Assembly (NCBI GenBank): GCA_028817895.1
Contig: JAPPOQ010000033.1
Span: 62,001-126,000 of the forward strand
DNA length: 64,000 bases
Source of the DNA: Ahrensia sp.
Lineage (GTDB): Bacteria > Pseudomonadota > Alphaproteobacteria > Rhizobiales > Rhizobiaceae
Direction: 5' to 3'
Position numbers and translations under genes: made by a program. The notes beneath the pieces were generated by a model. That model had not been told where the DNA came from. It saw nothing but the letters and a program-made list of their open reading frames with translations, and searched no databases. Shown piece after piece: positions 1-64,000 of the stretch. The first letter of the stretch is position 1, and every line of letters starts with the position of its first letter.

Positions 1-1
1 A

Positions 2-616
2 GCAGAAGTGATCATCAGTCGCGATTTAGAGCTCGCAGACCAACTCATCGCGTCCGATGACGAGGTCGACAAGCTGGAGATCGAGATCGACTCACTCGTC
101 GTGCGCATCATCGCATTGCGGCAGCCCAAAGCGCAGGATTTGCGCAGCGTCCTGGCGGCGCTGAAAGTTGCCGCTGATCTGGAGCGCATTGGCGATTATG
201 CCAAAAACCTCGCCAAGCGCACCCATGTTCTGGCGCAGGTCCCTATTGTTGGCGACAGCGCTAAGAGCGTGCGGCGCATGTGCAAAATGGTGCGGCAGAT
301 GGTCAAGGATGTGCTGGACGCCTATCTGACCCGCGACGAGGCGGCGGCCAATGAGGTTTGGTTGCGCGACGAGGAGGTCGATCAGATCCACAACAATCTG
401 TTTCGTGCTCTCCTCACCTACATGTTGGAAGATCCGCGCAACATCACGCCCTGTATGCATCTTTTGTTCATCGCCAAGAATGTCGAGCGCATGGGTGACC
501 ACACGACATCGATTGCCGAGCAGATCCAGTTTCTCGTATCCGGCGAAATGCCGGAAGAAGACCGGCCAAAAGGCGATGTCACCAGCACCACACTTGTTGA
601 AGCCAAGGCGAGGTAG
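2..616 (+). CDS. phoU: Phosphate transport regulator PhoU (5' end missing)
   Basis: PhoU is a cytoplasmic helical-bundle protein that links the PstSCAB phosphate transporter to the PhoR kinase and restrains the Pho response. The frame is open from the first bases, and the roughly 202 visible residues match a PhoU lacking its first 30 or so residues. Two PhoU repeats are visible, each with the metal-site type signature: LERIGDYAKN near residues 57-66 and VERMGDHTTS near 159-168. The GTG at base 8 is an artefact of the window edge, not a credible start. The gene lies 8 bases before phoB, and pst genes would be expected to the left of the window. The C-terminal tail is weakly conserved. Confidence 0.93.
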   Translation, partial: AEVIISRDLELADQLIASDDEVDKLEIEIDSLVVRIIALRQPKAQDLRSVLAALKVAADLERIGDYAKNLAKRTHVLAQVPIVGDSAKSVRRMCKMVRQMVKDVLDAYLTRDEAAANEVWLRDEEVDQIHNNLFRALLTYMLEDPRNITPCMHLLFIAKNVERMGDHTTSIAEQIQFLVSGEMPEEDRPKGDVTSTTLVEAKAR

Positions 617-624
617 AACAACTC

Positions 625-1320
625 ATGAGCCAGACAGCCACGATCCTGGTTGTTGAAGACGAAGAAGCGCAGCTTGAAGTGCTGCGCTACAATTTGGCCA
701 AAGAGCGCTTCAACGTAATTGCCGCAGATGACGGCGAAGAGGCGCTTCTGGTCGCGCGCGAAGAGATGCCGGATGCGATCGTGCTCGACTGGATGCTGCC
801 ATCGCTTTCCGGTATTGAGGTGTGCCGCCGTCTGAAAGCGTCTGACGAGACTTCGGCTATTCCCGTTCTGATGCTGACGGCGCGGGGAGAGGAGTCTGAC
901 CGCATTCGAGGGCTTGAAACCGGCGCAGATGACTACATCGTCAAACCCTACAGCGTGGGTGAGTTGATCGCTCGTATTCGCACGCGGCTGCGCGTCACAC
1001 GCCCATCAACGACCGGCGAAACGCTGACATTCGAGGATATTGCGGTCGATACTGAACAGCATCGAGTAACCCGGGCAGGGAAGCCGCTGAAGCTCGGCCC
1101 AACCGAGTTTCGGCTGCTTACAGTGTTCATGGAACGGCCCAAACGCGTTTGGAGCCGAGACTCCCTGCTTGACCGGGTTTGGGGGCGCGATTCTGAGGTC
1201 GATCTTCGCACTGTTGATGTCCATGTCGGTCGTTTGCGCAAAATCCTCAATGCTGGCAATGCGACCGACCTCATCCGCACCGTACGCGGCGCGGGCTATT
1301 CGCTGGACGCGGATGCCTGA
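625..1320 (+). CDS. phoB: Phosphate regulon response regulator PhoB
   Basis: An OmpR-family response regulator of 231 residues. The N-terminal receiver domain (about 5-120) has the acidic pair E11-D12, the phosphoacceptor D55 in VLDWMLP, the conserved Thr of MLTARGEE and the Lys of DDYIVKPY. The C-terminal winged-helix domain (about 130-228) has the PTEFRLL and RTVDVHVGRLRK signatures. Phosphorylated by PhoR, PhoB activates pst and other phosphate-starvation genes. The gene follows phoU after 8 bases, the classic end of a pst-phoU-phoB operon. Length and motifs are normal for PhoB. No phoR follows; the next gene is on the other strand. Confidence 0.94.
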   Translation: MSQTATILVVEDEEAQLEVLRYNLAKERFNVIAADDGEEALLVAREEMPDAIVLDWMLPSLSGIEVCRRLKASDETSAIPVLMLTARGEESDRIRGLETGADDYIVKPYSVGELIARIRTRLRVTRPSTTGETLTFEDIAVDTEQHRVTRAGKPLKLGPTEFRLLTVFMERPKRVWSRDSLLDRVWGRDSEVDLRTVDVHVGRLRKILNAGNATDLIRTVRGAGYSLDADA

Positions 1321-1366
1321 CGATTGGAGATGCTATTCACCGGCCCGCATCTGGACGGCCATTGCT

Positions 1367-3178
1367 TCATTTCGGCGCTGACAGACGAAAGACCTCTACT
1401 GGCTCGCGCATGCCCTTGAGGCTGATTTCGCCGATGGATTCGACCGCGAAATCATCCTCTATCGCTGTCGATGCACGCGGGCTTACAAGGATTTCCCCGT
1501 CGGAGGCCTGATCGGACAGCCTGGCCGCAAGGTTTACCGCCGTGCCGGAAGCCGTGTAGTCATAGCGGTCTTCGTAACCCACCATGCCGACCGTTGCATA
1601 GCCAAGCGATATGCCGACGCCGAAGCCGAGACGGTGGCCCAGTCGTTTCCACTGCTTGGAGAGATCCTGCATTCTTGCCCTCATGGCGATGGCCAACCGA
1701 ACAGCTTCGCCGGCTGGGTCTTCACAGGCTACGGGGTCGTTGAAGAGCACCATAATCCCGTCGCCCATTCGGTGATCGACACCAGCTCCGTATTGATTGA
1801 TGAGCTTGCCCATTTCCTGATGATAGGTTTGCAGCACTTCAATGGTCTCTTCCGGCTCAGCCGTTTCACAAAAAGCCGTGAAACCACGAATATCGCAGAA
1901 CAAGACACCCAACAGCGCCCGGTGGCTCGACAATACTCCTTCAGACCCTTGTGCAACCACGGTGTTGGCGACTGCGGCGGGCAGAAATCGCTTGAGCTTG
2001 CCCATGCGTTCAATTTCCTGAACCTGGTCCTTCACGCGCTGTTCCAGGGTCGCATTGAGTGCCTGAACCTCCTGCGTGCGCAATTGCAGTGCTTCCAACT
2101 GATGAGCATTTTCGATCGCAATGACGGCTTGCGCCGAGAAGGTGCGAACCAGCTCGATCTCATCGGAGGAAAATTCCGCCACCTCAAGCTTGTACAGGCA
2201 GATGACGCCCGCCGCCCTGTCGTTCTGGATGAGTGGAACGACGAGCACCGTGCGCATGCCTTCCACCTGTGACGCGCTGGAAAGCTGGGGTGACGGCGTT
2301 TGCATGCGTTCATCCTTGCGGATGTCCAGAACATGGGCGATCTCCATGTCCGTAAGTGCTTGCACCGCAATGGAATTTGGATTGTCGAGACGGTGGGGGT
2401 CGTACCGAATACTGTCCACGAATGCTGAACGCGCCGAATTGCTGGCAACCAACTCCAGATGCGTGTCCTCAGCGTTGCGCATGAGCAGGAGTGCGTGGGG
2501 CGCTGAACACAGCCGCGCGGCACTTTCCAGAATGACTTCAAACACCGGATGCGCATTGGCCCGGTTGCGGCTTATCACCTGAAGAATTTCCCGCGAGGCC
2601 GCTTCGCGCTGAAAACGCTGCTGAAGTTCCCTGAACTGGCGGACATTCTCAATGGCGATGACCGCCTGTGTTGCGAAATTTTCAACCAGCGTTACATCTG
2701 CAGCCGAAAAGGGAGAAACCTCACGCCGGTAAAGAGTGATTGCTCCAATGCCCTGATCCTGCATGACCAAAGGCACAACCAGAACCGAGCGAACTCCCTC
2801 AACCTCCACCATCTGCACCCTGCGAGGATCACGTTTTCGGTAGAGTTCGTGGTCGGCAATGTCATCCATCATGATGACTTGCGGATCGACCACGGGTCGT
2901 ATGGCCAGCAGTTCGGATCGCTCTATCGGTTCAACGAAGTCGCGCAAGACCTGGGCAAATTCCGGTCGCGCACCGCGTTGAGCGGGTATAACGACATGCG
3001 TTCGAGAGTCATTGGCAAGAGACAAAAACGCAAGGGGCGCACTGCACAGTAACTGCGCATTCTTCAAAATCGTATCAAAGACCGGTCGTTCGTCGTGCCG
3101 ACTTCTGCTTATGACCTGGAGGATCTCCTGCGTGGCACGATGCGATACGGTTTCTCTATCTTCTTCGATTGGTGCCAT
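1367..3178 (-). CDS. Class III adenylate/guanylate cyclase with two N-terminal GAF domains
   Basis: About 603 residues: GAF domain 1 (roughly 25-180), GAF domain 2 (roughly 200-365), a short coiled coil, then a class III nucleotide cyclase domain (about 425-590). The two GAF domains resemble each other (REILQVISRNR-type openings and VLVVPL strands) and look like a tandem duplication. In the catalytic domain the metal-binding Asp residues are present (FCDIRGFT and MGDGIMVLF), as are the transition-state Asn and Arg of VNLAARL. The substrate-specifying positions are unusual: the usual Lys is His (VDHRMGD) and the usual Asp is Thr (TASGTAVN), Thr being the class IIIb hallmark. I chose ATG 3178, which has GGGAGG about 10 bases upstream, over an upstream in-frame ATG at 3343. 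It would make cAMP, or possibly cGMP, in response to an unknown ligand. Confidence 0.88.
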   Translation of the reverse strand: MAPIEEDRETVSHRATQEILQVISRSRHDERPVFDTILKNAQLLCSAPLAFLSLANDSRTHVVIPAQRGARPEFAQVLRDFVEPIERSELLAIRPVVDPQVIMMDDIADHELYRKRDPRRVQMVEVEGVRSVLVVPLVMQDQGIGAITLYRREVSPFSAADVTLVENFATQAVIAIENVRQFRELQQRFQREAASREILQVISRNRANAHPVFEVILESAARLCSAPHALLLMRNAEDTHLELVASNSARSAFVDSIRYDPHRLDNPNSIAVQALTDMEIAHVLDIRKDERMQTPSPQLSSASQVEGMRTVLVVPLIQNDRAAGVICLYKLEVAEFSSDEIELVRTFSAQAVIAIENAHQLEALQLRTQEVQALNATLEQRVKDQVQEIERMGKLKRFLPAAVANTVVAQGSEGVLSSHRALLGVLFCDIRGFTAFCETAEPEETIEVLQTYHQEMGKLINQYGAGVDHRMGDGIMVLFNDPVACEDPAGEAVRLAIAMRARMQDLSKQWKRLGHRLGFGVGISLGYATVGMVGYEDRYDYTASGTAVNLAARLSDQASDGEILVSPRASTAIEDDFAVESIGEISLKGMREPVEVFRLSAPK

Positions 3179-3441
3179 TGCCGTCCAAGCCGCCTCCCTC
3201 GGTGACAAGTCTGCCGATCGCCAAACTGCTGTCTTCCTCGTCGTGAGCATGCCAAATGAGGAAGTTTCGTACAATGCTTGGCCGTTGCGTCGGGCTATAG
3301 ATGGCAGCGTTACCGCCGATCTGCCGCTTTTGACCCGGGCCAACAGTTTTCATTTGACTTGAGGTGTGCCGCGTATAATCTGACCGAAAGACTCCGATAT
3401 TGGGGCAAACCTCTTTTCGATCTCGGGACAGTCACGTCGCC

Positions 3442-3732
3442 ATGATCATTTGCCAGTGCAATCTCATCAAGCGCGCCGAAGTCGTTGCTGCCATTCATGA
3501 ATTGCTGGATGAAGAACCCTATCGGCTGATCGTTCCCCTGCAAGTCTATCACCGCTTGGCTCGCCGCGGGCGGTGTTGCGGTTGCTTTCCCGGCGTGGTG
3601 GGCATCATTGAGCAGACGGTGAAAGACTATCACGAAGCCATCGAGACGCCTTTGCCAGTGGTGGCGGAACTTTTGCAGGGCTTGCGCGATTGTCAAAAGG
3701 AAGGGGCGGGCCTGCCAATGCAGGTTTCCTAA
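3442..3732 (+). CDS. bfd: Bfd-like [2Fe-2S] bacterioferritin-associated ferredoxin
   Basis: A 96-residue protein with a BFD-like [2Fe-2S] pattern: C4-x-C6 at the N-terminus and C45-x2-C48 in RGRCCGCFPG, with an extra Cys at 46. The spacing between the two Cys pairs (38 residues) is longer than in Escherichia coli Bfd (31). In characterised systems Bfd binds bacterioferritin and feeds electrons to its heme to release stored iron. The gene lies 54 bases upstream of bfr on the same strand, which supports that role. ATG 3442 was chosen because the CQC motif sits immediately after it, as in the family. The C-terminal tail of about 35 residues beyond the fold is unassigned. Confidence 0.85.
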   Translation: MIICQCNLIKRAEVVAAIHELLDEEPYRLIVPLQVYHRLARRGRCCGCFPGVVGIIEQTVKDYHEAIETPLPVVAELLQGLRDCQKEGAGLPMQVS

Positions 3733-3786
3733 TCGGGTGAAAGCCCGCGACCCAAAAGGATCAATTCATTTCAGGAGTGTTCCGCC

Positions 3787-4272
3787 ATGAAAGGCGACAA
3801 GGACGTTATCGAACAACTTAACCATGCGCTGTTTCTGGAACTTGGCGCCGTCAATCAATATTGGTTGCACTACCGACTGCTGGACGATTGGGGCGTTGGA
3901 AAGCTTGCCGCGAAAGAGCGCGAAGAGTCGGTTGAGGAGATGCATCACGCTGACAAGCTAATAGAGCGCATTCTGTTTCTTGGCGGCCACCCTAATTTGC
4001 AGAAGGTTGCTCCGCTGCGGATCGGTGAAAATGTCAAGGAAGTACTCGAGGCCGATCTGGCGGGAGAGTTTGACGCGTTGGAGGCCTATCGTAAGGCACG
4101 CGATATCTGCGAGAAAGCCGGAGATTATGTCAGCAAAAACATGTTTGAAGAGCTGCTGACCGATGAGGAAGGCCATGTGGATTTCCTTGAAACGCAGCTT
4201 GAACTGCTGGCCAGCGTTGGCGAGGAAAAATACATCCAGTTGAACGCTACGACCGCGGATGCCACCGAATAG
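3787..4272 (+). CDS. bfr: Bacterioferritin
   Basis: A 161-residue four-helix-bundle ferritin that assembles into a 24-mer, oxidises Fe(II) and stores ferric mineral. All di-iron ferroxidase ligands are at their standard positions: E18, E51, H54, E94, E127 and H130. The heme-ligating Met52 is present (VEEMHHAD), so this is a true heme-binding bacterioferritin rather than a ferritin. The start ATG has CAGGAG about 9 bases upstream. It sits behind the Bfd-like ferredoxin, and the pair is probably co-transcribed under iron control, although I did not identify an Irr or RirA box. The last 12 or so residues are family-variable. Confidence 0.96.
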
Positions 4273-4300
4273 GGCCGCCGAATAGGGAAAGTCCGCAGTC

Positions 4301-5506
4301 TTATTCGGCTGCGATTTGATACGGTTCATAATGGGCGTGGCGGCGCTGCGGCGTCTTGATGTCTAAAATGCTTCCTGCGATCTGCGTGCGCAGGATCTGC
4401 GCTGTGCCGCCACCAATTGTGAACATGCGCACGTCACGATACATGCGCTCCAATGGTTCTTGGTCGCTGTAGCCTCGTGCGCCCAGCATCTGCATGGAAT
4501 TGTTGACGATCTCGATTGCCGCCTCGGATGCGAAAAGCTTTGCCCGCGCAGCCATGGTGGGGTCGGGAAAACGCTCGTCGCGTTCATGTGTCGATTGCGC
4601 CGCCTCGTGGATCAAAAGCCGCGCGGCGTGAAGTTTCGTGTCCATGTCGGCCAGCATCCATTGCAAGCCCTGGAACTCGGCAAGCGGACGGCCAAACTGG
4701 TGACGTTCCGTGAGATAGGCTTTGGCGCGGTTGAGAGCGCCTGCCGAGACGCCCAGAGCCGCAGCAGCGGCCCCAATGCGTTGCGCATTGTAAGCCATCA
4801 TGAGATCGCCGAAGCCATGCCGCAGACCCGAAGGCGCGATGAGCGCCATGGAATGGTCGACCTTCACATCGTCAAATCGCAGCCGCGCCTCCGGCATTCC
4901 GCACAAGCCCATCGTGTGCTCTTGGCCGGTCACGCGAAACCCCTCCGGCTCGATGCCGCGCTCGGGATCACGCAGCAGCAAAAAAGCTCCTATGCCGAGA
5001 TCACAGCCGCTTCGGTCGATGACCCTTGCAAAAACGAGGTGCAGCTTGGACACGCCGCCACCTGTGATCCAGTGCTTTGCGCCATTGATCACATAGTGAT
5101 CTCGTTTTCGCAGCGCCGTTGTCGTCATATCAGTGGCAGCGCTTCCGGCCTCCTGTTCCGTGATGCAGATGGCGGGCTTGTCGCCGGCCAGAACGTAGTG
5201 TGCGCACAGCCGCTTCTGCGACCCTGTCCCGAAAGCCATCACTGCGCTCAACGCGCCCATATTGGCTTCCACGACAATGCGGGCCGAAAGTGTGCAGGCC
5301 TTCGCGATTTCTTCAACGACCAGGACGACGTCATGGAGGCTTGCTCCCCGTCCGCCATAGGCGGTTGGAATGGTCATGCCCATAAGGCCGGCGTCGCAAA
5401 GCTCTCGGACATTTTGCCAGCAATAGTTTCGGCTTTTGTCCCAATGGCCTGCGCGGGCGGCAAACTTTTCTGCAAGAGCGCGGGCCGCGGTCTGATAGGC
5501 GTTCAT
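4301..5506 (-). CDS. Acyl-CoA dehydrogenase family flavoprotein
   Basis: About 401 residues with the standard acyl-CoA dehydrogenase order: N-terminal helical domain, middle beta domain (ITEQEAGSAATDM, HWITGGG), and C-terminal helical domain (QFGRPLAEFQG, QMLGARGYS, RMYRDVRMF). It would alpha,beta-dehydrogenate an acyl-CoA using FAD and pass electrons to ETF. At the C-terminal catalytic position where medium-chain enzymes have YEGT, this protein has IGGGT, so the base must lie elsewhere (as in isovaleryl-CoA dehydrogenases) or differ. ATG 5506 has GAGGGA upstream; the in-frame ATG at 5560 lacks such support. It is divergent from a LysR regulator that may control it. Substrate unknown. Confidence 0.88.
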   Translation of the reverse strand: MNAYQTAARALAEKFAARAGHWDKSRNYCWQNVRELCDAGLMGMTIPTAYGGRGASLHDVVLVVEEIAKACTLSARIVVEANMGALSAVMAFGTGSQKRLCAHYVLAGDKPAICITEQEAGSAATDMTTTALRKRDHYVINGAKHWITGGGVSKLHLVFARVIDRSGCDLGIGAFLLLRDPERGIEPEGFRVTGQEHTMGLCGMPEARLRFDDVKVDHSMALIAPSGLRHGFGDLMMAYNAQRIGAAAAALGVSAGALNRAKAYLTERHQFGRPLAEFQGLQWMLADMDTKLHAARLLIHEAAQSTHERDERFPDPTMAARAKLFASEAAIEIVNNSMQMLGARGYSDQEPLERMYRDVRMFTIGGGTAQILRTQIAGSILDIKTPQRRHAHYEPYQIAAE

Positions 5507-5569
5507 TGGCTCATCCCTCAGACCCGCCACCCTACAGGTTTGCAAATTCAATTCAATCAAATATAAAGG

Positions 5570-5593
5570 TACAAAAAGTGCCGATTATTTGTA
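5570..5593. promoter_or_regulatory. Inverted repeat upstream of the LysR gene, candidate operator
   Basis: TACAAA (5570-5575) and TTTGTA (5588-5593) form a perfect 6-base inverted repeat with a 12-base spacer, ending 3 bases before the LysR start codon, in the 90-base gap between two divergent genes. LysR-type proteins commonly bind an interrupted dyad of this size in such gaps to repress themselves and activate the divergent gene. The assignment is by position and symmetry only. Confidence 0.4.
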
Positions 5594-5596
5594 TTT

Positions 5597-6469
5597 ATGC
5601 AGACAAGATCGCTGAAAACCCTGACGAAGATTGCCCAAACGGAGTCTTTTTCCGCGGCTGCTCAGGCTCTCAATATGACCCTGTCGACCGTCTCCATGCA
5701 GATGAACGCGCTGGAGAAGGAACTGGGCGTCGCCCTGTTTGACCGCTCCTTCAGGCCGCCACGTCTTACACCGGTCGGGCGAGCCGTTTGCCAACATGCG
5801 CAGACGCTGATTGATGAAGAAGAAGCGCTGCTGGCCGCCTGTGAGACATCTGATGCGTTGACCGGTTTCTACCGTATCGGCTTCGTTCCAACCGCCAGCA
5901 TCAGACTTCTTCCCGCTTTCTTGTCTGCAGCGCGCGAAAGGGAAGAAGCTGCGCATTTTGACATTGAAACAGGGCTGTCCGAAGCGTTGTCGCAACGCGT
6001 TCTCGCCGGGGATCTCGATGCGGCGATCATCACACAGTCGGGCGAAGAACGGGATGGATTGACTGTGCATGATTTGCGACGAGAGCCGATCGTGTACGCT
6101 GTTCCGTTGGATGCGATGGCCAAGAAAGACAATGCGGCTGCAATTGAAGGGCTGTTCCAGCGTCTTCCATTTCTGCATTTCATGCCGGAATCCGGCATCG
6201 GAGCGTTGATCGAGGCCCGGCTGAAGTCGCAGGGACTGCGACCGGAAAACAGCATCTATCTGGACAGTGTCGAAGCGATAATGGAATGCGTGAATGAAGG
6301 GCTTGGCTTTACGCTGCTGCCGAAGCCCGACATTGAACGCTACCAAAGCAACACAACCGCGATTGTCGATCTCGCCGACGTCACCTCATTTCGCAAGCTG
6401 GTGTTGGTTGTGCGCGATAGCGCGACGTCTTCGGGCTTCGGTGAAAGGCTGGCGGCGCTGTTTCAGTGA
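5597..6469 (+). CDS. LysR-family transcriptional regulator
   Basis: A 290-residue protein with a LysR-type winged helix at residues 1-60 (FSAAAQALNMTLSTVSMQMN, then LEKELGVALFDR) and a periplasmic-binding-like effector domain from about 90 to 290. It is divergent from the acyl-CoA dehydrogenase at 4301-5506 and convergent with the HisD-like gene. The divergent partner is the most likely direct target. The effector is unknown. The putative binding-helix sequence is slightly unusual in having MTLSTVSMQ where many relatives have an S/T-Q-P/S-A-V-S core. Length and start are normal. Confidence 0.88.
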   Translation: MQTRSLKTLTKIAQTESFSAAAQALNMTLSTVSMQMNALEKELGVALFDRSFRPPRLTPVGRAVCQHAQTLIDEEEALLAACETSDALTGFYRIGFVPTASIRLLPAFLSAAREREEAAHFDIETGLSEALSQRVLAGDLDAAIITQSGEERDGLTVHDLRREPIVYAVPLDAMAKKDNAAAIEGLFQRLPFLHFMPESGIGALIEARLKSQGLRPENSIYLDSVEAIMECVNEGLGFTLLPKPDIERYQSNTTAIVDLADVTSFRKLVLVVRDSATSSGFGERLAALFQ

Positions 6470-6507
6470 CTTCCCTGCTTGCGCACTCCTTCTGCGATTG
6501 GCTGCCA

Positions 6508-7851
6508 TCAGCCGCTGCCGCGAACCACGGCGCGCATCTCGCCAACGGCGTTGGCATGGGCGTCAAACCCCTCATAGGTGGCGAAGATGTGGGTTTTCGG
6601 CCCCATCTCCTGCAAGCCTTCCCGCGTGAGTTCGCCCACCGAGCAGCTTTTCATGAAGTTCATCACACCCAGCGGTGAACGGGTTTTGGCAGCGGCAGAT
6701 GTTGGGAGCACGCAATTGGGTCCCATCATGTAATTCGCAATAGAGCCGGGCGTGTCTTCGCCGAGCAGGATTTCGGACGCGTTTCGAATATGGGGCAGGT
6801 GGCTACGCGGGCGCGTGCCGAGGATCTGCAAATGCTCCGGCGCGTAGTCGTTGATGAAGGCGTAGGCCTCGTGTTCGGAGCTGCACAAAACAATACCGCC
6901 GCTGGTTCCGCTCAGCACAGTTCGCGAATAGCTGGCGCGTTCGTCGCTCATCTTTGCCCAATATTGGGGAAAGGCATCTGCTGCGGCGTTGGCAAGGTCG
7001 CATGAGGTGGTGACAAGAAACACCGATGAATCATCGCCATGCTCGGATTCGATAATCGCATCGAGCGCAGCGATATGGGCATTTGCGGTTGCATCGGCAA
7101 AGACGATGGATTCAGACGGTCCGGCCGGCATGCCCGGATTAATGCGATGGGCGAGCACCTGCTTTGCGGCGGCGAGCCAGGGACTGCCGGGTCCTTCAAT
7201 TTTGACGCAGCGCGGAATGGTTTCCGTCCCATAGGCCGCCGCGGCAACAGCCTGGGCGCCACCCGCCTTGTAGACGTTGCGGCAGCCCGCAATATCGGCC
7301 GCCACGAGAGTCGCAGGGTCTATCTTTCCATCCGGTCCAGGCGGCGTGAGCACGCAAATTCGTGGCACACCGGCAACCACGGCCGGGATGACGCTCATAA
7401 GCGTGACGGAAGGGAACGACCCTTTTCCGCGAGGTGAATAGCAGGCAACGGAATCGATGGGCGTGAAGCGCTCGCCGACCGTCGCGCCGGGGCGAATTTC
7501 TATCGACCACTCGCTTTCGGGCACCTGCTTTTCATGGAAACGGCGAATATTTTCCGCACTGTAGCGGAGGACGTCGATGAACGCTTCGTCGAGCGTTGAA
7601 TAGGCTTCGTCAAAGTCCTGATCACTGGCAGCGATTGTGCTCTCATCGAAGGAGGCGCCATCGAAGCGCTTTGCAAATTCGACGAGGGCTTCATCACCCC
7701 GCTTGCGCACGGCTTCAATGATCGGTCCGACCTTTTCAATGAAGGGCCCAAGATCATCTTCCGCTCGCCGCAGCAGATTTTCGCGCTGGTCGCTGCTGAG
7801 CTTGGCGATCTCGTGTATCGCAACGTGGCGGCTGGTGGTTTCGTTCGACAT
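6508..7851 (-). CDS. Histidinol-dehydrogenase-family NAD-dependent enzyme, probably not HisD
   Basis: About 447 residues across the HisD fold. The catalytic Glu-His pair is kept (YAPEHLQIL), as are a zinc-ligand type His (ESEHGDD) and a late EGFDAHANAV matching the Glu414/His419 region of E. coli HisD. Other key positions differ: the zinc ligand Gln of SQAEH is Glu (ESEH), the Asp of GDYASG is Asn (ANYMMG), and the substrate-binding His of GTNHVLPT is Cys (GPNCVLPT). These changes argue against histidinol as substrate and for one of the HisD paralogues that oxidise other alcohols in catabolism. ATG 7851 opens the conserved N-terminus; an in-frame ATG at 7932 is less likely. It is divergent from gamma-glutamyltransferase, with the liv transporter just beyond. 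Confidence 0.82.
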   Translation of the reverse strand: MSNETTSRHVAIHEIAKLSSDQRENLLRRAEDDLGPFIEKVGPIIEAVRKRGDEALVEFAKRFDGASFDESTIAASDQDFDEAYSTLDEAFIDVLRYSAENIRRFHEKQVPESEWSIEIRPGATVGERFTPIDSVACYSPRGKGSFPSVTLMSVIPAVVAGVPRICVLTPPGPDGKIDPATLVAADIAGCRNVYKAGGAQAVAAAAYGTETIPRCVKIEGPGSPWLAAAKQVLAHRINPGMPAGPSESIVFADATANAHIAALDAIIESEHGDDSSVFLVTTSCDLANAAADAFPQYWAKMSDERASYSRTVLSGTSGGIVLCSSEHEAYAFINDYAPEHLQILGTRPRSHLPHIRNASEILLGEDTPGSIANYMMGPNCVLPTSAAAKTRSPLGVMNFMKSCSVGELTREGLQEMGPKTHIFATYEGFDAHANAVGEMRAVVRGSG

Positions 7852-7944
7852 TGGTGCATTTCGCTGGCAGGAAGACTGAACTTTGAAGCTCTCGTAACCG
7901 CTTCGCTTTCCCCCATAAAGGGCCAACCCCACAAAGAGGCATTC

Positions 7945-9528
7945 ATGCGCAATCTTGAACTTCCGGGTCGCTCTCCCGTGCCCGCCATGAACGGTATGGC
8001 GGCAACTTCACATGCACTTTCCAGCCAGACGGCGATTGATGTGTTGAAGTCAGGCGGCAATGCGCTGGACGGTGCTATTGCCGCCTGCGCCGTGCAATGT
8101 GTCGTGGAACCCGGGTCGACCGGCATCGGCGGTGACTGTTTCGCGCTATTTTCTAAGGGCGGTGGTTCTGACGTGATTGGCTACAACGGGTCGGGCAGGG
8201 CGCCTGCAGCAGCGAGCCTTGAACGGCTGCGCGAGATGGGCGTGTCGGAACTGACGCGCACGTCCCCGCACTCTGTTATTATCCCCGGCGCGATCGACGC
8301 CTGGTGTCGATTGAACGCCGATCACGGCGTCATGCCGTTGGCTGAGTTGCTGCAACCGGCCATAGACTTTGCGCGACATGGTTATCCCGTCTCATCGCGG
8401 GTCCATCGGGACTGGACGGCCAATGCGGAGCACTTGGCATCGAACCCTGCTCTGGCCAAGATATTCTTGCCTGTCCCGCAAATTGGCGATGTGCACCGGC
8501 AGCCGGGACTCGCCGACGCGATGGAAATGATCGGCAAAGAAGGGCGTGAGGCGTTCTATGAAGGCGTTCTGGCCCAGGAAATGGTTGAAACCCTGCAAGG
8601 CCTTGGTGGGCTGCACACGCTGGAAGACTTCGCGTCTGCGGCCGGAAATTACGTCACCCCCATCACCACCCAATATCGCGGCAACACAATCGTTGAGTGC
8701 CCACCGCAGGGGCAGGGCGTCATCGCGTTGCTGCTGATGAACATCATGGCGCGCGGCGATGTTGTCGAAGACATGCTGTCCGCGGAGCGTATCCATCTGG
8801 AACTGGAGGCATGTCGTCGCGGATATGCGGCGCGTAGCCGCTATCTTGCCGATCCGGATATGAGCGATGTGCCCGTCGAGGCGATGCTGTCAGACGATTA
8901 CGCGCAAAGGCTGTTCGACGATATCGATCCGGCAGCGGCGCGCCATCCTCAAGGCGCCGTGGAACTGCCTGAACACCGAGACACCGTCTACATTTCCGTG
9001 GTCGACAAGGACCGTAATGCGTGTTCGTTCATCAACACGCTGTTTTGGGGGTGGGGCAGCGGCATTACCACACCGCGCCATGGCATTGTGTTGACCAATC
9101 GCGGCGAGGGTTTTGTACTCGAAGAAGGGCACCCAAACTGTCTAGCCCCGGGCAAGCGCCCGCTGCATACTATCATTCCGGCGATGGTTCAGCGCGACGG
9201 TAAGACGATCATGAGCTTCGGCGTGATGGGTGGCGAGTACCAGGCGATGGGGCATTTGCAGTTCCTGACGCGTTATCTTGACTACGGCCTCGACATTCAG
9301 GAAGCGCAGGACGCCCCGCGATGGATGGTGGACCCGTTCACGGGTGCAGTGGAGATCGAATCAACGGTAGCGACGGAAACCGTGGACGCTTTGCGTAGCA
9401 TGGGACATGCCATCGAACGGGCAAAAACGCCGATTGGCGGCTCGCAGGCCATTGCGATTGACTGGGAAAATGGCGTGCTGACCGGTGGCAGCGATCCGCG
9501 TAAGGATGGTTGCGCAATCGGCTATTGA
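7945..9528 (+). CDS. Gamma-glutamyltransferase family Ntn-hydrolase, no signal peptide
   Basis: About 527 residues of the gamma-glutamyltranspeptidase family: GNALDGAIAA and GSTGIGGDCF in the large subunit, and the autocleavage region RDTVYISVVDKD, where the Thr aligns with the catalytic N-terminal nucleophile of the small subunit. Downstream GWGSGI, LTNRGEGF and GVMGGEYQAMGH match the small subunit. The ATG at 7945 has AGAGGC 6 bases upstream. The N-terminus is not a signal peptide, so the enzyme looks cytoplasmic, unlike classical periplasmic GGT. It may hydrolyse a gamma-glutamyl or related amide taken up by the adjacent ABC transporter, whose binding-protein gene starts 76 bases later. 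The substrate is inference. Confidence 0.87.
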   Translation: MRNLELPGRSPVPAMNGMAATSHALSSQTAIDVLKSGGNALDGAIAACAVQCVVEPGSTGIGGDCFALFSKGGGSDVIGYNGSGRAPAAASLERLREMGVSELTRTSPHSVIIPGAIDAWCRLNADHGVMPLAELLQPAIDFARHGYPVSSRVHRDWTANAEHLASNPALAKIFLPVPQIGDVHRQPGLADAMEMIGKEGREAFYEGVLAQEMVETLQGLGGLHTLEDFASAAGNYVTPITTQYRGNTIVECPPQGQGVIALLLMNIMARGDVVEDMLSAERIHLELEACRRGYAARSRYLADPDMSDVPVEAMLSDDYAQRLFDDIDPAAARHPQGAVELPEHRDTVYISVVDKDRNACSFINTLFWGWGSGITTPRHGIVLTNRGEGFVLEEGHPNCLAPGKRPLHTIIPAMVQRDGKTIMSFGVMGGEYQAMGHLQFLTRYLDYGLDIQEAQDAPRWMVDPFTGAVEIESTVATETVDALRSMGHAIERAKTPIGGSQAIAIDWENGVLTGGSDPRKDGCAIGY

Positions 9529-9604
9529 CGCGCGTAAAACGGCGGTTGCGCCAGGGCGACGAATCCGATTATGGTTCGCCGTGTTCTTTTGGGAGGAGAC
9601 GATC

Positions 9605-10837
9605 ATGAAACTCAAGACTATCGCTCTTGCAGTATCCGCCATGATGGCATCGGCCGGTTATGCCGCTGCTGCGGATTGCGAGCCACTCAACATCGGTGCG
9701 GCGATTTCGCTGACCGGAAAATACGCAACCAACGGTGTTCACACGCAAAATGGCTACGAATTCGCGATCAAGAAGATCGACGAAGCCGGCGGTGTGAAGA
9801 TCGGCGACAAATGCTACAACTTCAAAATCACCTATTATGACGATGAATCCAAAGGCGACCGTGCGGCAACGCTCGCCGAACGCCTGATCAACCAGGACGG
9901 CATGCAATATATGCTTGGGCCATATTCCTCCGGCATGACCAAAGCCATCGCTCCGGTGACGGAAAAGTACCAGATTCCGATGATCGAGGCTGAAGGCGCA
10001 TCGCGTTCGCTGTTCAACAAGGGCTACAAATATCTCTTCGCGGTCCTGTCCACTTCTGAGCAGTATCTCGCCTCCGCCGTGACGCTGATGGCTGAAAAGG
10101 CCGGCGAACTCGGCAAAGATGTGAAAGACATCAAGGTCGCAATTGCGGTTGAGAATGACCCGTTCTCGCTCGATATCCGCGCCGGTGTTCTGGAAGACGC
10201 TGAAAGGGCGGGCATGCAGGTCGTCATCGACGAAAAGCTGCCGCGTGACCTATCCGACATGTCGGCAATCCTGACCAAGGTGAAGCTGGTCAAGCCTGAT
10301 CTCCTCATCGTGTCCGGTCACTCAAAAGGTGCCGCAACTGCAGTGCGTCAGATTGGCGAACAGCAGATTGATACGCCGATGATCGCGCTCACCCATTGCG
10401 AAGCGGCTGACGTTGTTGGCAATTTCGGGGCCGCTGCAAATGGCATCCTGTGCTCGACGCAGTGGGCTGAAACCCTTTCCTATGAAGATCCTCTCTTCGG
10501 AACGGCTGCCAACTGGGAGCAGGAGTTCAAGGAAACCTATCCTGAATACAAGGACAAGACGGTGCCCTATCAGTCGGCTCAGGCTTCCGCTGCGGTTTAT
10601 GTGTTCAAGGACGCTTTCGAGCGCGCCGGAACTCTGGACAAGGAGAAAGTGCGCGAAGCCATCGCACAGACGGATATGAAGACCTTCTATGGTGACATCC
10701 GCTTCTCCGAAGCTGGCAACAACATCGCCAAGCCGATGGTTCTGCGCCAGATTCAGGACGGCAAGTACAATGTGGTTGCGCCTTCAGAGTTCGCCTCTCA
10801 CAAGGTGGACTTCCCGCGCAGACTGCCGACCAACTGA
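9605..10837 (+). CDS. ABC transporter periplasmic substrate-binding protein, branched-chain amino acid type
   Basis: About 410 residues with a clear Sec signal peptide (MKLKTIALAV... ending in YAAAA) and a Peripla_BP_6 (LivJ/UrtA-like) body: IGAAISLTGKYATNG near the mature N-terminus, then the YYDDESKGDRAATLAERLI block. ATG 9605 has GGGAGGAG 8 bases upstream; an open frame beginning at 9485 is not the gene. It delivers substrate to the LivHMGF permease encoded next. The family takes branched-chain amino acids, amides, urea or aromatic acids, and the ligand here cannot be told. A strong hairpin terminator follows, so this gene may be expressed above the rest of the operon. Confidence 0.92.
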   Translation: MKLKTIALAVSAMMASAGYAAAADCEPLNIGAAISLTGKYATNGVHTQNGYEFAIKKIDEAGGVKIGDKCYNFKITYYDDESKGDRAATLAERLINQDGMQYMLGPYSSGMTKAIAPVTEKYQIPMIEAEGASRSLFNKGYKYLFAVLSTSEQYLASAVTLMAEKAGELGKDVKDIKVAIAVENDPFSLDIRAGVLEDAERAGMQVVIDEKLPRDLSDMSAILTKVKLVKPDLLIVSGHSKGAATAVRQIGEQQIDTPMIALTHCEAADVVGNFGAAANGILCSTQWAETLSYEDPLFGTAANWEQEFKETYPEYKDKTVPYQSAQASAAVYVFKDAFERAGTLDKEKVREAIAQTDMKTFYGDIRFSEAGNNIAKPMVLRQIQDGKYNVVAPSEFASHKVDFPRRLPTN

Positions 10838-10855
10838 TCGCAACATTGAAGTGAG

Positions 10856-10886
10856 ATGGGCCGCGATGTTGCGGCCCATTTCTTTG
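10856..10886 (+). terminator. Rho-independent terminator after the binding-protein gene
   Basis: ATGGGCCGC (10856-10864) pairs perfectly with GCGGCCCAT (10871-10879) around a 6-base loop, followed by a T-rich run (TTTCTTT). It lies 19 bases after the binding-protein stop and 70 bases before livH. Partial termination here would give the usual excess of binding protein over permease. Confidence 0.82.
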
Positions 10887-10957
10887 CCTGTTCGCGGTGA
10901 AAGCGGCTCGTAGAAGCACGCGCCATTCGCGAGCATGTAGGGGAGGATGCTGATCCG

Positions 10958-11890
10958 ATGGATCAGATTGCCAGCAATATCGGCCTGCTGATCGATTTTC
11001 CGATCGTCAATGCCGCTATCATCATTGAAGGTCTCATGATCGGTGCACTGTTTGCGCTGGCGGCCTACGGTCTCGCGCTTGTCTGGGGCGTGATGAACGT
11101 CAAGAATTTGGCGCAAGGCGACTTTGTGATCGGCGGCGGCTATGTCGCCTGGTATCTCAACAAGTCCTTCGGACTGCATCCGCTGCTCGGCGTGGTCGTC
11201 GCCTTTATCGTGATGTGGGGTATCGGCTGGGTCGCTTACAAGCTGGTGATTTCAAGGGTGATCGAGCGAGATCTGTTCACCTCGCTTCTGGCTACGTTCG
11301 GGCTGGCCATCATGATGGCGCAAATTATGAATCTGTTGTTCGGCTCTGACACGCAGAGCCTTGAACTGGATGTAAGCTTTTTGGGCCTGCCCAACACATT
11401 CAGCTTTGCGGGCGGCATCATCAACCTGCCCGCGGCCAAGATCATCGGCGTTTTGATGGCGGCAGGTCTTGCCACCGCGGTGATCCTTTTTATGAAAAAT
11501 TCGCGTATGGGCCAGGCGATCCGCGCCACTGCACAGGATGCGCGTGCTGCACGCGTTTTGGGCATTGATACTGAGAAGGTCTATTCCTTCACATTCTCGC
11601 TCAATGCCGCGATTTGCGGTGCCGCAGGTGCGATTATCGTGATGGTTTGGGTCATCCAGCCCTTCTACGGGATAACCTATTCGGTGCGAGCCTTCGTTAT
11701 CGTGACGGCGGCGGGGCTTGGCAATCTGCCCGGAGTGATCGCGGCCGGATTGGGCATCGGTGCTGCCGAGCAGTATGGCGCCCACATTTTCGGCATTCAG
11801 TATCAGCAGGGTATCGCAGTAATCCTGCTTCTTCTGGTTCTGCTTTATCGGTTGTTGCAACAACGCCGTAAGCGTCAGGTTCTGCAGTAG
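10958..11890 (+). CDS. livH: Branched-chain amino acid ABC transporter permease LivH-type
   Basis: A 310-residue inner-membrane permease with about eight hydrophobic segments and the LivH signatures ALAAYGLALVWGVMNVKNLAQGDF (here split by a helix) and ARAARVLGIDTEKVY, the latter being the cytoplasmic EAA-like coupling loop. It pairs with LivM to form the channel. ATG 10958 has GGGGAGGATG upstream. It is the first gene of the stretch after the hairpin terminator and is followed by livM after 11 bases. Substrate follows that of the binding protein and is not certain. Confidence 0.9.
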   Translation: MDQIASNIGLLIDFPIVNAAIIIEGLMIGALFALAAYGLALVWGVMNVKNLAQGDFVIGGGYVAWYLNKSFGLHPLLGVVVAFIVMWGIGWVAYKLVISRVIERDLFTSLLATFGLAIMMAQIMNLLFGSDTQSLELDVSFLGLPNTFSFAGGIINLPAAKIIGVLMAAGLATAVILFMKNSRMGQAIRATAQDARAARVLGIDTEKVYSFTFSLNAAICGAAGAIIVMVWVIQPFYGITYSVRAFVIVTAAGLGNLPGVIAAGLGIGAAEQYGAHIFGIQYQQGIAVILLLLVLLYRLLQQRRKRQVLQ

Positions 11891-11901
11891 GGTGGTCGGA
11901 C

Positions 11902-12960
11902 ATGGCATTCACTGAAAGCAAGACCGGAAAAATCGGCCTGTATGGAGTGTTGCTCGTGGCCACCATTGTCGCACCCTTCCTGTTCCCCAATTACAGCGTG
12001 CAGCTGGCGACCTTGTGGATATTCATCATCGTTGCCATCACCTGGGACATGACCGGCGGGCAGATGGGTTACAACTCGCTTGGCAATATCTTCTTCTACG
12101 GCACGGGCATGTATGCCGCAGCTGTGGTCGGCATCGGCCTTGTCTACAATGTTGGCGATTACACTGCCGCAGCAGGTGGCGGAATCTACGAGTTCACGGT
12201 CACGCAATGGATGACGGGCTACTTGCTGGGCTCGCTCTTTGCCGGTGTGTTCTGCGCCATCACAGCCGTCATATTGGGCTATCTGTTCTTTGGTCTGCGC
12301 GGTCCCTATTTCGCGATCGGCACTCTGGGCGTCGCGATTGCCGCTGGCGAACTGGTTTCGAATTGGGACTGGGTCGGTGGCGGTCAGGGCATCTCTCTGC
12401 CGATCTATCCCGGTGATGCGGGGGTTGGCAAAAATGTTATCTACTTCGGTTTTGCTGCCGTGGGGGTGGTGTTGTTCATTTTTGTCAAATGGCTTTACTC
12501 AACCCGCTTTGGCGCCGCCATCAATGCGATCCGCGATGATGAGGAAAAGGCCGAAGCGATGGGGTTGCAAACCCTGCGCTACAAGCTGACTGCCTGGGCG
12601 ATGTCTGCCTTCTTCGTTGGTGTGGCAGGTGGCATGTCGGGTTTCCAACTCGGCCATTTCGAACCGCTCGAGACTGCCTATCAGACCATCAATCTGGGTA
12701 TCTTCATGGTGGTGTGCGTGTTGCTGGGCGGCAAGGGCACATTGTGGGGACCGATCATCGGTGCCGTGATGTTCCAGATCTTCAAGGAAGTGACCTGGAA
12801 CTATTTTCTGGGCTGGCAGTGGGTTGCGCTCGGAGCGCTGATCGTCGTCACGGTTGTTTATTTCCAGGACGGACTTATGGGCTGGCTGATGCAGAAGAAG
12901 CCGGAATGGTTCGGCATTCGGGTTGAGAAAAAGGATGACGCCGCGCAGACGGCGCAATGA
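11902..12960 (+). CDS. livM: Branched-chain amino acid ABC transporter permease LivM-type
   Basis: A 352-residue membrane permease of the LivM family, with the cytoplasmic coupling motif GAAINAIRDDEEKAEAMG near residues 197-214 and the conserved glycine-rich LGGKGTLWGPIIGA near the C-terminus. LivM-type subunits are somewhat longer than LivH, as here. Its stop codon overlaps the ATG of hicA (ATGA), so the next translated product of this operon is a toxin rather than the ATPase. The C-terminal 20 residues are charged and cytosolic. Confidence 0.9.
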   Translation: MAFTESKTGKIGLYGVLLVATIVAPFLFPNYSVQLATLWIFIIVAITWDMTGGQMGYNSLGNIFFYGTGMYAAAVVGIGLVYNVGDYTAAAGGGIYEFTVTQWMTGYLLGSLFAGVFCAITAVILGYLFFGLRGPYFAIGTLGVAIAAGELVSNWDWVGGGQGISLPIYPGDAGVGKNVIYFGFAAVGVVLFIFVKWLYSTRFGAAINAIRDDEEKAEAMGLQTLRYKLTAWAMSAFFVGVAGGMSGFQLGHFEPLETAYQTINLGIFMVVCVLLGGKGTLWGPIIGAVMFQIFKEVTWNYFLGWQWVALGALIVVTVVYFQDGLMGWLMQKKPEWFGIRVEKKDDAAQTAQ

Positions 12961-13154
12961 CGTTTGAACGAGACAGCAGGAAACTGATAAAGATGCTGGA
13001 GGATGATGGCTGGACTCTGCTGCGCGTGAAAGGATCGCATCACCATTTTCATAAGAAGGGGCATCGCCACATCGTGACAGTTCCTCATCCGAGGAAGGAC
13101 ATTTCTCCGGGTGTTTGTCGCGCGATCTACCAAGCCGCAGGTTGGAAGAATTGA
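12957..13154 (+). CDS. hicA: HicA-family mRNA interferase toxin, embedded in the liv operon
   Basis: A 65-residue protein of the HicA/YcfA family, which has a double-stranded-RNA-binding-like fold and cleaves mRNA independently of the ribosome. Visible features are the N-terminal helix (SRKLIKMLEDDGW), then RVKGSHHHF, containing the expected catalytic His, and the terminal ISPGVCRAIYQAAG helix. The ATG overlaps the livM stop (ATGA), and its own TGA overlaps the next ATG, giving translational coupling on both sides. Gene order hicA then hicB is the usual one. The open question is why it lies between subunits of one transporter. Confidence 0.88.
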   Translation: MTFERDSRKLIKMLEDDGWTLLRVKGSHHHFHKKGHRHIVTVPHPRKDISPGVCRAIYQAAGWKN

Positions 13155-13441
13155 TGACATATATCGCTATCGTGGAGGAAGATTCTCCCGACAATTATGG
13201 GATCTGGTTTCCAGATTTGCCGGGCTGCACCTCGGCTACCAATTCGCTCGATACGGTATTCGATATGGCGCAGGAGGCTTTGACCGGACATATCGAAGCG
13301 ATGCAAGAAGTCGCCCTGCCTATTCCTGTGCCAAGATCACTTCATGAACTTCGACAGACTTCCGAGTTCATTGAGGAGAGCGAAAGTATGATCGTTATCG
13401 CCGTTCGTCTTCGAGAAACCGTATTGGAAGCTGCCGAATGA
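13154..13441 (+). CDS. hicB: HicB-family antitoxin
   Basis: A 95-residue HicB-type protein: an N-terminal partial RNase-H-like fold (YIAIVEEDSPDNYGIWFPDLPGC split over two strands) followed by the ALTGHIEAM helix and the IPVPRSLHEL stretch typical of HicB. It should bind and neutralise HicA. ATG 13154 shares its first base with the hicA stop; a longer frame beginning at 13115 would overlap hicA and is unnecessary. The C-terminus (about 60-95) lacks an obvious helix-turn-helix, so self-repression at a dedicated promoter is not evident. The stop overlaps the livG ATG. Confidence 0.88.
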   Translation: MTYIAIVEEDSPDNYGIWFPDLPGCTSATNSLDTVFDMAQEALTGHIEAMQEVALPIPVPRSLHELRQTSEFIEESESMIVIAVRLRETVLEAAE

Positions 13442-14178
13442 GCATTATCGAAGTCAGTGGCGTGTCCAAAGCCTATGGCGGGGTGAAGGCCAATCACGAC
13501 ATCTCCATGAGTGTGGAGAAGGGCGGCATTACGGGGCTGATCGGCCCGAACGGCTCCGGCAAGACGACCCTGTTCAACTCCATTGTGGGCTATCACCCAA
13601 TTGATGAAGGCTCCATCAAGTTCGGGGGCCGTGAAATTTCGAAGCTCAAAGTACCTGAAATTGCACGGCTCGGCCTGCTGCGCACCTTCCAGCAAACGCG
13701 CATCTATGGCGCCATGAACTGTGTTGAGAACATGCTCATTTCGCTGCCCATGCGAAAGATGGGTTTCATGGACAATTTCAAGCGCAATTCGGGCGAAGAC
13801 CACGAGCGCGCGGAGCAGTTGCTGGACTTTGTTGGGCTGTATGAGAAACGGTTCCTGCGCGCCGGATCGCTGTCTTTCGGCCAGCAGAAGCTGCTCGAAT
13901 TTGCGATGGCCTTGATGAATGAGCCAACCGTGTTGCTGCTCGATGAACCGACAGCTGGAATCAATCCGACACTGATCAACGGTCTCATCGACCGGCTGAA
14001 GCGCGCCAATTCGGAATTCGGCATCACCTTGTTCATCATCGAGCACAATATGCGCGTGATCATGAATATGGCGGACACGATCTACTGTCTGGCGCATGGC
14101 GAATTGCTGGCTTCCGGCTCGGCGGAGGACATTCAAAATGACCAAACGGTCATCGACGCCTATTTGGGAGCGCATTGA
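13438..14178 (+). CDS. livG: Branched-chain amino acid ABC transporter ATPase LivG-type
   Basis: A 246-residue ABC ATPase: Walker A GPNGSGKTT near 37-45, Q-loop region with FQQTRIYG, signature SFGQQKLLEFA and Walker B VLLLDEPTAG with the H-loop FIIEHNMRV. The signature is SLSFGQQ rather than LSGGQ, a normal variant in LivG proteins. It forms a heterodimer with LivF on the cytoplasmic face of LivHM. ATG 13438 overlaps the hicB stop (ATGA), so its translation is coupled to the antitoxin. The C-terminus ends in VIDAYLGAH, the usual LivG ending. Confidence 0.93.
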   Translation: MSIIEVSGVSKAYGGVKANHDISMSVEKGGITGLIGPNGSGKTTLFNSIVGYHPIDEGSIKFGGREISKLKVPEIARLGLLRTFQQTRIYGAMNCVENMLISLPMRKMGFMDNFKRNSGEDHERAEQLLDFVGLYEKRFLRAGSLSFGQQKLLEFAMALMNEPTVLLLDEPTAGINPTLINGLIDRLKRANSEFGITLFIIEHNMRVIMNMADTIYCLAHGELLASGSAEDIQNDQTVIDAYLGAH

Positions 14179-15080
14179 TGAGCGATACGGGCAGCAATGG
14201 GCGGGCCGACAAAGCAGACAGTGCCCAGGCGATTTCCGGCTACGGATCGGGCGGGGTCGAAACGGTCATTTCGGTTGACGACGTCACCCGTCAGGTCAAG
14301 GAAATGGCCGAAGAGGTTCCGGTTTCCAAACTGGAAGCGCTTGCCGGAGCCGACCCTTACGTGACGATCGAAAACCTCCATGCCGGTTATGGCAAGATGG
14401 AGATCCTGCACAACGTCAATCTGCGCGTTGCGCGCAAGCAATCGCTGTGTCTCATCGGGCCAAACGGCGCGGGCAAATCCACCGTGCTGCATGCGATTTT
14501 CGGGTTCAACAACATTTTCTCCGGCAGCATTCGCATCGGTGATGGTGCTGACAAGAAGGATGTCACGAAGCTCTCGCCTAATCAGAAACTCAGCCAGGCC
14601 GGTATCGCCTATATCCTGCAGGACAAGTCCGTTTTTCCCGGCATGACGGTCGAAGAGAATTTGTGGATGGGCGGTTTCCTGAAGGATCAAGTCAACGAGG
14701 CCAAACAGGCCGCAGAGATGATCTTCGACAAATATCCACGTCTTGCCGCGCGACGCCGCCATCAGGCCAAAGTGTTGTCGGGCGGTGAGCGGCGGTTGCT
14801 GGAAATCTCCCGTGCGCTGGTGATGAACCCGGAAGTGCTGTTGGTGGACGAACCCTCGATCGGTCTGGAGCCGCGCTTCATCGATATGGTCTTTGAGATT
14901 TTGCACGGGCTTCAGCACGAAGATGGCAAGACCATCATCATGGTGGAGCAAAACGCCAAGAAGGGGCTGGAGTTTGCCGATATTGGCTATGTGCTGGTGA
15001 GCGGTGAAGTCGCGATTGCCGGGTCCGGTGACGAATTGTTGGCAAATCCGAAAGTCGGTCAGCTGTTCCTTGGTGGGTGA
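14178..15080 (+). CDS. livF: Branched-chain amino acid ABC transporter ATPase LivF-type with N-terminal extension
   Basis: A 300-residue ABC ATPase: Walker A GPNGAGKST, signature LSGGERRLLEIS and Walker B VLLVDEPSIG. The core begins only at about residue 62 (YVTIENLHAGYG); LivF proteins are usually about 235-245 residues, so there is a 60-residue polar N-terminal extension containing a predicted helix (DDVTRQVKEMAEEV). ATG 14178 shares its A with the livG stop, and this continuous coupling suggests the extension is translated. Its role is unknown; it could be regulatory or a relic of an alternative start. LivF is the last gene of the transporter operon. Confidence 0.9.
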   Translation: MSDTGSNGRADKADSAQAISGYGSGGVETVISVDDVTRQVKEMAEEVPVSKLEALAGADPYVTIENLHAGYGKMEILHNVNLRVARKQSLCLIGPNGAGKSTVLHAIFGFNNIFSGSIRIGDGADKKDVTKLSPNQKLSQAGIAYILQDKSVFPGMTVEENLWMGGFLKDQVNEAKQAAEMIFDKYPRLAARRRHQAKVLSGGERRLLEISRALVMNPEVLLVDEPSIGLEPRFIDMVFEILHGLQHEDGKTIIMVEQNAKKGLEFADIGYVLVSGEVAIAGSGDELLANPKVGQLFLGG

Positions 15081-15141
15081 GAGCGCGGACTGTACTGGCA
15101 CCTACGCTTTGATCTGTGACGATCTGTGCTATGCTATTCCA

Positions 15142-15363
15142 ATGGAAGATACTGAGAAATCCGACATCGCACTTGCCAAAGAGGAGTGGCCGAATTCCTT
15201 TCGCACGCGAGAACAACTCGATGCGCTGCTGGAAAGGGGCGTAAAGAGCAATATGTTGGAAGAATCTGGCTCTACAACGTTCGACAGGGTGTTGCAGCGT
15301 CTTCGAGATGGAACAATGCCATCTCTCCCCGGGACCGAACACCTAGCGGCAGAACTGGACTAG
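15142..15363 (+). CDS. Small hypothetical protein
   Basis: A 73-residue frame, ATG 15142 to TAG 15363, rich in charged residues, with REQLDALLERGVKS followed by FDRVLQRLRDG. Its helical, charged character recalls small antitoxin-type proteins, but I cannot place it in a family and see no toxin partner. No convincing ribosome-binding site precedes it. It follows livF by 61 bases, and its stop overlaps the stop of the convergent SCO1 gene in the palindromic CTAG. It may be a genuine small gene or a chance frame. Confidence 0.4.
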   Translation: MEDTEKSDIALAKEEWPNSFRTREQLDALLERGVKSNMLEESGSTTFDRVLQRLRDGTMPSLPGTEHLAAELD

Positions 15364-16070
15364 GAACCGCTCACGCTGTCCTCACGAATATAGCCCGCAA
15401 CGATCTCTGCAATGCGCACCGGGCTGGTGATTGGCGGCAACAGCGTTCTGAAATCACCTTCCGGGCTCAGCAGAAAGATATTGGAGCCATGGGTGTAGAC
15501 GGCCCCTTCGTCCGGGTGCTCGAACACGAAGGTCTTGGTGATTTGGAACGCCTCATAGGCTTTGGACAGTGCATCGTCTGTGCCCGTGAGCCCAACCATC
15601 TTGGTGTGCATTTTCGGAACGGCGTCGCGCAGCGCCTCCACCGTATCTCGCTCAGGGTCAACGGTGACCAAAACCGGCGTGATGTCGTAGCCCATGGCTT
15701 TCAGCAAGTCAGTCGCTTCAGCCATTGAGGGCAGGGCTGCGGAGCAAATCGCCTTGCAACGGGCATAGCCGAAAAACAGCAACTGATACTCGCCATTGGG
15801 ATTGGCAGAACGGCGTTTCTCGCCGAGGTGGTTGACCAGTTGAAAGTCACCGGTCTTCAAGCTGGGAAAACCAGGCGTGTTGTCGAGTGACGGCACGAAG
15901 GATGCGAGCGTTTCTGTCTGTGGGGGAGCAATGGCCACAGGCTGCGGCTGATCAACCACAAATGCTCCCGCAAGGCCGATCACTCCACCGGCGAGCAGGG
16001 CGAGCAAGCCGCCCGACGTGGCTGACAATCGCAGCAATCGCCTACTCGTTTTCGGCCAGATATTTCGCAT
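15360..16070 (-). CDS. SCO1/SenC-family copper chaperone
   Basis: About 236 residues. After a basic N-terminus there is a single membrane anchor (GGLLALLAGGVIGLAGAFVV), then a periplasmic thioredoxin-like SCO domain with the copper-binding CxxxC (RCKAIC), the TVDPERDT strand and the copper-ligand His of YTHGSNIF. SCO proteins deliver copper to the Cu centres of cytochrome oxidase and other copper enzymes. Here it is three genes from, and divergent to, a methanethiol oxidase, which is copper-dependent in characterised members, so loading that enzyme is the likely job. ATG 16070 overlaps the end of the preceding gene by 29 bases; a frame reaching 16283 would overlap it much more. Confidence 0.88.
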   Translation of the reverse strand: MRNIWPKTSRRLLRLSATSGGLLALLAGGVIGLAGAFVVDQPQPVAIAPPQTETLASFVPSLDNTPGFPSLKTGDFQLVNHLGEKRRSANPNGEYQLLFFGYARCKAICSAALPSMAEATDLLKAMGYDITPVLVTVDPERDTVEALRDAVPKMHTKMVGLTGTDDALSKAYEAFQITKTFVFEHPDEGAVYTHGSNIFLLSPEGDFRTLLPPITSPVRIAEIVAGYIREDSVSGS

Positions 16071-16623
16071 CAACCTCGTGGCCGAGGCCGAAATGGCCAT
16101 CTTTCTCGATTTGCTTCGCGACGCGCGGGTCACGACGGAACCATGGGCCTTTGCCCTTCGCGTCGGGGTTCTTTTTGGCCCAATCCTTGGTCCAAAGATT
16201 GGCCTTGTTCCACTCAGCCGCGCCTTTGTTGCGAATGAACTGAACCATGTAGAACTGCGCTTGCACAAACTCGTCGTCGCCAATCATCACGCCATCAACG
16301 TCGACCTGCTTGTTGCAGTAGGGCAGAAGATCGACCACAGGCCCGTTAAAGGCAGACTGGCTGTTCTTCATCACATAGACGAGTTGATTGTCGGCTTCGC
16401 GCAGGATGCCGAGAAAGCGCTCGCCGCCGCCGCAGTTTTCCACACAGTCCCCCGACAATTCGCAAAGCACGTCCACAACCTTGCCAGAGAAGGTGGCTTT
16501 CTCCTCGCCCAAAAGGCCCCATTCCTTGGCGTTGCTGCCTTCCGAAAAGTCGGCCGCCACTGCGCTTCCTGCGAGAACGGTCATAGCTGCTGCTGCAATC
16601 AGAGTTTTCATCACGCGCCTCAT
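16042..16623 (-). CDS. Exported Cys-rich protein of the methanethiol oxidase island
   Basis: A 193-residue protein with a signal peptide (MKTLIAAAAMTVLAGSAVAA region) and a mature domain beginning near residue 25. A Cys-bearing motif follows: VVDVLC, then C-x3-C in DCVENCGGG. This resembles a reduced form of the D-x2-C...C-x3-C motif in its operon partner (16620-17084). The C-terminal half is Lys/Trp-rich (WTKDWAKKNPD). I do not recognise a named family. The ATG overlaps the stop of the upstream gene (ATGA), so the two are co-translated. A periplasmic role in metal delivery or maturation of the oxidase is inference. Confidence 0.75.
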   Translation of the reverse strand: MRRVMKTLIAAAAMTVLAGSAVAADFSEGSNAKEWGLLGEEKATFSGKVVDVLCELSGDCVENCGGGERFLGILREADNQLVYVMKNSQSAFNGPVVDLLPYCNKQVDVDGVMIGDDEFVQAQFYMVQFIRNKGAAEWNKANLWTKDWAKKNPDAKGKGPWFRRDPRVAKQIEKDGHFGLGHEVDAKYLAENE

Positions 16624-17084
16624 TTCTTTTTCTTGGGACCGGAGAAGGGCGGCACCGGTCCATAATCTTCATGGTTCAGCTTGGTGATCCCGTCATTGGC
16701 CACGATGTCAGCAACGACGATGTAGTCGATGCCATCCCGCTTGAAGTGGGTTCCTTTGGCGGTCACGACGTCGCTTTGCAGCTCAAGAACGGTGTCCGTC
16801 GGCTCAAGCGGATTCTCGTCTTTGACCTTCAAGACCATATAGACTTGGCCATCTTCCGTACGCATGCCGATGGGGATACCGCCCGCCGCACACCACAGCG
16901 CGCAGGTGTGGTGCGCCGAACCGGTCACCGCATCCGGCCCGCCCATCACGCCGGAAAAATAACACCACGTGTCGATGATCTCACCCTTGACCTCCACCAT
17001 CTCGCCCTTGCCAGCGGCAAGTGCGGATGCAGTCAGAACTGGCGCCAGTAACAGGCCCAATATGGCAAGCTTAAACCGTCTCAT
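16620..17084 (-). CDS. Exported Cys/His-motif protein of the methanethiol oxidase island
   Basis: A 154-residue protein with a signal peptide cleaved near residue 23 (LTASALAA) and a small mature domain. The motif is GEIIDTWC41 ... AH58-H-T-C61-x3-C65, ending in GGIPIG. This Cys/His pattern recurs in the membrane protein at 57107-57871 of the Rieske cluster. It plausibly binds a metal or a cluster. The C-terminus is a Lys run. ATG 17084 has GGGAGGAG 6 bases upstream. It is the first gene of a three-gene operon (this, 16042-16623, SCO1), divergent from mtoX across 183 bases that must hold both promoters. The function is not established. Confidence 0.78.
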   Translation of the reverse strand: MRRFKLAILGLLLAPVLTASALAAGKGEMVEVKGEIIDTWCYFSGVMGGPDAVTGSAHHTCALWCAAGGIPIGMRTEDGQVYMVLKVKDENPLEPTDTVLELQSDVVTAKGTHFKRDGIDYIVVADIVANDGITKLNHEDYGPVPPFSGPKKKK

Positions 17085-17267
17085 AACACTCCTCCCGAAT
17101 CTCCTCGGGGCCGAGTGTCGGCCAAATCATTGATGTGACGCAAGATGCTTTCGTTCACACTTTAGGCATGATCTCATTTGTTTTCGCTCATCGGAGCGCC
17201 TTGCAATCGCCAAACAGAATGTCACAGTGGCAGAATTGGGGGCAAAATGCCGATTGAGGAGGAACTC

Positions 17268-18620
17268 ATGGCAAATAATGGATCAGGGCCCGGCTACGCA
17301 TCGCCAGCCGAAGCGATGAAGGCAGGCCGCGAAAAGCTGCTCTACACGGTGGCGCTTTATGTCGGGACAGGGGTGGAGAAGCCTGATTACTTGGCGACAG
17401 TGGATGTCGATCCCGACAGCCCGACCTACTCGCAAGTGGTCGCGCGCACAGAGATGCCGCAGATCGGTGATGAGTTGCACCATTCCGGCTGGAATGCCTG
17501 CTCGAGTTGTCACGGTCATGCGCATATGAGCCGCCAATATTTGCTGATGCCGGGTGTACGCACCTCAAACATCAATGTGATTGATGTGTCGGACGCCAAA
17601 AATCCGCGTCATCACAAGGTGGTGTCGGGGGAAGACATCAAGGCCAAAACGAACCTTTCAGCGCCACACACGGTGCATTGCCTGCATTCCGACATCATCA
17701 TTTCCATGCTTGGCGACGCTGATGGAAACGGGCCGGGCGGCTTCCTGCATCTCGATCAGAATTTCGACATCGTGGGGCGTTGGGAAAACGACCTTGGCGA
17801 CATGAAGTACAACTACGACTTCTGGTATCAGCCGCGCCACAACATGATGGTTTCATCCGAATGGGGTGCGCCCAACACCTTCATGCCCGGTTTTGATCTG
17901 GAAGATGTCGGTGCCGGAAAATACGGCCAGACCATTCATTTTTGGGACTTTGAAGGCAAGAAGATCGTCAAATCCATCGATATGGGTGCGGACGGCATGA
18001 TTCCGCTGGAAGTGCGCGGAATGCACGACCCGGCCTCGAATGAGGGCTTCTTTGCCGCCACTTTGTCATCGAATGTTTTCCGCTGGTGGAAGACCGATGA
18101 TGGAGATTTCGAGATCGAGAAAGTCATCGACGTGCCGACCATCGATGTCGAGGGCTTCCCGGTGCCGATGCCGTCGCTGATCACGGATATTCTGATTTCG
18201 ATGGATGACAAGTATCTGTATTTCGCCAACTGGCTGCATGGTGATTTGCGCCAGTATGACATCACCGACCGCGCCAATCCCAAACTCACCGGTCAAGTCT
18301 GGCTGGGTGGGCAGCTCGGCAAGGCGCCCGAGGTCAATGGCGTGACGGTGCAGGGAGCGCCGCAGATGATCCAGCTTTCGTTGGATGGCAAGCGTCTCTA
18401 CGTCACCACTTCGCTCTTCTCAACCTGGGACAATCAGTTCTACCCGGACATGAAAGACAAGGGTGGGCAGATGTATATGATCGATTGCGACACGGAAAAT
18501 GGCGGCATGACCATCAATCCGGATTTCGTGGTCGATTTTGGCAATGAACCCAACGGCCCGTCGCGAGCGCACGAAATGCGCTATCCCGGCGGCGACGTGA
18601 CCTCCGACATCTGGATGTAG
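17268..18620 (+). CDS. mtoX: Methanethiol oxidase, SBP56 (selenium-binding protein) family
   Basis: About 450 residues, a beta-propeller of the SBP56 family. The family hallmark HHSGWNACSSCH lies near residue 71, with further conserved stretches such as NVIDVSDAKNPR, TPHTVHCL-like APHTVHCLHSD and HGDLRQYDI. Characterised bacterial members oxidise methanethiol with O2 to formaldehyde, H2S and H2O2 and need copper. The context fits: divergent SCO1 chaperone and exported Cys/His proteins, with a ferredoxin directly downstream. ATG 17268 has GAGGAGGAAC at ideal spacing. No signal peptide is seen, whereas a periplasmic site has been described for a Hyphomicrobium enzyme; longer in-frame starts do not supply one either. 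Confidence 0.88.
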   Translation: MANNGSGPGYASPAEAMKAGREKLLYTVALYVGTGVEKPDYLATVDVDPDSPTYSQVVARTEMPQIGDELHHSGWNACSSCHGHAHMSRQYLLMPGVRTSNINVIDVSDAKNPRHHKVVSGEDIKAKTNLSAPHTVHCLHSDIIISMLGDADGNGPGGFLHLDQNFDIVGRWENDLGDMKYNYDFWYQPRHNMMVSSEWGAPNTFMPGFDLEDVGAGKYGQTIHFWDFEGKKIVKSIDMGADGMIPLEVRGMHDPASNEGFFAATLSSNVFRWWKTDDGDFEIEKVIDVPTIDVEGFPVPMPSLITDILISMDDKYLYFANWLHGDLRQYDITDRANPKLTGQVWLGGQLGKAPEVNGVTVQGAPQMIQLSLDGKRLYVTTSLFSTWDNQFYPDMKDKGGQMYMIDCDTENGGMTINPDFVVDFGNEPNGPSRAHEMRYPGGDVTSDIWM

Positions 18621-18647
18621 TCAACGGGCTTGCCGCAAGGTCTTTTC

Positions 18648-18986
18648 GTGGCAGAGCAAAAACACCGCGTCACCATTAACAACAGAGGTGGCGCGGTGAT
18701 TGAGGTCGCGGAAGACCAGACGATCTATGACGCGGCCTTGGCGGCGGGCTTTCAACTGCCCATTGCCTGCAATTATGGCGGCTGCATCACCTGTGCGGGA
18801 AAGCTTCTCTCAGGCCGCGTGCGCCAACCGAAGGGCACGGCTTTGAACAAGCGCCAAAGCCAGGCGGGCTACATTTTGATGTGTGTGGCCCGCCCCAAAG
18901 AGGACTGCGCCATCGAAGTCGGCGTCGAAACGCATGGACAACTCTATCGCAACCCATTTGCGGCACCGCAGAAACGAAGCGTTTGA
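18648..18986 (+). CDS. Plant-type [2Fe-2S] ferredoxin
   Basis: About 112 residues with the plant-type cluster pattern C-x4-C-x2-C ... C: CNYGGCITC, then ILMCVARP 29 residues further on. GTG 18648 is taken as the start because it has AAGG upstream and opens right before the fold; an upstream TTG at 18630 is possible. It is 27 bases behind mtoX and surely co-transcribed. A ferredoxin beside methanethiol oxidase may carry electrons for the oxidase or for a reductase elsewhere; no partner reductase is encoded nearby. The fold ends with a Pro/Lys/Arg tail. Confidence 0.85.
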   Translation: MAEQKHRVTINNRGGAVIEVAEDQTIYDAALAAGFQLPIACNYGGCITCAGKLLSGRVRQPKGTALNKRQSQAGYILMCVARPKEDCAIEVGVETHGQLYRNPFAAPQKRSV

Positions 18987-18994
18987 CGCACTTC

Positions 18995-19921
18995 TCAAAG
19001 CGGTTGCAGCGTTTCTTCCAACCGCTCTCGCAAATGCTCATGTTGGGTCGGCAGCTTAAGTGCTTCTCCCAGATGCGCTGTGTCCTCGTCGCGATCAAAG
19101 CCCGGCTCATTCGTGGCGACTTCAAACAAGACGCCGCCCGGCGTGCGGAAGTAGATCGCCCAGAAATAATCGCGGTCGATCACGGGTGTCACCTGATAGC
19201 CGGTATCCATAAGGGCCTTACGCACCTCAAGCTGTGCCGCGCGATCCTCAACGGCAAAGGCGATGTGGTGAACTGACCCCGCGCCCTGATCGGCATGATC
19301 GGCTGATGGAAGGGTTTCGATGTCGATAATGTTGGCTTCATTGCCGCCCGCTACGGCATAGCGGGTGGTGTTTCCCGCCTTGTCGATTTGCTCATACCCC
19401 ATGAAAGAGAGCAACTCGCCGGTCGCTTCCGCATCGCGCAACCGCATGGAGGCGGAGTGGAAGCCGTGAATGGCCGCCTGTTCGCCAACTCCGTTTCCGG
19501 TCCAGCCCACTCGCCCATCGTCCGCCACTTCGATGAGTTCAAACCCATCGTCATCCGGCCCTTGAAAGGCGATAGACTGCTCACCAAAGGCGTTGTTCAT
19601 TTCCGACCCGGCCATGCCTTTGTCCTCAAAGCGCTGACGCCAGAAAGAAAGGCTGCCCTTCGGCACCGCAAAACGCGTTGAGCCGACCTCTCCAGTGCCG
19701 GGAGCGCCCTTATGCATGCCGGGAAAGGGAAAATAGGTCATCACGGTGCCCGGCGTGCCGCCCTCATCGCCATAATAGAGGTGATACACATTGGGCTGAT
19801 CGAAATTCACCGTCTTCTTGATACGCCTCAGCCCCAAAACATCAGTAAAAAATGCATTGTTGTCGCGCGCATTGCTGGCCAACGATGTGACGTGATGCAG
19901 GCCCCGGATTTGTTTGATCAT
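18995..19921 (-). CDS. Glyoxalase/vicinal-oxygen-chelate ring-cleaving dioxygenase
   Basis: A 308-residue protein built from two vicinal-oxygen-chelate modules. The metal-ligand positions appear as the His of GLHHVTS near residue 9, the His of VHHIAFA near 218 and the Glu of GVLFEVAT near 270. This pattern matches the MhqO/MhqA/LinE-type extradiol dioxygenases that open hydroquinones. These enzymes detoxify or catabolise (hydro)quinones. ATG 19921 has no strong ribosome-binding site but opens directly on the conserved N-terminus. It is convergent with the mtoX-ferredoxin pair, 8 bases from the ferredoxin stop. The substrate cannot be told. Confidence 0.85.
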   Translation of the reverse strand: MIKQIRGLHHVTSLASNARDNNAFFTDVLGLRRIKKTVNFDQPNVYHLYYGDEGGTPGTVMTYFPFPGMHKGAPGTGEVGSTRFAVPKGSLSFWRQRFEDKGMAGSEMNNAFGEQSIAFQGPDDDGFELIEVADDGRVGWTGNGVGEQAAIHGFHSASMRLRDAEATGELLSFMGYEQIDKAGNTTRYAVAGGNEANIIDIETLPSADHADQGAGSVHHIAFAVEDRAAQLEVRKALMDTGYQVTPVIDRDYFWAIYFRTPGGVLFEVATNEPGFDRDEDTAHLGEALKLPTQHEHLRERLEETLQPL

Positions 19922-19983
19922 AGAACGCGTCTCAGTTTTTCGTTTCGCTTCAATATGGATCTGTTCGGCCCGAACTCAATTGT

Positions 19984-21156
19984 TCAACCGCGCGCCGTGC
20001 CCACGGCGATGATGATCGTGGCCACAGCCATCATGGCAAAGGCAAACAGCAACAGCGCATTATAGCCGGCTGCGCTCCAGATCAGAGCGCCGCCAAAGGG
20101 AGCGATCGCAGCCCCGGCCAGCGACAAACCGCTGATGCGACCGCTGTTAACGCCAAAGCCTGCCGCGCCGAGCACATCGCGCGTCACGGCAGGGCGCGCA
20201 ATGCTCATCACGCCCCATGGCGCGCCCTGCAAAACAACGAATGTGAAGATCAGCGTTTCGCTTGCTCCGGCGGTCCACAGGCAAAGGACGGCCAACGTCA
20301 TCGAAACGAAGCAGAAAACCGTGGTTGCACGGTTCGAGACATGTCGTTCCGTCGCGATCATGACAACCCGACCTGCCACCTGCATCGGCCCGATCATGGA
20401 AGCGGCGGTCACCGCGAAAACCGCAGCCACGCCGCGCTCGGCAAGCATGGGCAGCAAATGGTTGATCAGCATCGAGTGATTGACGGTGGTGAGCGCGAAG
20501 GCGATGGCCAGTAGCCAGAAGGACATGCGAGGAGACCGTTTTCGTTTGCTGGCATGTGTTTCCAGTTCCTCGCCGGCCACGGAAAGCAGCACCAGGCGTG
20601 AAAGTCCCCAAATCGTGCAGGGAAGGGCGATCAAGAGAACCAGCGCAGCAAAAGTCAAGACCGCCGCGCGCCAGTCGGCTTGGGCAGCAATCCAGTTCGC
20701 CACGGGGAAGGAAATCGTACCGGCAAATCCGGCGACCAGCGTGATGCGTGTGATCGCAGCGCGTGCTCTGACGCCAAGATGGCGCACAAGCATGGCAAAG
20801 CAGGGCTCATAAAGCGATGTTGCCATAACCACGCCGAGCAACAGCCAAAGCGTCATAAACTGCCAATAGGCTTTGACCTGCGACAGCGCGGTGAGAAGGA
20901 TGATCGCCGCCACCATGCCGCCGATGATCGTGTTGCGACCGCGCCCCGCATCGACCAGCCGCCCTACGGATGATGATGCAGCCGCCGCAACAAGCAAGGC
21001 GCCCGTATAGGCCGCGGTCAAAGATGTCTTCGACCATCCCGTTCCGGCTTCAAATTGCAGAAGCAGCGCCGGAAAGAGGTAGAAGGTCGCCGCCCAGATC
21101 AGTGTCTGCCCAACAGCAAGGGCCAGCATCGGCGCCAGCGGCAGGGTGGGGTTCAC
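19984..21156 (-). CDS. MFS transporter
   Basis: About 390 residues with 12 hydrophobic segments, a typical major facilitator. The loop between helices 2 and 3 carries SSVGRLVDAGRGRNTI, matching the G-x3-D/R-x-G-R-R motif A. GTG 21156 lies 2 bases after the upstream stop and is my preferred start; ATG 21129 would trim nine residues and remove none of the first helix. It follows the Uma2 gene with almost no gap and runs with it. The proximity to the dioxygenase (62 bases) suggests efflux or uptake of an aromatic or other small molecule, but that is inference. Confidence 0.8.
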   Translation of the reverse strand: MNPTLPLAPMLALAVGQTLIWAATFYLFPALLLQFEAGTGWSKTSLTAAYTGALLVAAAASSSVGRLVDAGRGRNTIIGGMVAAIILLTALSQVKAYWQFMTLWLLLGVVMATSLYEPCFAMLVRHLGVRARAAITRITLVAGFAGTISFPVANWIAAQADWRAAVLTFAALVLLIALPCTIWGLSRLVLLSVAGEELETHASKRKRSPRMSFWLLAIAFALTTVNHSMLINHLLPMLAERGVAAVFAVTAASMIGPMQVAGRVVMIATERHVSNRATTVFCFVSMTLAVLCLWTAGASETLIFTFVVLQGAPWGVMSIARPAVTRDVLGAAGFGVNSGRISGLSLAGAAIAPFGGALIWSAAGYNALLLFAFAMMAVATIIIAVGTARG

Positions 21157-21158
21157 GC

Positions 21159-21731
21159 TCAGGCCGAGACCTTTTCCAGATTGATGATCAGGTCTGGAGC
21201 GCAAAGCGGGGAGGCGCCGTTCGACCACACGCACTTTTGAATGTCGCCATAACCGGAGGCTCCAGGCTGTCGGTGAATGTGCAGGAGACGGCCCGCAATA
21301 TCGACAACCCAATACTCCTCGATACCCGCCTTGGCATATAAGGCGGCTTTCATGCGCAGATCCTTGTCGAGGGTGGCGTCCGCGATTTCGATGATCAGGG
21401 CGATGTCTTCGGTCGAGGCGTAGTCGGTGTTCACCGGAGGTGTCAGCAACGAAATATCCGGAGCGAGTTTGGTTTGTTCGTCGAGAAAGATGCTTGCATC
21501 GACCGCGACAGCGAAACGCTGATTGACCGAAGTGATGAGATGGGAAGCCAGCTTGGGCAAAAGCAAGGCATGCGCATTTCTGGAAGGCGACATGGCAACG
21601 AGCACTCCCTCGATCATCTCGAAACGCTCAAGAGCGTCAAGCGCGCCTGTCTTCCAAGCCGCAAGCAGACTGGCGCGGTCAAATCGTGCCGGCTCCAAGG
21701 CTTGTCCATTGTAAGTCAGTTCAGCACCCAT
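21159..21731 (-). CDS. Uma2 family protein (DUF820, PD-(D/E)xK nuclease-like)
   Basis: A 190-residue Uma2/DUF820 protein. The restriction-endonuclease-like core is visible: an acidic residue in FEMIEG, the APDISLL strand, the LIIEIADATLDKDL strand with Glu and Lys, and KAGIEEYWVVDI at the end of the core. The family is widespread and its biological role is poorly known. ATG 21731 opens on MGAELTYNG. It is followed at 2 bases by the MFS gene. There is no obvious partner gene, and nothing in its composition sets it apart from its neighbours. Confidence 0.82.
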   Translation of the reverse strand: MGAELTYNGQALEPARFDRASLLAAWKTGALDALERFEMIEGVLVAMSPSRNAHALLLPKLASHLITSVNQRFAVAVDASIFLDEQTKLAPDISLLTPPVNTDYASTEDIALIIEIADATLDKDLRMKAALYAKAGIEEYWVVDIAGRLLHIHRQPGASGYGDIQKCVWSNGASPLCAPDLIINLEKVSA

Positions 21732-21774
21732 GAGCGAATTATGCCTTTGCGGCTGTTCATGGGCAAGTTTGGGA

Positions 21775-22917
21775 TCACAGCCCCATCTGACGCACGGCGA
21801 GATCGCGCATGATTTCCTCAGAACCGCCGCCGATGGCCTGAACCTTCACCTCGCGATAGATGCGTTCGATGCGATTGCCGCGCAGATAGCCCGCTCCACC
21901 GAGGATTTGCATGGCTTCTGAGGCGCAGAACTCAAGGGCTTTGGAGGCGGAAAACTTCGCCTTGGACACTTCCGCGACGGGCATCTCGCCTTCATTGGCC
22001 TGCCAGCAGATGTGGTTGAGATAGGCCTCCACCATATCGATCTTCGCCGACATGTCAGCGATCTTGTGGCGGATGACCTGCGAGCGGATCAGCGGTTTGC
22101 CGAATGTCTCGCGCTGCTGCGCCCAGTTGATTGAGTCCTCCAGACACACCTTCATCATGCCCACCATGCCGGCCACCATGCTAAGGCGTTCATAATTGAA
22201 GTTGTTCATGATTTGCAGGAAGCCGCGATTCTCCTCGCCCAGCATATTTGTGGCCGCAACGCGCACATCATCGAACATCAAGGTTGCCTGATCAGACGCC
22301 CACCAGCCCATCTTCCTTGCAAGCTCCGTTCGCGAAAATCCCGGCGTGTCTGCATCAACGAAGAATAGCGAAATGCCATCCAACCCGCCTTCTCCGGTGC
22401 GCGCGCCGACGACAAAATGGTCCGATTTCATGCCGCCGGTAATGAAGGCCTTCTCACCCTTGATCACATAGTGATTGCCGTCGCGTCGGGCCGTCGTTTT
22501 CATGCGCGCAACGTCCGATCCGCCCGAAGGTTCGGTGATGGCAAGACTGGAGCCGATACGCCCGGCGACGATATCCGCAAGCACGCGATCTTTGATCTCT
22601 TCATTGGCGAGTTTTTCGATCGGGCCGATGGAAATGGATCGCCCACCAAGCGCTGCCGCGACGCCGGAAGCTCCGCATTTGGCGAGTTCTTCGCTGTAGG
22701 CCGCGCGCATGAAACAGTCGTCAAAATCGAGGCCACCATAGGCTTCCGATACGCCGAAGCCGAAGACACCAAGTGCTCCGATCTTTTCATGCAGGGCCCA
22801 GGGCACGTCGCCGGCCTCATCCCAGGCATCGGCATGCGGCGCAATCTCTCTTTCCACGAAGCTGCGAATGCTCGCCCGGAACGCAGCGCGCTCCTCGGTC
22901 TCAAACGGATTTCTCAT
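21775..22917 (-). CDS. Acyl-CoA dehydrogenase family flavoprotein
   Basis: A 380-residue acyl-CoA dehydrogenase: LAITEPSGGSDVARM (FAD/substrate binding) near 130, the EKAFITGGMKSD strand, ETFGKPLIRSQVIRHKIADM in the C-terminal helical domain and QILGGAGYLRGN near the end. The C-terminal position is AIGGGSEEIM, so as in the first dehydrogenase here the medium-chain type catalytic Glu (YEGT) is absent at its usual place. It would act on a short or branched acyl-CoA with ETF as acceptor. It is divergent from hemC. Substrate unknown. Confidence 0.9.
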   Translation of the reverse strand: MRNPFETEERAAFRASIRSFVEREIAPHADAWDEAGDVPWALHEKIGALGVFGFGVSEAYGGLDFDDCFMRAAYSEELAKCGASGVAAALGGRSISIGPIEKLANEEIKDRVLADIVAGRIGSSLAITEPSGGSDVARMKTTARRDGNHYVIKGEKAFITGGMKSDHFVVGARTGEGGLDGISLFFVDADTPGFSRTELARKMGWWASDQATLMFDDVRVAATNMLGEENRGFLQIMNNFNYERLSMVAGMVGMMKVCLEDSINWAQQRETFGKPLIRSQVIRHKIADMSAKIDMVEAYLNHICWQANEGEMPVAEVSKAKFSASKALEFCASEAMQILGGAGYLRGNRIERIYREVKVQAIGGGSEEIMRDLAVRQMGL

Positions 22918-23051
22918 TTGCGACCTCCGATGCGGGAATTTCCGCGGTCAACTGCATCATGAGCCAAGCGGTATCGCAAATTCTGTTGACGAGTCACGAC
23001 CGCCTTGCGCATGTGATGCGCAGCATAAGGCAGGGAGCGCCTCCGACCAGT

Positions 23052-24026
23052 ATGGCCCGCTTCATCATCGCAACACGAAAAAGCACAATGGCTTTGGCGC
23101 AGACCCATCGTGTTGCCGAACTCTTGCGTGGCCATGAACCCGATCTGGACGTTGCTCTGGCCGAAACCAAGCCGCGCGGGGATCGTGACCAGGTTTCGAA
23201 GCTTGATCGTCATGGCGGCAAGGGTGGCGCTTTTGTGGCTGAAATTCGTGCTGACGTTCTTGCCGGGCGCAGCCAATGTGCGATGCATTCGCTCAAGGAT
23301 ATGCCGGGCAATGAGGAAGTGCCAGGGCTTGTTATCGCCGCCTATCTGAAGCGCGAGGATGCGACCGATTCCCTCGTTTTGCGACCCGGCCTGACCATGG
23401 AAGCGTTGCAGGCCGATGGTGGCGCCGGCTTCCGGCTAGGCACGAATTCGCTGCGGAGGGCGGCTTTTGCCCGCACGGTTTTCCCCAATATCGAGATCAT
23501 TCACTTTCGTGGTGCTGCTGACACGCGCATTCAAAAGCTGGATGCGGGAACCCCACAAAAAATGCCGGATGGGTCTGAAACCGGCCCTGCCGATGCGATC
23601 ATGCTGGCAACCTCCGGTATGGGGCGGGTCGGGGCAGCGCATCGCATTGACTACACATTTGGCGTGGACGCGATGCTTCCCGCTGTGGGGCAGGGGATCG
23701 TTGCCGTTGAATGCGCTGAAACCGACTGGCCGACCCGCGAGCGCCTCGCGCGGCTGGACGATGCGGATGCGCGCTGCTGTGCGCTGGCGGAACGCGAAGT
23801 GCTTTGGGTTCTGGACGGCCACTGCAACTCGCCCATCGCTGCGCATGCGACGCTGCATGGCGAGACGATTCGCATGACCGCCGCGGTGATGTCGCATGAC
23901 GGCGAGACGATCGTCACGGAGACTGGCGAGACCGAACGCGATTATCCGCGCGAGCTTGGCCGCCGCATCGCGCTGGCTCTCCTGGCACGCGGCGCCGATC
24001 GACTGATCGCGGACTCGCGGGTGTAG
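23052..24026 (+). CDS. hemC: Porphobilinogen deaminase (hydroxymethylbilane synthase)
   Basis: About 324 residues. It polymerises four porphobilinogens to hydroxymethylbilane in tetrapyrrole synthesis. The sequence shows IATRKSTMALAQ at the start, MHSLKDMP, LGTNSLRRAAFAR (an R-R pair of the active site) and the dipyrromethane-cofactor Cys in DGHCNSPIAAHA near residue 260. The last motif is usually GGC-x2-PIGAH, so this copy is somewhat divergent. ATG 23052 was chosen because it opens directly on the conserved MARFIIATR; the frame is open upstream. It is not clustered with other hem genes and may be a second copy in the genome; I cannot tell. Confidence 0.9.
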   Translation: MARFIIATRKSTMALAQTHRVAELLRGHEPDLDVALAETKPRGDRDQVSKLDRHGGKGGAFVAEIRADVLAGRSQCAMHSLKDMPGNEEVPGLVIAAYLKREDATDSLVLRPGLTMEALQADGGAGFRLGTNSLRRAAFARTVFPNIEIIHFRGAADTRIQKLDAGTPQKMPDGSETGPADAIMLATSGMGRVGAAHRIDYTFGVDAMLPAVGQGIVAVECAETDWPTRERLARLDDADARCCALAEREVLWVLDGHCNSPIAAHATLHGETIRMTAAVMSHDGETIVTETGETERDYPRELGRRIALALLARGADRLIADSRV

Positions 24027-24120
24027 GGGCGAAATATCATGCCTTAGGGATGGCAACGAAATGCTGATCAGCAATTACTCCTGACCAGTTTCGGAAGTTT
24101 CGGTTCTCGGAGAAGAGACA

Positions 24121-24153
24121 AAAACAAAAAAAGGCCCTGCCGAAGCAGAGCCC
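24121..24153 (-). terminator. Strong rho-independent terminator with UUCG loop
   Basis: Read on the minus strand: an 8-base stem (one G-T pair) capped by TTCG, then seven T and a further T-rich run. It ends the candidate small RNA and could also terminate read-through from the PemK-like gene. Confidence 0.85.
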
Positions 24154-24250
24154 AACTCAGCACCACAATAAGCTTGTAGTCGCTCGACATTGTGGTGGCC
24201 CCGGGTAGGGTCTTAAACGCCGATCATCTATAAAAATGAGTGCGGCACTC
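24121..24250 (-). ncRNA. Candidate small RNA of about 130 nt
   Basis: Between hemC and the PemK-like gene, the minus strand holds a promoter (24256-24286), then about 130 bases with three stems, then a terminator. Stem 1 is GAGTG/CACTC around CCG (24238-24250). Stem 2 is a perfect 9-base stem CACCACAAT/ATTGTGGTG (24161-24169 with 24189-24197) around a 19-base loop. Stem 3 is the terminator. Single-stranded GACCCTACCC lies between stems 1 and 2. I recognise no named family. No gene lies downstream in the same direction, since hemC is on the other strand, so a riboswitch is unlikely. Confidence 0.6.
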
Positions 24251-24255
24251 GCTGG

Positions 24256-24286
24256 CTTATATGGGTCAGAAATTGAATTTTGTCAA
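24256..24286 (-). promoter_or_regulatory. Sigma-70-like promoter of the candidate small RNA
   Basis: On the minus strand a perfect TTGACA -35 (24281-24286) is followed by CATATA at 17 bases (24258-24263) or TATAAG at 19 bases (24256-24261). It overlaps the 3' end of the PemK-like gene and points to the candidate small RNA. Confidence 0.6.
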
Positions 24287-24694
24287 CGTAGACAATCCTA
24301 AACCATGCAAAACACACTGCCTAGTTTGCCTTAAAATTTCGTCGCCAACCGGCTGCTTAAGATAACGTCTGTTGCCTTGAGCGTCCTTGCCCAAACGGAT
24401 CAAGTCAAGCCGATGGAAACCGACTGCGTTCACCATGTCACCTTTGATCCAGCATTCTTGCGCGTTGAAAGGTTTCGGCATGCTGAACGGAAGTTCCACT
24501 CTGCAATGGTAGGGCATTTCCTTTTGGGGTGGAGTGGTGCTCAATGCAACAACCGTGCAAAGATACGGTCGTGCTTGAATTCTCGGACTCAAAACAATGA
24601 CTGGTCGGCGTTTTGTCATTTCTGGTTCAACGAAACCGTTTCCGAAATTGCAAAGAAGCACAACGCCTTGCTCTGGATGATATTGAATAGGCAA
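24266..24694 (-). CDS. PemK/MazF-like toxin-family protein, no antitoxin visible
   Basis: A 142-residue protein with the PemK/MazF SH3-like core: GVVLLCNFG at the N-terminus, the MTKRRPVIVLSPR strand with the characteristic Arg-Pro, then TVVALSTTPP. MazF-type proteins are sequence-specific mRNA endoribonucleases paired with a labile antitoxin. No small gene precedes it: the 90 bases up to paaZ on the right contain no usable frame. It is therefore an orphan or its partner is elsewhere. The 3' end contains the small-RNA promoter. Ribosome-binding support at ATG 24694 is weak. Confidence 0.75.
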   Translation of the reverse strand: MPIQYHPEQGVVLLCNFGNGFVEPEMTKRRPVIVLSPRIQARPYLCTVVALSTTPPQKEMPYHCRVELPFSMPKPFNAQECWIKGDMVNAVGFHRLDLIRLGKDAQGNRRYLKQPVGDEILRQTRQCVLHGLGLSTLTKFNF

Positions 24695-24783
24695 TGCTTG
24701 CTTTCAAACGAATCGTTGAAGTCAATTCAATGTAATCAATGTTCCCGAAGACTCCCATCTGACGCTGATGCCCCAATTTGTAC

Positions 24784-26814
24784 TCAATACGCGTTCATCG
24801 TGTGCAGCGTGTAGCTGGCGACGGGTTCGTCGTCCTGATTGTGCAACTGAACCTGCCAGCGCACTTCGCCATACTCGTCCGTTCGTTTGGTCTTACGCTT
24901 GACGGTCAGCGTCACGCGGATGCTATCGCCCGGTGAGACCGGCTTCTGGAAGGCCAGATCGGAAAGACCGGTATTGGCGAGAACCGGGCCGGGATCGGGC
25001 TGCACGAATAGACCAGCGGCGAAGGACAGCAGCAGATAGCCATGCGCCACTCGACCGGGGAAAAACGGGTTCGCCTTTGCTGCCGCTTCATCCATATGCG
25101 CGTAAAAGGTGTCGCCGGTGAAATGCGCGAAATGCTCAATGTCCTCAAGCGTGATGGTGCGGGCAGCGGTTTCCAGCGTGTCGCCCAACTGCAAATCGTG
25201 GAAGCTGCGCGTGAAGGGATGCGCGTCCTGTGTCTGCGTCGGGACGCCCGGTAGCCAGCTCTCGCTCATAGCGGCCACCATGCGCGATGACCCCTGCATA
25301 GCGGTGCGCTGGAGGTAATGCATCACGCCGCGAATGCCGCCAAGTTCCTCGCCGCCACCGGCCCGACCCGGCCCGCCATGCATCATATGCGGCATGGGTG
25401 CGCCGTGACCGGTTGCTTCGTCAGCCGAGTCGCGATCATTGACGTAGATGCGCCCATGCCAGATCGAAGCGCCCTCGATGACTTGTCTGGCAACCGCGGG
25501 ATCATGGCTGATAAGGGAGGCCACAAGCGACCCGCCACCGCGGTTGAGCATGGCGCAGGCGTGGTCGACGTCGCGATAAGCCATGACGGTGGCGACGGGG
25601 CCGAAAGCTTCAACCTCATGCACGATTTCAGCGCTGTCCGGATCGGCGCAGTGGAACAGTTTGGGCGACATGAAAGCGCCGCGTTCGGCGTCTGCACCGC
25701 TGAGTGTCAGATCACCGGCACCGCTCACAAGCTCCGCTTCGCGATTCAGCTGTGCCACCTTTTCGAGCACATCGCTGCGTTGAGCGGTGGAAACGAGAGC
25801 GCCGAGCCGCGTAGCCTTGTCGCGCGGATCACCGATCTGAAGCGCTTCCAGTTTTGCGCGAACCGCCTCGACAACCGGATCGACCATGGTTTGAGGAACG
25901 AGAATGCGGCGGATGGCGGTGCATTTTTGCCCGGCCTTGGCCGTCATCTCGCGCACGACTTCTTTGACGAGAATGCCGAATTCCGGCGTATCCGCACCGG
26001 CATCCGGGCCGAGCATGGTGGCGTTGAGACTGTCCTGCTCGGCGATGAAGGGCACGGCATTGCGCAGCAGGTTCGGGTTGGACCGCAGTTTGAGTGCGGT
26101 GTCGGCAGAGCCGGTGAAGCTGACAAGGTCCTGCGGGCCAAGACGGTCCAGCAAATCGCCGGTGCCTCCAGCGATCATCTGGAAGGCTCCATCAGGAAAC
26201 AGGCCGCTCTCCACCATCATGCACATGCACGCATGGGAGACATAGCTCGTCGCCGTTGCCGGTTTTACGATGGCTGGAACACCAGCAAGCAGGCTCTGCG
26301 CCAGTTTCTCCAACATGCCCCAGACGGGAAAGTTAAACGCGTTGATGTGCACGCCAACGCCATGTCTCGGCATGCAAATGTGCTGACCCACAAAGCTTCC
26401 ATTGCGCGACAGCGCTTCGACACCGCCATCGATAAAGGTGCGCGAATCCGGCATTTCGCGGCGACCTTTGGAAGCATAGGCAAAAAGCGTGCCGATCCCG
26501 CCTTCAATGTCGATTGCCGCATCCGGCCTTGTCGTGCCGGAGTGAAAGGACAGTTCGTAAAGCGCTTCCTTGCGTTCGGTGAGATAGAGCGCCAGCTGTT
26601 TGATGAGCCGCGCTCGGTCGTGGAACGTCATGGCGCGCAGGGCAGGCCCGGCGTGATTGCGTGCGTGGTCGATCATTGAGCCGAAGTCCAAAGCATCGCT
26701 GCCCGCATGCGCGACGATATCGCCCGTAACCGCACTCAAGATTTTGCGCGCGGCGTTCGGTGATGGTGCGATCCAACGCCCCGCAGCGTAGGATTCAACT
26801 GCAATGGCTTCCAT
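24784..26814 (-). CDS. paaZ: Bifunctional PaaZ: aldehyde dehydrogenase plus oxepin-CoA hydrolase
   Basis: About 676 residues, close to E. coli PaaZ (681). The N-terminal aldehyde dehydrogenase domain (about 1-530) has the catalytic Cys in KAGQKCTAI and the Glu region FIAEQDSLN. The C-terminal MaoC-like hotdog hydratase domain (about 545-676) has FTGDTFYAHMD and the catalytic-loop region GRVAHGYLLL. Together they open the oxepin-CoA ring and oxidise the resulting semialdehyde in phenylacetate catabolism. ATG 26814 has GGGAGGGG upstream; the frame reaches 27030 but would overlap the divergent paaK. The paaABCDE oxygenase genes are not in the window. Confidence 0.92.
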   Translation of the reverse strand: MEAIAVESYAAGRWIAPSPNAARKILSAVTGDIVAHAGSDALDFGSMIDHARNHAGPALRAMTFHDRARLIKQLALYLTERKEALYELSFHSGTTRPDAAIDIEGGIGTLFAYASKGRREMPDSRTFIDGGVEALSRNGSFVGQHICMPRHGVGVHINAFNFPVWGMLEKLAQSLLAGVPAIVKPATATSYVSHACMCMMVESGLFPDGAFQMIAGGTGDLLDRLGPQDLVSFTGSADTALKLRSNPNLLRNAVPFIAEQDSLNATMLGPDAGADTPEFGILVKEVVREMTAKAGQKCTAIRRILVPQTMVDPVVEAVRAKLEALQIGDPRDKATRLGALVSTAQRSDVLEKVAQLNREAELVSGAGDLTLSGADAERGAFMSPKLFHCADPDSAEIVHEVEAFGPVATVMAYRDVDHACAMLNRGGGSLVASLISHDPAVARQVIEGASIWHGRIYVNDRDSADEATGHGAPMPHMMHGGPGRAGGGEELGGIRGVMHYLQRTAMQGSSRMVAAMSESWLPGVPTQTQDAHPFTRSFHDLQLGDTLETAARTITLEDIEHFAHFTGDTFYAHMDEAAAKANPFFPGRVAHGYLLLSFAAGLFVQPDPGPVLANTGLSDLAFQKPVSPGDSIRVTLTVKRKTKRTDEYGEVRWQVQLHNQDDEPVASYTLHTMNAY

Positions 26815-26978
26815 GATGATGTTCCCCTCCCGGCCAGTCATTCCACTGTGTTGTGCCCATCTGGCCGAAGCGCAGTCAATGGGTTCCACCCCCACATTTT
26901 GCAGCAATTGCACCCTTGCGGACATGGCGATAGTTTGCCGCTTCCAAACCGGACTGCCGCATATTTTCGGACTACCCA

Positions 26979-28286
26979 ATGCTTGATCTGACACCCGACC
27001 GCGCTTCGCTCGACCCAATTGAAATTGCATCCCGCGACGAAATCAGCGCGTTGCAATTGGAGCGGCTGAAGTGGTCGTTGCGGCATGCCTATGACAATGT
27101 CCCCCACTACCGAAACAGCTTTGACGCGGCTGGTGCCCATCCGGACGATTTGAAGGACCTGTCGGATCTCGCCAAGTTTCCTTTCACCGTCAAAAGCGAC
27201 CTGCGCGACAATTACCCATTCGGCATGTTCGCAGTTCCGCGCGAGAAGTTGGCCCGCATACATGCTTCATCCGGCACGACGGGAAAGCCGACTGTTGTAG
27301 GATACACGCAAAATGACGTCGACATGTGGGCAAGTGCGGTTGCGCGGTCCATGCGAGCGTCCGGCACGCGACCGGGTGATATGGTGCATGTCGCCTATGG
27401 CTATGGGTTGTTTACCGGCGGCCTTGGTGCCCATTACGGAGCGGAAAAGCTCGGCTGCACCGTTGTGCCCGTGGGCGGTGGCATGACGGCCCGGCAAATC
27501 ACGCTGATTGACGATTTCAAACCGACCACCATCATGGTGACGCCATCCTATGCCCTCTCACTGCTCGACTCATTCCGCGAAGCGGGTCTCGACCCGCGAG
27601 AGTCCTCGCTTCAAGTCGGGATTTTCGGGGCCGAACCCTGGACGAACGCGATGCGGGCAGAAATCGAAGAAGCCTTCGACATGCATGCGGTGGATATTTA
27701 CGGCCTTTCGGAAGTGATCGGGCCGGGCGTCGCCAATGAATGCGTTGAGACCAAAGACGGGCCGACGATCTGGGAGGATCATTTCTACCCGGAGATCATC
27801 AATCCAGAGACCGGCGAACCGGTGGCCGATGGTGAGATGGGCGAACTCGTCTTCACTTCCCTTACCAAGGAAGCCTTTCCCATCATCCGCTATCGCACGC
27901 GCGACCTTTCGCGCCTTTTGCCTGGGACAGCACGGTCCATGCGACGCATGGAAAAGATCACCGGGCGGTCCGACGACATGATCATCTTGCGGGGCGTCAA
28001 CGTGTTTCCCACGCAGATCGAGGAGCAATTGATGAAGGTCGCGGCTCTTGCCCCGCATTTTCAGATCGAACTCTCCCGAGACGGTCGCATGGACGCGATG
28101 ACAGTCAATGTAGAAGCTGCTGGATCCGACATCGGCCAAGCGGAGCGGCGGGCTGCGGCAGGCGATCTTGCGAGCCGCATCAAGGATGTGATCGGTATCA
28201 CCGCGACGGTTTCGGTTCAGGATGTCGGCGGTGTGGCTCGCAGCCAAGGCAAAGCGGTGCGAGTTGTCGATAACAGGCCGAAATAG
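26979..28286 (+). CDS. paaK: Phenylacetate-CoA ligase
   Basis: A 435-residue adenylate-forming enzyme of the PaaK family, converting phenylacetate, ATP and CoA to phenylacetyl-CoA. The P-loop-like ASSGTTGKPTVVGYT lies near residues 93-107, the adenine-binding IYGLSEVIG near 240, YRTRDLSR near 310, then GRSDDMIILRGVNVFP, the family's ending of the A-domain. Its length is normal. It is divergent from paaZ across 165 bases that should hold both promoters, and is followed by selO after 8 bases. With paaZ it supplies two separate steps of one pathway; the intervening paa genes must lie elsewhere. Confidence 0.93.
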   Translation: MLDLTPDRASLDPIEIASRDEISALQLERLKWSLRHAYDNVPHYRNSFDAAGAHPDDLKDLSDLAKFPFTVKSDLRDNYPFGMFAVPREKLARIHASSGTTGKPTVVGYTQNDVDMWASAVARSMRASGTRPGDMVHVAYGYGLFTGGLGAHYGAEKLGCTVVPVGGGMTARQITLIDDFKPTTIMVTPSYALSLLDSFREAGLDPRESSLQVGIFGAEPWTNAMRAEIEEAFDMHAVDIYGLSEVIGPGVANECVETKDGPTIWEDHFYPEIINPETGEPVADGEMGELVFTSLTKEAFPIIRYRTRDLSRLLPGTARSMRRMEKITGRSDDMIILRGVNVFPTQIEEQLMKVAALAPHFQIELSRDGRMDAMTVNVEAAGSDIGQAERRAAAGDLASRIKDVIGITATVSVQDVGGVARSQGKAVRVVDNRPK

Positions 28287-28294
28287 CCACGCTG

Positions 28295-29740
28295 ATGCAA
28301 ACCGCAGCCCCGATTCCCTTCGATAATTCCTACGCCCGCCTGCCAGAGCGCTTTCACGCTAGGCTTGAGCCCAAATCGGTTGCCAAACCCTCGCTGATCG
28401 CACTCAATGAACAACTGGCGGAAAGTCTGCGGTTGAATTCCCAATGGCTGAGAAGTGCCGATGGTGTCGCCATGCTTGCCGGAAATCACGTGCCGCCAGG
28501 CGCCGAACCGCTCGCCATGGCCTATGCCGGTCAGCAATTCGGCCATTGGTCACCACAATTGGGAGACGGTCGTGCACTGCTTCTGGGTGAAGTGATCGGC
28601 GAAGACGGTCGGCGTCACGACATCCAACTAAAAGGTTCAGGGCCGACGCCCTTCTCGCGGCAGGGGGATGGGCGCTCATGGCTCGGTCCGGTTCTGCGCG
28701 AATACATCGTCAGCGAGGCCATGCACGCGCTTGGTGTGCCGACCACCCGCGCGCTTGCAGCGGTGGCAACTGGTGAAAGCGTGATGCGCGAACAAGTGCT
28801 GCCGGGCGCCGTGTTTGCCCGAGTCGCCCGGGCCCATCTTCGAGTGGGGACATTTCAATATTTCGCCATTCGCAGCGATGTCGATGCGCTGGAGAAACTT
28901 GCAGACTATGCCATTCAGCGGCTTTACCCGCAGGCGCAAAGCGCTGCTGATTTGCTTGCCGCCGTGATCGAGGCGCAGGCCAAGCTCGTAGCGCGTTGGA
29001 TGAGCCTCGGCTTTATCCACGGCGTGATGAATACGGACAATGTCTCCATCGCCGGGGAAACGATTGACTACGGGCCTTGCGCCTTCATGGATGCCTATCA
29101 CGCGAACCGCGTTTTCAGTTCCATCGATGAAGGAGGGCGCTACGCCTATTCCAACCAGCCGAAGGTGGCGCATTGGAACCTGGTGCAATTTGCCCAAGCC
29201 CTGCTGCCGCTTTTGGGCGAGACCGAAGAAGCGCAGATCGCCGCTGCGCAGAAGGCTGTTGATCGCTTTCCGGCGACCTACGAGGCGGAGTCGGCGCGGC
29301 TGATGAATGCAAAGCTGGGATTGGCGAGCAGTCAGGAAGGCGATTCACAGCTTGTTGGTGACTTGCTTGCGATCATGCAGGACGAGCAGGCCGATTTCAC
29401 GTTGACTTTCAGGCGGTTGGGCAGCGACCGGTTTCGGGGTGAGTTTCTTGATTTGGCCCGCATCGATTCCTGGCTGGAACGTTGGCACGAACGCGTGCAA
29501 GCGGAAGGTGTCAGTGAAGCGGACCTCGCGGAGCGACTTCGTTGTGCCAACCCCGCCTTCATCGCTCGCAATCACCGTGTTGAAGAGACCATCGCTGCGG
29601 CCCTGAAAGACGACTTGGAGCCGTTTCACAGGCTCAATCGTGCGTTGCAAAATCCATTCATCGATCAGCCTGACGATGCCGACTTGATGTTGGCACCTGA
29701 ACCGAACCAAGTGGTACGCTACACCTTTTGTGGAACATGA
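28295..29740 (+). CDS. selO: Protein adenylyltransferase SelO (YdiU/UPF0061)
   Basis: A 481-residue pseudokinase-fold enzyme. SelO transfers AMP from ATP to Ser, Thr or Tyr of target proteins, acting in redox homeostasis. Visible signatures: AYAGQQFGHWSPQLGDGRA, the Lys of QLKGSGPTPFSR, and the catalytic HGVMNTDNVSI followed by ETIDYGPCAF, which provide the Asn/Asp metal ligands. A Cys at the C-terminus (TFCGT) fits the redox-active Cys that replaces selenocysteine in bacterial members, with a possible partner Cys in DYGPCAF. It follows paaK by 8 bases and may be co-transcribed, though no functional link is obvious. Confidence 0.93.
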   Translation: MQTAAPIPFDNSYARLPERFHARLEPKSVAKPSLIALNEQLAESLRLNSQWLRSADGVAMLAGNHVPPGAEPLAMAYAGQQFGHWSPQLGDGRALLLGEVIGEDGRRHDIQLKGSGPTPFSRQGDGRSWLGPVLREYIVSEAMHALGVPTTRALAAVATGESVMREQVLPGAVFARVARAHLRVGTFQYFAIRSDVDALEKLADYAIQRLYPQAQSAADLLAAVIEAQAKLVARWMSLGFIHGVMNTDNVSIAGETIDYGPCAFMDAYHANRVFSSIDEGGRYAYSNQPKVAHWNLVQFAQALLPLLGETEEAQIAAAQKAVDRFPATYEAESARLMNAKLGLASSQEGDSQLVGDLLAIMQDEQADFTLTFRRLGSDRFRGEFLDLARIDSWLERWHERVQAEGVSEADLAERLRCANPAFIARNHRVEETIAAALKDDLEPFHRLNRALQNPFIDQPDDADLMLAPEPNQVVRYTFCGT

Positions 29741-29744
29741 CCTT

Positions 29745-30233
29745 ATGAATACGATCCGCATTGAACCACTCACTGCCGCCGCGTTCCGGCCCTATGGCGA
29801 TGTGATCGAAAAGGGGTTGGCGCAAGAAATCACCATCAACCGCGGCAAATGTGTTCGCCATCACGCTTTGGCATTGGCCGATGTGACCGGGGAGGGTGCT
29901 CGCGTTGCAATCAACATTTTTGCCGGGCAGCCTTATGATCTGCCGCACAAGCTTGATCTGGTTGAGCGCCATCCGCTCGGATCGCAGGCTTTCTATCCGC
30001 TGGGCGGTCACGAATGGCTGGCCATCGTCTGCGAAGATGATGACGGCGTGCCGGTGTCACCGCGCGCCTTTCTGGCCTCCCCCGATCAGGGCATCAATCT
30101 GAACCGGGATCAGTGGCATGGCGTGCTCACGCCCTTGCATGCGCCTTGCGATTTTCTGGTGGTGGATCGCGCCGGGCCGGGTGACAATCTGGAAGAGCAT
30201 CTGTTCGACACACCGTGGACGGTGCAGAAATAG
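29745..30233 (+). CDS. allA: Ureidoglycolate lyase
   Basis: About 162 residues of the AllA family, which splits ureidoglycolate to glyoxylate and urea, the last step of allantoin/purine catabolism in many bacteria. Signatures are RPYGDVIEKG near the N-terminus, the YDLPHKLDLVERHPLGSQAF block, PLGGHEWLAIV, and DQWHGVLTPL near the C-terminus. ATG 29745 follows selO by 4 bases; an overlapping GTG at 29730 would extend it by five residues. No other purine-degradation genes are in the window. It is convergent with the HAD phosphatase. Confidence 0.9.
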   Translation: MNTIRIEPLTAAAFRPYGDVIEKGLAQEITINRGKCVRHHALALADVTGEGARVAINIFAGQPYDLPHKLDLVERHPLGSQAFYPLGGHEWLAIVCEDDDGVPVSPRAFLASPDQGINLNRDQWHGVLTPLHAPCDFLVVDRAGPGDNLEEHLFDTPWTVQK

Positions 30234-30236
30234 CGA

Positions 30237-30926
30237 CTATCCGTCCAACCCGTGCCATTCTCCGAAGACTTCAATGACGGCGGGCAGGTCCACAAGCCTG
30301 TTGATCACGGTTTCGGCTCCTGCTTCAGTCAACTGGTCGGCAAGACTGTCCCAGGCGTGAGACCCGCCAGTGAAACCGACAGCGCGCATGCCAGCCGCAC
30401 GCGCAGCCGTGATGCCCGAAAACGAGTCCTCCAGAACAAGGCAAGCAGTCGGTTCGACGTCGAATTCTTTGGCCGCGTGCAAAAACACATCCGGCGCCGG
30501 TTTCTTGCTCACCCCCAGTTCATGGGCGGAAAAGACATAGGGGCGAAAACGATCCCACAACTCGCCGCGTGTGAGTTCGATTTTCAGTTTCTCCAGCGGT
30601 GCGTTGGAGCAGATGCAGCGCGGCTGGTCGAACATGTCCAGCACGCTTTGGGCCCCTTCAATCGCCTTGACTTCGCGCCACAGGCGTTCATTAAGCGCAT
30701 TGCGGATGTTTTTTGTGTGATCATCCGGCAGGGATCGTCCCAGTTCCTGCTCCATTGCCGCTTTGAAAGTCTCAGATGATGTGCCGGCAAAACGCGCCAC
30801 GAATTCGCGTGGGGTCATCTCGATGCCATAAGGTTTCATCGCATCCGTTTCGACGCTGGCGGCAATCATCTCCGAATCCATCAGCGTGCCGTCGCAATCG
30901 AAGATGACGAGTTCAATATCCGGCAT
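30237..30926 (-). CDS. HAD-family phosphatase, phosphoglycolate-phosphatase-like
   Basis: About 229 residues of the haloacid dehalogenase superfamily, subfamily IA. Motif I is VIFDCDGTLMDSE, with the nucleophile and acid Asp; motif II is the ICSNAP Ser; motif III Lys is in SKKPAPDVF; motif IV is VLEDSFSGI. A four-helix cap lies between motifs I and II. It would hydrolyse a small phosphorylated metabolite; beta-phosphoglucomutase or phosphoglycolate-type substrates are typical. ATG 30926 has CCAGGA about 9 bases upstream. It is divergent from ccrM. Confidence 0.87.
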   Translation of the reverse strand: MPDIELVIFDCDGTLMDSEMIAASVETDAMKPYGIEMTPREFVARFAGTSSETFKAAMEQELGRSLPDDHTKNIRNALNERLWREVKAIEGAQSVLDMFDQPRCICSNAPLEKLKIELTRGELWDRFRPYVFSAHELGVSKKPAPDVFLHAAKEFDVEPTACLVLEDSFSGITAARAAGMRAVGFTGGSHAWDSLADQLTEAGAETVINRLVDLPAVIEVFGEWHGLDG

Positions 30927-31026
30927 TGCGATTGTCCTGGAGGCAAATGGTGAGGTGACAGCCATAGGCCTTTGGTCGCGCTTAAACAATTCTTCACGCT
31001 GATCGGTAACGGTGCATTCAACCTGA

Positions 31027-32227
<1,201 letters not shown>

Positions 32228-32233
32228 TCCATT

Positions 32234-32518
32234 GTGATACAGTCCTTTGCTGACAAATCGACCGAGCGGCTGTTCAACAACATCCCCGTTCGGAAGATTG
32301 TCAACATTGAGAAGGCCGCGAGGCGCAGGCTGAAAGCGCTGAATGCGGCGCATTCGATTGAGGACTTGCGAAATCCGCCGGGAAACCGGTTGGAGGCGCT
32401 CAAAGGTGATAGGGTCGGCCAATACAGCATCAGGATCAATGATCAGTATCGGGTGTGCTTTATCTGGGAAAAAGATGTTGGGCCCAGCAACGTTGAAATA
32501 GTGGACTACCACCGATGA
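32234..32518 (+). CDS. higB: HigB-type toxin, RelE superfamily
   Basis: A 94-residue RelE-fold mRNA interferase. The family's order is visible: SFADKSTERLF, ARRRLKALNAA, LRNPPGNRLEALKGDRVGQYS and the terminal INDQYRVCFIW with the Arg and hydrophobic strand, then VEIVDYHR. HigB proteins cleave mRNA on the ribosome and are held in check by HigA. The start is a GTG at 32234, apparently at the transcript's first base; no Shine-Dalgarno sequence precedes it. The stop overlaps the antitoxin ATG (ATGA). Placement directly behind ccrM suggests an insertion into a core locus. Confidence 0.9.
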   Translation: MIQSFADKSTERLFNNIPVRKIVNIEKAARRRLKALNAAHSIEDLRNPPGNRLEALKGDRVGQYSIRINDQYRVCFIWEKDVGPSNVEIVDYHR

Positions 32519-32805
32519 AACTTCTGGATCCGATTACGCCCGGTGAAATGCTGCTTGAGGAGTTTATCAAGCCACTCGGCATTTCCCAGAAGAAGCTGGC
32601 AGAAACAATTGGTGTTCCTCCCAGCCACATCAATGACATCATCAAAGGGCGCCGCCGTATCTCTGCAGATATGGCAATTCGCCTTGGCAAGGCCTTCCGA
32701 ATGACAGATCAGTTCTGGATGAATCTACAAAATCACTATGATCTTGAGGTCGCGAGGCAAAGCGGTGTTGCGGACGTGAAAATTGATCCCCTCGTGGCGG
32801 CTTGA
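32515..32805 (+). CDS. higA: HigA-type antitoxin with helix-turn-helix
   Basis: A 96-residue XRE-type protein of the HigA/VapI class. The PITPGEMLLEEFIKPLGIS opening and the helix-turn-helix (LAETIGVPPSHINDIIKGRR) are diagnostic, with the MAIRLGKAFRMTDQFWMNLQ helix behind. It should neutralise HigB and repress its own promoter at the palindrome 32204-32222. Toxin-first order is the rule for higBA. Its ATG overlaps the higB stop by 4 bases, so the two are made together. Confidence 0.93.
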   Translation: MKLLDPITPGEMLLEEFIKPLGISQKKLAETIGVPPSHINDIIKGRRRISADMAIRLGKAFRMTDQFWMNLQNHYDLEVARQSGVADVKIDPLVAA

Positions 32806-32829
32806 TGCCGCGACGCGCTCGGGCCGAAT

Positions 32830-33447
32830 TTAGTTCGTCACTCCATACTTGCCCAACAAGTCGCGAAACGCGCCGCCTCCCCATTGCCCCTCATAGCGCT
32901 CAGCATGCCATGCCGCATCTCGCGCACCTTCGACATTCTTTGCGGAATCATCGAAGAAGAGTGTGTTTTCAGGCTTCAGCCCGAATGTCGCGACGTGCTT
33001 CTCGTAGATCTCCGGCTCTGGCTTGATGCATTTGATTTGGCCGGAAACGGTTGCGCCACGCGGTTCCGTCAAGAACGGATAGGCTTGGTTCGCCAGCACC
33101 CAGGTTTCATCATTGAAGTTGGTGAGCAGCGTCACATCGCGGCCATCGGCGATGAGTGAACGCACGACGGCGACAGTCTCCTCGAAAGCTTCTGGGACGC
33201 TCTTGAGCCAATCCCTGCGATAGGCGCGTATCCAGTCGGCCTTGTCGGGGTGCAATGCGATCAGTTCGGCCTCAGCCTGTTCCCAACTGCGGGCGCCGCG
33301 GTCCTGTTCCGCGTTCCAAGGGGTCATAATTTCCAGAAATGCGTCGCGTTCAGCCTTGTCTGGGATCAGGTCGCGGTAGACCAGCGAATGGTCCCATCGG
33401 AGGAGAACCTGCCCAACATCGAAGACGATATGATCGATCTTGGTCAT
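32830..33447 (-). CDS. HAD-family hydrolase, YihX/2-haloacid dehalogenase-like
   Basis: About 205 residues of HAD subfamily IA. Motif I is HIVFDVGQVLLRWD, motif II the Thr of LLTNFNDETW, motif III the Lys of KCIKPEPEIYE, motif IV FFDDSAKN. The second acidic residue of motif I is replaced by Val-Gly (DVGQV), a feature shared with the YihX-like branch that dephosphorylates sugar phosphates. ATG 33447 has GGGAGG upstream and overlaps the mutY stop (ATGA), so it is translated with mutY. The substrate is not known. Confidence 0.85.
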   Translation of the reverse strand: MTKIDHIVFDVGQVLLRWDHSLVYRDLIPDKAERDAFLEIMTPWNAEQDRGARSWEQAEAELIALHPDKADWIRAYRRDWLKSVPEAFEETVAVVRSLIADGRDVTLLTNFNDETWVLANQAYPFLTEPRGATVSGQIKCIKPEPEIYEKHVATFGLKPENTLFFDDSAKNVEGARDAAWHAERYEGQWGGGAFRDLLGKYGVTN

Positions 33448-34502
33448 GGTCCTCCCATTTTCTGAGCAGCTTGAGCGGCTTTCCTGAAAACCGTGGGCAG
33501 AACGTTTGGTTCGTTCCAACGCCCTTCGCTTTCTGGTGTATCACCCTTGGCTCCCCAAACTTCGAGTTCCAAATGAAAATGTGTGAAAGTGTGTTTCACC
33601 GTTCCCACATCTGTCCATCGGGCCTCGAAGGGCGCTGATCCGACGCCGGTCGCTCCGTCTTGCCGCGCCGTCCAGTCAGTTGTTGGCAAAGCTGCCATGC
33701 CGCCCAACAGACCATTGTGTGGCCGCTGAACTGTCCATACGAAACCATCTGATCGGATGAGCACGAAAACAGCACCCTTGCGGTTGGGTTTCGCCTTCTT
33801 CGGCGCCTTAACCGGAAAATCCAGCATGGTTCCGGCTTTGCGGGCCTCGCATGGCTCAAAAACCGGACAAATCGCGCAGGCCGGATTCTTAGGCGTGCAG
33901 ATCGTCGCGCCAAGGTCCATCATCGCTTGAACGAAATCGCCGGGCCTCTCTTTCGGCGTCTCGCGGACCATGAAAGCCGTGCAATTTGATTTAGCCTTGG
34001 GCAGAGGGGTTGCGTCGGCGGTTTGCCGCGTCACAACACGCTCGATGTTGCCATCGACGACTGGCGCGGCTTCACCAAAAGCGATGGCTGCGATTGCGGC
34101 GCTTGTGTAGTCGCCAATACCCGGCAATTTGCGCAGATCAACTGCGGTTTCGGGGAAATGGCCGCCGAACTCGCCTGAGACGATTTGCGCGCATGCTTTC
34201 AGATTGCGCGCCCGCGAATAATAGCCAAGCCCGGCCCAGGCGGCCATGACGTGCTCCTCGCGCGCTGCTGCGAGACCATCCACAGTCGGCCAGATTGTGA
34301 TGAATTTCTCGAAATAGGCTTTGACGGCGGCAACGGTCGTCTGCTGCAACATGACTTCAGACAGCCAAACATGATAAGGGTTCGCTCTGATACCTCGTTT
34401 CGTATCATGCGGACCAATACGCCAGGGCAAGACGCGGGCGTGTCGGTCATACCAGGCAAGAAGGTCGTTTGAGAAACTCATCGGAGCATCCGTTTGCGCC
34501 AT
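33444..34502 (-). CDS. mutY: A/G-specific adenine DNA glycosylase MutY
   Basis: About 352 residues. MutY removes adenine mispaired with 8-oxoguanine. The helix-hairpin-helix region LRKLPGIGDYTSAA is followed by the catalytic Asp in PVVDGNIERV. The [4Fe-4S] loop fits exactly, C-x6-C-x2-C-x5-C from ICTPKNPAC to FEPC. A C-terminal NUDIX-like domain (about 230-350) recognises 8-oxoG, ending in TFTHFHLELEVW. ATG 34502 or ATG 34481 are both possible; the former overlaps the divergent DUF721 start by 9 bases. The gene is co-translated with the HAD hydrolase. Confidence 0.93.
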   Translation of the reverse strand: MAQTDAPMSFSNDLLAWYDRHARVLPWRIGPHDTKRGIRANPYHVWLSEVMLQQTTVAAVKAYFEKFITIWPTVDGLAAAREEHVMAAWAGLGYYSRARNLKACAQIVSGEFGGHFPETAVDLRKLPGIGDYTSAAIAAIAFGEAAPVVDGNIERVVTRQTADATPLPKAKSNCTAFMVRETPKERPGDFVQAMMDLGATICTPKNPACAICPVFEPCEARKAGTMLDFPVKAPKKAKPNRKGAVFVLIRSDGFVWTVQRPHNGLLGGMAALPTTDWTARQDGATGVGSAPFEARWTDVGTVKHTFTHFHLELEVWGAKGDTPESEGRWNEPNVLPTVFRKAAQAAQKMGGP

Positions 34503-35030
34503 TCGGGGAAAAATCAAGAGGCAAATCCGAGGCACAAACGTCGCAACGCAAGGCCCGTTGGAGAACTGGCAGCCAAGCTGATCGATCCGGTGATCGAACG
34601 GCGTGCCGGCATGTCGATGGATATTCTGGCCTCCTGGGAAGAGATCGTTGGTGAACAGCATGCGGCGCATACGAGACCGCAGCGTCTGGACTGGCCGCGT
34701 TCGCGAGACGACGAAACGCCGTTTGAACCGGCAACGCTGATCGTCGCCTGCGCCGGACCGCAAGCCGTGTTTGTTCAGGCGGACGGCGACACCATCATCT
34801 CACGGGTCAACGCCTATTTCGGTTTCAACGCCGTCTCCCGCCTCAAAATCGTGCAACGGCCGACTAAATCAGCGCAAAAAGCGGAGTTGCGTCCCGAAAC
34901 ACCGCTTCCGACCCACAAACAAGAGCGCCTCAGCGATCTGGTATCGTCCATTGACAATCCAGCCCTGCGCGACGCTCTGACGCGGCTGGGGCAGGGCGTG
35001 TTCACAACTGGTTCAACAACGAAACGATAG
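34494..35030 (+). CDS. DUF721 family protein (DciA-like)
   Basis: A 178-residue DUF721 protein. The N-terminal core (about 20-115) shows RPVGELAAKLIDPVIERRAG, then ILASWEEIVGE and the final VNAYFGFNAVSRLKIVQ strand; the tail is polar. The family includes DciA, which helps load the replicative helicase in many bacteria. The start is a TTG at 34494, since no ATG lies upstream of the conserved core. The gene is divergent from mutY with overlapping or nearly touching 5' ends and is followed by the DsbA-like gene, the usual order in Hyphomicrobiales. Confidence 0.82.
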   Translation: MRHSGKNQEANPRHKRRNARPVGELAAKLIDPVIERRAGMSMDILASWEEIVGEQHAAHTRPQRLDWPRSRDDETPFEPATLIVACAGPQAVFVQADGDTIISRVNAYFGFNAVSRLKIVQRPTKSAQKAELRPETPLPTHKQERLSDLVSSIDNPALRDALTRLGQGVFTTGSTTKR

Positions 35031-35132
35031 GCTTCCCACCAGCGTTTCACTTGATCAAAATAACGCCGCAAACCCTGCTATACAGCCAGCAGTGGCCGGC
35101 AGATGTGATCGGGCGAACCAAGGGATCGGACC

Positions 35133-35771
35133 ATGAAAAACCTCATCATCAACCGCCGTCAGGCCATCGCAGCGATGGGCGCGGCTTCTGCAGTCGCCTT
35201 TGCTGGCGGGCTTCCGGCTCATGCCGAAACGGTATCAGGCCTGTTTGACGATATGCCGCTGGACGACATCGTCATGGGTGATGTCAACGCGAAGGTGACC
35301 ATCGTCGAATATGCCTCGATGACCTGCCCGCACTGCAAGTCGTTTCACGAGAAAATTCTGCCCGGCATCAAGCAGAGCTATATCGACACCGGCAAGGCAA
35401 AATACATTCTCCGGCCTTTCCCTTTCGATGGTGACCGGCGCGGTGAGGCGGCCTTCATGCTGGCCAAATGCGCGGGCGACGACAAATATTACGCCATGAT
35501 TGATGAGCTGTTTCGCACGCAGGATGTCTGGGCGGGCGGTGGCAACCCGGTGCCGGAATTGATGCGAATCGCGAAGTTTGCCGGCATGGGTGAGGAGGAA
35601 TTCAGGGCCTGCCTCGGCAATCAGGAATTGCTCACAAAAATCATCCAGGGCCGCAACAAGGCTGTGCAGGAGTTTCGCGTTCAGGCGACGCCTACAGTGT
35701 TCGTCAACAATGAGAAACTTGGGGATTCACGGCTGGAAACCGTCAGCAAGGCAATTGAGGCTGCTCTCTAG
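35133..35771 (+). CDS. DsbA-like periplasmic thiol oxidoreductase
   Basis: A 212-residue exported thioredoxin-fold protein. The signal sequence has a twin-Arg-like start (NRRQAIAAMGAAS) and ends near AHA (about residue 31). The active site is CPHC in ASMTCPHCKSF near residues 66-69, followed by a helical insertion, and the cis-Pro loop is ATPTVFVN. It would introduce or isomerise disulfides in the periplasm; sequences of this type are annotated DsbA or BdbD-like. The DUF721, thioredoxin-like and SMC order is conserved in relatives. Whether export is Sec or Tat cannot be decided. Confidence 0.9.
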   Translation: MKNLIINRRQAIAAMGAASAVAFAGGLPAHAETVSGLFDDMPLDDIVMGDVNAKVTIVEYASMTCPHCKSFHEKILPGIKQSYIDTGKAKYILRPFPFDGDRRGEAAFMLAKCAGDDKYYAMIDELFRTQDVWAGGGNPVPELMRIAKFAGMGEEEFRACLGNQELLTKIIQGRNKAVQEFRVQATPTVFVNNEKLGDSRLETVSKAIEAAL

Positions 35772-35885
35772 TGCTATAGCCAGCCGCAAGTCACAGCTTG
35801 CCTGGCGGGCGTGACGTTGCATTGAACGGGGCTGTGGTGCCGACAAATCCCGGTCGGCCACGCTCCGAACCAGAGGTGTGCGGCG

Positions 35886-38800
35886 ATGGAATTCAACAGG
35901 CTTAGGCTTTTGGGCTTCAAGTCCTTTGTCGAGCCGACCGAATTTGCCATTGAGCGTGGGCTGACGGGCGTGGTTGGCCCCAATGGCTGCGGCAAGTCGA
36001 ACCTCGTCGAAGCGTTGCGTTGGGTGATGGGGGAAAACTCCTACAAGAACATGCGCGCCGCCTCGATGGATGAGGTGATTTTCTCCGGCTCCGGCAATCG
36101 TCCTTCTCGCAACATGGCGGAAGTGGCGCTGTTTCTCGACAATGCCAAACGCCTCGCGCCTGCGGCCTTCAATGACGCAGACGAATTGCAGGTCTCGCGC
36201 CGTATCGAACGCGAAGCGGGGTCCGTCTACCGCATCAATGGCCGCGATGTGCGCGCCAAAGATGTGCAACTGCTGTTTGCCGATGTTTCGACGGGTGCGC
36301 GGTCGCCATCCATGATCGGCCAGGGCCGCATCGGCGAGTTGATTTCCGCCAAGCCCCAGGCTCGCCGCGCTCTGTTGGAAGAGGCGGCTGGAATTTCCGG
36401 CCTCCACTCGCGTCGCCATGAAGCCGAATTGCGCTTGCGTGCTGCCGAGAACAATCTGGAGCGGCTTGAGGACGTGATCGCGCAGCTCGATGCGCAGTTG
36501 GAAAGCCTGAAACGGCAGGCCCGACAGGCAACGCGTTATCGCAACATCGCTGGAGACATTCGCCGCGCTGAAGCCACGCTTCTGCATCTTCGCTGGATCG
36601 CGACAAGGCAGCAATTGAGCGATGCGGAGAAGGCTTTTCAGGCGGCGACCGTTTCGGTTGGCGAGGCTGCGCTCGTGCAAACCGAAGCGGCCAAGGCGCA
36701 GGCCATCATTGCCAGCCAGTTGCCGAAGGCGCGCGATGCCGAATCGCAGGCTGCCACTGCACTTCAAAGTCTTTTGGTTGCGCAAAGGCAGCTTGAGGAC
36801 GAGGCGATTCGGATGACCCGACGCCGTGAAGAGATGCAGGCGCGCGCCGAACAATTGCAGGGCGACATAGCGCGCGAAGAGCGTCTGGTTTCTGAAAACA
36901 GCGATATCATCTCCCATCTGGATGCCGAAGAGGCTCAACTTCAACGCGAGGCAGATGGCAGTGGCGAGCGTGAGGAGGCTCTGAAGGCAGCCTTGGACGA
37001 TGCCGCAGCACGTTTGGCGACGAGCGAAGAACATCTGGGTCAGTTGACCGGAAAAAGAGCTGCCGCTCAGGCCAGTGCCGACCAGGCGCAACGAGATTTG
37101 CGGGAGACCACCGCGCGTTGCGACCGGCTGCAACAACAGGAAGAGCAGGCCAATCGCGAACTTTCAGCGCTTGAGGGTGAAATAGCGGCTCAATCGCAGG
37201 TTCAGTCAATGAGTAAAGCCCTGTCGGAGGCCGAGGGAACGTTCGAGACGGCACAGAAGAACTCCACCGAATGCGAGCGCCATCTCGAAGCGATGCGCCT
37301 TGCCGAGCAGGAGGCGAGCAAACCCGTCGCGGATGCCAAACAGCGTCTCAACAGCATCGAAACCGAGGCAAAAACGCTCTCCAAAGTGATCAATGCCGGA
37401 GGTGCCGATCTGTTTGCGCCGGTTCTAGACGAGATCCGGGTCGAACAGGGCTACGAGAAAGCCTTGGGCGCCGCTCTCGGCGAAGATCTGGACAGTCCCA
37501 TAGACGCCTCCGCTCCGTCTCACTGGGCGGTGATCGAAGCGGGCAACGACCCAGACCTGCCGGACGGCGTGGAGGCGCTTTCTTCGCGAGTGCAGTCACC
37601 TGAAGCCCTGTCGCGTCGACTGGCGCAAATCGGCGTGGTGGACAGGGCCGATGGCGACCGTCTCGCAAAACACCTGTCTGCCGGGCAAAGGCTCGTCACG
37701 TTGCAGGGTGATCTGTGGCGCTGGGATGGATTTCGCGCTTCCGCCGAGGCGCCAACCGCCTCTGCCGTCAAGCTTGAGCAGAAAAACCGGCTGGCTGAAC
37801 TGGACGAGGCGGCTGTTGCGACGGTCAAAGAACTGCGCAGGCTCGAAACAGAGCATCATGAAACGCAACAGGCGCTGCAGCAGGCGACCGAGGCTGATCG
37901 ATCTGCCCGCGATACCGTTCGTGAGGCACAGGGCGCGGCTTCGCATGCTCGACAGGCCTTGGCCGAAGCAGAGCGCTCGGTCTCGCAACTGGCCAATCGC
38001 CGTTCCGCTCTCTCTGAAGCCCTGTCGCGGATTGGCTATGACCTCGTTGAAGCGCGAGCCCAGCAGGTCGCAGCACAACATGCACAGTCCAGCCTTCCGG
38101 ACATCGAAGCCCTGAATGGCGAAATTCTCTCGGGTCGAGATGCAGTGTCGCAACTGCGCTCCCAGGCCCTGGATGCGGGAGCGGCATATGAAGGGTTGCA
38201 ACGGGAAAACCGGGCTCGCAACGACCGGCTTTCCGCTATTGCACGCGAGCGCGAAACGTGGCGCGGGCGTCTCACGGGTGCTGATCGGCAATTGGCGACG
38301 CTTCGAGAGCGTCTTGATGAGGTGCAGGCGGAAATCGCCATCGCCGATGAAGCGCCGGACGACATAGCCGTCAAACGCCGTGCTCTCATGGCGCAGATTG
38401 AGGAGGCCGAAACAAAGCGCAAGGACGCTGCCGACGCTTTGGCGAGCTTGGAGAACGATCAGCGAGACGCCGACAAAGCGGCGACGGTTGCGATTGATGC
38501 CTTGTCTGAAAACAAGCAGCAAGCAGCCCGTGCAGAAGAGCGCGTCGATGCGGCGTCACAACGACGTGCAGAAATTGAAGACCGCATCCGCGAGGAAATC
38601 CAATGCGAGCCGCATGAGGCGATTGCGCGAACGGGTCTGAAGGAGGACGCTGATCTTCCCGACGCCGAGCAGATCGAGCGGAAGCTGGAGCGCCTCAAGG
38701 TCGAGCGGGAAAGGCTGGGTGCGGTTAATCTGCGGGCTGAGGAAGAGCAGCGCGAAATCGACCAGCAGCGCAGCGGTCTCGTCAGCGAGCGCGATGATCT

Positions 38801-39341
38801 GCTTGAAGCGATCGCCGAGTTGCGCAAAGGGATTTCCAGTCTGAACCGGGAGGGGCGCGAGCGATTGCTTGCCGCCTTTGATGATGTCAACGCCCAGTTC
38901 CAGAAGCTGTTTGCCCATCTGTTCGGGGGCGGGACGGCAGAGTTGCAACTGGTGGAAAGCGATGATCCGCTGGAAGCCGGTCTGGAAATATTGGCGCGTC
39001 CTCCCGGCAAGAAGCCGCAAACGATGACGCTCCTTTCGGGGGGTGAACAGGCACTGACAGCATTGGCACTCATATTCGCGGTGTTTCTGACCAACCCGGC
39101 CCCGATCTGCGTGCTGGATGAGGTCGATGCCCCGCTTGATGATCACAACGTTGAGCGCTTCTGCAATCTTATGGATCAGATGAGCGAGACCACCGACACG
39201 CGCTTTGTGATCATCACCCACAACCCGATCACCATGGCCCGCATGGATCGCCTGTTCGGTGTGACGATGGCCGAGCGCGGTGTGAGCCAACTGGTCAGCG
39301 TCGACCTCAAAACTGCGGAGAGTTATCGGGAAGCGGGGTAG
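35886..39341 (+). CDS. smc: Chromosome segregation ATPase SMC
   Basis: A 1151-residue structural-maintenance-of-chromosomes protein, the core of the ScpAB-SMC complex that compacts and separates chromosomes. The N-terminal head has Walker A GPNGCGKSN (about 33-41), followed by long coiled coil (about 165-490), a hinge around 495-640 and a returning coiled coil (to about 1000). The C-terminal head has the signature LLSGGEQALTALAL and Walker B ICVLDEVDAPLDD. Its length is normal. ATG 35886 opens on MEFNRLRLLGFKSF, the conserved start. It stands alone in its operon; scpA and scpB are not nearby. Confidence 0.96.
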   Translation: MEFNRLRLLGFKSFVEPTEFAIERGLTGVVGPNGCGKSNLVEALRWVMGENSYKNMRAASMDEVIFSGSGNRPSRNMAEVALFLDNAKRLAPAAFNDADELQVSRRIEREAGSVYRINGRDVRAKDVQLLFADVSTGARSPSMIGQGRIGELISAKPQARRALLEEAAGISGLHSRRHEAELRLRAAENNLERLEDVIAQLDAQLESLKRQARQATRYRNIAGDIRRAEATLLHLRWIATRQQLSDAEKAFQAATVSVGEAALVQTEAAKAQAIIASQLPKARDAESQAATALQSLLVAQRQLEDEAIRMTRRREEMQARAEQLQGDIAREERLVSENSDIISHLDAEEAQLQREADGSGEREEALKAALDDAAARLATSEEHLGQLTGKRAAAQASADQAQRDLRETTARCDRLQQQEEQANRELSALEGEIAAQSQVQSMSKALSEAEGTFETAQKNSTECERHLEAMRLAEQEASKPVADAKQRLNSIETEAKTLSKVINAGGADLFAPVLDEIRVEQGYEKALGAALGEDLDSPIDASAPSHWAVIEAGNDPDLPDGVEALSSRVQSPEALSRRLAQIGVVDRADGDRLAKHLSAGQRLVTLQGDLWRWDGFRASAEAPTASAVKLEQKNRLAELDEAAVATVKELRRLETEHHETQQALQQATEADRSARDTVREAQGAASHARQALAEAERSVSQLANRRSALSEALSRIGYDLVEARAQQVAAQHAQSSLPDIEALNGEILSGRDAVSQLRSQALDAGAAYEGLQRENRARNDRLSAIARERETWRGRLTGADRQLATLRERLDEVQAEIAIADEAPDDIAVKRRALMAQIEEAETKRKDAADALASLENDQRDADKAATVAIDALSENKQQAARAEERVDAASQRRAEIEDRIREEIQCEPHEAIARTGLKEDADLPDAEQIERKLERLKVERERLGAVNLRAEEEQREIDQQRSGLVSERDDLLEAIAELRKGISSLNREGRERLLAAFDDVNAQFQKLFAHLFGGGTAELQLVESDDPLEAGLEILARPPGKKPQTMTLLSGGEQALTALALIFAVFLTNPAPICVLDEVDAPLDDHNVERFCNLMDQMSETTDTRFVIITHNPITMARMDRLFGVTMAERGVSQLVSVDLKTAESYREAG

Positions 39342-39780
39342 GGCGAAGGCTCTGTCCCAAGTAAACATTTTCTCGCAACGACGTCCCCAATTCTGAGGTT
39401 TGACGAGAATTGTGAGAATTGGACCTTTTGTGACTTGCCCAACGACCAACCAGTCATCCGTCATACCGGGCCTTGTGCCCGGTATCCAGTTTCGCAACCC
39501 CGAACGAAACCAGTCGCCACTTTCTGGATTCCGGCGACAAGCGCCGGAATGACAAATTGGTGGTGGACTTGCCGCGCCGCCATCCCGGCCCGAGGGAGCC
39601 GGAACCAGCCTCAGTCTGAATGCTTCGCAATTTTGTATTGCCGCGGCCAATCAGCGTCCGCAAGTTGGCACAGTTGTTCACATGTGTCTTGAACGCCAGC
39701 ACAGCGCTTAATTGAATGGGGCTATCATGTTCTGGGACCGCGGCTGCTGCGGACCTCTGACGAACGGAGTAGTGTTCGAA
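39342..39780. other. Intergenic gap after smc
   Basis: No convincing gene is seen in these 439 bases. They contain the two mirrored palindromes annotated at 39461-39554, a partly similar G/C-rich stretch (39586-39611) and otherwise ordinary low-complexity-free sequence, then the promoter of the following toxin-antitoxin locus. Confidence 0.6.
39461..39554. repeat. Two copies of a dispersed palindromic repeat, inverted
   Basis: Copy A: ATACCGGGC (39463-39471), loop CTTGT, GCCCGGTAT (39477-39485). Copy B: ATTCCGGCG (39528-39536), loop ACAAG, CGCCGGAAT (39542-39550). The loops are reverse complements and the flanks match (TCAT before, CCAG after copy A; CTGG before, ATGA after copy B), so B is an inverted copy of A 42 bases away. 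Stems differ by compensatory changes, keeping the hairpins. Such 25-30 base GTCATNCCGG-type palindromes are common between genes in Alphaproteobacteria. Confidence 0.7.
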
Positions 39781-39810
39781 TTGACGAATTATACCTTTTT
39801 AAGTATAATT
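39781..39810 (+). promoter_or_regulatory. Promoter and palindromic operator of the second toxin-antitoxin locus
   Basis: TTGACG (39781-39786) and a perfect TATAAT (39804-39809) are separated by 17 bases. An inverted repeat, AATTATAC (39787-39794) and GTATAATT (39803-39810), covers the spacer and the -10. The predicted +1 is at about 39816, the A of the toxin ATG, so this message would also be leaderless. Confidence 0.75.
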
Positions 39811-39815
39811 CCCGA

Positions 39816-40136
39816 ATGTGGTCGGTTGAGTTTTTGGACGAAGACGTGCTCGCAGAGATGGATGCACAACCAAAAGACATCAGGGCAAAATTTGAACATA
39901 TCGTTCGATTGATAGAGGCCAACGGCCTTGAGCGCGTGCATGAACCCTACATCAAACACCTGGAAGGCAAGCTTTGAGAAATGCGCATGAAAGGTAGGGA
40001 TACGATTGCTCGTGCCATTTACGTGACCGCAGTTGAGAAACGTATCATTATCCTTCGTGTTTTCACTAAGAAGTCCCAAAGAACGCCCCGCCGCGAGATC
40101 GAAACCGCTTTGAGCAGAGCAATGGAGGTAGACTAA
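39816..40136 (+). pseudogene. RelE-family toxin interrupted by an in-frame TGA
   Basis: ATG 39816 opens a 106-codon frame that runs to TAA 40134-40136 except for a single TGA at 39975-39977 (codon 54). The two halves join without frameshift into a phage Gp49/RelE-like toxin: an N-terminal MWSVEFLDEDVLAEMDAQ, then HLEGKL*EMRMKGRD, then IARAIYVTA and an IIILRVFTKKSQRTP core. In relatives the broken position is Trp (KLWE-type), so one base change TGG to TGA explains it. The 53-residue product before the stop lacks the catalytic C-terminal half. Promoter, operator and antitoxin are intact, so this looks recent. Confidence 0.78.
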
Positions 40137-40444
40137 TGACAGCGGAGAGAAAGAAGTCGATTCCCGTACAGGTGGCCTTTGACACATGGCACAGAGACCG
40201 GGAATATGTGGCGGAGTTTGCCGCACTCAAAAACGAATTTGATCTTGCAGACCAGTTCATCAAAGCGCGTGGCGCGGCAGGGCTGACACAGCAAGAGCTG
40301 GCTCAACGCATGAAAACGTCGCAGTCTTATATTGCGCGGCTTGAAGGCGGCAAGGAAACGCCGTCTACGCGTACCCTTAACCGCTTTGCAGAAGCTACAG
40401 GGCATCGTGTCGTAATCAATTTTGAGCCGCTTGCAGCGCAGTAG
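40136..40444 (+). CDS. XRE-family antitoxin next to the broken RelE-like toxin
   Basis: A 102-residue protein with a helix-turn-helix at about 48-90 (GLTQQELAQRMKTSQSYIAR), ending in a GGKETPSTRTLNRFAEATGH stretch, typical of HigA-like antitoxins of the toxin-first type. The ATG shares its A with the stop of the toxin frame (TAATG). It should bind the palindrome at 39787-39810. Since the toxin is interrupted, the protein may persist only as a regulator, or may counter toxins of related loci. No gene follows on the same strand. Confidence 0.85.
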   Translation: MTAERKKSIPVQVAFDTWHRDREYVAEFAALKNEFDLADQFIKARGAAGLTQQELAQRMKTSQSYIARLEGGKETPSTRTLNRFAEATGHRVVINFEPLAAQ

Positions 40445-40518
40445 TTCTTATTTTTGTTCAAGGTGGCGTGGCGGGTACTCTGTCGCAGGAACGAGTGCAC
40501 TGCGTCGGCAATCGCCAA

Positions 40519-42948
40519 TCAGTCACGCACCAACCCATTTCCAGCATCATAAAGCGGCTGATTGATCGGCGAGGCGGTTAGCTCTTTGCCGAGCACGAGA
40601 ACCGAAAGCTCGCTGGCGACGCCCGCATCCACAAACGCATAGGCGATATTCTTGCCGACACGATGGCCCCATCCGGCGCTGGTCACAGTACCGACGACTT
40701 TGCCGTCTCGGACAACACTGTCGCCAAGATGGGCGGGTGTGGTGGTGCTGTCGAGCTCCAGCGTGACCAACCGGCGGCGCGGCCCGTTCGCGATCATTGT
40801 CTCCAAAGCAGCCTTTCCGACGAAATCCTTGTCCATCTTCACGAAGCGGTCGAGGCCGGTCTCGTATGGATTGAACTCCGTAATGAGATCCGCCTTCCAG
40901 TGCAGATAGCCCTTTTCAAGCCGCATGCTTTCGACCGCGCGCAAACCGAAATAGCCGATGCCGTGATCCGCCCCAGCCGTCATGAGCAGATCGTGAACCA
41001 ACACGGATTGCTCGACCGGGACATGGATTTCGTAGGCCAATTCGCCCGAAAAGCTGACCGACATGGCGGTGACCGGGACTGGACCGATATGCAGCGATCG
41101 AACTGAAAGCCAGGGAAACGCGTCGCGCGAAACGTCATTGCGGGGGCAGGCGGTGGCGAGGACGTTGCGCGCTTTCGGTCCGGCCAGAACGAGAATGGTA
41201 TCGCTGTTGGTCAGGCTGCGGATTTCGATATCACTGTTTGCGGGCTGATGTTCGCGCAACCAGTCCATGTCGTGATATTCGGACGCAGCGGCTGAGCCAT
41301 ACCAGATGCGGTTTTCACGCAGCACAGCAAGCGTCGCTTCGCCTTTCACCATGCCGTGGAGATTGAGGAAGTAACATAGCCCAACCTTGCCGGTTTTGCG
41401 TGGGACGCGCGAGCACATGATGCCATCGAGCCAATCCAGGACACCTTCACCGGTGATCTCAAAGCGGTTGAATCCGTTGACCTCACACAGCCCAACGCCG
41501 TTTTGTACGCGTGCCACCTCATTCGCGACGAGATCATGCACCGCGTTGAAGTTGAAGGAGTGGTCCTCTTCAAAGTCCGTTGAGGGCTTGATATAGTCCA
41601 TCCGCTCCCAACCATTGACGGGCGCAAAGGATGCCCCTGCGGCCTTCAAAATGGGGGTAAGAGGCGTCATCTTCGCGTTGCGACCTGCCGGTCGGTGCTC
41701 ATGTGGCCGGTGGAAGCGAAACTCGTTTTGATAGTCTTCAATAGCCTTCAGCGCTGTGAATTCCTGCGTCGAGTGGCGCGTGAAGCGGCGCGGATCGAGG
41801 CACCATGTGTCGTAACACGCTTCGCCATGGGCGATGATCTGGGCCAACAGCCAACCATGGCCTCCGCCTTCGCCAAGCCCGGCGCGCAGCCCGGTGATGC
41901 AATAGGCATTGCGCTTTCCAGGAATCTTCCCGACCAGCGGAAGCCCGTCGGGCGTATATGTGATTGGCCCATTGATGACGGAGTGAATGCCCGCTTCCTC
42001 AAGACAGGGCAGGCGACGAAACGCACCCTCCATGACATCTGTCACGCGATCTAGATCATCCGGGCAAAGCGCATTGGTGAAATCAGGTGAAATACCGTCC
42101 AGTCCCCAAGTCTTGCAGTCCTGCTCGTAAAAGCCGACCAGCAGCCCCTTCTTTTCCGCCCGTTGGTAGAAATCATCCTGAGGACAGCGGATCAGTGGCA
42201 CGCGAAAGTCAGCGCCGTGAGTTTGCTCAAGTTCTTCAATCTCAGCCAGCGGCCCGGTGAGCATGTACTGATGTTCCATCGATGCGACCGGATGCTCGAC
42301 ACCCATCATCGCGCCGATCTCATTGCAGCGATAACCACCGGCATTGACGATCATCTCGCAGGCAATGTCGCCATTTTGAGTGTGCACGATCCAGCTGTGG
42401 TCGGACTTTTGCGTGAGTCCGGTCACGGGATTGTGACGATAGACTTCCGCGCCCGCCTTGCGCGCGCGACGGGCAAGGGCCTGACACAATTGCGCCGGGT
42501 CGATGTCGCCATCCAGCGGATCCCACAAAGCGCCCAGCAGACCGTCCGTGCTGATCAGTGGATGGCGTTTCTTTGACTCTTCAGCGTCCAACAGTTCGAA
42601 ATTGACCCCCATGCCCTTCGCCATGGAGATGAAGTGATTGTAGCCGTCAATGTGCCATTGCTGTGTGGCGAGGCGCAGACCGCCCGTGGCGTGATGATAG
42701 TTGATCGGATAGTCAGGATCGTCCGCCAATTCCTTGTAAAGGTTGATCGAATGCGTCTTCAGCCCGACCATGGTCTGGTTTGGGCCAAAATTCGTCACCT
42801 GCGCTGCCGAATGCCATGTCGTGCCAGAGGTGAGTTCATCGCGCTCAATAAGAACACAGTCCGAGATGCCTTCTTGCGTAAGATGATAAAGCGTCGAGCA
42901 GCCTGCGATGCCGCCGCCAATGACCACGATCCTTGCTTGCGTTTTCAT
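40519..42948 (-). CDS. FAD-dependent DMGDH/sarcosine-dehydrogenase-like oxidoreductase
   Basis: About 809 residues. The N-terminal DAO-type FAD domain starts with IVVIGGGIAGCSTLYHL and has the likely flavin-linked His in SGTTWHSAAQ. The C-terminal half is a GcvT-like folate-binding domain (about 420-800: GVGLCEVNGFNRFEITG, then GDSVVRDGKVVGTVTSAGWG). This is the arrangement of dimethylglycine and sarcosine dehydrogenases, which oxidise N-methyl groups and pass them to tetrahydrofolate. ATG 42948 has GAGGGAC upstream; an in-frame ATG at 42996 lacks support. It is divergent from an MttB-family methyltransferase, which suggests demethylation of a quaternary or tertiary amine. Confidence 0.9.
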   Translation of the reverse strand: MKTQARIVVIGGGIAGCSTLYHLTQEGISDCVLIERDELTSGTTWHSAAQVTNFGPNQTMVGLKTHSINLYKELADDPDYPINYHHATGGLRLATQQWHIDGYNHFISMAKGMGVNFELLDAEESKKRHPLISTDGLLGALWDPLDGDIDPAQLCQALARRARKAGAEVYRHNPVTGLTQKSDHSWIVHTQNGDIACEMIVNAGGYRCNEIGAMMGVEHPVASMEHQYMLTGPLAEIEELEQTHGADFRVPLIRCPQDDFYQRAEKKGLLVGFYEQDCKTWGLDGISPDFTNALCPDDLDRVTDVMEGAFRRLPCLEEAGIHSVINGPITYTPDGLPLVGKIPGKRNAYCITGLRAGLGEGGGHGWLLAQIIAHGEACYDTWCLDPRRFTRHSTQEFTALKAIEDYQNEFRFHRPHEHRPAGRNAKMTPLTPILKAAGASFAPVNGWERMDYIKPSTDFEEDHSFNFNAVHDLVANEVARVQNGVGLCEVNGFNRFEITGEGVLDWLDGIMCSRVPRKTGKVGLCYFLNLHGMVKGEATLAVLRENRIWYGSAAASEYHDMDWLREHQPANSDIEIRSLTNSDTILVLAGPKARNVLATACPRNDVSRDAFPWLSVRSLHIGPVPVTAMSVSFSGELAYEIHVPVEQSVLVHDLLMTAGADHGIGYFGLRAVESMRLEKGYLHWKADLITEFNPYETGLDRFVKMDKDFVGKAALETMIANGPRRRLVTLELDSTTTPAHLGDSVVRDGKVVGTVTSAGWGHRVGKNIAYAFVDAGVASELSVLVLGKELTASPINQPLYDAGNGLVRD

Positions 42949-43058
42949 TGTACCGTCCCTCAAAGCCATAGCATCATACGGTTTAGCGCCGAACACCGCG
43001 TTTGTCGCTTGAGAAGTTTCGCGTCACCAGTAATGTCGGGCATAGAGGAGCAGAAAAA

Positions 43059-44606
43059 ATGACGCGCACTGCGAACAGGTCTGCAAGGCGATCAACAGGA
43101 CGGCCCGGAAAGGGGCGGGCTGCACGTATGGCGTTGCGGCAGTCAAGCGTTCCGCAGCATCGACCCGCGGCGCCGGGTCAGGTGGGCGGGCGCTACCGAC
43201 CGCTCGACGCAGCGCAGCTTAAGGACATCGTCGATACTGCCCATCGCATTCTTGAAGAAATCGGCTTCTCCGAGGTGCCAGAAGTGGTGATGGAGGCGGC
43301 GCTGGAGCAGGGCTGTGACATCAACAGCCTGGGGCGCCTGTCTTTCCCGCGCTCCTTCGTTGAAGACATTGTCGATGGAGCCTGCAAGTCGTTCATCTTT
43401 CATGGCCGCGACCCCGCTCATACAATTGAGGTCGGCGGCGACCGGGTCTGGTTCGGAACGGGCGGTGCTGCTGTCCAGACGCTGGATCTGAATGTCGGGC
43501 TATATCGTCCTTCAACACTGCAAGATCTCCACGATTTCACACGGCTTGTAGACAGGCTCGACAATGTAAGCTGGTTTACCCGTTGCTGCGTGGCGACGGA
43601 TGTACCCGACAATCTCGACCTGGATATAAACACCGCCTATGCCCTCGTGAAGAACACGCAGAAGCCGGTTGGAACCAGCTTTACGGATGGAGATTCGGTT
43701 CATCCCATCGTCGAAATGTTTGATCTTGTCGCGGGCGGAGAAGGCCGTTTTGCACGCCAGCCCTTCTGCAAGGCGCATATTTCGCCTGTGATTTCGCCGC
43801 TGCGCTATGGCGAAGACGCCGTTTCGGTCACGCTGGCTGCAATTGAGCACAATATGCCCATCAACGCGATCATCGCAGCGCAATCTGGCGCGACCGCACC
43901 GGCGCCGCTGGCCGGTATGTTGGCGCAGACCACGGCGGAAACACTTGCCGGGCTCGTGCTGGTGAATCTCTTCAAACGTGGCCATCCCGTGATCTTCTCG
44001 AACTGGCCATTTGTCATCGATCTCCGCACGGGCGCTTTTTGCGGTTCGGGCGGCGAAATATCCGTCATGAACGCGGCGGCCGCGCAGATCGGCAACCATC
44101 TTGGTCTGCCAACGGGCGTTGCGTCCTCGATGGCAGATGCAAAGGCGGTCGATGCACAAATGGGCGCCGAGAAGGCGTTGTCCGCAGCAGCTTGCGGACT
44201 GGCCGGCGCCAATATGATCTATGAGAGCAGCGGTATGATGGCGTCGCTGCTCGGCGCGTCGTTTGAAGCCTTCGTTCTCGACAATGAAATGCTTGCCAAC
44301 ATTCAGCGCAGTATTCGCGGGGTCGAAGTCAATGAGGAAACGCTGGGCTTTGAGGCGATCCGCAATGCCGTCACTGGCGAGGGGCACTTCCTTGGCGGAG
44401 AGCACACTCTCAACGCGATGGAACGTGACTATTACTATCCGGCGCTTGCCAATCGGGACACGCCACGCGTGTGGAACGATGCGGGTGCGCCGGACGCCTG
44501 GGAAGCGGCTCGAGAGAAAGCGCGGCAAATCCTGGCGGAACACAGACCCAACTATGTCGATGCAGCAGCGGACCAACGCATCCGTGATCGCTTCTCGATC
44601 CTTTGA
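43059..44606 (+). CDS. MttB superfamily methyltransferase, non-pyrrolysine type
   Basis: About 515 residues of the trimethylamine methyltransferase superfamily. After a basic, likely disordered N-terminus (about 1-40) the TIM-barrel core follows, with VWFGTGGAAVQ, the LGLPTGVASSMADAK block, and GHFLGGEHTLNAMERDYYYP near the C-terminus. No in-frame TAG is present, so pyrrolysine is not used. Characterised non-pyrrolysine members such as MtgB transfer a methyl group from glycine betaine or other quaternary amines to a corrinoid protein; no corrinoid protein gene is adjacent. ATG 43059 has AGAGGAG upstream. Divergent DMGDH-like and downstream PPDK-like genes form the local module. The methyl donor is unknown. 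Confidence 0.88.
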   Translation: MTRTANRSARRSTGRPGKGRAARMALRQSSVPQHRPAAPGQVGGRYRPLDAAQLKDIVDTAHRILEEIGFSEVPEVVMEAALEQGCDINSLGRLSFPRSFVEDIVDGACKSFIFHGRDPAHTIEVGGDRVWFGTGGAAVQTLDLNVGLYRPSTLQDLHDFTRLVDRLDNVSWFTRCCVATDVPDNLDLDINTAYALVKNTQKPVGTSFTDGDSVHPIVEMFDLVAGGEGRFARQPFCKAHISPVISPLRYGEDAVSVTLAAIEHNMPINAIIAAQSGATAPAPLAGMLAQTTAETLAGLVLVNLFKRGHPVIFSNWPFVIDLRTGAFCGSGGEISVMNAAAAQIGNHLGLPTGVASSMADAKAVDAQMGAEKALSAAACGLAGANMIYESSGMMASLLGASFEAFVLDNEMLANIQRSIRGVEVNEETLGFEAIRNAVTGEGHFLGGEHTLNAMERDYYYPALANRDTPRVWNDAGAPDAWEAAREKARQILAEHRPNYVDAAADQRIRDRFSIL

Positions 44607-44624
44607 CCGGGTGAAGCTGCGATC

Positions 44625-46265
44625 ATGACCTCGCAATCAACTCCCATCTTCCGCTTCGGTCTTGGCGGCGAAGCCCCCAGCGTCGATGTCGAGACCATGG
44701 GAAACAAGGGAGCCGGGCTTGTCGAGATGTCGACCCTTGGGTTGCCGGTTCCACCGGGCTTTATTTTGGGCACGCAGCTCGGGGCTTCGTTGAAATCCGC
44801 TGGGGATCTGTCGGACGATGTGATCGCAGCACTGCGCGCCGCGCTGCAAGAGCTCGAAGCGAAGACCGGGCGCCGCTTTGGTGACATGTCGGACCCGCTG
44901 CTTGTTTCCGTACGTTCAGGCGCGGCGGTTTCCATGCCGGGCATGATGGACACGGTGCTCAATCTGGGCCTGAACGGCCGGACCGTTGAGGCCATGGCGC
45001 AAACCATTGGTGGTGAGCGTTTCGCATGGGACAGCTATCGCCGATTCATTCAAAGCTTCGCGCAAGTTGTGCTTGGCCTCGACGATGATCCTTTCGAGAT
45101 CGCGCTTGAAACCATGCGCGACCAGCACGGTGTGGACTCCGATTCCGATCTTCCCGACGAGGTGTTGAAAGAGATTGGCGCTCGTTTTGAGGCGATCGTC
45201 GAGGAGGAGACCGGCGAGCGCTTTCCTCAAGACCTGGAGACGCAGTTACAACTTGCCGTTCTTGCCGTTTTTCGATCCTGGAACACGTCGCGTGCCCGAA
45301 CCTTTCGCGCCATGCAGAACATTCCAGATGATGGCGGGACCGCGGCCATCGTTCAGGCCATGGTGTTTGGCAACCGGGACAATATGTCCTGCTCCGGCGT
45401 GTATTTCACCCGAAACCCCTCAACCGGCGCCAACAAGCCGTTTGGCGAATATGTGGTCAATGCGCAGGGCGAGGATGTGGTGTCGGGTTTGCGCACGCCG
45501 CGAGAATTGACGGAGGAAGCCCGGCTTGCAGCCATGTCGGACGAACCATCGATGGAGCGGTTGTTCCCGCAGGCTTACGAGGAATTGGTAGCGCTGGGTC
45601 ACCGGCTGGAAGCGCATTACGGCGACCTGCAGGAAATCGAGTTCACCATGGAAGCGGGAACGCTCTACCTGCTGCAAACGCGGAGAGGAAAGCGCAATCC
45701 GAAAGCGGCCTTGCGGGTTGCGGTGGAGATGGTACGCGAAGGCATCATTTCGCGCGCTGATGCCGTTGCGCGATGTGGTGATGACATGCTGGCACCAATG
45801 CTGGTTGAGAAAGTCGATCATGGCGGCGCGCGCCCTTTCACCAAGGGTTTGGCGGCGTCGCCGGGCGCTGTGAGCGGCAAGATCGCCTTCACCTCGCAAT
45901 CCGCCATAGATCGTCAAGAGGCCAGCGAAGTGGCCATTCTGGTTCGGCCTGAAACCGACCCTCGTGATGTTCATGGCATGAACGCGGCGCGCGGCATTGT
46001 GACGGCTCGCGGCGGAATGACGAGCCATGCCGCCGTTGTCGCGCGCGGCATGGGCAAGCCCTGCATCACCGCGGCAATGAGCCTGAAAATCGATCTGGCA
46101 GATGCAAGCTGTTCGAGCCTCGGTCAAACATTGCGCGAAGGCGATGTCATCACGATCGATGGCAGCACCGGCATGGTGTTTGTCGGCGAACTGCCCCGCA
46201 TCAAGCCGGAGCCGGACGGTGATCTGGCGACGCTGCTGGAGTGGAAAGACGAGTTGGACGGGTAG
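44625..46265 (+). CDS. PPDK-like protein lacking the PEP/pyruvate barrel
   Basis: A 546-residue protein equal to the N-terminal two thirds of pyruvate phosphate dikinase (family about 880). The ATP-grasp domain is clear (GNKGAGLVEMSTLGLPVPPGF, SVRSGAAVSMPGMMDT, LQEIEFTMEAGTLYLLQTR). The swivelling domain has the phosphorylated His in GGMTSHAAVVARGMGKPC. It then stops; the third domain, which binds PEP/pyruvate, is absent, and only 15 bases separate its stop from the convergent aminotransferase, so no broken remainder lies downstream. It follows the MttB-type gene by 18 bases. It may phosphorylate another acceptor or work with a separate barrel protein. Confidence 0.82.
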   Translation: MTSQSTPIFRFGLGGEAPSVDVETMGNKGAGLVEMSTLGLPVPPGFILGTQLGASLKSAGDLSDDVIAALRAALQELEAKTGRRFGDMSDPLLVSVRSGAAVSMPGMMDTVLNLGLNGRTVEAMAQTIGGERFAWDSYRRFIQSFAQVVLGLDDDPFEIALETMRDQHGVDSDSDLPDEVLKEIGARFEAIVEEETGERFPQDLETQLQLAVLAVFRSWNTSRARTFRAMQNIPDDGGTAAIVQAMVFGNRDNMSCSGVYFTRNPSTGANKPFGEYVVNAQGEDVVSGLRTPRELTEEARLAAMSDEPSMERLFPQAYEELVALGHRLEAHYGDLQEIEFTMEAGTLYLLQTRRGKRNPKAALRVAVEMVREGIISRADAVARCGDDMLAPMLVEKVDHGGARPFTKGLAASPGAVSGKIAFTSQSAIDRQEASEVAILVRPETDPRDVHGMNAARGIVTARGGMTSHAAVVARGMGKPCITAAMSLKIDLADASCSSLGQTLREGDVITIDGSTGMVFVGELPRIKPEPDGDLATLLEWKDELDG

Positions 46266-46280
46266 AGCCGTTTCCTGGAT

Positions 46281-47663
46281 CTATCGCAAGTCTTCCCTGC
46301 TCACCAAGGCTTCCGTGTCGTTCACCCCCCCCTCAAGCCTGTCGAACAAAGCGTTCAACTCGTCCTCTGTGATGATCATGGGCGGGCAGATGGCCATTGC
46401 ATCGCCAATGGCGCGCAGGATGAGGCCGTGCTCCTGGCAGAAAGCCGCGCATTTTGCGCCAACGCCTTGCGAGATGTCGAAGGGCCGCTTTGTGGCCTTG
46501 TCAGCAACGATTTCCGCGGCGCCCATCAGCCCGGAATTTCGCACATCTCCCACAAGCGGATGGTCAGACAAGGCCTGCAAACGCTTTTCAAACAGGGGTG
46601 TAAGGGAGCGCACATGCTCGACGATGTTGAGACGCTGGTAAATCTCAATGGCCTTCACGCCAACGGCGCATCCAAGCGGGTGACCGCCATAGGTGTATCC
46701 GTGGCCGAACACGCCAATCTTTGCCGACTGGTCTTCAAGCGCCTCAACCATGAACTTGGGCAACATGACCGCGCCAAGCGGTGCATAGGCGGAAGTAAGT
46801 TGTTTGGCTGCTGAGATCATATGCGGTTTCATGCCGTGGCTCTGGGCACCCCACCAATTGCCGGTGCGACCGAAACCGTTGATCACTTCATCATCGATGA
46901 GAACGATGTCATGCGCATCGAGAATGGGCTGGATCGCTTCAAAATAACCCTCGGGCGGAACGATCACGCCACCGGCGCCCATCACCGGTTCGGCAATCAT
47001 CGCCGCAATCGTATCGCCACCTTCGCGCTCGATAAGGTCTTCCAGCGACTTGGCCAGCCGCGCCACAAAATCCTGCTCGCTCTCACCATCTTGCGCAAAA
47101 CGATAATGATGCGGGCAATCCGTGTGAAGGATGCCGTCAAAGGGCAGGTCAAAATCTCGGTGATTGTTGGGCAGCCCCGTCAATGACGCCGCCATCAGCG
47201 TGACGCCATGATAGGCTTTCAGGCGCGATATGATTTTCTTTTTTTGGGGACGGCCGAGGGCGTTGTTGTAGTACCAGACCAGCTTGATTTGCGTGTCATT
47301 GGCTTCGGACCCGGATGAGGTGAACATCACCTTGTCGATGGGTGTCGGCGCGATTTCTTTCAGCTTTTCCGAAAGCGCGATGGCAGGTTCGGTGCCTTTG
47401 CCCGAAAACTGATGATAGTAGGGCAGGGCGCACAGCTGCTGCGTTGCGGCGTCGATGAGCTCCTCATTGCCGAAGCCGAGCCCTGTGCACCACAAACCGG
47501 CCATGCCCTCGATATATTCGTTGCCCTGGCTGTCATAGACAAAAACGCCCTTGCCCTCGCCCAGGATCGTGACCCCGGTTTCGCGCAATTTGTGCAGCGG
47601 CGAATAGGGATGAATGACCGCGTCGAGATCACGGGCCTGCAAATTGGTGAGCGGAGCGTTCAT
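46281..47663 (-). CDS. Class III (omega) PLP-dependent aminotransferase
   Basis: About 460 residues of the class III aminotransferases, which use amines, beta-alanine or omega-amino acids with pyruvate or oxoglutarate. The PLP Asp is in VLIDDEVINGFGRTG, the Schiff-base Lys in AAKQLTSAYAPLGAV, and the phosphate loop is SSGSEANDTQ. ATG 47663 opens on MNAPLTNLQARDLD; the frame is open to 47804. It is convergent with the PPDK-like gene. With the methyl-transfer genes next to it, a role in degrading an amine compound is plausible but unproven. Confidence 0.9.
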   Translation of the reverse strand: MNAPLTNLQARDLDAVIHPYSPLHKLRETGVTILGEGKGVFVYDSQGNEYIEGMAGLWCTGLGFGNEELIDAATQQLCALPYYHQFSGKGTEPAIALSEKLKEIAPTPIDKVMFTSSGSEANDTQIKLVWYYNNALGRPQKKKIISRLKAYHGVTLMAASLTGLPNNHRDFDLPFDGILHTDCPHHYRFAQDGESEQDFVARLAKSLEDLIEREGGDTIAAMIAEPVMGAGGVIVPPEGYFEAIQPILDAHDIVLIDDEVINGFGRTGNWWGAQSHGMKPHMISAAKQLTSAYAPLGAVMLPKFMVEALEDQSAKIGVFGHGYTYGGHPLGCAVGVKAIEIYQRLNIVEHVRSLTPLFEKRLQALSDHPLVGDVRNSGLMGAAEIVADKATKRPFDISQGVGAKCAAFCQEHGLILRAIGDAMAICPPMIITEDELNALFDRLEGGVNDTEALVSREDLR

Positions 47664-47756
47664 TGGAGGCGTTGGCCTTGTTTCAAAGAATGAGAGCGTT
47701 AAGTTTCTAGGATTGCAGGTCAAGAGCAATGGCGAGAACTGGAGTGCCGCATCGCA

Positions 47757-48215
47757 ATGTCGAGAAAAATGCGAGCTCCGGATTTCGGCAAGTTCGCGCG
47801 GCAAACGCGCCGTTTGCGCATCGCGAAGCCTTCAGATCAAGCCCGCTTGGAGCTCGAGTGCAAAGTCCACTATGCTGGCAGTCCTTACCACAAAAGAGAT
47901 CCGGGTGACTTCGGTCTCACGCCTCCATCAAGTCCTCGTCCTGACAAAACACTGTGCGATTCCAGCCCTGTCCGTTCTGTTAAAGATGCCATTGCTTTGC
48001 TTAGGGAGGGCGTGCGACAAGGCTTGTGGGATGACCGCGACGTTAATGGCTTTCCACGTACGCTGTGGTGCGTCGTTGACGAGCATGTCTACGAAGCAAG
48101 ATGCAGCAACGCGGAAAATGGCGAGTATCATGGATACCCGCTCCTGAAGGAAGACGCGTTTCGTTTGCTTGTGATCGAGCGGTACGCAGAGTTTTGGCCG
48201 AATGACGATGCTTGA
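47757..48215 (+). CDS. Unrecognised protein, first gene of a two-gene overlapping operon
   Basis: A 152-residue soluble protein with a conserved-looking central block, YHKRDPGDFG then LTPPSSPRPDKTLCD, followed by a helix (DAIALLREGVRQGL) and a strand-rich end (RTLWCVVDEHVYEARC, YHGYPL). I have a general memory of similar proteins but no named family, so no function is assigned. Its basic N-terminus (MSRKMRAPDFGKFARQTRRL) could contact nucleic acid. It overlaps the next gene by 8-14 bases. Base use looks more AT-rich than that of its neighbours. Confidence 0.7.
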   Translation: MSRKMRAPDFGKFARQTRRLRIAKPSDQARLELECKVHYAGSPYHKRDPGDFGLTPPSSPRPDKTLCDSSPVRSVKDAIALLREGVRQGLWDDRDVNGFPRTLWCVVDEHVYEARCSNAENGEYHGYPLLKEDAFRLLVIERYAEFWPNDDA

Positions 48216-49488
48216 ATTTAGTGTTGATGAATGGACCAACATTTCCGATGAATCGGAAGATGATTGGGCCACCGGCCAACTTCGCATTGCGATTGAGGAC
48301 GATGTGCTGACGCGGGTGGAAGACCTGCACAGTCGGTCCATGCGAGATCACATCCGCGTTTCGGTCGCACCTTTGGCGCGTTGGTTGTTGTCGAACTATT
48401 GGCGCATCATGTTTGAGCCTCTCCCTGCGACCGACTCCATGCCGAGTATTGACTGGTCTCTCGCCCATTCGATGAGCTCAGTTGGTGGGGAGTATGTTTG
48501 GCCGCATCTGACATTTGTAACCAACGGAAAGATACTCGAATTGACCGGTGACAACGGTCCGCGCGATCAAAGCCGTCCAATATCATTTACAAATCTGAAT
48601 GATCGTCGCTTCGTCACCCTTGAGTCTTTCAGTGAGGCGGTGGACGGTTTACTGCAACAAACAGTTGAGCGGGTTGCGGCACTGCATGACAGCGATCTCT
48701 GTCGCCTCTGGAATGAATTTCTCGAAGAACGGCAGGACCCAGAGATCGTCTTCTACCGAGAGATTGAAGCGCGACTTGGTTTCCAGCCGGGAGACGCGCC
48801 ACGGCATATTGTCTTAGGCTGGGGAAATTTGGTTGAAGAGTTCAGCGAACGCGCCATCGAAGAGGTGGTTGCCGCTCACAAAGATCTTGATGCCGCTAAG
48901 GCCGTCGCAGAGCATGCCAAAGCCTCGACCGCACGGTTGTATCCCGAGTGCTTAAACGACATTCGTAAAACTTCCATCGACCAAACGTCTCAGTTTACGG
49001 GGCCAGCATATTTGGTTGCAAACCAGTTGGCGGCTAAAGTTCGCGACGTGTTGGGGATTGATGGTCCTTTCGAAGACGCCGATTTTCAAGACCGTTTCGG
49101 TTTGGATGCGGCGGCGTCGCACGAGGAATCGTCTCAGGACTTTGCTGCGAGTTGGACGAGGGAAGACTCGTTGAGCTTCGTGCATCGCTCGCGCAATGCC
49201 GTAGGAAGGCGTTTTGAATTGGGCCGTATTGTGGGAGATTGGCTCGGCTTTGAGCAGTCTCGTTTGAGGCCGTCTCTCGATGCAAAGACGTGGCGTCAGC
49301 AATTTCAGAAGTCTTTCAGTCAGGCACTCTTGGCGCCACTGAACGTTATTGAAAGCATGCTTCCGTCGGGCAGCTCATGGGATGATGATGCAATTCGCGA
49401 TGTTGCCGAAAGTTTGCAAGTAAGCGAGATGACCGTGTGGTCGACCCTCCGCAACAATCATGTAATTGCGCGCGACTTCAATTCGTAA
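48202..49488 (+). CDS. Unrecognised 428-residue protein with ImmA/IrrE-like C-terminus but no HExxH
   Basis: The N-terminal third is strand-rich, then RVSVAPLARWLLSNYWRIMFEP, a Trp-rich stretch. The C-terminal 75 residues (RQQFQKSFSQALLAPLNVIE, then IRDVAESLQVSEMTVWSTL) resemble the tail of ImmA/IrrE metallopeptidase-type proteins, an Ala-rich helix then a short helix-turn-helix. No HExxH zinc motif is present, so it is not an active ImmA-type protease as read. It starts at ATG 48202 or 48208, both inside the end of the preceding gene, showing tight coupling. Function unknown; a toxin-antitoxin or defence pair is one hypothesis. Confidence 0.72.
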   Translation: MTMLEFSVDEWTNISDESEDDWATGQLRIAIEDDVLTRVEDLHSRSMRDHIRVSVAPLARWLLSNYWRIMFEPLPATDSMPSIDWSLAHSMSSVGGEYVWPHLTFVTNGKILELTGDNGPRDQSRPISFTNLNDRRFVTLESFSEAVDGLLQQTVERVAALHDSDLCRLWNEFLEERQDPEIVFYREIEARLGFQPGDAPRHIVLGWGNLVEEFSERAIEEVVAAHKDLDAAKAVAEHAKASTARLYPECLNDIRKTSIDQTSQFTGPAYLVANQLAAKVRDVLGIDGPFEDADFQDRFGLDAAASHEESSQDFAASWTREDSLSFVHRSRNAVGRRFELGRIVGDWLGFEQSRLRPSLDAKTWRQQFQKSFSQALLAPLNVIESMLPSGSSWDDDAIRDVAESLQVSEMTVWSTLRNNHVIARDFNS

Positions 49489-49494
49489 TCGAAA

Positions 49495-49770
49495 CTAAAG
49501 CCTGTCCCACCAGTCTTCAAGTTCGCGAAGGCTGTAGGGGTCGCGTCCGAAGTGTTTTCGGAACTTGCGGTGGATCAGCCGCAACTCGTCGTAAGATGGA
49601 TGGCCGGAACTGCCATAGCCGTTACCGGTGCCGCGTCGGCCATTTCCCGTTCCACCATGTCCGCTGCCGGTGCCCGTTCTTCTTTTTCGCCCGCCAAAAT
49701 CCGTCGCAGACGTGAAATCGCCATCCGCCATGGCGCCCCAGGTGCGCTTCACCTCGTCCCAGTATCCCAT
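49495..49770 (-). CDS. Small Gly-rich hypothetical protein
   Basis: A 91-residue protein. Residues 1-30 are ordinary (MGYWDEVKRTWGAMADGDF), 30-57 a Gly/Thr/Ser/Arg-rich linker (TGTGSGHGGTGNGRRGTGNG), and 58-91 a charged helical end (DELRLIHRKFRKHFGRDPYS) with LEDWWDRL as the finish. ATG 49770 has CAGGAGAG 5 bases upstream, good evidence that it is a real gene. I do not recognise a family. It is convergent with the gene before it and divergent from the acyl-CoA ligase across 205 bases, where I see nothing beyond the ligase's ribosome-binding site. Confidence 0.65.
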   Translation of the reverse strand: MGYWDEVKRTWGAMADGDFTSATDFGGRKRRTGTGSGHGGTGNGRRGTGNGYGSSGHPSYDELRLIHRKFRKHFGRDPYSLRELEDWWDRL

Positions 49771-49975
49771 TTTTCTCTCCTGCGAAGTCGCGCCCCTGAC
49801 AAAAGTCTACCATGTCCGGGAGGGTCTCTCAATTTCCGTAGTCGTATGGCAGCCGGACCGGCCAACCGCGGTGTGCGAGCCAGGCAGACATTTTGATCCA
49901 GCACAGCCGCCGCGACCCCTTTACCGCGGCAGCATCGTGCCGCAATAAAGACCAATAATCTGGAGGAAATTCTCG

Positions 49976-51601
49976 ATGCTCGGACTGATGCAGGACTGGC
50001 CGCTGCTGTGCCACAAAATTCTCGATTACGCCGCCGCACAACATAGCCGCCGTGAAATTGTCTCGCGCTCGGTCGAAGGGCCGATTGTGCGCACCACTTA
50101 TGGTGATATCCACGCGCGCGCCAAACGTGTCGCCCAAGCACTGGATCGCGATGGATTTGGTCTTGGCGATCGGATCGGCACGCTGGGCTGGAATACGGCC
50201 CGTCATATGGAGGCCTGGTACGGCATTATGGGTGTGGGCGGCGTCTATCACACACTCAATCCGCGCCTGTTTCCCGATCAGATCGCCTGGATCATGAATC
50301 ATGCCGAAGACAAGGCACTGTTTGTCGATCTTTCCTTCATGCCAATTGTCGAAGCCATCGCCGACAAGGTGCCCTCGCTGAAGCAGATCATCGTGATGAC
50401 CGATGCTGAGCACATGCCCAGTTCGAAGCTTGATCTTGTCTGCTTTGAGGACTGGATCGCGCAGGGCGACGGCGATTTCGCCTGGGCGCAAGTCGATGAG
50501 AACACGGCCTCCGGCATGTGCTACACCTCGGGCACGACCGGTGACCCGAAGGGCGTGGTCTATTCGCATCGCTCAAATGTGCTGCACGCCATGTTGGCAA
50601 GCTTGCCCGATGCGCTTGGCATGTCCTGCAACGAGGTCATCATGCCCGTTGTCCCGATGTTTCATGCCAACGCCTGGGGCATCGCCATGTCTGCCCCCAT
50701 GACCGGCGCCAAGGTTGTCAATCCCGGTGCCGCCATGGACGGCGCTTCGATTTATGAACTGCTGGACAGCGAGAAGGTCACCTTCACCGCGGCGGTTCCA
50801 ACGGTTTGGCTGATGTTGCTTGGCTATCTTGAAGAAACCGGCAAGGAGCTTCCCCATCTGAAACGTGTGGTGATCGGTGGTTCGGCTTGTCCGCGCGCCA
50901 TGCTGGAGAAGTTCCAGAACAATTATGATGTCGAGGTGGTGCACGCCTGGGGCATGACGGAAATGTCGCCGCTCGGTTCGCTCGGTTCGCTCAAGCCTGA
51001 ATACAACCACCTGAAGGGCGCGCAGCGTCTCGATATTCAAGAGAAGCAGGGCTACGCACCCTTTGGGGTCGAGATGAAAGTGACCGATGACGAGGACAAG
51101 GCAATGCCGTGGGACGGCAAGACCTTCGGCCGACTTAAAGTGCGTGGCCCGGCAATTGCCAAGGGTTACTATGGTGGAGCGGGTGCCGAGCAATTTGACG
51201 AGGACAACTGGTTCGACACCGGCGATGTCGCCCATATCGATGAATTTGGCTATATGCAGATCACCGACCGCGCCAAAGACGTCATTAAGTCGGGCGGTGA
51301 GTGGATCTCGACCATCGATCTTGAGAATCTGGCCGTCGGACATCCCGATGTTGAAGAGGCAGCTGTGATCGGTATCGCACACCCAAAGTGGGATGAACGG
51401 CCGCTGCTCATATGCATCCGCAAGCAGGGCAAAGACCCCTCGAAAGAGGACATTTTGGGCTATATGGAGGGCAAGATCGCCAAATGGTGGATGCCGGACG
51501 ATGTCGCCTTCGTGGATGAAATTCCGCATACGGCAACCGGCAAAATCCAGAAGACGGAGCTGCGCAAGCAGTTTGCCGATCATGTTCTTCCGACGGTGTG
51601 A
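49976..51601 (+). CDS. Acyl-CoA ligase, DmdB/medium-chain type
   Basis: A 541-residue AMP-forming acyl-CoA synthetase. The P-loop is [18 protein letters not shown] near 180-197, the FHANAWGI block holds His and Trp used by methylmercaptopropionate-CoA ligase (DmdB) for its substrate, then [36 protein letters not shown] and TATGKIQK with the catalytic Lys. Overall form, length and the [11 protein letters not shown] start resemble the DmdB/AlkK branch, which takes medium-chain or 3-methylmercaptopropionic acid. ATG 49976 has TGGAGG upstream. The DUF1499 gene follows in 16 bases. The substrate is inferred from general resemblance only. Confidence 0.88.
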
Positions 51602-51617
51602 GGACTGACGTCCGCCC

Positions 51618-52613
51618 ATGACGAGCATCGCCAACAGGCTGGAGCGACTGGAGCGCCACCCGTCTCGCGCAGCCTGGTGGTGCCAGAAACTCGCTCTTTT
51701 CTGCTTGCCATTTCTGGCCATGGTGGTGATCGGCCACAAGATCGGAGCGATCGACACGATCCCGACCTTTTGGATGTTGGGTCTTGGCTTTGTTTTGCTG
51801 ATGACGTCGCTGATCGCCGGTGGTCAGGCGTTCTACGAATTGTGGACCTACGGTCATCAAGGCGGACTGAAAGCGTCTGCCGGCGTGATGCTGAGCCTGG
51901 TTCTGCTTACGCCTTATTTGTGGGTGGCGTTTAATGTCTATCGTCTGCCGCAGTTGCACGACATCTCAACAGACCTCGTGCAGCCACCTTCATTTGAAAA
52001 CGCTTTGGAGGATCGCACGTCGCAAATGAATGCGATCAGGGAGCCGTCGCCACAAGACGCCAAGCGACAATTGGCGGCCTATCCTCGGGTGTCGGCCCGT
52101 CGTTATCCGCTTGGCGCCGGGCGTGTGTTCAAAACCGCCGCCGAACTAATTGCCGATCGCGGCTGGACAATCCTGACAACGGAGACGGAGCAAGGGGAAG
52201 CGCGCATTGATGAGGAGGGATCCGGTCTCGTCGCTGAGCCGACCGTTACATCGGATGGCCGCCCAATTAACATTCCTATTCCGCTTTCGCGTCCCATTAT
52301 CCTGGAGAACGCGCCAGACGAAGCGCCCAGCCAGGAGTTTGAAGCGCAACAAGTCTCCCCGGTCGGGCGCGATGCAAATCTGGAGGCCGCCGAGCTTGAT
52401 GAGCGCTATATCGAGGCCGTCGCGTTCAGCTTCGTCTTTGGGTTTGAAAGTGATGTGGTGCTGCGCCTTATTGAAGAAGACGAGGGAACGCTTGTCGACA
52501 TGAGATCGGTGTCCCGTTTCGGCCAGCATGATCTGGGCGCAAATGCCAGGCTGGTTGAAGGGTTCATGGCCGATCTGGATGATGCACTTCAGGGACTCAA
52601 TCAGGGGCGTTAG
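51618..52613 (+). CDS. DUF1499 family membrane protein
   Basis: A 331-residue protein with three hydrophobic segments in the first 115 residues (CLPFLAMVVIGHKIGAI, FWMLGLGFVLLMTSLIAG, SLVLLTPYLWVAFNVY), then a soluble DUF1499 domain: DISTDLVQPPSFE near its start and MRSVSRFGQHDLGANARL near its end. DUF1499 proteins are common in Alphaproteobacteria and their function is not known. It follows the acyl-CoA ligase by 16 bases. The linker between the halves of DUF1499 (about 190-265) is longer than usual and Glu/Pro-rich. Confidence 0.85.
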   Translation: MTSIANRLERLERHPSRAAWWCQKLALFCLPFLAMVVIGHKIGAIDTIPTFWMLGLGFVLLMTSLIAGGQAFYELWTYGHQGGLKASAGVMLSLVLLTPYLWVAFNVYRLPQLHDISTDLVQPPSFENALEDRTSQMNAIREPSPQDAKRQLAAYPRVSARRYPLGAGRVFKTAAELIADRGWTILTTETEQGEARIDEEGSGLVAEPTVTSDGRPINIPIPLSRPIILENAPDEAPSQEFEAQQVSPVGRDANLEAAELDERYIEAVAFSFVFGFESDVVLRLIEEDEGTLVDMRSVSRFGQHDLGANARLVEGFMADLDDALQGLNQGR

Positions 52614-52773
52614 ACCGTCAGGATCGGTTGCTAACAGTCGGGATTGTAAAGACAAACGAACCTGTATAGCGTTTCGCACGGTTTGAACGGGCCTATGCGG
52701 CAAGAGTGATGACAGCCCTGGTCAACACATGGTGTGGCGCGGAACGACGCGCAGGTCAGTACGGGTTGACCGA

Positions 52774-54009
52774 ATGACCACCGGACTGCTCGTGCTCGCT
52801 GTGATTGCTTTCGGCTTCGCCTTGATTGCCAAACGCGTCACCACATCCATCGTCACGGCTCCCATGGTCTTTATTCTGTTTGGCCTGGCCATGTCGCAGA
52901 CCGGTTTGCTCAAGCATCCGGCCATGGAAGAAACTCTGCATTTGGTGGCGGAAATCACTCTGGTCTTGTTGCTGTTTCTCGATGCGTCGCGGACCAATTT
53001 CGGCGCGTTGCGACAACGTTTCGTGTGGCCTGCACGGATGCTGATCATCGGGTTGCCACTGGCCATTGTGATCGGATCTGTGGTTGGCGCGGCGTTCCTG
53101 ACACAGTTTCCGTTGCCGATCATCGTCCTTGTAGCAGCGATTCTGTCGCCCACCGATGCCGCACTCGGGCAGGCGGTGATATCGAATGAAGCCGTGCCGG
53201 AACGCACGCGTCGCGCTTTGACTGTCGAAAGCGGCCTCAATGACGGGTTGGCTCTGCCGCTGATCCTGTTCATCGCAACTTTGTGCGCTCAGTTCGTCAG
53301 CGACACTGACACCGACTGGATCGCATTTGGTGCCAAGCAAATCATTCTGGGGCCGCTGGTGGGCATAGTGGTTGGCGTGGCCGGCGCAAAGCTGATGGCT
53401 TGGGCCGATGAGAACGGTTACACCGCTGATATATTTGAAGGCGTCGGGGTAATCGCCCTTGCCATGTCGGCCTTTTTGGCCGCCAATTTGGTTGGCGGCA
53501 ACGGCTTCATATCGGCCTTTGTGGCTGGGCTGTGCTTTGGCGGCATCATGAAGAATCAATGCGAGTTCATCTATGAATTTGCCGAAGGCGATGGCCAGGC
53601 GCTCACCTGGATGGCGTTTTTCCTGATTGGTTTGTTGCTTGTGCCAGAAGCACTGCACTCTCTTGATGTCACAACCGCGCTCTACATACTGGCAAGCCTG
53701 TTTGTCGTGCGGCCACTGGCAATCTACATTTCGCTTATCGGCACTGATGCCACCACGCCCACGCGGCTGTTTTTTGGCTGGTTCGGGCCGCGTGGACTTG
53801 CTACGGCCTTGTTCGCGTTGATGGTTGTTGATTCCATCGTGCTCGGTTTCGGAGAGGAGGTGCTGCATGTCGCCATTAACGCTGTCCTGTTCAGCACCAT
53901 TTTACATGGCCTCAGCGCAGCTCCATTGGCCGAGCTTTATGCCAGCCGATTTCCGCACGAGAAGCGAAGCCGGTCATCGCACCACCACATGCGTCGGGAG
54001 CCGGATTGA
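52774..54009 (+). CDS. CPA1-type Na+(K+)/H+ antiporter
   Basis: About 411 residues with 11-12 transmembrane segments. The CPA1 signatures are LLLFLDASRTN, then ILSPTDAALGQAV and VESGLNDGLALPL, the latter containing the catalytic-site Asn-Asp pair. It exchanges a monovalent cation for protons across the inner membrane. ATG 52774 is preferred because it begins the first helix (MTTGLLVLAVIAFGF); the frame is open to 52729. The C-terminus is a short, basic cytosolic tail with no TrkA domain. It stands 40 bases before the Rieske-glutamate-synthase-like gene and could share its transcript. Confidence 0.88.
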   Translation: MTTGLLVLAVIAFGFALIAKRVTTSIVTAPMVFILFGLAMSQTGLLKHPAMEETLHLVAEITLVLLLFLDASRTNFGALRQRFVWPARMLIIGLPLAIVIGSVVGAAFLTQFPLPIIVLVAAILSPTDAALGQAVISNEAVPERTRRALTVESGLNDGLALPLILFIATLCAQFVSDTDTDWIAFGAKQIILGPLVGIVVGVAGAKLMAWADENGYTADIFEGVGVIALAMSAFLAANLVGGNGFISAFVAGLCFGGIMKNQCEFIYEFAEGDGQALTWMAFFLIGLLLVPEALHSLDVTTALYILASLFVVRPLAIYISLIGTDATTPTRLFFGWFGPRGLATALFALMVVDSIVLGFGEEVLHVAINAVLFSTILHGLSAAPLAELYASRFPHEKRSRSSHHHMRREPD

Positions 54010-54049
54010 GGCGCCATCTGACTTTGACTTCGCTATCGGAGCCTGCTGA

Positions 54050-55660
54050 ATGAACAAACGCCCACTGATGAAGCTGGATGATCTTAAGGATCGCCAACCG
54101 GAATACGCGCTCGTTGCAGGTGTCGATCTGGTTGTCGTGCGCTTTGATGATCGGGTTTCGGTGATGTATGGACGCTGCCTGCATCGCGGAGCGCTGATGT
54201 CGGACGGCTATGTGGATGGCGACAACCTAATCTGCGGGCTGCACTACTGGGATTATCGGCTCGATTCAGGCGTTTCGGAATATGACAACTCCGAGGCGCT
54301 GAACAAGTTCTCGTCCTGGATCGAAGATGGCGATGTGCTCATCGATGAGGATGAGATTGCGCAATGGGGTTATGACAACCCGCAGCCATTCAATCGAGAC
54401 GCCTATCTGGGCCTTTACGCTGACACCAGCCACGGCACAGATGAAGAGTCGCATACGGGGCTGATCCAGCAATATGCCCGTGATGGACTTTCGAAAACCG
54501 GCCATCACGGCGTTGTGGACGCCATGGGTGTGCCGCGCCCGCAATTGCCGAATTGGGACGATATTCAGATACTCACAGCCCAACTGCACAAGCCGCCCTT
54601 GCTTGATGAAGATGAAGTGGGCACCGACGTGGTGATCGGCCCGAACGCACAAAAGCCGCTGAAGATGGATATTCCACTCTTCGTTTCAGATATGAGCTTT
54701 GGCGCGTTGTCGGAGCCTGCCAAGATCGCCATGGCTCGAGGCGCAGAACTGGCAGGAACAGGCATTTGCGCTGGTGAAGGTGGCATGCTGCCGGAAGAGC
54801 AGGCGGCGAACTCTCGTTATCTTTACGAGTTGGCGTCTGCGCGTTTTGGGTTCGATTGGGACAAGCTCGACAAGGTTCAGGCCTTTCACTTCAAGGGAGG
54901 GCAAGGCGCGAAGACAGGCACTGGTGGCCATCTTCCCGGCAACAAGGTGAAGGGCAAGATCGCCAAGGTTCGTGGGCTGGAACCTGGCGAATCCGCCATC
55001 TCCCCGGCTCGCTTTCCTGAATGGACCGAAGTTTCGCAGATCAAGGAGTTTGCCGACGAGGTGCGTGACCGCACCGGCGGCATTCCCATTGGCTACAAGC
55101 TTTCCGCCCAGCACATCGAAAAGGATATCGATGCTGCCCTTGAGGTGGGCGTTGACTACATCATTCTGGATGGTCGCGGCGGCGGGACGGGCGCCGCCCC
55201 GGTTATTTTCCGAGACAATATTTCCGTCCCAACCATTCCGGCTCTGGCTCGCGCACGGCGACACCTGGATGCATCTGGCCGATCCGATGTCAGCCTTGTC
55301 ATCACAGGTGGCTTGCGCAAACCGGCGGATTTCGTGAAAGCGCTCGCGCTGGGTGCTGATGCAATCGCTCTCTCCAACGCGGCCATGCAAGCCATTGGCT
55401 GCATCGCCATGCGTGCCTGTCACACCAACAATTGCCCGGTGGGCATTGCCACGCAGAAGCCGCATCTGGTGTCGCGTTTGGTGGTCGAAAAATCCGCCCG
55501 CCAGCTGGCCAATTTCTTCTCGGCGTCCGTGGAACTGATCCAGGTCATGGCGCGCGCCTGCGGGCATGATCATGTTTCCAAGTTCAACGCCGATGACCTG
55601 ACAACCTGGAAAAAAGAGATGCGCGATCTGACCGGCATCTCTTACGGAGGTGTTGCTTGA
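54050..55660 (+). CDS. Rieske domain fused to a glutamate-synthase-like FMN/3Fe-4S protein
   Basis: A 536-residue protein. Residues 5-110 are a Rieske [2Fe-2S] domain with C43-x-H45 and C62-x2-H65. From about 165 on it is a GltB-type FMN barrel with VSDMSFGALSEPAK, GEGGMLPEEQ, the ILDGRGGGTGAAP loop and a [3Fe-4S] site of the glutamate synthase spacing, C451-x5-C457-x4-C462. There is no glutaminase domain, so it cannot be a complete glutamate synthase; relatives are annotated FMN-binding glutamate synthase family. The Rieske domain would let it accept electrons from a redox partner. It is the first gene of the six-gene cluster and overlaps the next by 4 bases. No known substrate. Confidence 0.88.
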   Translation: MNKRPLMKLDDLKDRQPEYALVAGVDLVVVRFDDRVSVMYGRCLHRGALMSDGYVDGDNLICGLHYWDYRLDSGVSEYDNSEALNKFSSWIEDGDVLIDEDEIAQWGYDNPQPFNRDAYLGLYADTSHGTDEESHTGLIQQYARDGLSKTGHHGVVDAMGVPRPQLPNWDDIQILTAQLHKPPLLDEDEVGTDVVIGPNAQKPLKMDIPLFVSDMSFGALSEPAKIAMARGAELAGTGICAGEGGMLPEEQAANSRYLYELASARFGFDWDKLDKVQAFHFKGGQGAKTGTGGHLPGNKVKGKIAKVRGLEPGESAISPARFPEWTEVSQIKEFADEVRDRTGGIPIGYKLSAQHIEKDIDAALEVGVDYIILDGRGGGTGAAPVIFRDNISVPTIPALARARRHLDASGRSDVSLVITGGLRKPADFVKALALGADAIALSNAAMQAIGCIAMRACHTNNCPVGIATQKPHLVSRLVVEKSARQLANFFSASVELIQVMARACGHDHVSKFNADDLTTWKKEMRDLTGISYGGVA

Positions 55661-56052
55661 ACGCAGCCGAGTCAATCTTCTTTGTCGCTCAGGTCTGGGC
55701 CACCATTGGCGCTGTTGTGGCGACCGCTTTCTTGCTGTTTGGTATCGACCGGATCGATGAAGATGCCCGCGGCGCCTATATCTTTCGCCCGCTGCTTGTG
55801 CCCGGGATTTTGTTGATTTGGCCGCTTGTTTTGTGGCGCTGGTGGGTGCTTGAACGCGATCTCGACAATTGGCGTAACCGCCATGCGCCTCCCCGTCGAG
55901 CTCATCTGTTCATCGCGGTGATGTTTGTCGTCGCCATTCCGCTCATCATTGCGGTGAGCTGGTCGCTGCGGCAGGAGTGGCAGGCCGATTTCGAGCCAGT
56001 CAAGATCTCCTTGCTTCATGGCTCCGCGGGACAGGGGGATGCGGCCGCATGA
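55657..56052 (+). CDS. Small membrane protein of the Rieske cluster
   Basis: A 131-residue protein with three hydrophobic segments (about 8-28, 44-62, 85-104), a short cytoplasmic loop with WRWWVLERDLDNWRNRH and a polar C-terminus. The start is a TTG at 55657 overlapping the previous stop (TTGA), supported by GGAGG at 55646-55650. No homology comes to mind. It is coupled to the next gene by ATGA. It may be a membrane anchor or a subunit for the heme protein that follows. Confidence 0.75.
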   Translation: MNAAESIFFVAQVWATIGAVVATAFLLFGIDRIDEDARGAYIFRPLLVPGILLIWPLVLWRWWVLERDLDNWRNRHAPPRRAHLFIAVMFVVAIPLIIAVSWSLRQEWQADFEPVKISLLHGSAGQGDAAA

Positions 56053-57101
56053 GCGTCAAATACATCCCCGTTCAGTGGAATCCGAACAAGTGGAAGTACA
56101 ACGCCGTCATGTTGATCGGCGTGTTCGCCTATCTGTGGCTGTTCATTGAATGGACGCCGGCCATTATGAGCAATGATGGCCGCATCAATGGGCAAATCCA
56201 CAACGCCCGGGCTTTCGGTTCCTGCGCGTTTTTGATGCTCACGGTGATCCTCTGCATCGGGCCGTTGGCTCGGCTCGACAAGCGCTTTCTGCCGCTGCTC
56301 TACAACCGCCGCCATTTCGGTGTGATGACGCTGTTCGTGGCGATCACTCATGCGGGCTATATCATCAATTGGTATTTCTCGTTTTCAGCCTCGAACAAAT
56401 ATGAGGCGCTGCTGTTTGCCAATACGAGCTATGGTCAGCTTTCAGGCTTTCCTTTTGAGGTTTTCGGCATTTTCGCCGTGTTGTGCCTGGCGCTCCTGGC
56501 TGCCACCAGCCACGATTTCTGGATGAAGTTCCTGACGCCGCGCATCTGGAAGCGCATCCACTATCTCGTCTATTTCGCTTACATATCCGTGGTCGCGCAT
56601 GTTGGTCTTGGCATATTGCAGGACCAGCAAGATAAGATCTTCATCGTCGTGTTCATCGGTGGAGCCCTGACCGTGGCCGCGCTCCACATTCTGGCTGCGT
56701 TGCAGGAACGACGCAGCGGCGATCCCGATGCACTCTCGAGCGGCGAGTGGGTTGCGATATGTCATGCAAGCGAATTGCGCGAAGGCTACGCCAAGGTCGC
56801 GCGTCTTTCCGGCGAAGAACGTGTGGCCGTGTTCCTTCAGGACGGCAAGATATCGGCCATTTCGAACGCCTGTGCTCATCAAAACGGTCCGCTGGGTGAG
56901 GGGCGAATTCTGGACTGTCTGGTGACATGCCCATGGCACGGCTTCCAGTATGATGTGCGCAGCGGGCGCTCACCCGCACCTTTCACTGAGAAGGTGCCGA
57001 CCTATCAGGTGAAACTCGCTGGCGATCAGGTCCTGGTCAACGCCAACGCCAATCCGCCCGGCACTTTTGTTGAACCGGTTCCACTTCCCAGCGGAGCGTG
57101 A
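56049..57101 (+). CDS. Ferric-reductase-like transmembrane protein with C-terminal Rieske domain
   Basis: A 350-residue protein. The N-terminal two thirds has six or so transmembrane segments of the ferric-reductase-like heme-binding type, with candidate heme ligands in AITHAGYI and in RIHYLVYFAYISVVAHVG, where two His lie 14 residues apart. The C-terminal third (about 235-340) is a Rieske domain with C275-x-H277 and C294-x2-H297. This is an unusual fusion: it could carry electrons between a membrane heme pair and a Rieske centre in the cytoplasm or periplasm. ATG 56049 overlaps the preceding stop. It is the likely membrane hub of the cluster. Confidence 0.88.
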   Translation: MSVKYIPVQWNPNKWKYNAVMLIGVFAYLWLFIEWTPAIMSNDGRINGQIHNARAFGSCAFLMLTVILCIGPLARLDKRFLPLLYNRRHFGVMTLFVAITHAGYIINWYFSFSASNKYEALLFANTSYGQLSGFPFEVFGIFAVLCLALLAATSHDFWMKFLTPRIWKRIHYLVYFAYISVVAHVGLGILQDQQDKIFIVVFIGGALTVAALHILAALQERRSGDPDALSSGEWVAICHASELREGYAKVARLSGEERVAVFLQDGKISAISNACAHQNGPLGEGRILDCLVTCPWHGFQYDVRSGRSPAPFTEKVPTYQVKLAGDQVLVNANANPPGTFVEPVPLPSGA

Positions 57102-57106
57102 AGATC

Positions 57107-57871
57107 ATGGCCGAGAAAGACACGCCCTATTTCGTTGGATTTCTGCCCATACCCGCGGGGCTGAAACTGTTCCTGCTGGTTGTGTCGCTTTCGCTGATCA
57201 CCGGTTTCGCGGCCGGTGGCATTCTGGTCGGCATATCGCAGGATGATCCGGGGCAGGCCGGTTTCCGGTTCGACCATGGTCGCCAAACCGTGACTGGTGT
57301 GTTTGAATCGCATCCCTATCCAATGCTGCACATCACGATGGGAAGTGAGCATCTGCCCACGGGCAAGACGATCATGGTGTCGGGTCAAGGCAAGACCAAT
57401 ATCATGCGAGGTCGAAGCGATGAGCTGGATGGAAAGATCGTGGAGATATCCGGTGTCATCGTGCAGCGCGGCGATCTCAAAATGTTGCAGATCGCAGGCG
57501 GTCGTCGCGGCCTGAAACCGACAGAGGAAGACGGGGTGGTTCCTGTTGCAGAAGACCTCGGTACCTGGCGCGTAAAGGGCGAAATCTGTGACGGGAAATG
57601 TCTCGCCGGTGCCATGAATCCGGGCCGAGGCATTGCCCACAAGGCCTGTGCCAATCTGTGTCTGATCGGTGAAATTCCGCCAGTTTTTGTCTCGACCAAG
57701 CCGATCGAGGGCGAGGAATATTTCCTCATCGCCGGGCCGGACGGCAAGGAAATGACACAAGACACCTACAACTATGTCGGTCAGTTCGTTGAGGCCGAAA
57801 CCCGCATAGAGCGTCGCGGCAATCTGCTCGTCATGCGCATGGACCCGGCAAAGATGCAGGTGACGCCATGA
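57107..57871 (+). CDS. Membrane-anchored protein with a Cys/His motif shared with the mtoX island
   Basis: A 254-residue protein with one transmembrane helix near the N-terminus (about 20-42) and a soluble domain. Near 158-192 lies GEICDGKC165 ... H178-x2-C181-x3-C185 with IP following (positions 161, 165, 178, 181, 185). The same order, GEI-x-D-x2-C, then AH-x2-C-A-x2-C-x2-G-x-IP, appears in the exported protein at 16620-17084. It looks like a metal- or cluster-binding site. ATG 57107 has GGAG upstream; a GTG at 57098 overlaps the previous stop. Translation is coupled to the following small gene. Function unknown. Confidence 0.8.
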   Translation: MAEKDTPYFVGFLPIPAGLKLFLLVVSLSLITGFAAGGILVGISQDDPGQAGFRFDHGRQTVTGVFESHPYPMLHITMGSEHLPTGKTIMVSGQGKTNIMRGRSDELDGKIVEISGVIVQRGDLKMLQIAGGRRGLKPTEEDGVVPVAEDLGTWRVKGEICDGKCLAGAMNPGRGIAHKACANLCLIGEIPPVFVSTKPIEGEEYFLIAGPDGKEMTQDTYNYVGQFVEAETRIERRGNLLVMRMDPAKMQVTP

Positions 57872-58134
57872 AGCGCGTGGTAGGACTGCTGCTGGCCGCA
57901 TTCATCGGCTTCTTGCTCTACTACACGTCACGTTTCTGGACCTTCCGCCTGTGGGACGGGCCGGGCCTGTTTGGCATTCGGGAGCTTCCGCCACAGGGCG
58001 GACTTTTCGCCCGTTGGCTGCGTGGAACGGACTTCACGCCGTTTGAACTGGTCCTTTGGGCAATTGCCGCATTTCTTCTGCTGACTATGGTGCAAAAACT
58101 CTTTGATGCCCTGTTTTCCGGCCCAACTGAGTGA
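57868..58134 (+). CDS. Small two-helix membrane protein of the Rieske cluster
   Basis: An 88-residue protein with a hydrophobic helix at about 4-22 and another at about 60-80; the middle is polar (LWDGPGLFGIRELPPQGG). It overlaps the preceding gene by ATGA and ends 54 bases before the ThDP gene, in a gap that also holds an AAAGG ribosome-binding site. No family is recognised. It is small enough to be an accessory subunit of a membrane complex. Confidence 0.72.
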   Translation: MKRVVGLLLAAFIGFLLYYTSRFWTFRLWDGPGLFGIRELPPQGGLFARWLRGTDFTPFELVLWAIAAFLLLTMVQKLFDALFSGPTE

Positions 58135-58188
58135 GGCCCGGCATCGGTTACCAATATCGAACATCGTTTTGATGTAGAAAGGCAAATT

Positions 58189-60159
58189 ATGGCTGACGAA
58201 GCACTGGAATGGATCAAGATCGGCGAAGTCGGCGACCTGCCCGATGGAAGGGTGAAAACAGTCACAGCACGCACTGTTTCGCTTTGTCTTTCTCACTTTG
58301 ACGGACAATGGGCGGCCATGGACAATCGCTGCCCGCATCAGGGCGGACCGCTTGGTGAAGGGTCTATAGAAAAGGGCGTCGAGGGCCAGTGCTGGATCCG
58401 CTGCCCCTGGCATGGCTGGGATTTCGACCCTCTCACCGGTGCGCCTCCCGGGGGGCACGAAGATACGGGACAAAAGCTGTATCCGGTCGAAGTGCGCGGC
58501 GAAGAAATCTATATCGGCCTGGAGCCGGAACCGCCGCATGAGCGCAATGTCTCCGATGTCATGGCCGAGACCATGGAAAATTGGGGCGTCAGGCACGTCT
58601 TCGGGATGGTCGGTCACTCCAATCTCGGCCTTGCGGAAGGCATCCGTCAGCGCGTTCTGAACGGGACCATGAAATATATCGGCGTTCGCCATGAAGGTGT
58701 CGCCGCCTTTGCCGCCTGTGGCTATGGCAAGCTGACCGGAAAGGTCTCCGCCTGCCTGACGATTGCGGGACCGGGCGCAACCAATCTGCTGACCGGCCTT
58801 TGGGACGCGAAGGTTGACCGTGCGCCGGTGCTGGCGCTCACCGGGCAGGTGCAGACGCAGGTGCTTGGGCCGGGTGCGTTTCAGGATATCGACCTGCAAT
58901 CGGCTTTCGAAGCTGTGGCGCGCTTTTGCCAGCCTGTGCTTGAAGGCTCCAACCATGCCGAACTCATGTCGCTGGCCTGCAAGACGGCACTTGTCGAGCG
59001 CGATGTCACCAATCTAATCTTCCCCGACGATGTGCAAACCGTGCCGAGCGACGCTGAGGCGCAGACGCCGGAAGGACGTCTTGGTAGCATTCATGTCGTG
59101 CCGTCATCCGAGGATATCGACAAGGCCGTTGACATGATTTCCGCTGCCGAAAGGCCGATCTTTGTGATCGGCCATGGCGCCGTTGAGTCGGTCGACAAGA
59201 TCATTGCTTTTGCCGAAACGCTTGGCGCGCCCGTTCTCACCACCTTCAAGGGCAAAGGGCTGATCCCGGATTCCCATCCGAATGCCGCCGGTGTGCTCGG
59301 TCGCTCGGGAACACCTATTGCCAGCTGGTTCATGAACGAGGCCGACCTGATCATCGCGCTCGGCTCGTCCTTCTCCGATCACACCGGCATCGAACGCTCC
59401 AAGCCGATCATTCAGGTCGATTTCGAGCGCATGCAGCTTGCTCGTTTCCATCCGGTCACGCTGCCGATTTGGGGTGATATTGGAACATTCTGTGAGACCG
59501 TTGCGCCGAAGGTCGAGCGCAAGAGCGTCGATCAGGTTGCCGAGATCGCCGAGCGTTGGGAAATCTGGCGCAAGGAGAAGCAAACCAGACTGTCGGAGAA
59601 CTCCGGCAATGGCATTCATTCGGCCACAATTTTCGATGCGCTCACAAGGACCTGCCCGGAAGATGCGATTTTGGCCGTTGATGTGGGCAACAACACTTAT
59701 TCCTTCGGCCGATACTTTGAATCGAAGGGTCAAAGGGTGCTCATGTCGGGCTATCTCGGGTCGATTGGCTTTGCTTTCCCCGCAGCGATCGGGGCCTGGG
59801 CCGCAACGCAGGATCATGAGGAATATGCCGGTCGCAAGGTCATCTCCATTTCCGGCGATGGCGGTTTTGGCCAGTATCCGATGGATTTCACCACGGCAGT
59901 GAAATACGGCATGAACATCACCCATATTCTGCTTAACAACTCGCAGCTTGGGAAAATCTCCAAGGAGCAGAAAGCGGGCGAGTGGGAAGTCTGGGAGACC
60001 AGTCTCCACAATCCGTCCTTTGCCGCCTATGCGCGCCTTTGCGGCGGGCACGGCGTTCGCGTGACCGAAGACAGCGAGCTGGAGGCCGCAATGAAAGAGG
60101 CCTTTGAATATGACGGCCCGTCGCTGATCGAGATCATCTCTGATCCGGAATTGATCTGA
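58189..60159 (+). CDS. Rieske domain fused to a thiamine-diphosphate-dependent enzyme
   Basis: A 656-residue fusion. Residues 5-112 form a Rieske domain (C48-x-H50, C72-x2-H75). Residues 115-656 are a three-domain ThDP enzyme of the acetolactate synthase/pyruvate oxidase type: PYR domain with the activating Glu169 (VRHEGVAAFAACGYGKLTG), a central domain, and the PP domain with the ThDP motif SGDGGFGQYPMD (D557) to LLNNSQLGKI (N583-N584). It would decarboxylate or cleave a 2-oxo acid or sulfo-analogue, and the Rieske centre could receive electrons from the enamine intermediate, as flavin or FeS do in pyruvate oxidases. AAAGG precedes ATG 58189. Substrate unknown. Confidence 0.9.
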   Translation: MADEALEWIKIGEVGDLPDGRVKTVTARTVSLCLSHFDGQWAAMDNRCPHQGGPLGEGSIEKGVEGQCWIRCPWHGWDFDPLTGAPPGGHEDTGQKLYPVEVRGEEIYIGLEPEPPHERNVSDVMAETMENWGVRHVFGMVGHSNLGLAEGIRQRVLNGTMKYIGVRHEGVAAFAACGYGKLTGKVSACLTIAGPGATNLLTGLWDAKVDRAPVLALTGQVQTQVLGPGAFQDIDLQSAFEAVARFCQPVLEGSNHAELMSLACKTALVERDVTNLIFPDDVQTVPSDAEAQTPEGRLGSIHVVPSSEDIDKAVDMISAAERPIFVIGHGAVESVDKIIAFAETLGAPVLTTFKGKGLIPDSHPNAAGVLGRSGTPIASWFMNEADLIIALGSSFSDHTGIERSKPIIQVDFERMQLARFHPVTLPIWGDIGTFCETVAPKVERKSVDQVAEIAERWEIWRKEKQTRLSENSGNGIHSATIFDALTRTCPEDAILAVDVGNNTYSFGRYFESKGQRVLMSGYLGSIGFAFPAAIGAWAATQDHEEYAGRKVISISGDGGFGQYPMDFTTAVKYGMNITHILLNNSQLGKISKEQKAGEWEVWETSLHNPSFAAYARLCGGHGVRVTEDSELEAAMKEAFEYDGPSLIEIISDPELI

Positions 60160-60167
60160 CGGCAGTC

Positions 60168-61742
60168 CTACTGCGACGGTGGCGAGGCGCGCAGCACGGT
60201 GTTGCGCGCTTCCGGTTCCAAGACGCTGCGCTGGTCCGAGGCCCATTCTACGGTGATCGGCGGAAGTGAGGTTGCGCCATCAGGAAGCCCGAGGCTGACC
60301 ATCGTCGACATATCCGACCCAAGACCCTGACCAACAATATGTTCAAAGATCGGTCCATCGCCGATGCGGATTTTCGCACCAATGCTCGCCGCAGCATCGG
60401 GCAGTCGCACGCTTAGGAAATCGCGTTCGCTGCGGTTGCGATACAGCACCGGCTCGCCATCGATATTGACCCAGACCAGATCAAGCCGACCATCACCGTC
60501 TACATCAACCAAAAGCGGCGCGATGCCATAGGCCGCATTGGCGGCCGCCTCGCTCTGGACAAATCCACCGTCTGAACCCAGCAGCACCTTGCCGGGAAGC
60601 TTGGCAAATCGGTGGATCGGCCATTTCGCATAGTTCTGCGCCACCATCAGATCGAGCTTGCCGTCGAAGTTCACATCCGCTGCGCTCGCGCCCCAGGCGA
60701 AGCCGAAGCCCGTGAGTGCTGCCTCCTGCGTGATTTCAGTGAACTCAAAGCCACCATCATTGCGCAAAAGAACCCACTCATTGTCAGCTGGCTGGTCGTC
60801 GCGCCGGTCCCCATTGAGAAAGAGTGGAGGAATGGAGTTTCCGATATTAGACAGGAAGAGGTCCTGGTCGCCGTCTCCATCTGCATCAAACACCGCAAGT
60901 CCCATCCAGAACCCGTAGCCGGATTGGTAGGACGCACGCTCAAACTGTCCGCCGCCCAGATTGCGCAAAAGCTCCAACTGGCCCGTATTCTGCGCGAGCA
61001 CGAGATCGGGCAGGCCGTCGTTGTCGAGATCTGTGAAACTGGAAACGAATGTGTTTTGCAGCCCGCCCGCAATGTCATCGGTAACATCGGTGAAGGTAAA
61101 ATCGCCATCATTGCGCAAAAGCACATTGCGCTTTGCGTGGGCTGCGTCGTTGAAGACGGGCGAACGGAAATTGGCCGGATCAACGAAAACGCTCACATAC
61201 AGATCGATATCGCCATCACGATCATAGTCGGCGGCCGCCAAATCGACGGCAACGGAGTCCGTCGGCAGACTGAATTCCACGTTGCGTGCTTCAAACCGCG
61301 CGCCCTGATTGATCCACAGCGTCACTCCCGCATTTCCAGCGGTTAGCAGGTCGACGTCTGCGTCATCATCGATATCGAAAGACAGCGCACCATAGGTCGC
61401 GATGGTGTCGCCAAGTTCCATGCTGGCAGCGAGATCGACAATTGTGCCGTCGCGCCAATCCAGCAGAGCGTCGGCCTGGCCATCCGAACCACCAAGAAAC
61501 ACCTCATCATCGCCGTCTCCATCGACGTCGATGGCTGCGGAGGCCGCAAGCGGATGCGTGCTCGTCTTTTCCCAAACATGCACAAAAGGCAGGCCGACGC
61601 GTTCAAAACTTGCAGCAGCGATCGCGTTGTTCGGCTCAATGTCGCGTTCGGACGGCACAAGCCAGAATGCCGCTCCCGCCAGGGCAACGGCCAAAAGCGC
61701 AGCCACAGCAAGGCCCATGCGCAAGATGAATCGGCCAGACAT
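60168..61742 (-). CDS. FG-GAP/VCBS-repeat exported protein with ASPIC-like C-terminus
   Basis: A 524-residue protein with an N-terminal membrane anchor or signal (LAVAALLAVALAGAAFWLV) and about six FG-GAP/VCBS repeats with calcium-type Asp motifs (AIDVDGDGDDEVFLG, DYDRDGDIDLYV, DLDNDGLPDLVLA, DADGDGDQDLFLS, DVDGDGRLDLVWV). The C-terminal 80 residues (SIGAKIRIGDG, VSLGLPDGATS, ITVEWASDQRS) resemble the ASPIC/UnbV domain. Such proteins form beta-propellers outside the cytoplasm. It is convergent with the Rieske-ThDP gene, 8 bases away. A link to the cluster is possible but not shown. Confidence 0.85.
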   Translation of the reverse strand: MSGRFILRMGLAVAALLAVALAGAAFWLVPSERDIEPNNAIAAASFERVGLPFVHVWEKTSTHPLAASAAIDVDGDGDDEVFLGGSDGQADALLDWRDGTIVDLAASMELGDTIATYGALSFDIDDDADVDLLTAGNAGVTLWINQGARFEARNVEFSLPTDSVAVDLAAADYDRDGDIDLYVSVFVDPANFRSPVFNDAAHAKRNVLLRNDGDFTFTDVTDDIAGGLQNTFVSSFTDLDNDGLPDLVLAQNTGQLELLRNLGGGQFERASYQSGYGFWMGLAVFDADGDGDQDLFLSNIGNSIPPLFLNGDRRDDQPADNEWVLLRNDGGFEFTEITQEAALTGFGFAWGASAADVNFDGKLDLMVAQNYAKWPIHRFAKLPGKVLLGSDGGFVQSEAAANAAYGIAPLLVDVDGDGRLDLVWVNIDGEPVLYRNRSERDFLSVRLPDAAASIGAKIRIGDGPIFEHIVGQGLGSDMSTMVSLGLPDGATSLPPITVEWASDQRSVLEPEARNTVLRASPPSQ

Positions 61743-61786
61743 GCAGCCCTCCAGAAGTGCGACATTATCGGGTGATCGCTGACGTC

Positions 61787-61855
61787 ACTTCGCAAGCGAA
61801 GTCAAGATATGACGAATCGTAACCTTGATTGAGTGCTCAAGTTAATTTGAACTTG
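61787..61855. promoter_or_regulatory. Two inverted repeats upstream of the heme oxygenase-phytochrome operon
   Basis: ACTTCGC (61787-61793) and GCGAAGT (61796-61802) are a perfect 7-base palindrome with AA between. CAAGTT (61838-61843) and AACTTG (61850-61855) are a second dyad with 6 bases between. Both lie in the 161-base gap before the operon. Either may be an operator for a regulator; the second would lie in the coding frame if the gene started at 61829. Confidence 0.4.
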
Positions 61856-61903
61856 CGCCCACTCTTCAATAGGCTCGAGTCGGGGAGAGTTCGCCGGAGC
61901 GGC

Positions 61904-62497
61904 GTGTTGAAGGCTGATTCGATCACCAGTCTGGTCAAACAGTCGCGGTGCGAGCCGCGATCAAACCGATTTCGTCTTCGCGAAGCGGTAAGTGAGGACC
62001 ATCAGCGGTCCGAACATGCGTTTGAGGGGCAGAGCATGTTCGCCAGTTCGAGCGGGTATGCGAAGTGGCTATCGGTGATGGCAAGCGTCCATGGCCGATA
62101 TGCGGATTGCTGGGACTACGCCTCTCGTGAACTTGGTCTCGAAGCGATCTCACACCGCATTGGCGCTGCAATTGAACGCGACTGCTCGCAGCTGGCTTTG
62201 GCGCAGGACCAGGCCCCACAGCTTGCGCTGTCTCCACGGTCCTTGGAGCACGCTTTGGGATGTGCCTATGTGCTTGAAGGTTCGGGTCTGGGGGCGAGAC
62301 TTTTGTTGCGTCAGGCCAGTGCTGAGAACATTTCACCCACATTCTATCTGACGGCGCTGGAGAAGCTCTCCCGTACCCGCTGGCCGAGTTTCGTGGATGG
62401 GCTGGATGGTATGCCGCTGCGGATTGATGAGACGGCAGAAGCCGCGCGCGGGGTGTTTTCGTTTCTGCTGGACAGAATTGGACGGCGCGTATCATGA
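61904..62497 (+). CDS. bphO: Heme oxygenase (biliverdin-forming, BphO type)
   Basis: About 197 residues. The heme-ligand His lies in LREAVSEDHQRSEHAF, matching the LR-x-A-T-x2-H pattern of bacterial heme oxygenases, followed by YAKWLSVMASVHG and, at about 112, GCAYVLEGSGLGARLLLR with its Gly-rich distal helix. It opens heme to biliverdin, the chromophore of the phytochrome encoded next. The stop overlaps the bphP ATG by 4 bases. GTG 61904 with GGAG upstream is my start; ATG 61829 would add a 25-residue basic, non-conserved N-terminus. Confidence 0.86.
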   Translation: MLKADSITSLVKQSRCEPRSNRFRLREAVSEDHQRSEHAFEGQSMFASSSGYAKWLSVMASVHGRYADCWDYASRELGLEAISHRIGAAIERDCSQLALAQDQAPQLALSPRSLEHALGCAYVLEGSGLGARLLLRQASAENISPTFYLTALEKLSRTRWPSFVDGLDGMPLRIDETAEAARGVFSFLLDRIGRRVS

Positions 62498-64000
62498 CGA
62501 TGACACAGGCCGAACTTGCAGCCGAGGCGATTAAGGGTTGTGATCGCGAGCCCATTCATGCGCCCGGTTACATCCAGCCCTGCGGCTTTCTTATGGCGCT
62601 TGACGACGGCTGCAACACTTTCACTCATATGTCGGAGAATGTGGGCCCCAATCTTGGAGGGGAAACGCGCGAATTACTGAGCGTGCGGCCGCGTGATTTG
62701 CTGCCAAAGGCATTGATTCACGACATCAACAATTTTCGGTCTCGAAGCACATCGACCCGCCAGCGCGAGATGATTGGTGACATCGAGACCGGCGAGGGAA
62801 CCCGCAAGGTCACAGCCCATGTGCGCGATAACACGACCATTTTGGAAGTGGTTGGCTTGGGCGATATTCCGATCTCACAATCGGAGGGGTTGGACCGGTT
62901 GCGTTGGCTCACACAACGCTTCGACCACCACGCGTCGCTCAATGACATTCTCAGCGATGCGGTGAAAAGCCTGCGCGCCTTCTCAGGCTATGATCGCGTC
63001 ATGGCATACAGGTTCCGACCCGATGGCAGTGGAGAGGTGGTGGCTGAAGACAAAGTGTCTGATGTCGACGGCTATTTGGGTCTGCGTTTTCCCGAGTTTG
63101 ATGTTCCCGAACAGGCCCGGAAACTTTACGTCCAGACGCCCATTCGCATGATCAGCGATGTAGATGCCAACACGATTGGCTTGATGGCGCAGCCCGACGC
63201 TGGCGATCTCGATATGTCACTGGCAATTTTGCGTGGCACAATGCCGGTGCACAATCTGTATCTGCGCAATATGGGCGTTCGCGGCTCGCTGAGCCTGCCA
63301 ATCGCGATAGATGGGAAGTTATGGGGGTTGTTCGCCTTTCATCATCGCAGCCCGCGTTATTTGGGAGCCGGGGTTAGTCTGGCTTTGGAATTCTCCGGCC
63401 AATATCTCAATCTGGTGATCAGATCTGCATTGAAAGATGAGCAGCGGCGCTGCGAAGTGCGGGCCGTTCAGGTTGCAAATTCGCTGTTTTCGCGACGAGA
63501 AAACGTCAAGGCATCGCAGATTTCCTGGAGCCTGGTGAAAGACAACCTGTTGAACATGATGCCAGCTTCGGGTGTCGCCTTTGTCGATGCCGAGGGTGCA
63601 AGGCGACATGGTCAATGCCCCTCGCAGGAAGCGCTTCCCAAAGTCGTCGAAGCATTGAAACCGGTCAACGAACAGATCGCGATCAGCGACAATCTTGCCG
63701 AGCATGTCGACAAAGATTTGCTGGGCGGTGTGGCCGGCGCATTACAGATCCAGCTTGGCAAGAAAAGCAGTGCGCAAAGCAACCCTTCGATCCTGTTCTT
63801 TCGCGGCGAAGCAGCCACACAAGTGTCCTGGGCGGGTTCGCCGGACAAATCGGTCGACATGTCGGCCGATACGCCTCGTCTTTCGCCACGTGGCTCCTTT
63901 TCGGCGTTCACGGTTGAGATGACAGGTCGCAGCGAAGCTTGGGAACCGAGCGATATTGCCGTAGCTGAAGGACTGTATCAGGCGGCACAGCGCAGCTATG
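62494..64000 (+). CDS. bphP: Bacteriophytochrome (3' end beyond the window)
   Basis: At least 502 residues, open to the window end. PAS, GAF and PHY domains are in order. Cys16 in GCDREPIH is the biliverdin-attachment site. The usual IQPHG is IQPCG, with Cys30 at the His position. In the GAF domain GYDRVMAYRF, FPEFDVPEQAR (the Asp of PASDIP kept), PVHNLYLRNMG and AFHHRSP retain the chromophore-contact His and Tyr. In PHY, WAGSP and the PRGSF tongue motif are present. The output module (histidine kinase or other) is not in the window. It forms an operon with the heme oxygenase and should sense red/far-red light. Confidence 0.93.
   Translation, partial: MTMTQAELAAEAIKGCDREPIHAPGYIQPCGFLMALDDGCNTFTHMSENVGPNLGGETRELLSVRPRDLLPKALIHDINNFRSRSTSTRQREMIGDIETGEGTRKVTAHVRDNTTILEVVGLGDIPISQSEGLDRLRWLTQRFDHHASLNDILSDAVKSLRAFSGYDRVMAYRFRPDGSGEVVAEDKVSDVDGYLGLRFPEFDVPEQARKLYVQTPIRMISDVDANTIGLMAQPDAGDLDMSLAILRGTMPVHNLYLRNMGVRGSLSLPIAIDGKLWGLFAFHHRSPRYLGAGVSLALEFSGQYLNLVIRSALKDEQRRCEVRAVQVANSLFSRRENVKASQISWSLVKDNLLNMMPASGVAFVDAEGARRHGQCPSQEALPKVVEALKPVNEQIAISDNLAEHVDKDLLGGVAGALQIQLGKKSSAQSNPSILFFRGEAATQVSWAGSPDKSVDMSADTPRLSPRGSFSAFTVEMTGRSEAWEPSDIAVAEGLYQAAQRSY

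Follow-up and report, generated by a model that had tools for sequence, protein, structure and literature searches.

The MsrPQ (YedYZ) system pairs a heme-containing membrane protein, MsrQ, with a periplasmic enzyme, MsrP, which MsrQ supplies, and it is encoded in an HOCl-induced ECF16 operon (PMC8315932, in the portion available). In YedZ proteins an Arg replaces the first canonical heme His and the other three His residues are kept, and ferric reductase domain proteins extended by a Rieske domain have been catalogued as a module (PMC3591440, available excerpt). Class II CDGSH proteins that carry a Glu_synthase domain have likewise been catalogued (PMC5859297, available excerpt). Both the Rieske-ferric-reductase and the CDGSH-Glu_synthase architectures are therefore already known in themselves, and a full-text literature search found no description of a system such as the one reported here.

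The cluster lies at positions 54050-60159 of the window, the 64,000-nucleotide stretch of Ahrensia sp. DNA that was analyzed, and consists of six co-directional open reading frames located where the original prediction had placed them (Table 1). They are close-packed, as had been claimed: four junctions are 4-base overlaps (55657-55660, 56049-56052, 57098-57101 and 57868-57871), and the fifth, between g5 and g6, is a 54-base gap. Two amendments were needed. The start of g3 was corrected to 56049, and the cluster was extended to an antiporter gene, u3, which ends 40 bases upstream of g1 and had been omitted, an antiporter being a frequent neighbor of g1 elsewhere.

Table 1. Genes of the cluster and the adjoining antiporter gene, in window positions
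Gene	Position	Strand	Product	Basis
u3	52729..54009	+	NhaP-type cation/proton antiporter, 426 aa	Pfam Na_H_Exchanger 1.9e-34
g1	54050..55660	+	536 aa, Rieske (aa 5-80) + GltB-type FMN/3Fe-4S glutamate-synthase core	Pfam Rieske + Glu_synthase
g2	55657..56052	+	131 aa membrane protein	Pfam: no family; hydropathy
g3	56049..57101	+	350 aa, six-TM ferric-reductase (YedZ/MsrQ-type), presumed cytochrome b, C-terminal Rieske (aa 233-319)	Pfam Ferric_reduct + Rieske
g4	57098..57871	+	257 aa, one TM helix + putative periplasmic domain	Pfam: no family
g5	57868..58134	+	88 aa membrane protein	Pfam: no family; hydropathy
g6	58189..60159	+	656 aa, Rieske (aa 7-85) + pyruvate-oxidase-like ThDP enzyme	Pfam Rieske + TPP_enzyme N/M/C

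The prediction of three Rieske domains was borne out by Pfam, which places three of the genome's ten Rieske matches in this cluster. The CxH...CxxH ligands of the three proteins are kept in 96-100% of 40-80 homologues, and judged by their sequences the three domains are genuine. A PADLOC search gave no match, and a role in anti-phage defense was rejected on that ground.

The g1 protein combines a match to the glutamate synthase core (PF01645, 4e-91) with the three cysteines expected for a 3Fe-4S cluster (C451/C457/C462, conserved in 97-99% of 80 sequences), and thus has the core of a glutamate synthase large subunit. Its Rieske ligands, C43/H45/C62/H65, are conserved in 96-99% of the same number of sequences. 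Because no glutaminase domain was found in its 536 residues, and because it scores 129 bits against a glutamate synthase equivalog cut-off of 1047, we rejected an ordinary glutamate synthase. Compared with the class II CDGSH-Glu_synthase proteins (PMC5859297, available excerpt), g1 shares a GltB-type core that is about 67-68% identical and a His-ligated 2Fe-2S domain at the N-terminus, but it carries one Rieske domain where those proteins carry two CDGSH domains; Pfam gave no zf-CDGSH match in g1, and so no pair of N-terminal CDGSH motifs. Among the g1 relatives in the class sample that lack the Rieske domain, CDGSH takes its place in all four. A tree was built from the core only, with five CDGSH rows and a sixth (L205) that had been given this label but whose frame contains no N-terminal Fe-S domain; a branch with support of 100/98 separates the Rieske rows from all the others.

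For g6, the closest solved relative in the PDB is PoxB (E 5e-72), and as in ThDP-FAD enzymes of that type all three ThDP domains (N, M and C) were found by Pfam. The glycine-rich middle-domain motifs associated with FAD appear, by eye, to be kept in the PoxB alignment. Unlike PoxB, g6 has an N-terminal Rieske domain, lacks the C-terminal tail, since the alignment ends at PoxB residue 527 of 572, and has K589 at the position of PoxB F465 (alignment numbering), a lysine that at least 97% of the 45 sequences share. Its scores also fall below the curated pyruvate oxidase cut-offs (403 versus 742 and 319 versus 792 bits). None of the 45 g6 sequences, one of them archaeal and one mycobacterial, lacks the Rieske ligands, and relatives with CDGSH domains in addition to the Rieske domain were seen. 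In a sample of the phylum g6 was found in 5 of 398, all from the class to which the window belongs.

Between these enzymes lie g2-g5, of which g2, g4 and g5 matched no Pfam family at E <= 0.01. The original prediction had counted three small or single-span membrane proteins; this stands for g4, which has a single span, and hydropathy indicates two segments in g5 and three in g2, of which one is marginal. The g3 protein scores 46.9 bits against a cut-off of 28 for the ferric reductase domain (PF01794), and its structure model (pLDDT 83.1) has six long helices. Seven of its residues, R87, H89, H101, H155, H171, H184 and H213, are invariant in 41 sequences, and R87, H101, H171 and H184 fit the Arg-plus-three-His rule for YedZ (PMC3591440, available excerpt) in a register, R87-x13-H101, that we set ourselves; this pattern suggests that g3 may bind heme. 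Like MsrPQ, then, the locus pairs a YedZ-type ferric reductase domain with an adjacent gene for a membrane-anchored, probably periplasmic protein, g4. Unlike MsrPQ, g3 carries a C-terminal Rieske domain, and no MsrP-type molybdoenzyme domain was found by Pfam in the 10 proteins encoded at 49976-61742. Given this absence and a score of 43.8 bits against the NCBIfam MsrQ equivalog cut-off of 130, ordinary MsrPQ was rejected. The Rieske-extended ferric reductase module has the identical domain pair, and the available part of PMC3591440 lists it merely as a module, with neither a function nor a gene cluster. The structure model of g4 (pLDDT 88.9) predicts that its soluble domain is probably made of two OB-like barrels; the best Foldseek match is an SSB protein (E 2.2e-4) with a TM-score of just 0.23-0.26, and a PDB profile search returned one weak relative (E 9e-4). 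The domain contains the motif CDGKC...HKACANLC, with K167/C168/H181/C184/C188 invariant in 38 sequences.

The original prediction proposed that a search of genome neighborhoods would show whether the set co-occurs. Of the two outcomes that would have refuted the prediction, neither was seen: the neighborhood is conserved, and so are the Rieske ligand residues. In all, 79 loci homologous to g1 were found, and beside g1 in the 58 with adequate flanks were g6 (36 loci), the Rieske-cytochrome module (34) and an NhaP-type antiporter (28), in 20 patterns of content and order. Across all 79 loci, the antiporter is present in 35, g2 in 35 and g5 in 7. The parts also share genomes across the sampled genera even where they are unlinked, and at the level of genera g1 co-occurs with g6 and with g4 (p 1.2e-6 each, with the window's own genus left out and phylogeny ignored). 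Where g6 is missing from the g1 locus, it lies elsewhere in the genome in 6 of 23 cases, as against 15 of 385 genomes for the class sample, and g4 lies elsewhere in 12 of 24 genomes, or in 11 under the E < 1e-50 criterion by which the class sample has 16 of 385. These two sets of counts are not wholly independent, since coordinates show that three genomes entered both: G203 corresponds to locus L029 (G803), G183 to L081 (G816) and G287 to L080 (G815), and L080 has only 3.8 kb downstream of g1. In G406, which was counted among the Rieske genomes, g1 and g6 lie at contig ends that do not show the N-terminus.

The same survey argues against a single six-gene pathway as originally proposed. Of the g1 genomes checked for both, 8 of 23 have neither g6 nor g4, and of the class-sample genomes 15 have g6 and 16 have g4, with g1 absent from 7 and 8 of these, respectively. 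The parts are separable modules and not an obligate six-gene pathway. A DUF5996-like partner, c107, never occurs together with g2-g5 in the 58 loci; as an alternative to g2-g5 it holds only locally, for at L023, L029 and L074 g1 is accompanied by c107 while the same genome carries g4 at a different site. In G059 (6% contamination), g1 and c107 share a contig and g3-g4-g6 lie on a second one.

Two of the modules also associate outside the bacteria. Three haloarchaeal plasmids carry g1 and g6 separated by 1.4-17 kb; these stretches have no g4 match, and their g3 matches are confined to the Rieske region. Homologues were also found on other plasmids, and two of five Rhizobium plasmid matches were examined. 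Stress-type neighbors were seen on a few plasmids that had been chosen by homology. Such mobility, and the freedom with which the modules separate, would fit independent enzymes that share a carrier domain by chance, travel together as a mobile set and exchange no electrons directly. We consider this unlikely, as unlinked parts co-occur within genomes and two unrelated enzymes have recruited the same types of Fe-S domain. The claim that electrons pass through the Rieske domains is supported indirectly by those domains: the best fold matches of g3 are dioxygenase Rieske ferredoxins, and CDGSH and Fer4_19 domains are exchanged or added in relatives. Since two of the fused enzymes occur near each other in haloarchaea and often beside an antiporter, the set looks like an uncharacterized electron-transfer system.

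Nine related loci have an exact TGTAAC-N16-GCATC ahead of the antiporter or g6, a promoter-like motif of the ECF type, and an ECF sigma/anti-sigma pair was found in related loci. With respect to the motif, L146/L184 and L215/L224 are duplicates. Compared with the ECF16 (SigF) promoter, (T/C)GTAAC ... CGAA (PMC8315932, available portion), the -35 element TGTAAC is identical, but the -10 is GCATC instead of CGAA, and unlike that of the MsrPQ/ECF16 operon the sigma factor is paired with a zf-HC2 protein. The -35 element by itself occurs upstream in 8 of 74 loci, where random windows gave 2.9 on average and at most 8. The first set included 20 g4-type antiporter loci, and the exact motif was found in none of them; a later locus with the window's gene order, L224, has it. 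The window has no exact copy, and its 16 matches with at most two mismatches compare with 14 expected, so a GCATC-form ECF promoter was rejected there; its genome has no match to the ECF sigma factor of the related loci. In part of the range, the sigma factor would nonetheless probably switch the operon on, and the likeliest use of the system would therefore be under oxidant, electrophile or envelope stress.

A reading in the line of the original prediction is a dedicated catabolic pathway, in which g1 would turn an amino acid into a 2-oxo acid, g6 would decarboxylate it oxidatively, and the electrons would pass via g3 to the respiratory chain for growth. The enzyme classes fit in series, the 3Fe-4S cysteines are kept in g1, and pyruvate oxidases are closest to g6. 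This reading is nevertheless improbable: a search at E <= 1e-120 found no g6 in 17 of the 23 genomes with a g6-less g1 locus, no substrate transporter is among the identified partners (a set that leaves out other conserved neighbor clusters, mostly from closely related Roseibium loci), and an ECF-type promoter together with an antiporter would be unusual for a catabolic operon. Cation or osmotic homeostasis in saline habitats, with an antiporter-linked system tuning glutamate along with K+ or pH and the redox enzymes acting as sensors or glutamate suppliers, would suit the antiporter beside g1 in 28 of the 58 loci, the one directly upstream of a g6 unlinked to g1 in G001 (L219), the one in Halorarius that is flanked by g6 and by a gene annotated as a K-channel, and several homologue genera that we take from their record names to be marine or halophilic, but it is very unlikely, because it leaves g6, g3 and the Fe-S fusions unexplained, 30 of the 58 full-flank loci have no antiporter, and u3 is matched only weakly by the Halorarius antiporter (38% over 82 aa) and not at all by the mycobacterial antiporter.

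We tentatively favor an auxiliary oxidoreductase system wired by Fe-S domains, with an optional membrane outlet via g3 and a link to stress in part of its range, although our confidence in it stops short of even. In this system g6 would oxidize a 2-oxo acid, g1 would carry out a two-electron reaction of the amino- or imino-acid type, and each would rely on its ferredoxin-like Rieske domain, and not on NAD(P)H, to exchange electrons with partners. In loci that contain g2-g5, the cytosolic Rieske domain of g3 could connect g1 and g6 to heme b and then to quinone or to periplasmic g4, and the antiporter may tune cytosolic cations or pH. A broader version is more doubtful: a previously undescribed Rieske-wired system common to bacteria and haloarchaea, in which enzymes that pass electrons directly to one another by way of built-in His-ligated 2Fe-2S domains would, during stress from oxidants or electrophiles, take over steps of 2-oxo acid oxidation and amino-acid redox chemistry that otherwise depend on lipoate and NAD(P)H. 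The system would be coupled to an antiporter and, in some of the organisms that have it, also to a heme relay across the membrane.

Three enzyme classes that are seldom linked have one carrier domain in common and are kept together across Alphaproteobacteria; two of them associate in haloarchaea also, and relatives have CDGSH instead or besides. If the direct wiring is true, it would represent a modular way of connecting metabolism to the membrane. Such wiring would also point to a role for the Glu_synthase/CDGSH fusions and extend the range of functions known for MsrQ-type proteins.

The original prediction had placed six plus-strand genes in tight succession, and the open reading frames lie exactly where it had put them (Table), with a 4-base overlap at four junctions and a gap of 54 bases between the fifth gene, g5, and the sixth, g6. 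The three Rieske domains that it described are assigned by Pfam as well: g1 consists of Rieske and Glu_synthase, g3 of Ferric_reduct and Rieske, and g6 of Rieske and three TPP domains, with no Pfam assignment for g2, g4 or g5. The 3.54-Mb genome has ten Rieske matches, three of them in the cluster. The Rieske ligand residues are kept in alignments at 96-99% for g1 (80 sequences), 97-100% for g3 (40 sequences, one row being truncated) and 100% for g6 (45 sequences). Among the papers listed by full-text searches of open-access literature, we recognised no description of Rieske-GltB fusions, Rieske-ThDP fusions or the cluster. Rieske is already catalogued among the modules found in bacterial proteins with a ferric-reductase domain (PMC3591440), and CDGSH-Glu_synthase proteins have been described (PMC5859297).

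Features of the window discussed here
Feature	Position	Strand	Remark
SCO1/SenC gene	15360-16283		Pfam
154-aa protein	16620-17084	-	No Pfam family
SBP56 gene	17178-18620		Pfam
2Fe-2S ferredoxin-like gene	18630-18986		Pfam
Open reading frame	48202-49488		Contains the next feature
TGTAACC, CGAA 14 bases on	48516-48542	+	Resembles ECF16/SigF promoter form
Acyl-CoA ligase	49976-51601		Passes NCBIfam PRK06018 (981 vs 766 bits); just under 3-(methylthio)propionyl-CoA ligase cut-off (813 vs 822 bits needed)
u3 antiporter gene	52729-54009		Outside the range of the original prediction
Six-gene cluster, g1-g6	54050-60159	+	
FG-GAP/ASPIC-UnbV repeat protein	60168-61742	-	

A single g1 scan over genome_contigs, which by the database description holds 84,980 species genomes, yielded 79 loci and is biased to close relatives because the search patterns derive from the window protein. 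By record name, these loci are mostly alphaproteobacterial, many of them from marine genera, with three from Bacteroidota (L089, L090, L092) and one from Comamonadaceae (L076). For the neighbour counts we chose the identity thresholds ourselves and required flanks of at least 2.5 kb upstream and 5.2 kb downstream, which 58 loci have. Beside g1 we observed g6 at 36 loci, g3 and g4 at 34 each, g2 at 32, g5 at 7, an NhaP-type antiporter (u3 in the window) at 28, and c107, a DUF5996-like protein (score 24.1, cut-off 25), at 8. There are 20 patterns of content and order, and nine loci have none of these partners. The g6 and g4 genes are associated beside g1 (both at 29 loci, neither at 17, one alone at 7 and 5; Fisher 2e-5, uncorrected for kinship). 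In Persicobacter, g1 is followed by c422, a distant c107 relative. Separately, c107 directly follows g6 in L180, whose genome (G063) lacks any g1 match at E <= 1e-150. The repeat protein of the window has a 35% relative near g1 in L055 and at no other searched locus, and a close relative of the acyl-CoA ligase is absent from the 79 g1 loci.

Co-occurrence, linked or not, was assessed in an even draw of 385 alphaproteobacterial genomes (g1 at E <= 1e-150, g6 at E <= 1e-130, g4 at E < 1e-50). Relatives of g1 occur in 14 genomes, g6 in 15 and g4 in 16; a further 11 have weak, short matches to the C-terminal part of g4 only and no full-length g4. Nine of the 14 g1 matches span the Rieske region, four are of CDGSH type and one (G406) is truncated where its contig stops. 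Among the ten Rieske-type genomes, G406 included, eight carry g6 and eight carry g4, and 7/15 g6 genomes and 8/16 g4 genomes are without g1. At the genus level, p = 7.7e-8 for both g1-g6 and g1-g4, and 1.2e-6 for each with the window's own genus excluded (hypergeometric, ignoring phylogeny). The genes are frequently unlinked, as in G069, G203, G183 and G287 and, within the genus, G001 and G006; of 12 same-genus genomes tested, seven have g1 and five have g6. Where the g1 locus lacks g6, the gene was found elsewhere in 6 of 23 genomes; where it lacks g4, this was so in 12 of 24 at E <= 1e-20 and still in 11 at the stricter E < 1e-50 (29 genomes searched, five with a local g4). These searches share three genomes with the class sample. 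In eight genomes neither g6 nor g4 was found at the search thresholds (those of L030, L034, L039, L048, L070, L089, L090 and L093). Thus, the association is real and the neighbours are conserved; it is not obligate, and g1 must also function in the absence of the other genes. Protein distances correlate for g1-g6 (r 0.80) and g6-g3 (r 0.92), which common ancestry alone could explain.

Four g1 relatives in the class sample (G082, G262, G347, G271) carry two CDGSH motifs in place of Rieske, and Pfam confirmed zf-CDGSH in the two that were scanned. In a tree of the GltB core with the Rieske columns removed, a branch with 100/98 support separates all 27 Rieske-type rows, drawn from Alphaproteobacteria, Comamonadaceae, Bacteroidota and haloarchaea, from the other rows, consistent with a single domain exchange followed by spread. 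The seven class-sample genomes with g6 and without g1 show related arrays in part. Pfam places a CDGSH pair ahead of Rieske in G061 (L179) and CDGSH-Fer4_19-CDGSH in G190 (L182); G144 (L181) and G244 (L184) resemble G190 by eye, the frame in G292 is long, and a CDGSH-type extension is absent from G063 and G401. Thus, the same Fe-S domain types have been recruited by two unrelated enzymes, in keeping with their serving as electron ports.

Relatives of g1 and g6 also occur on plasmids. In Salinirubellus, Halorarius and Halorubrum, plasmid-borne g1 (59-61%) and g6 (57%) are about 1.4, 4 and 17 kb apart, and on one plasmid each of Haloferax larsenii and Mycobacteroides g6 was found without g1. Rieske ligands are present in translated Halorarius g1 and g6 and Mycobacteroides g6. 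In Halorarius, an annotated antiporter gene, weakly similar to u3 (38% over 82 aa), begins 43 bases past g6, and a K-channel gene on the opposite strand comes next. Within the stretches retrieved, g3 matched by Rieske regions alone; g4 had no match on the haloarchaeal or Mycobacteroides plasmids, its plasmid search returning Rhizobium only. As selected examples, genes annotated as merA, peroxiredoxin, pirin, DUF302, rhodanese, DsrE and TauE/SafE are among the neighbours on the haloarchaeal plasmids, individual plasmids lacking some of them, and the best-matching u3 relative on a plasmid (43%, Phaeobacter, likewise a selected example) lies amid msrA, msrB, redoxin and mercuric-reductase genes. 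On both Rhizobium plasmids examined (L209, L210), an annotated Rieske protein gene precedes the g4 relative; selected neighbours are ECF-type sigma factor genes on both, a peroxiredoxin-like gene (L209), and NrsF and chlorite-dismutase-family genes (L210). A few kb from the g4 relative, both also have a gene of roughly 540 codons that is annotated as ThDP-binding.

The g3 model (pLDDT 83.1) combines six long helices with a Rieske domain whose top fold matches are dioxygenase Rieske ferredoxins. All 41 aligned sequences share R87, H101, H171 and H184, and likewise H89, H155 and H213; the first four agree with the YedZ/STEAP pattern as given in PMC3591440. The g4 model (pLDDT 88.9) has a single TM helix and beta domains that are probably two OB-like barrels, the top Foldseek match having E 2.2e-4 and a TM-score of 0.23-0.26. 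Its Cys/His motif is invariant, and charges suggest that the domain is periplasmic. Elsewhere in the window, the 154-aa protein has a central match (E 1.2e-7) to the C-terminal region of g4 that holds the Cys/His motif, and its gene adjoins the SBP56 gene. SBP56 relatives can be methanethiol oxidases.

An ECF sigma/zf-HC2 pair adjoins the antiporter in L035, L043 and L224 (Pfam on the L035 copy), and in L184 it is found upstream of the CDGSH-Rieske-ThDP gene. L055 has a pair of lower similarity (37-39%), some 4.4 kb past g6. By eye, TGTAACC is present in three sigma-pair loci. GTAAC[CA] occurs upstream in 8/74 loci; 300 random window sets average 2.9 and reach 8 at most, and the short motif is therefore weak alone. 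The longer exact pattern TGTAAC-N16-GCATC, derived from those hits themselves, occurs 11 times at nine distinct loci (229 loci, 2.74 Mb including the window), and spacings from 10 to 23 other than 16 give 0-3 occurrences each. Eight of these loci have it where the antiporter begins (-4 to 48 bases relative to the homology-extrapolated start), and in L184 it lies 71 bases ahead of an ATG of the extended g6. Among antiporter loci, it is found in 7/11 of c107 type and, in the first set, in 0/20 of g4 type. The pattern is present in L224, which has the window's gene order; the exact pattern is absent from the window, and nothing in the window's genome matched the sigma factor of L224. PMC8315932 gives (T/C)GTAAC-N17-CGAA as the ECF16 promoter of an HOCl-induced msrPQ-type operon; the related loci share its -35 element but differ at -10. 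The promoter-like stretch in the window may be a chance match because it lies within an open reading frame.

The closest solved protein to g6 is PoxB, whose C-terminal tail g6 lacks; a lysine conserved in at least 97% of sequences occupies the position aligned with PoxB F465. The 3Fe-4S cysteines are retained in g1, and the residues that we take to be the 2-oxoglutarate binders of glutamate synthase are mostly kept, as aligned by eye. We infer that g6 would be a 2-oxo-acid oxidoreductase and g1 an amino/imino-acid oxidoreductase. They would exchange electrons through Rieske domains, and g3 may provide an optional membrane outlet.
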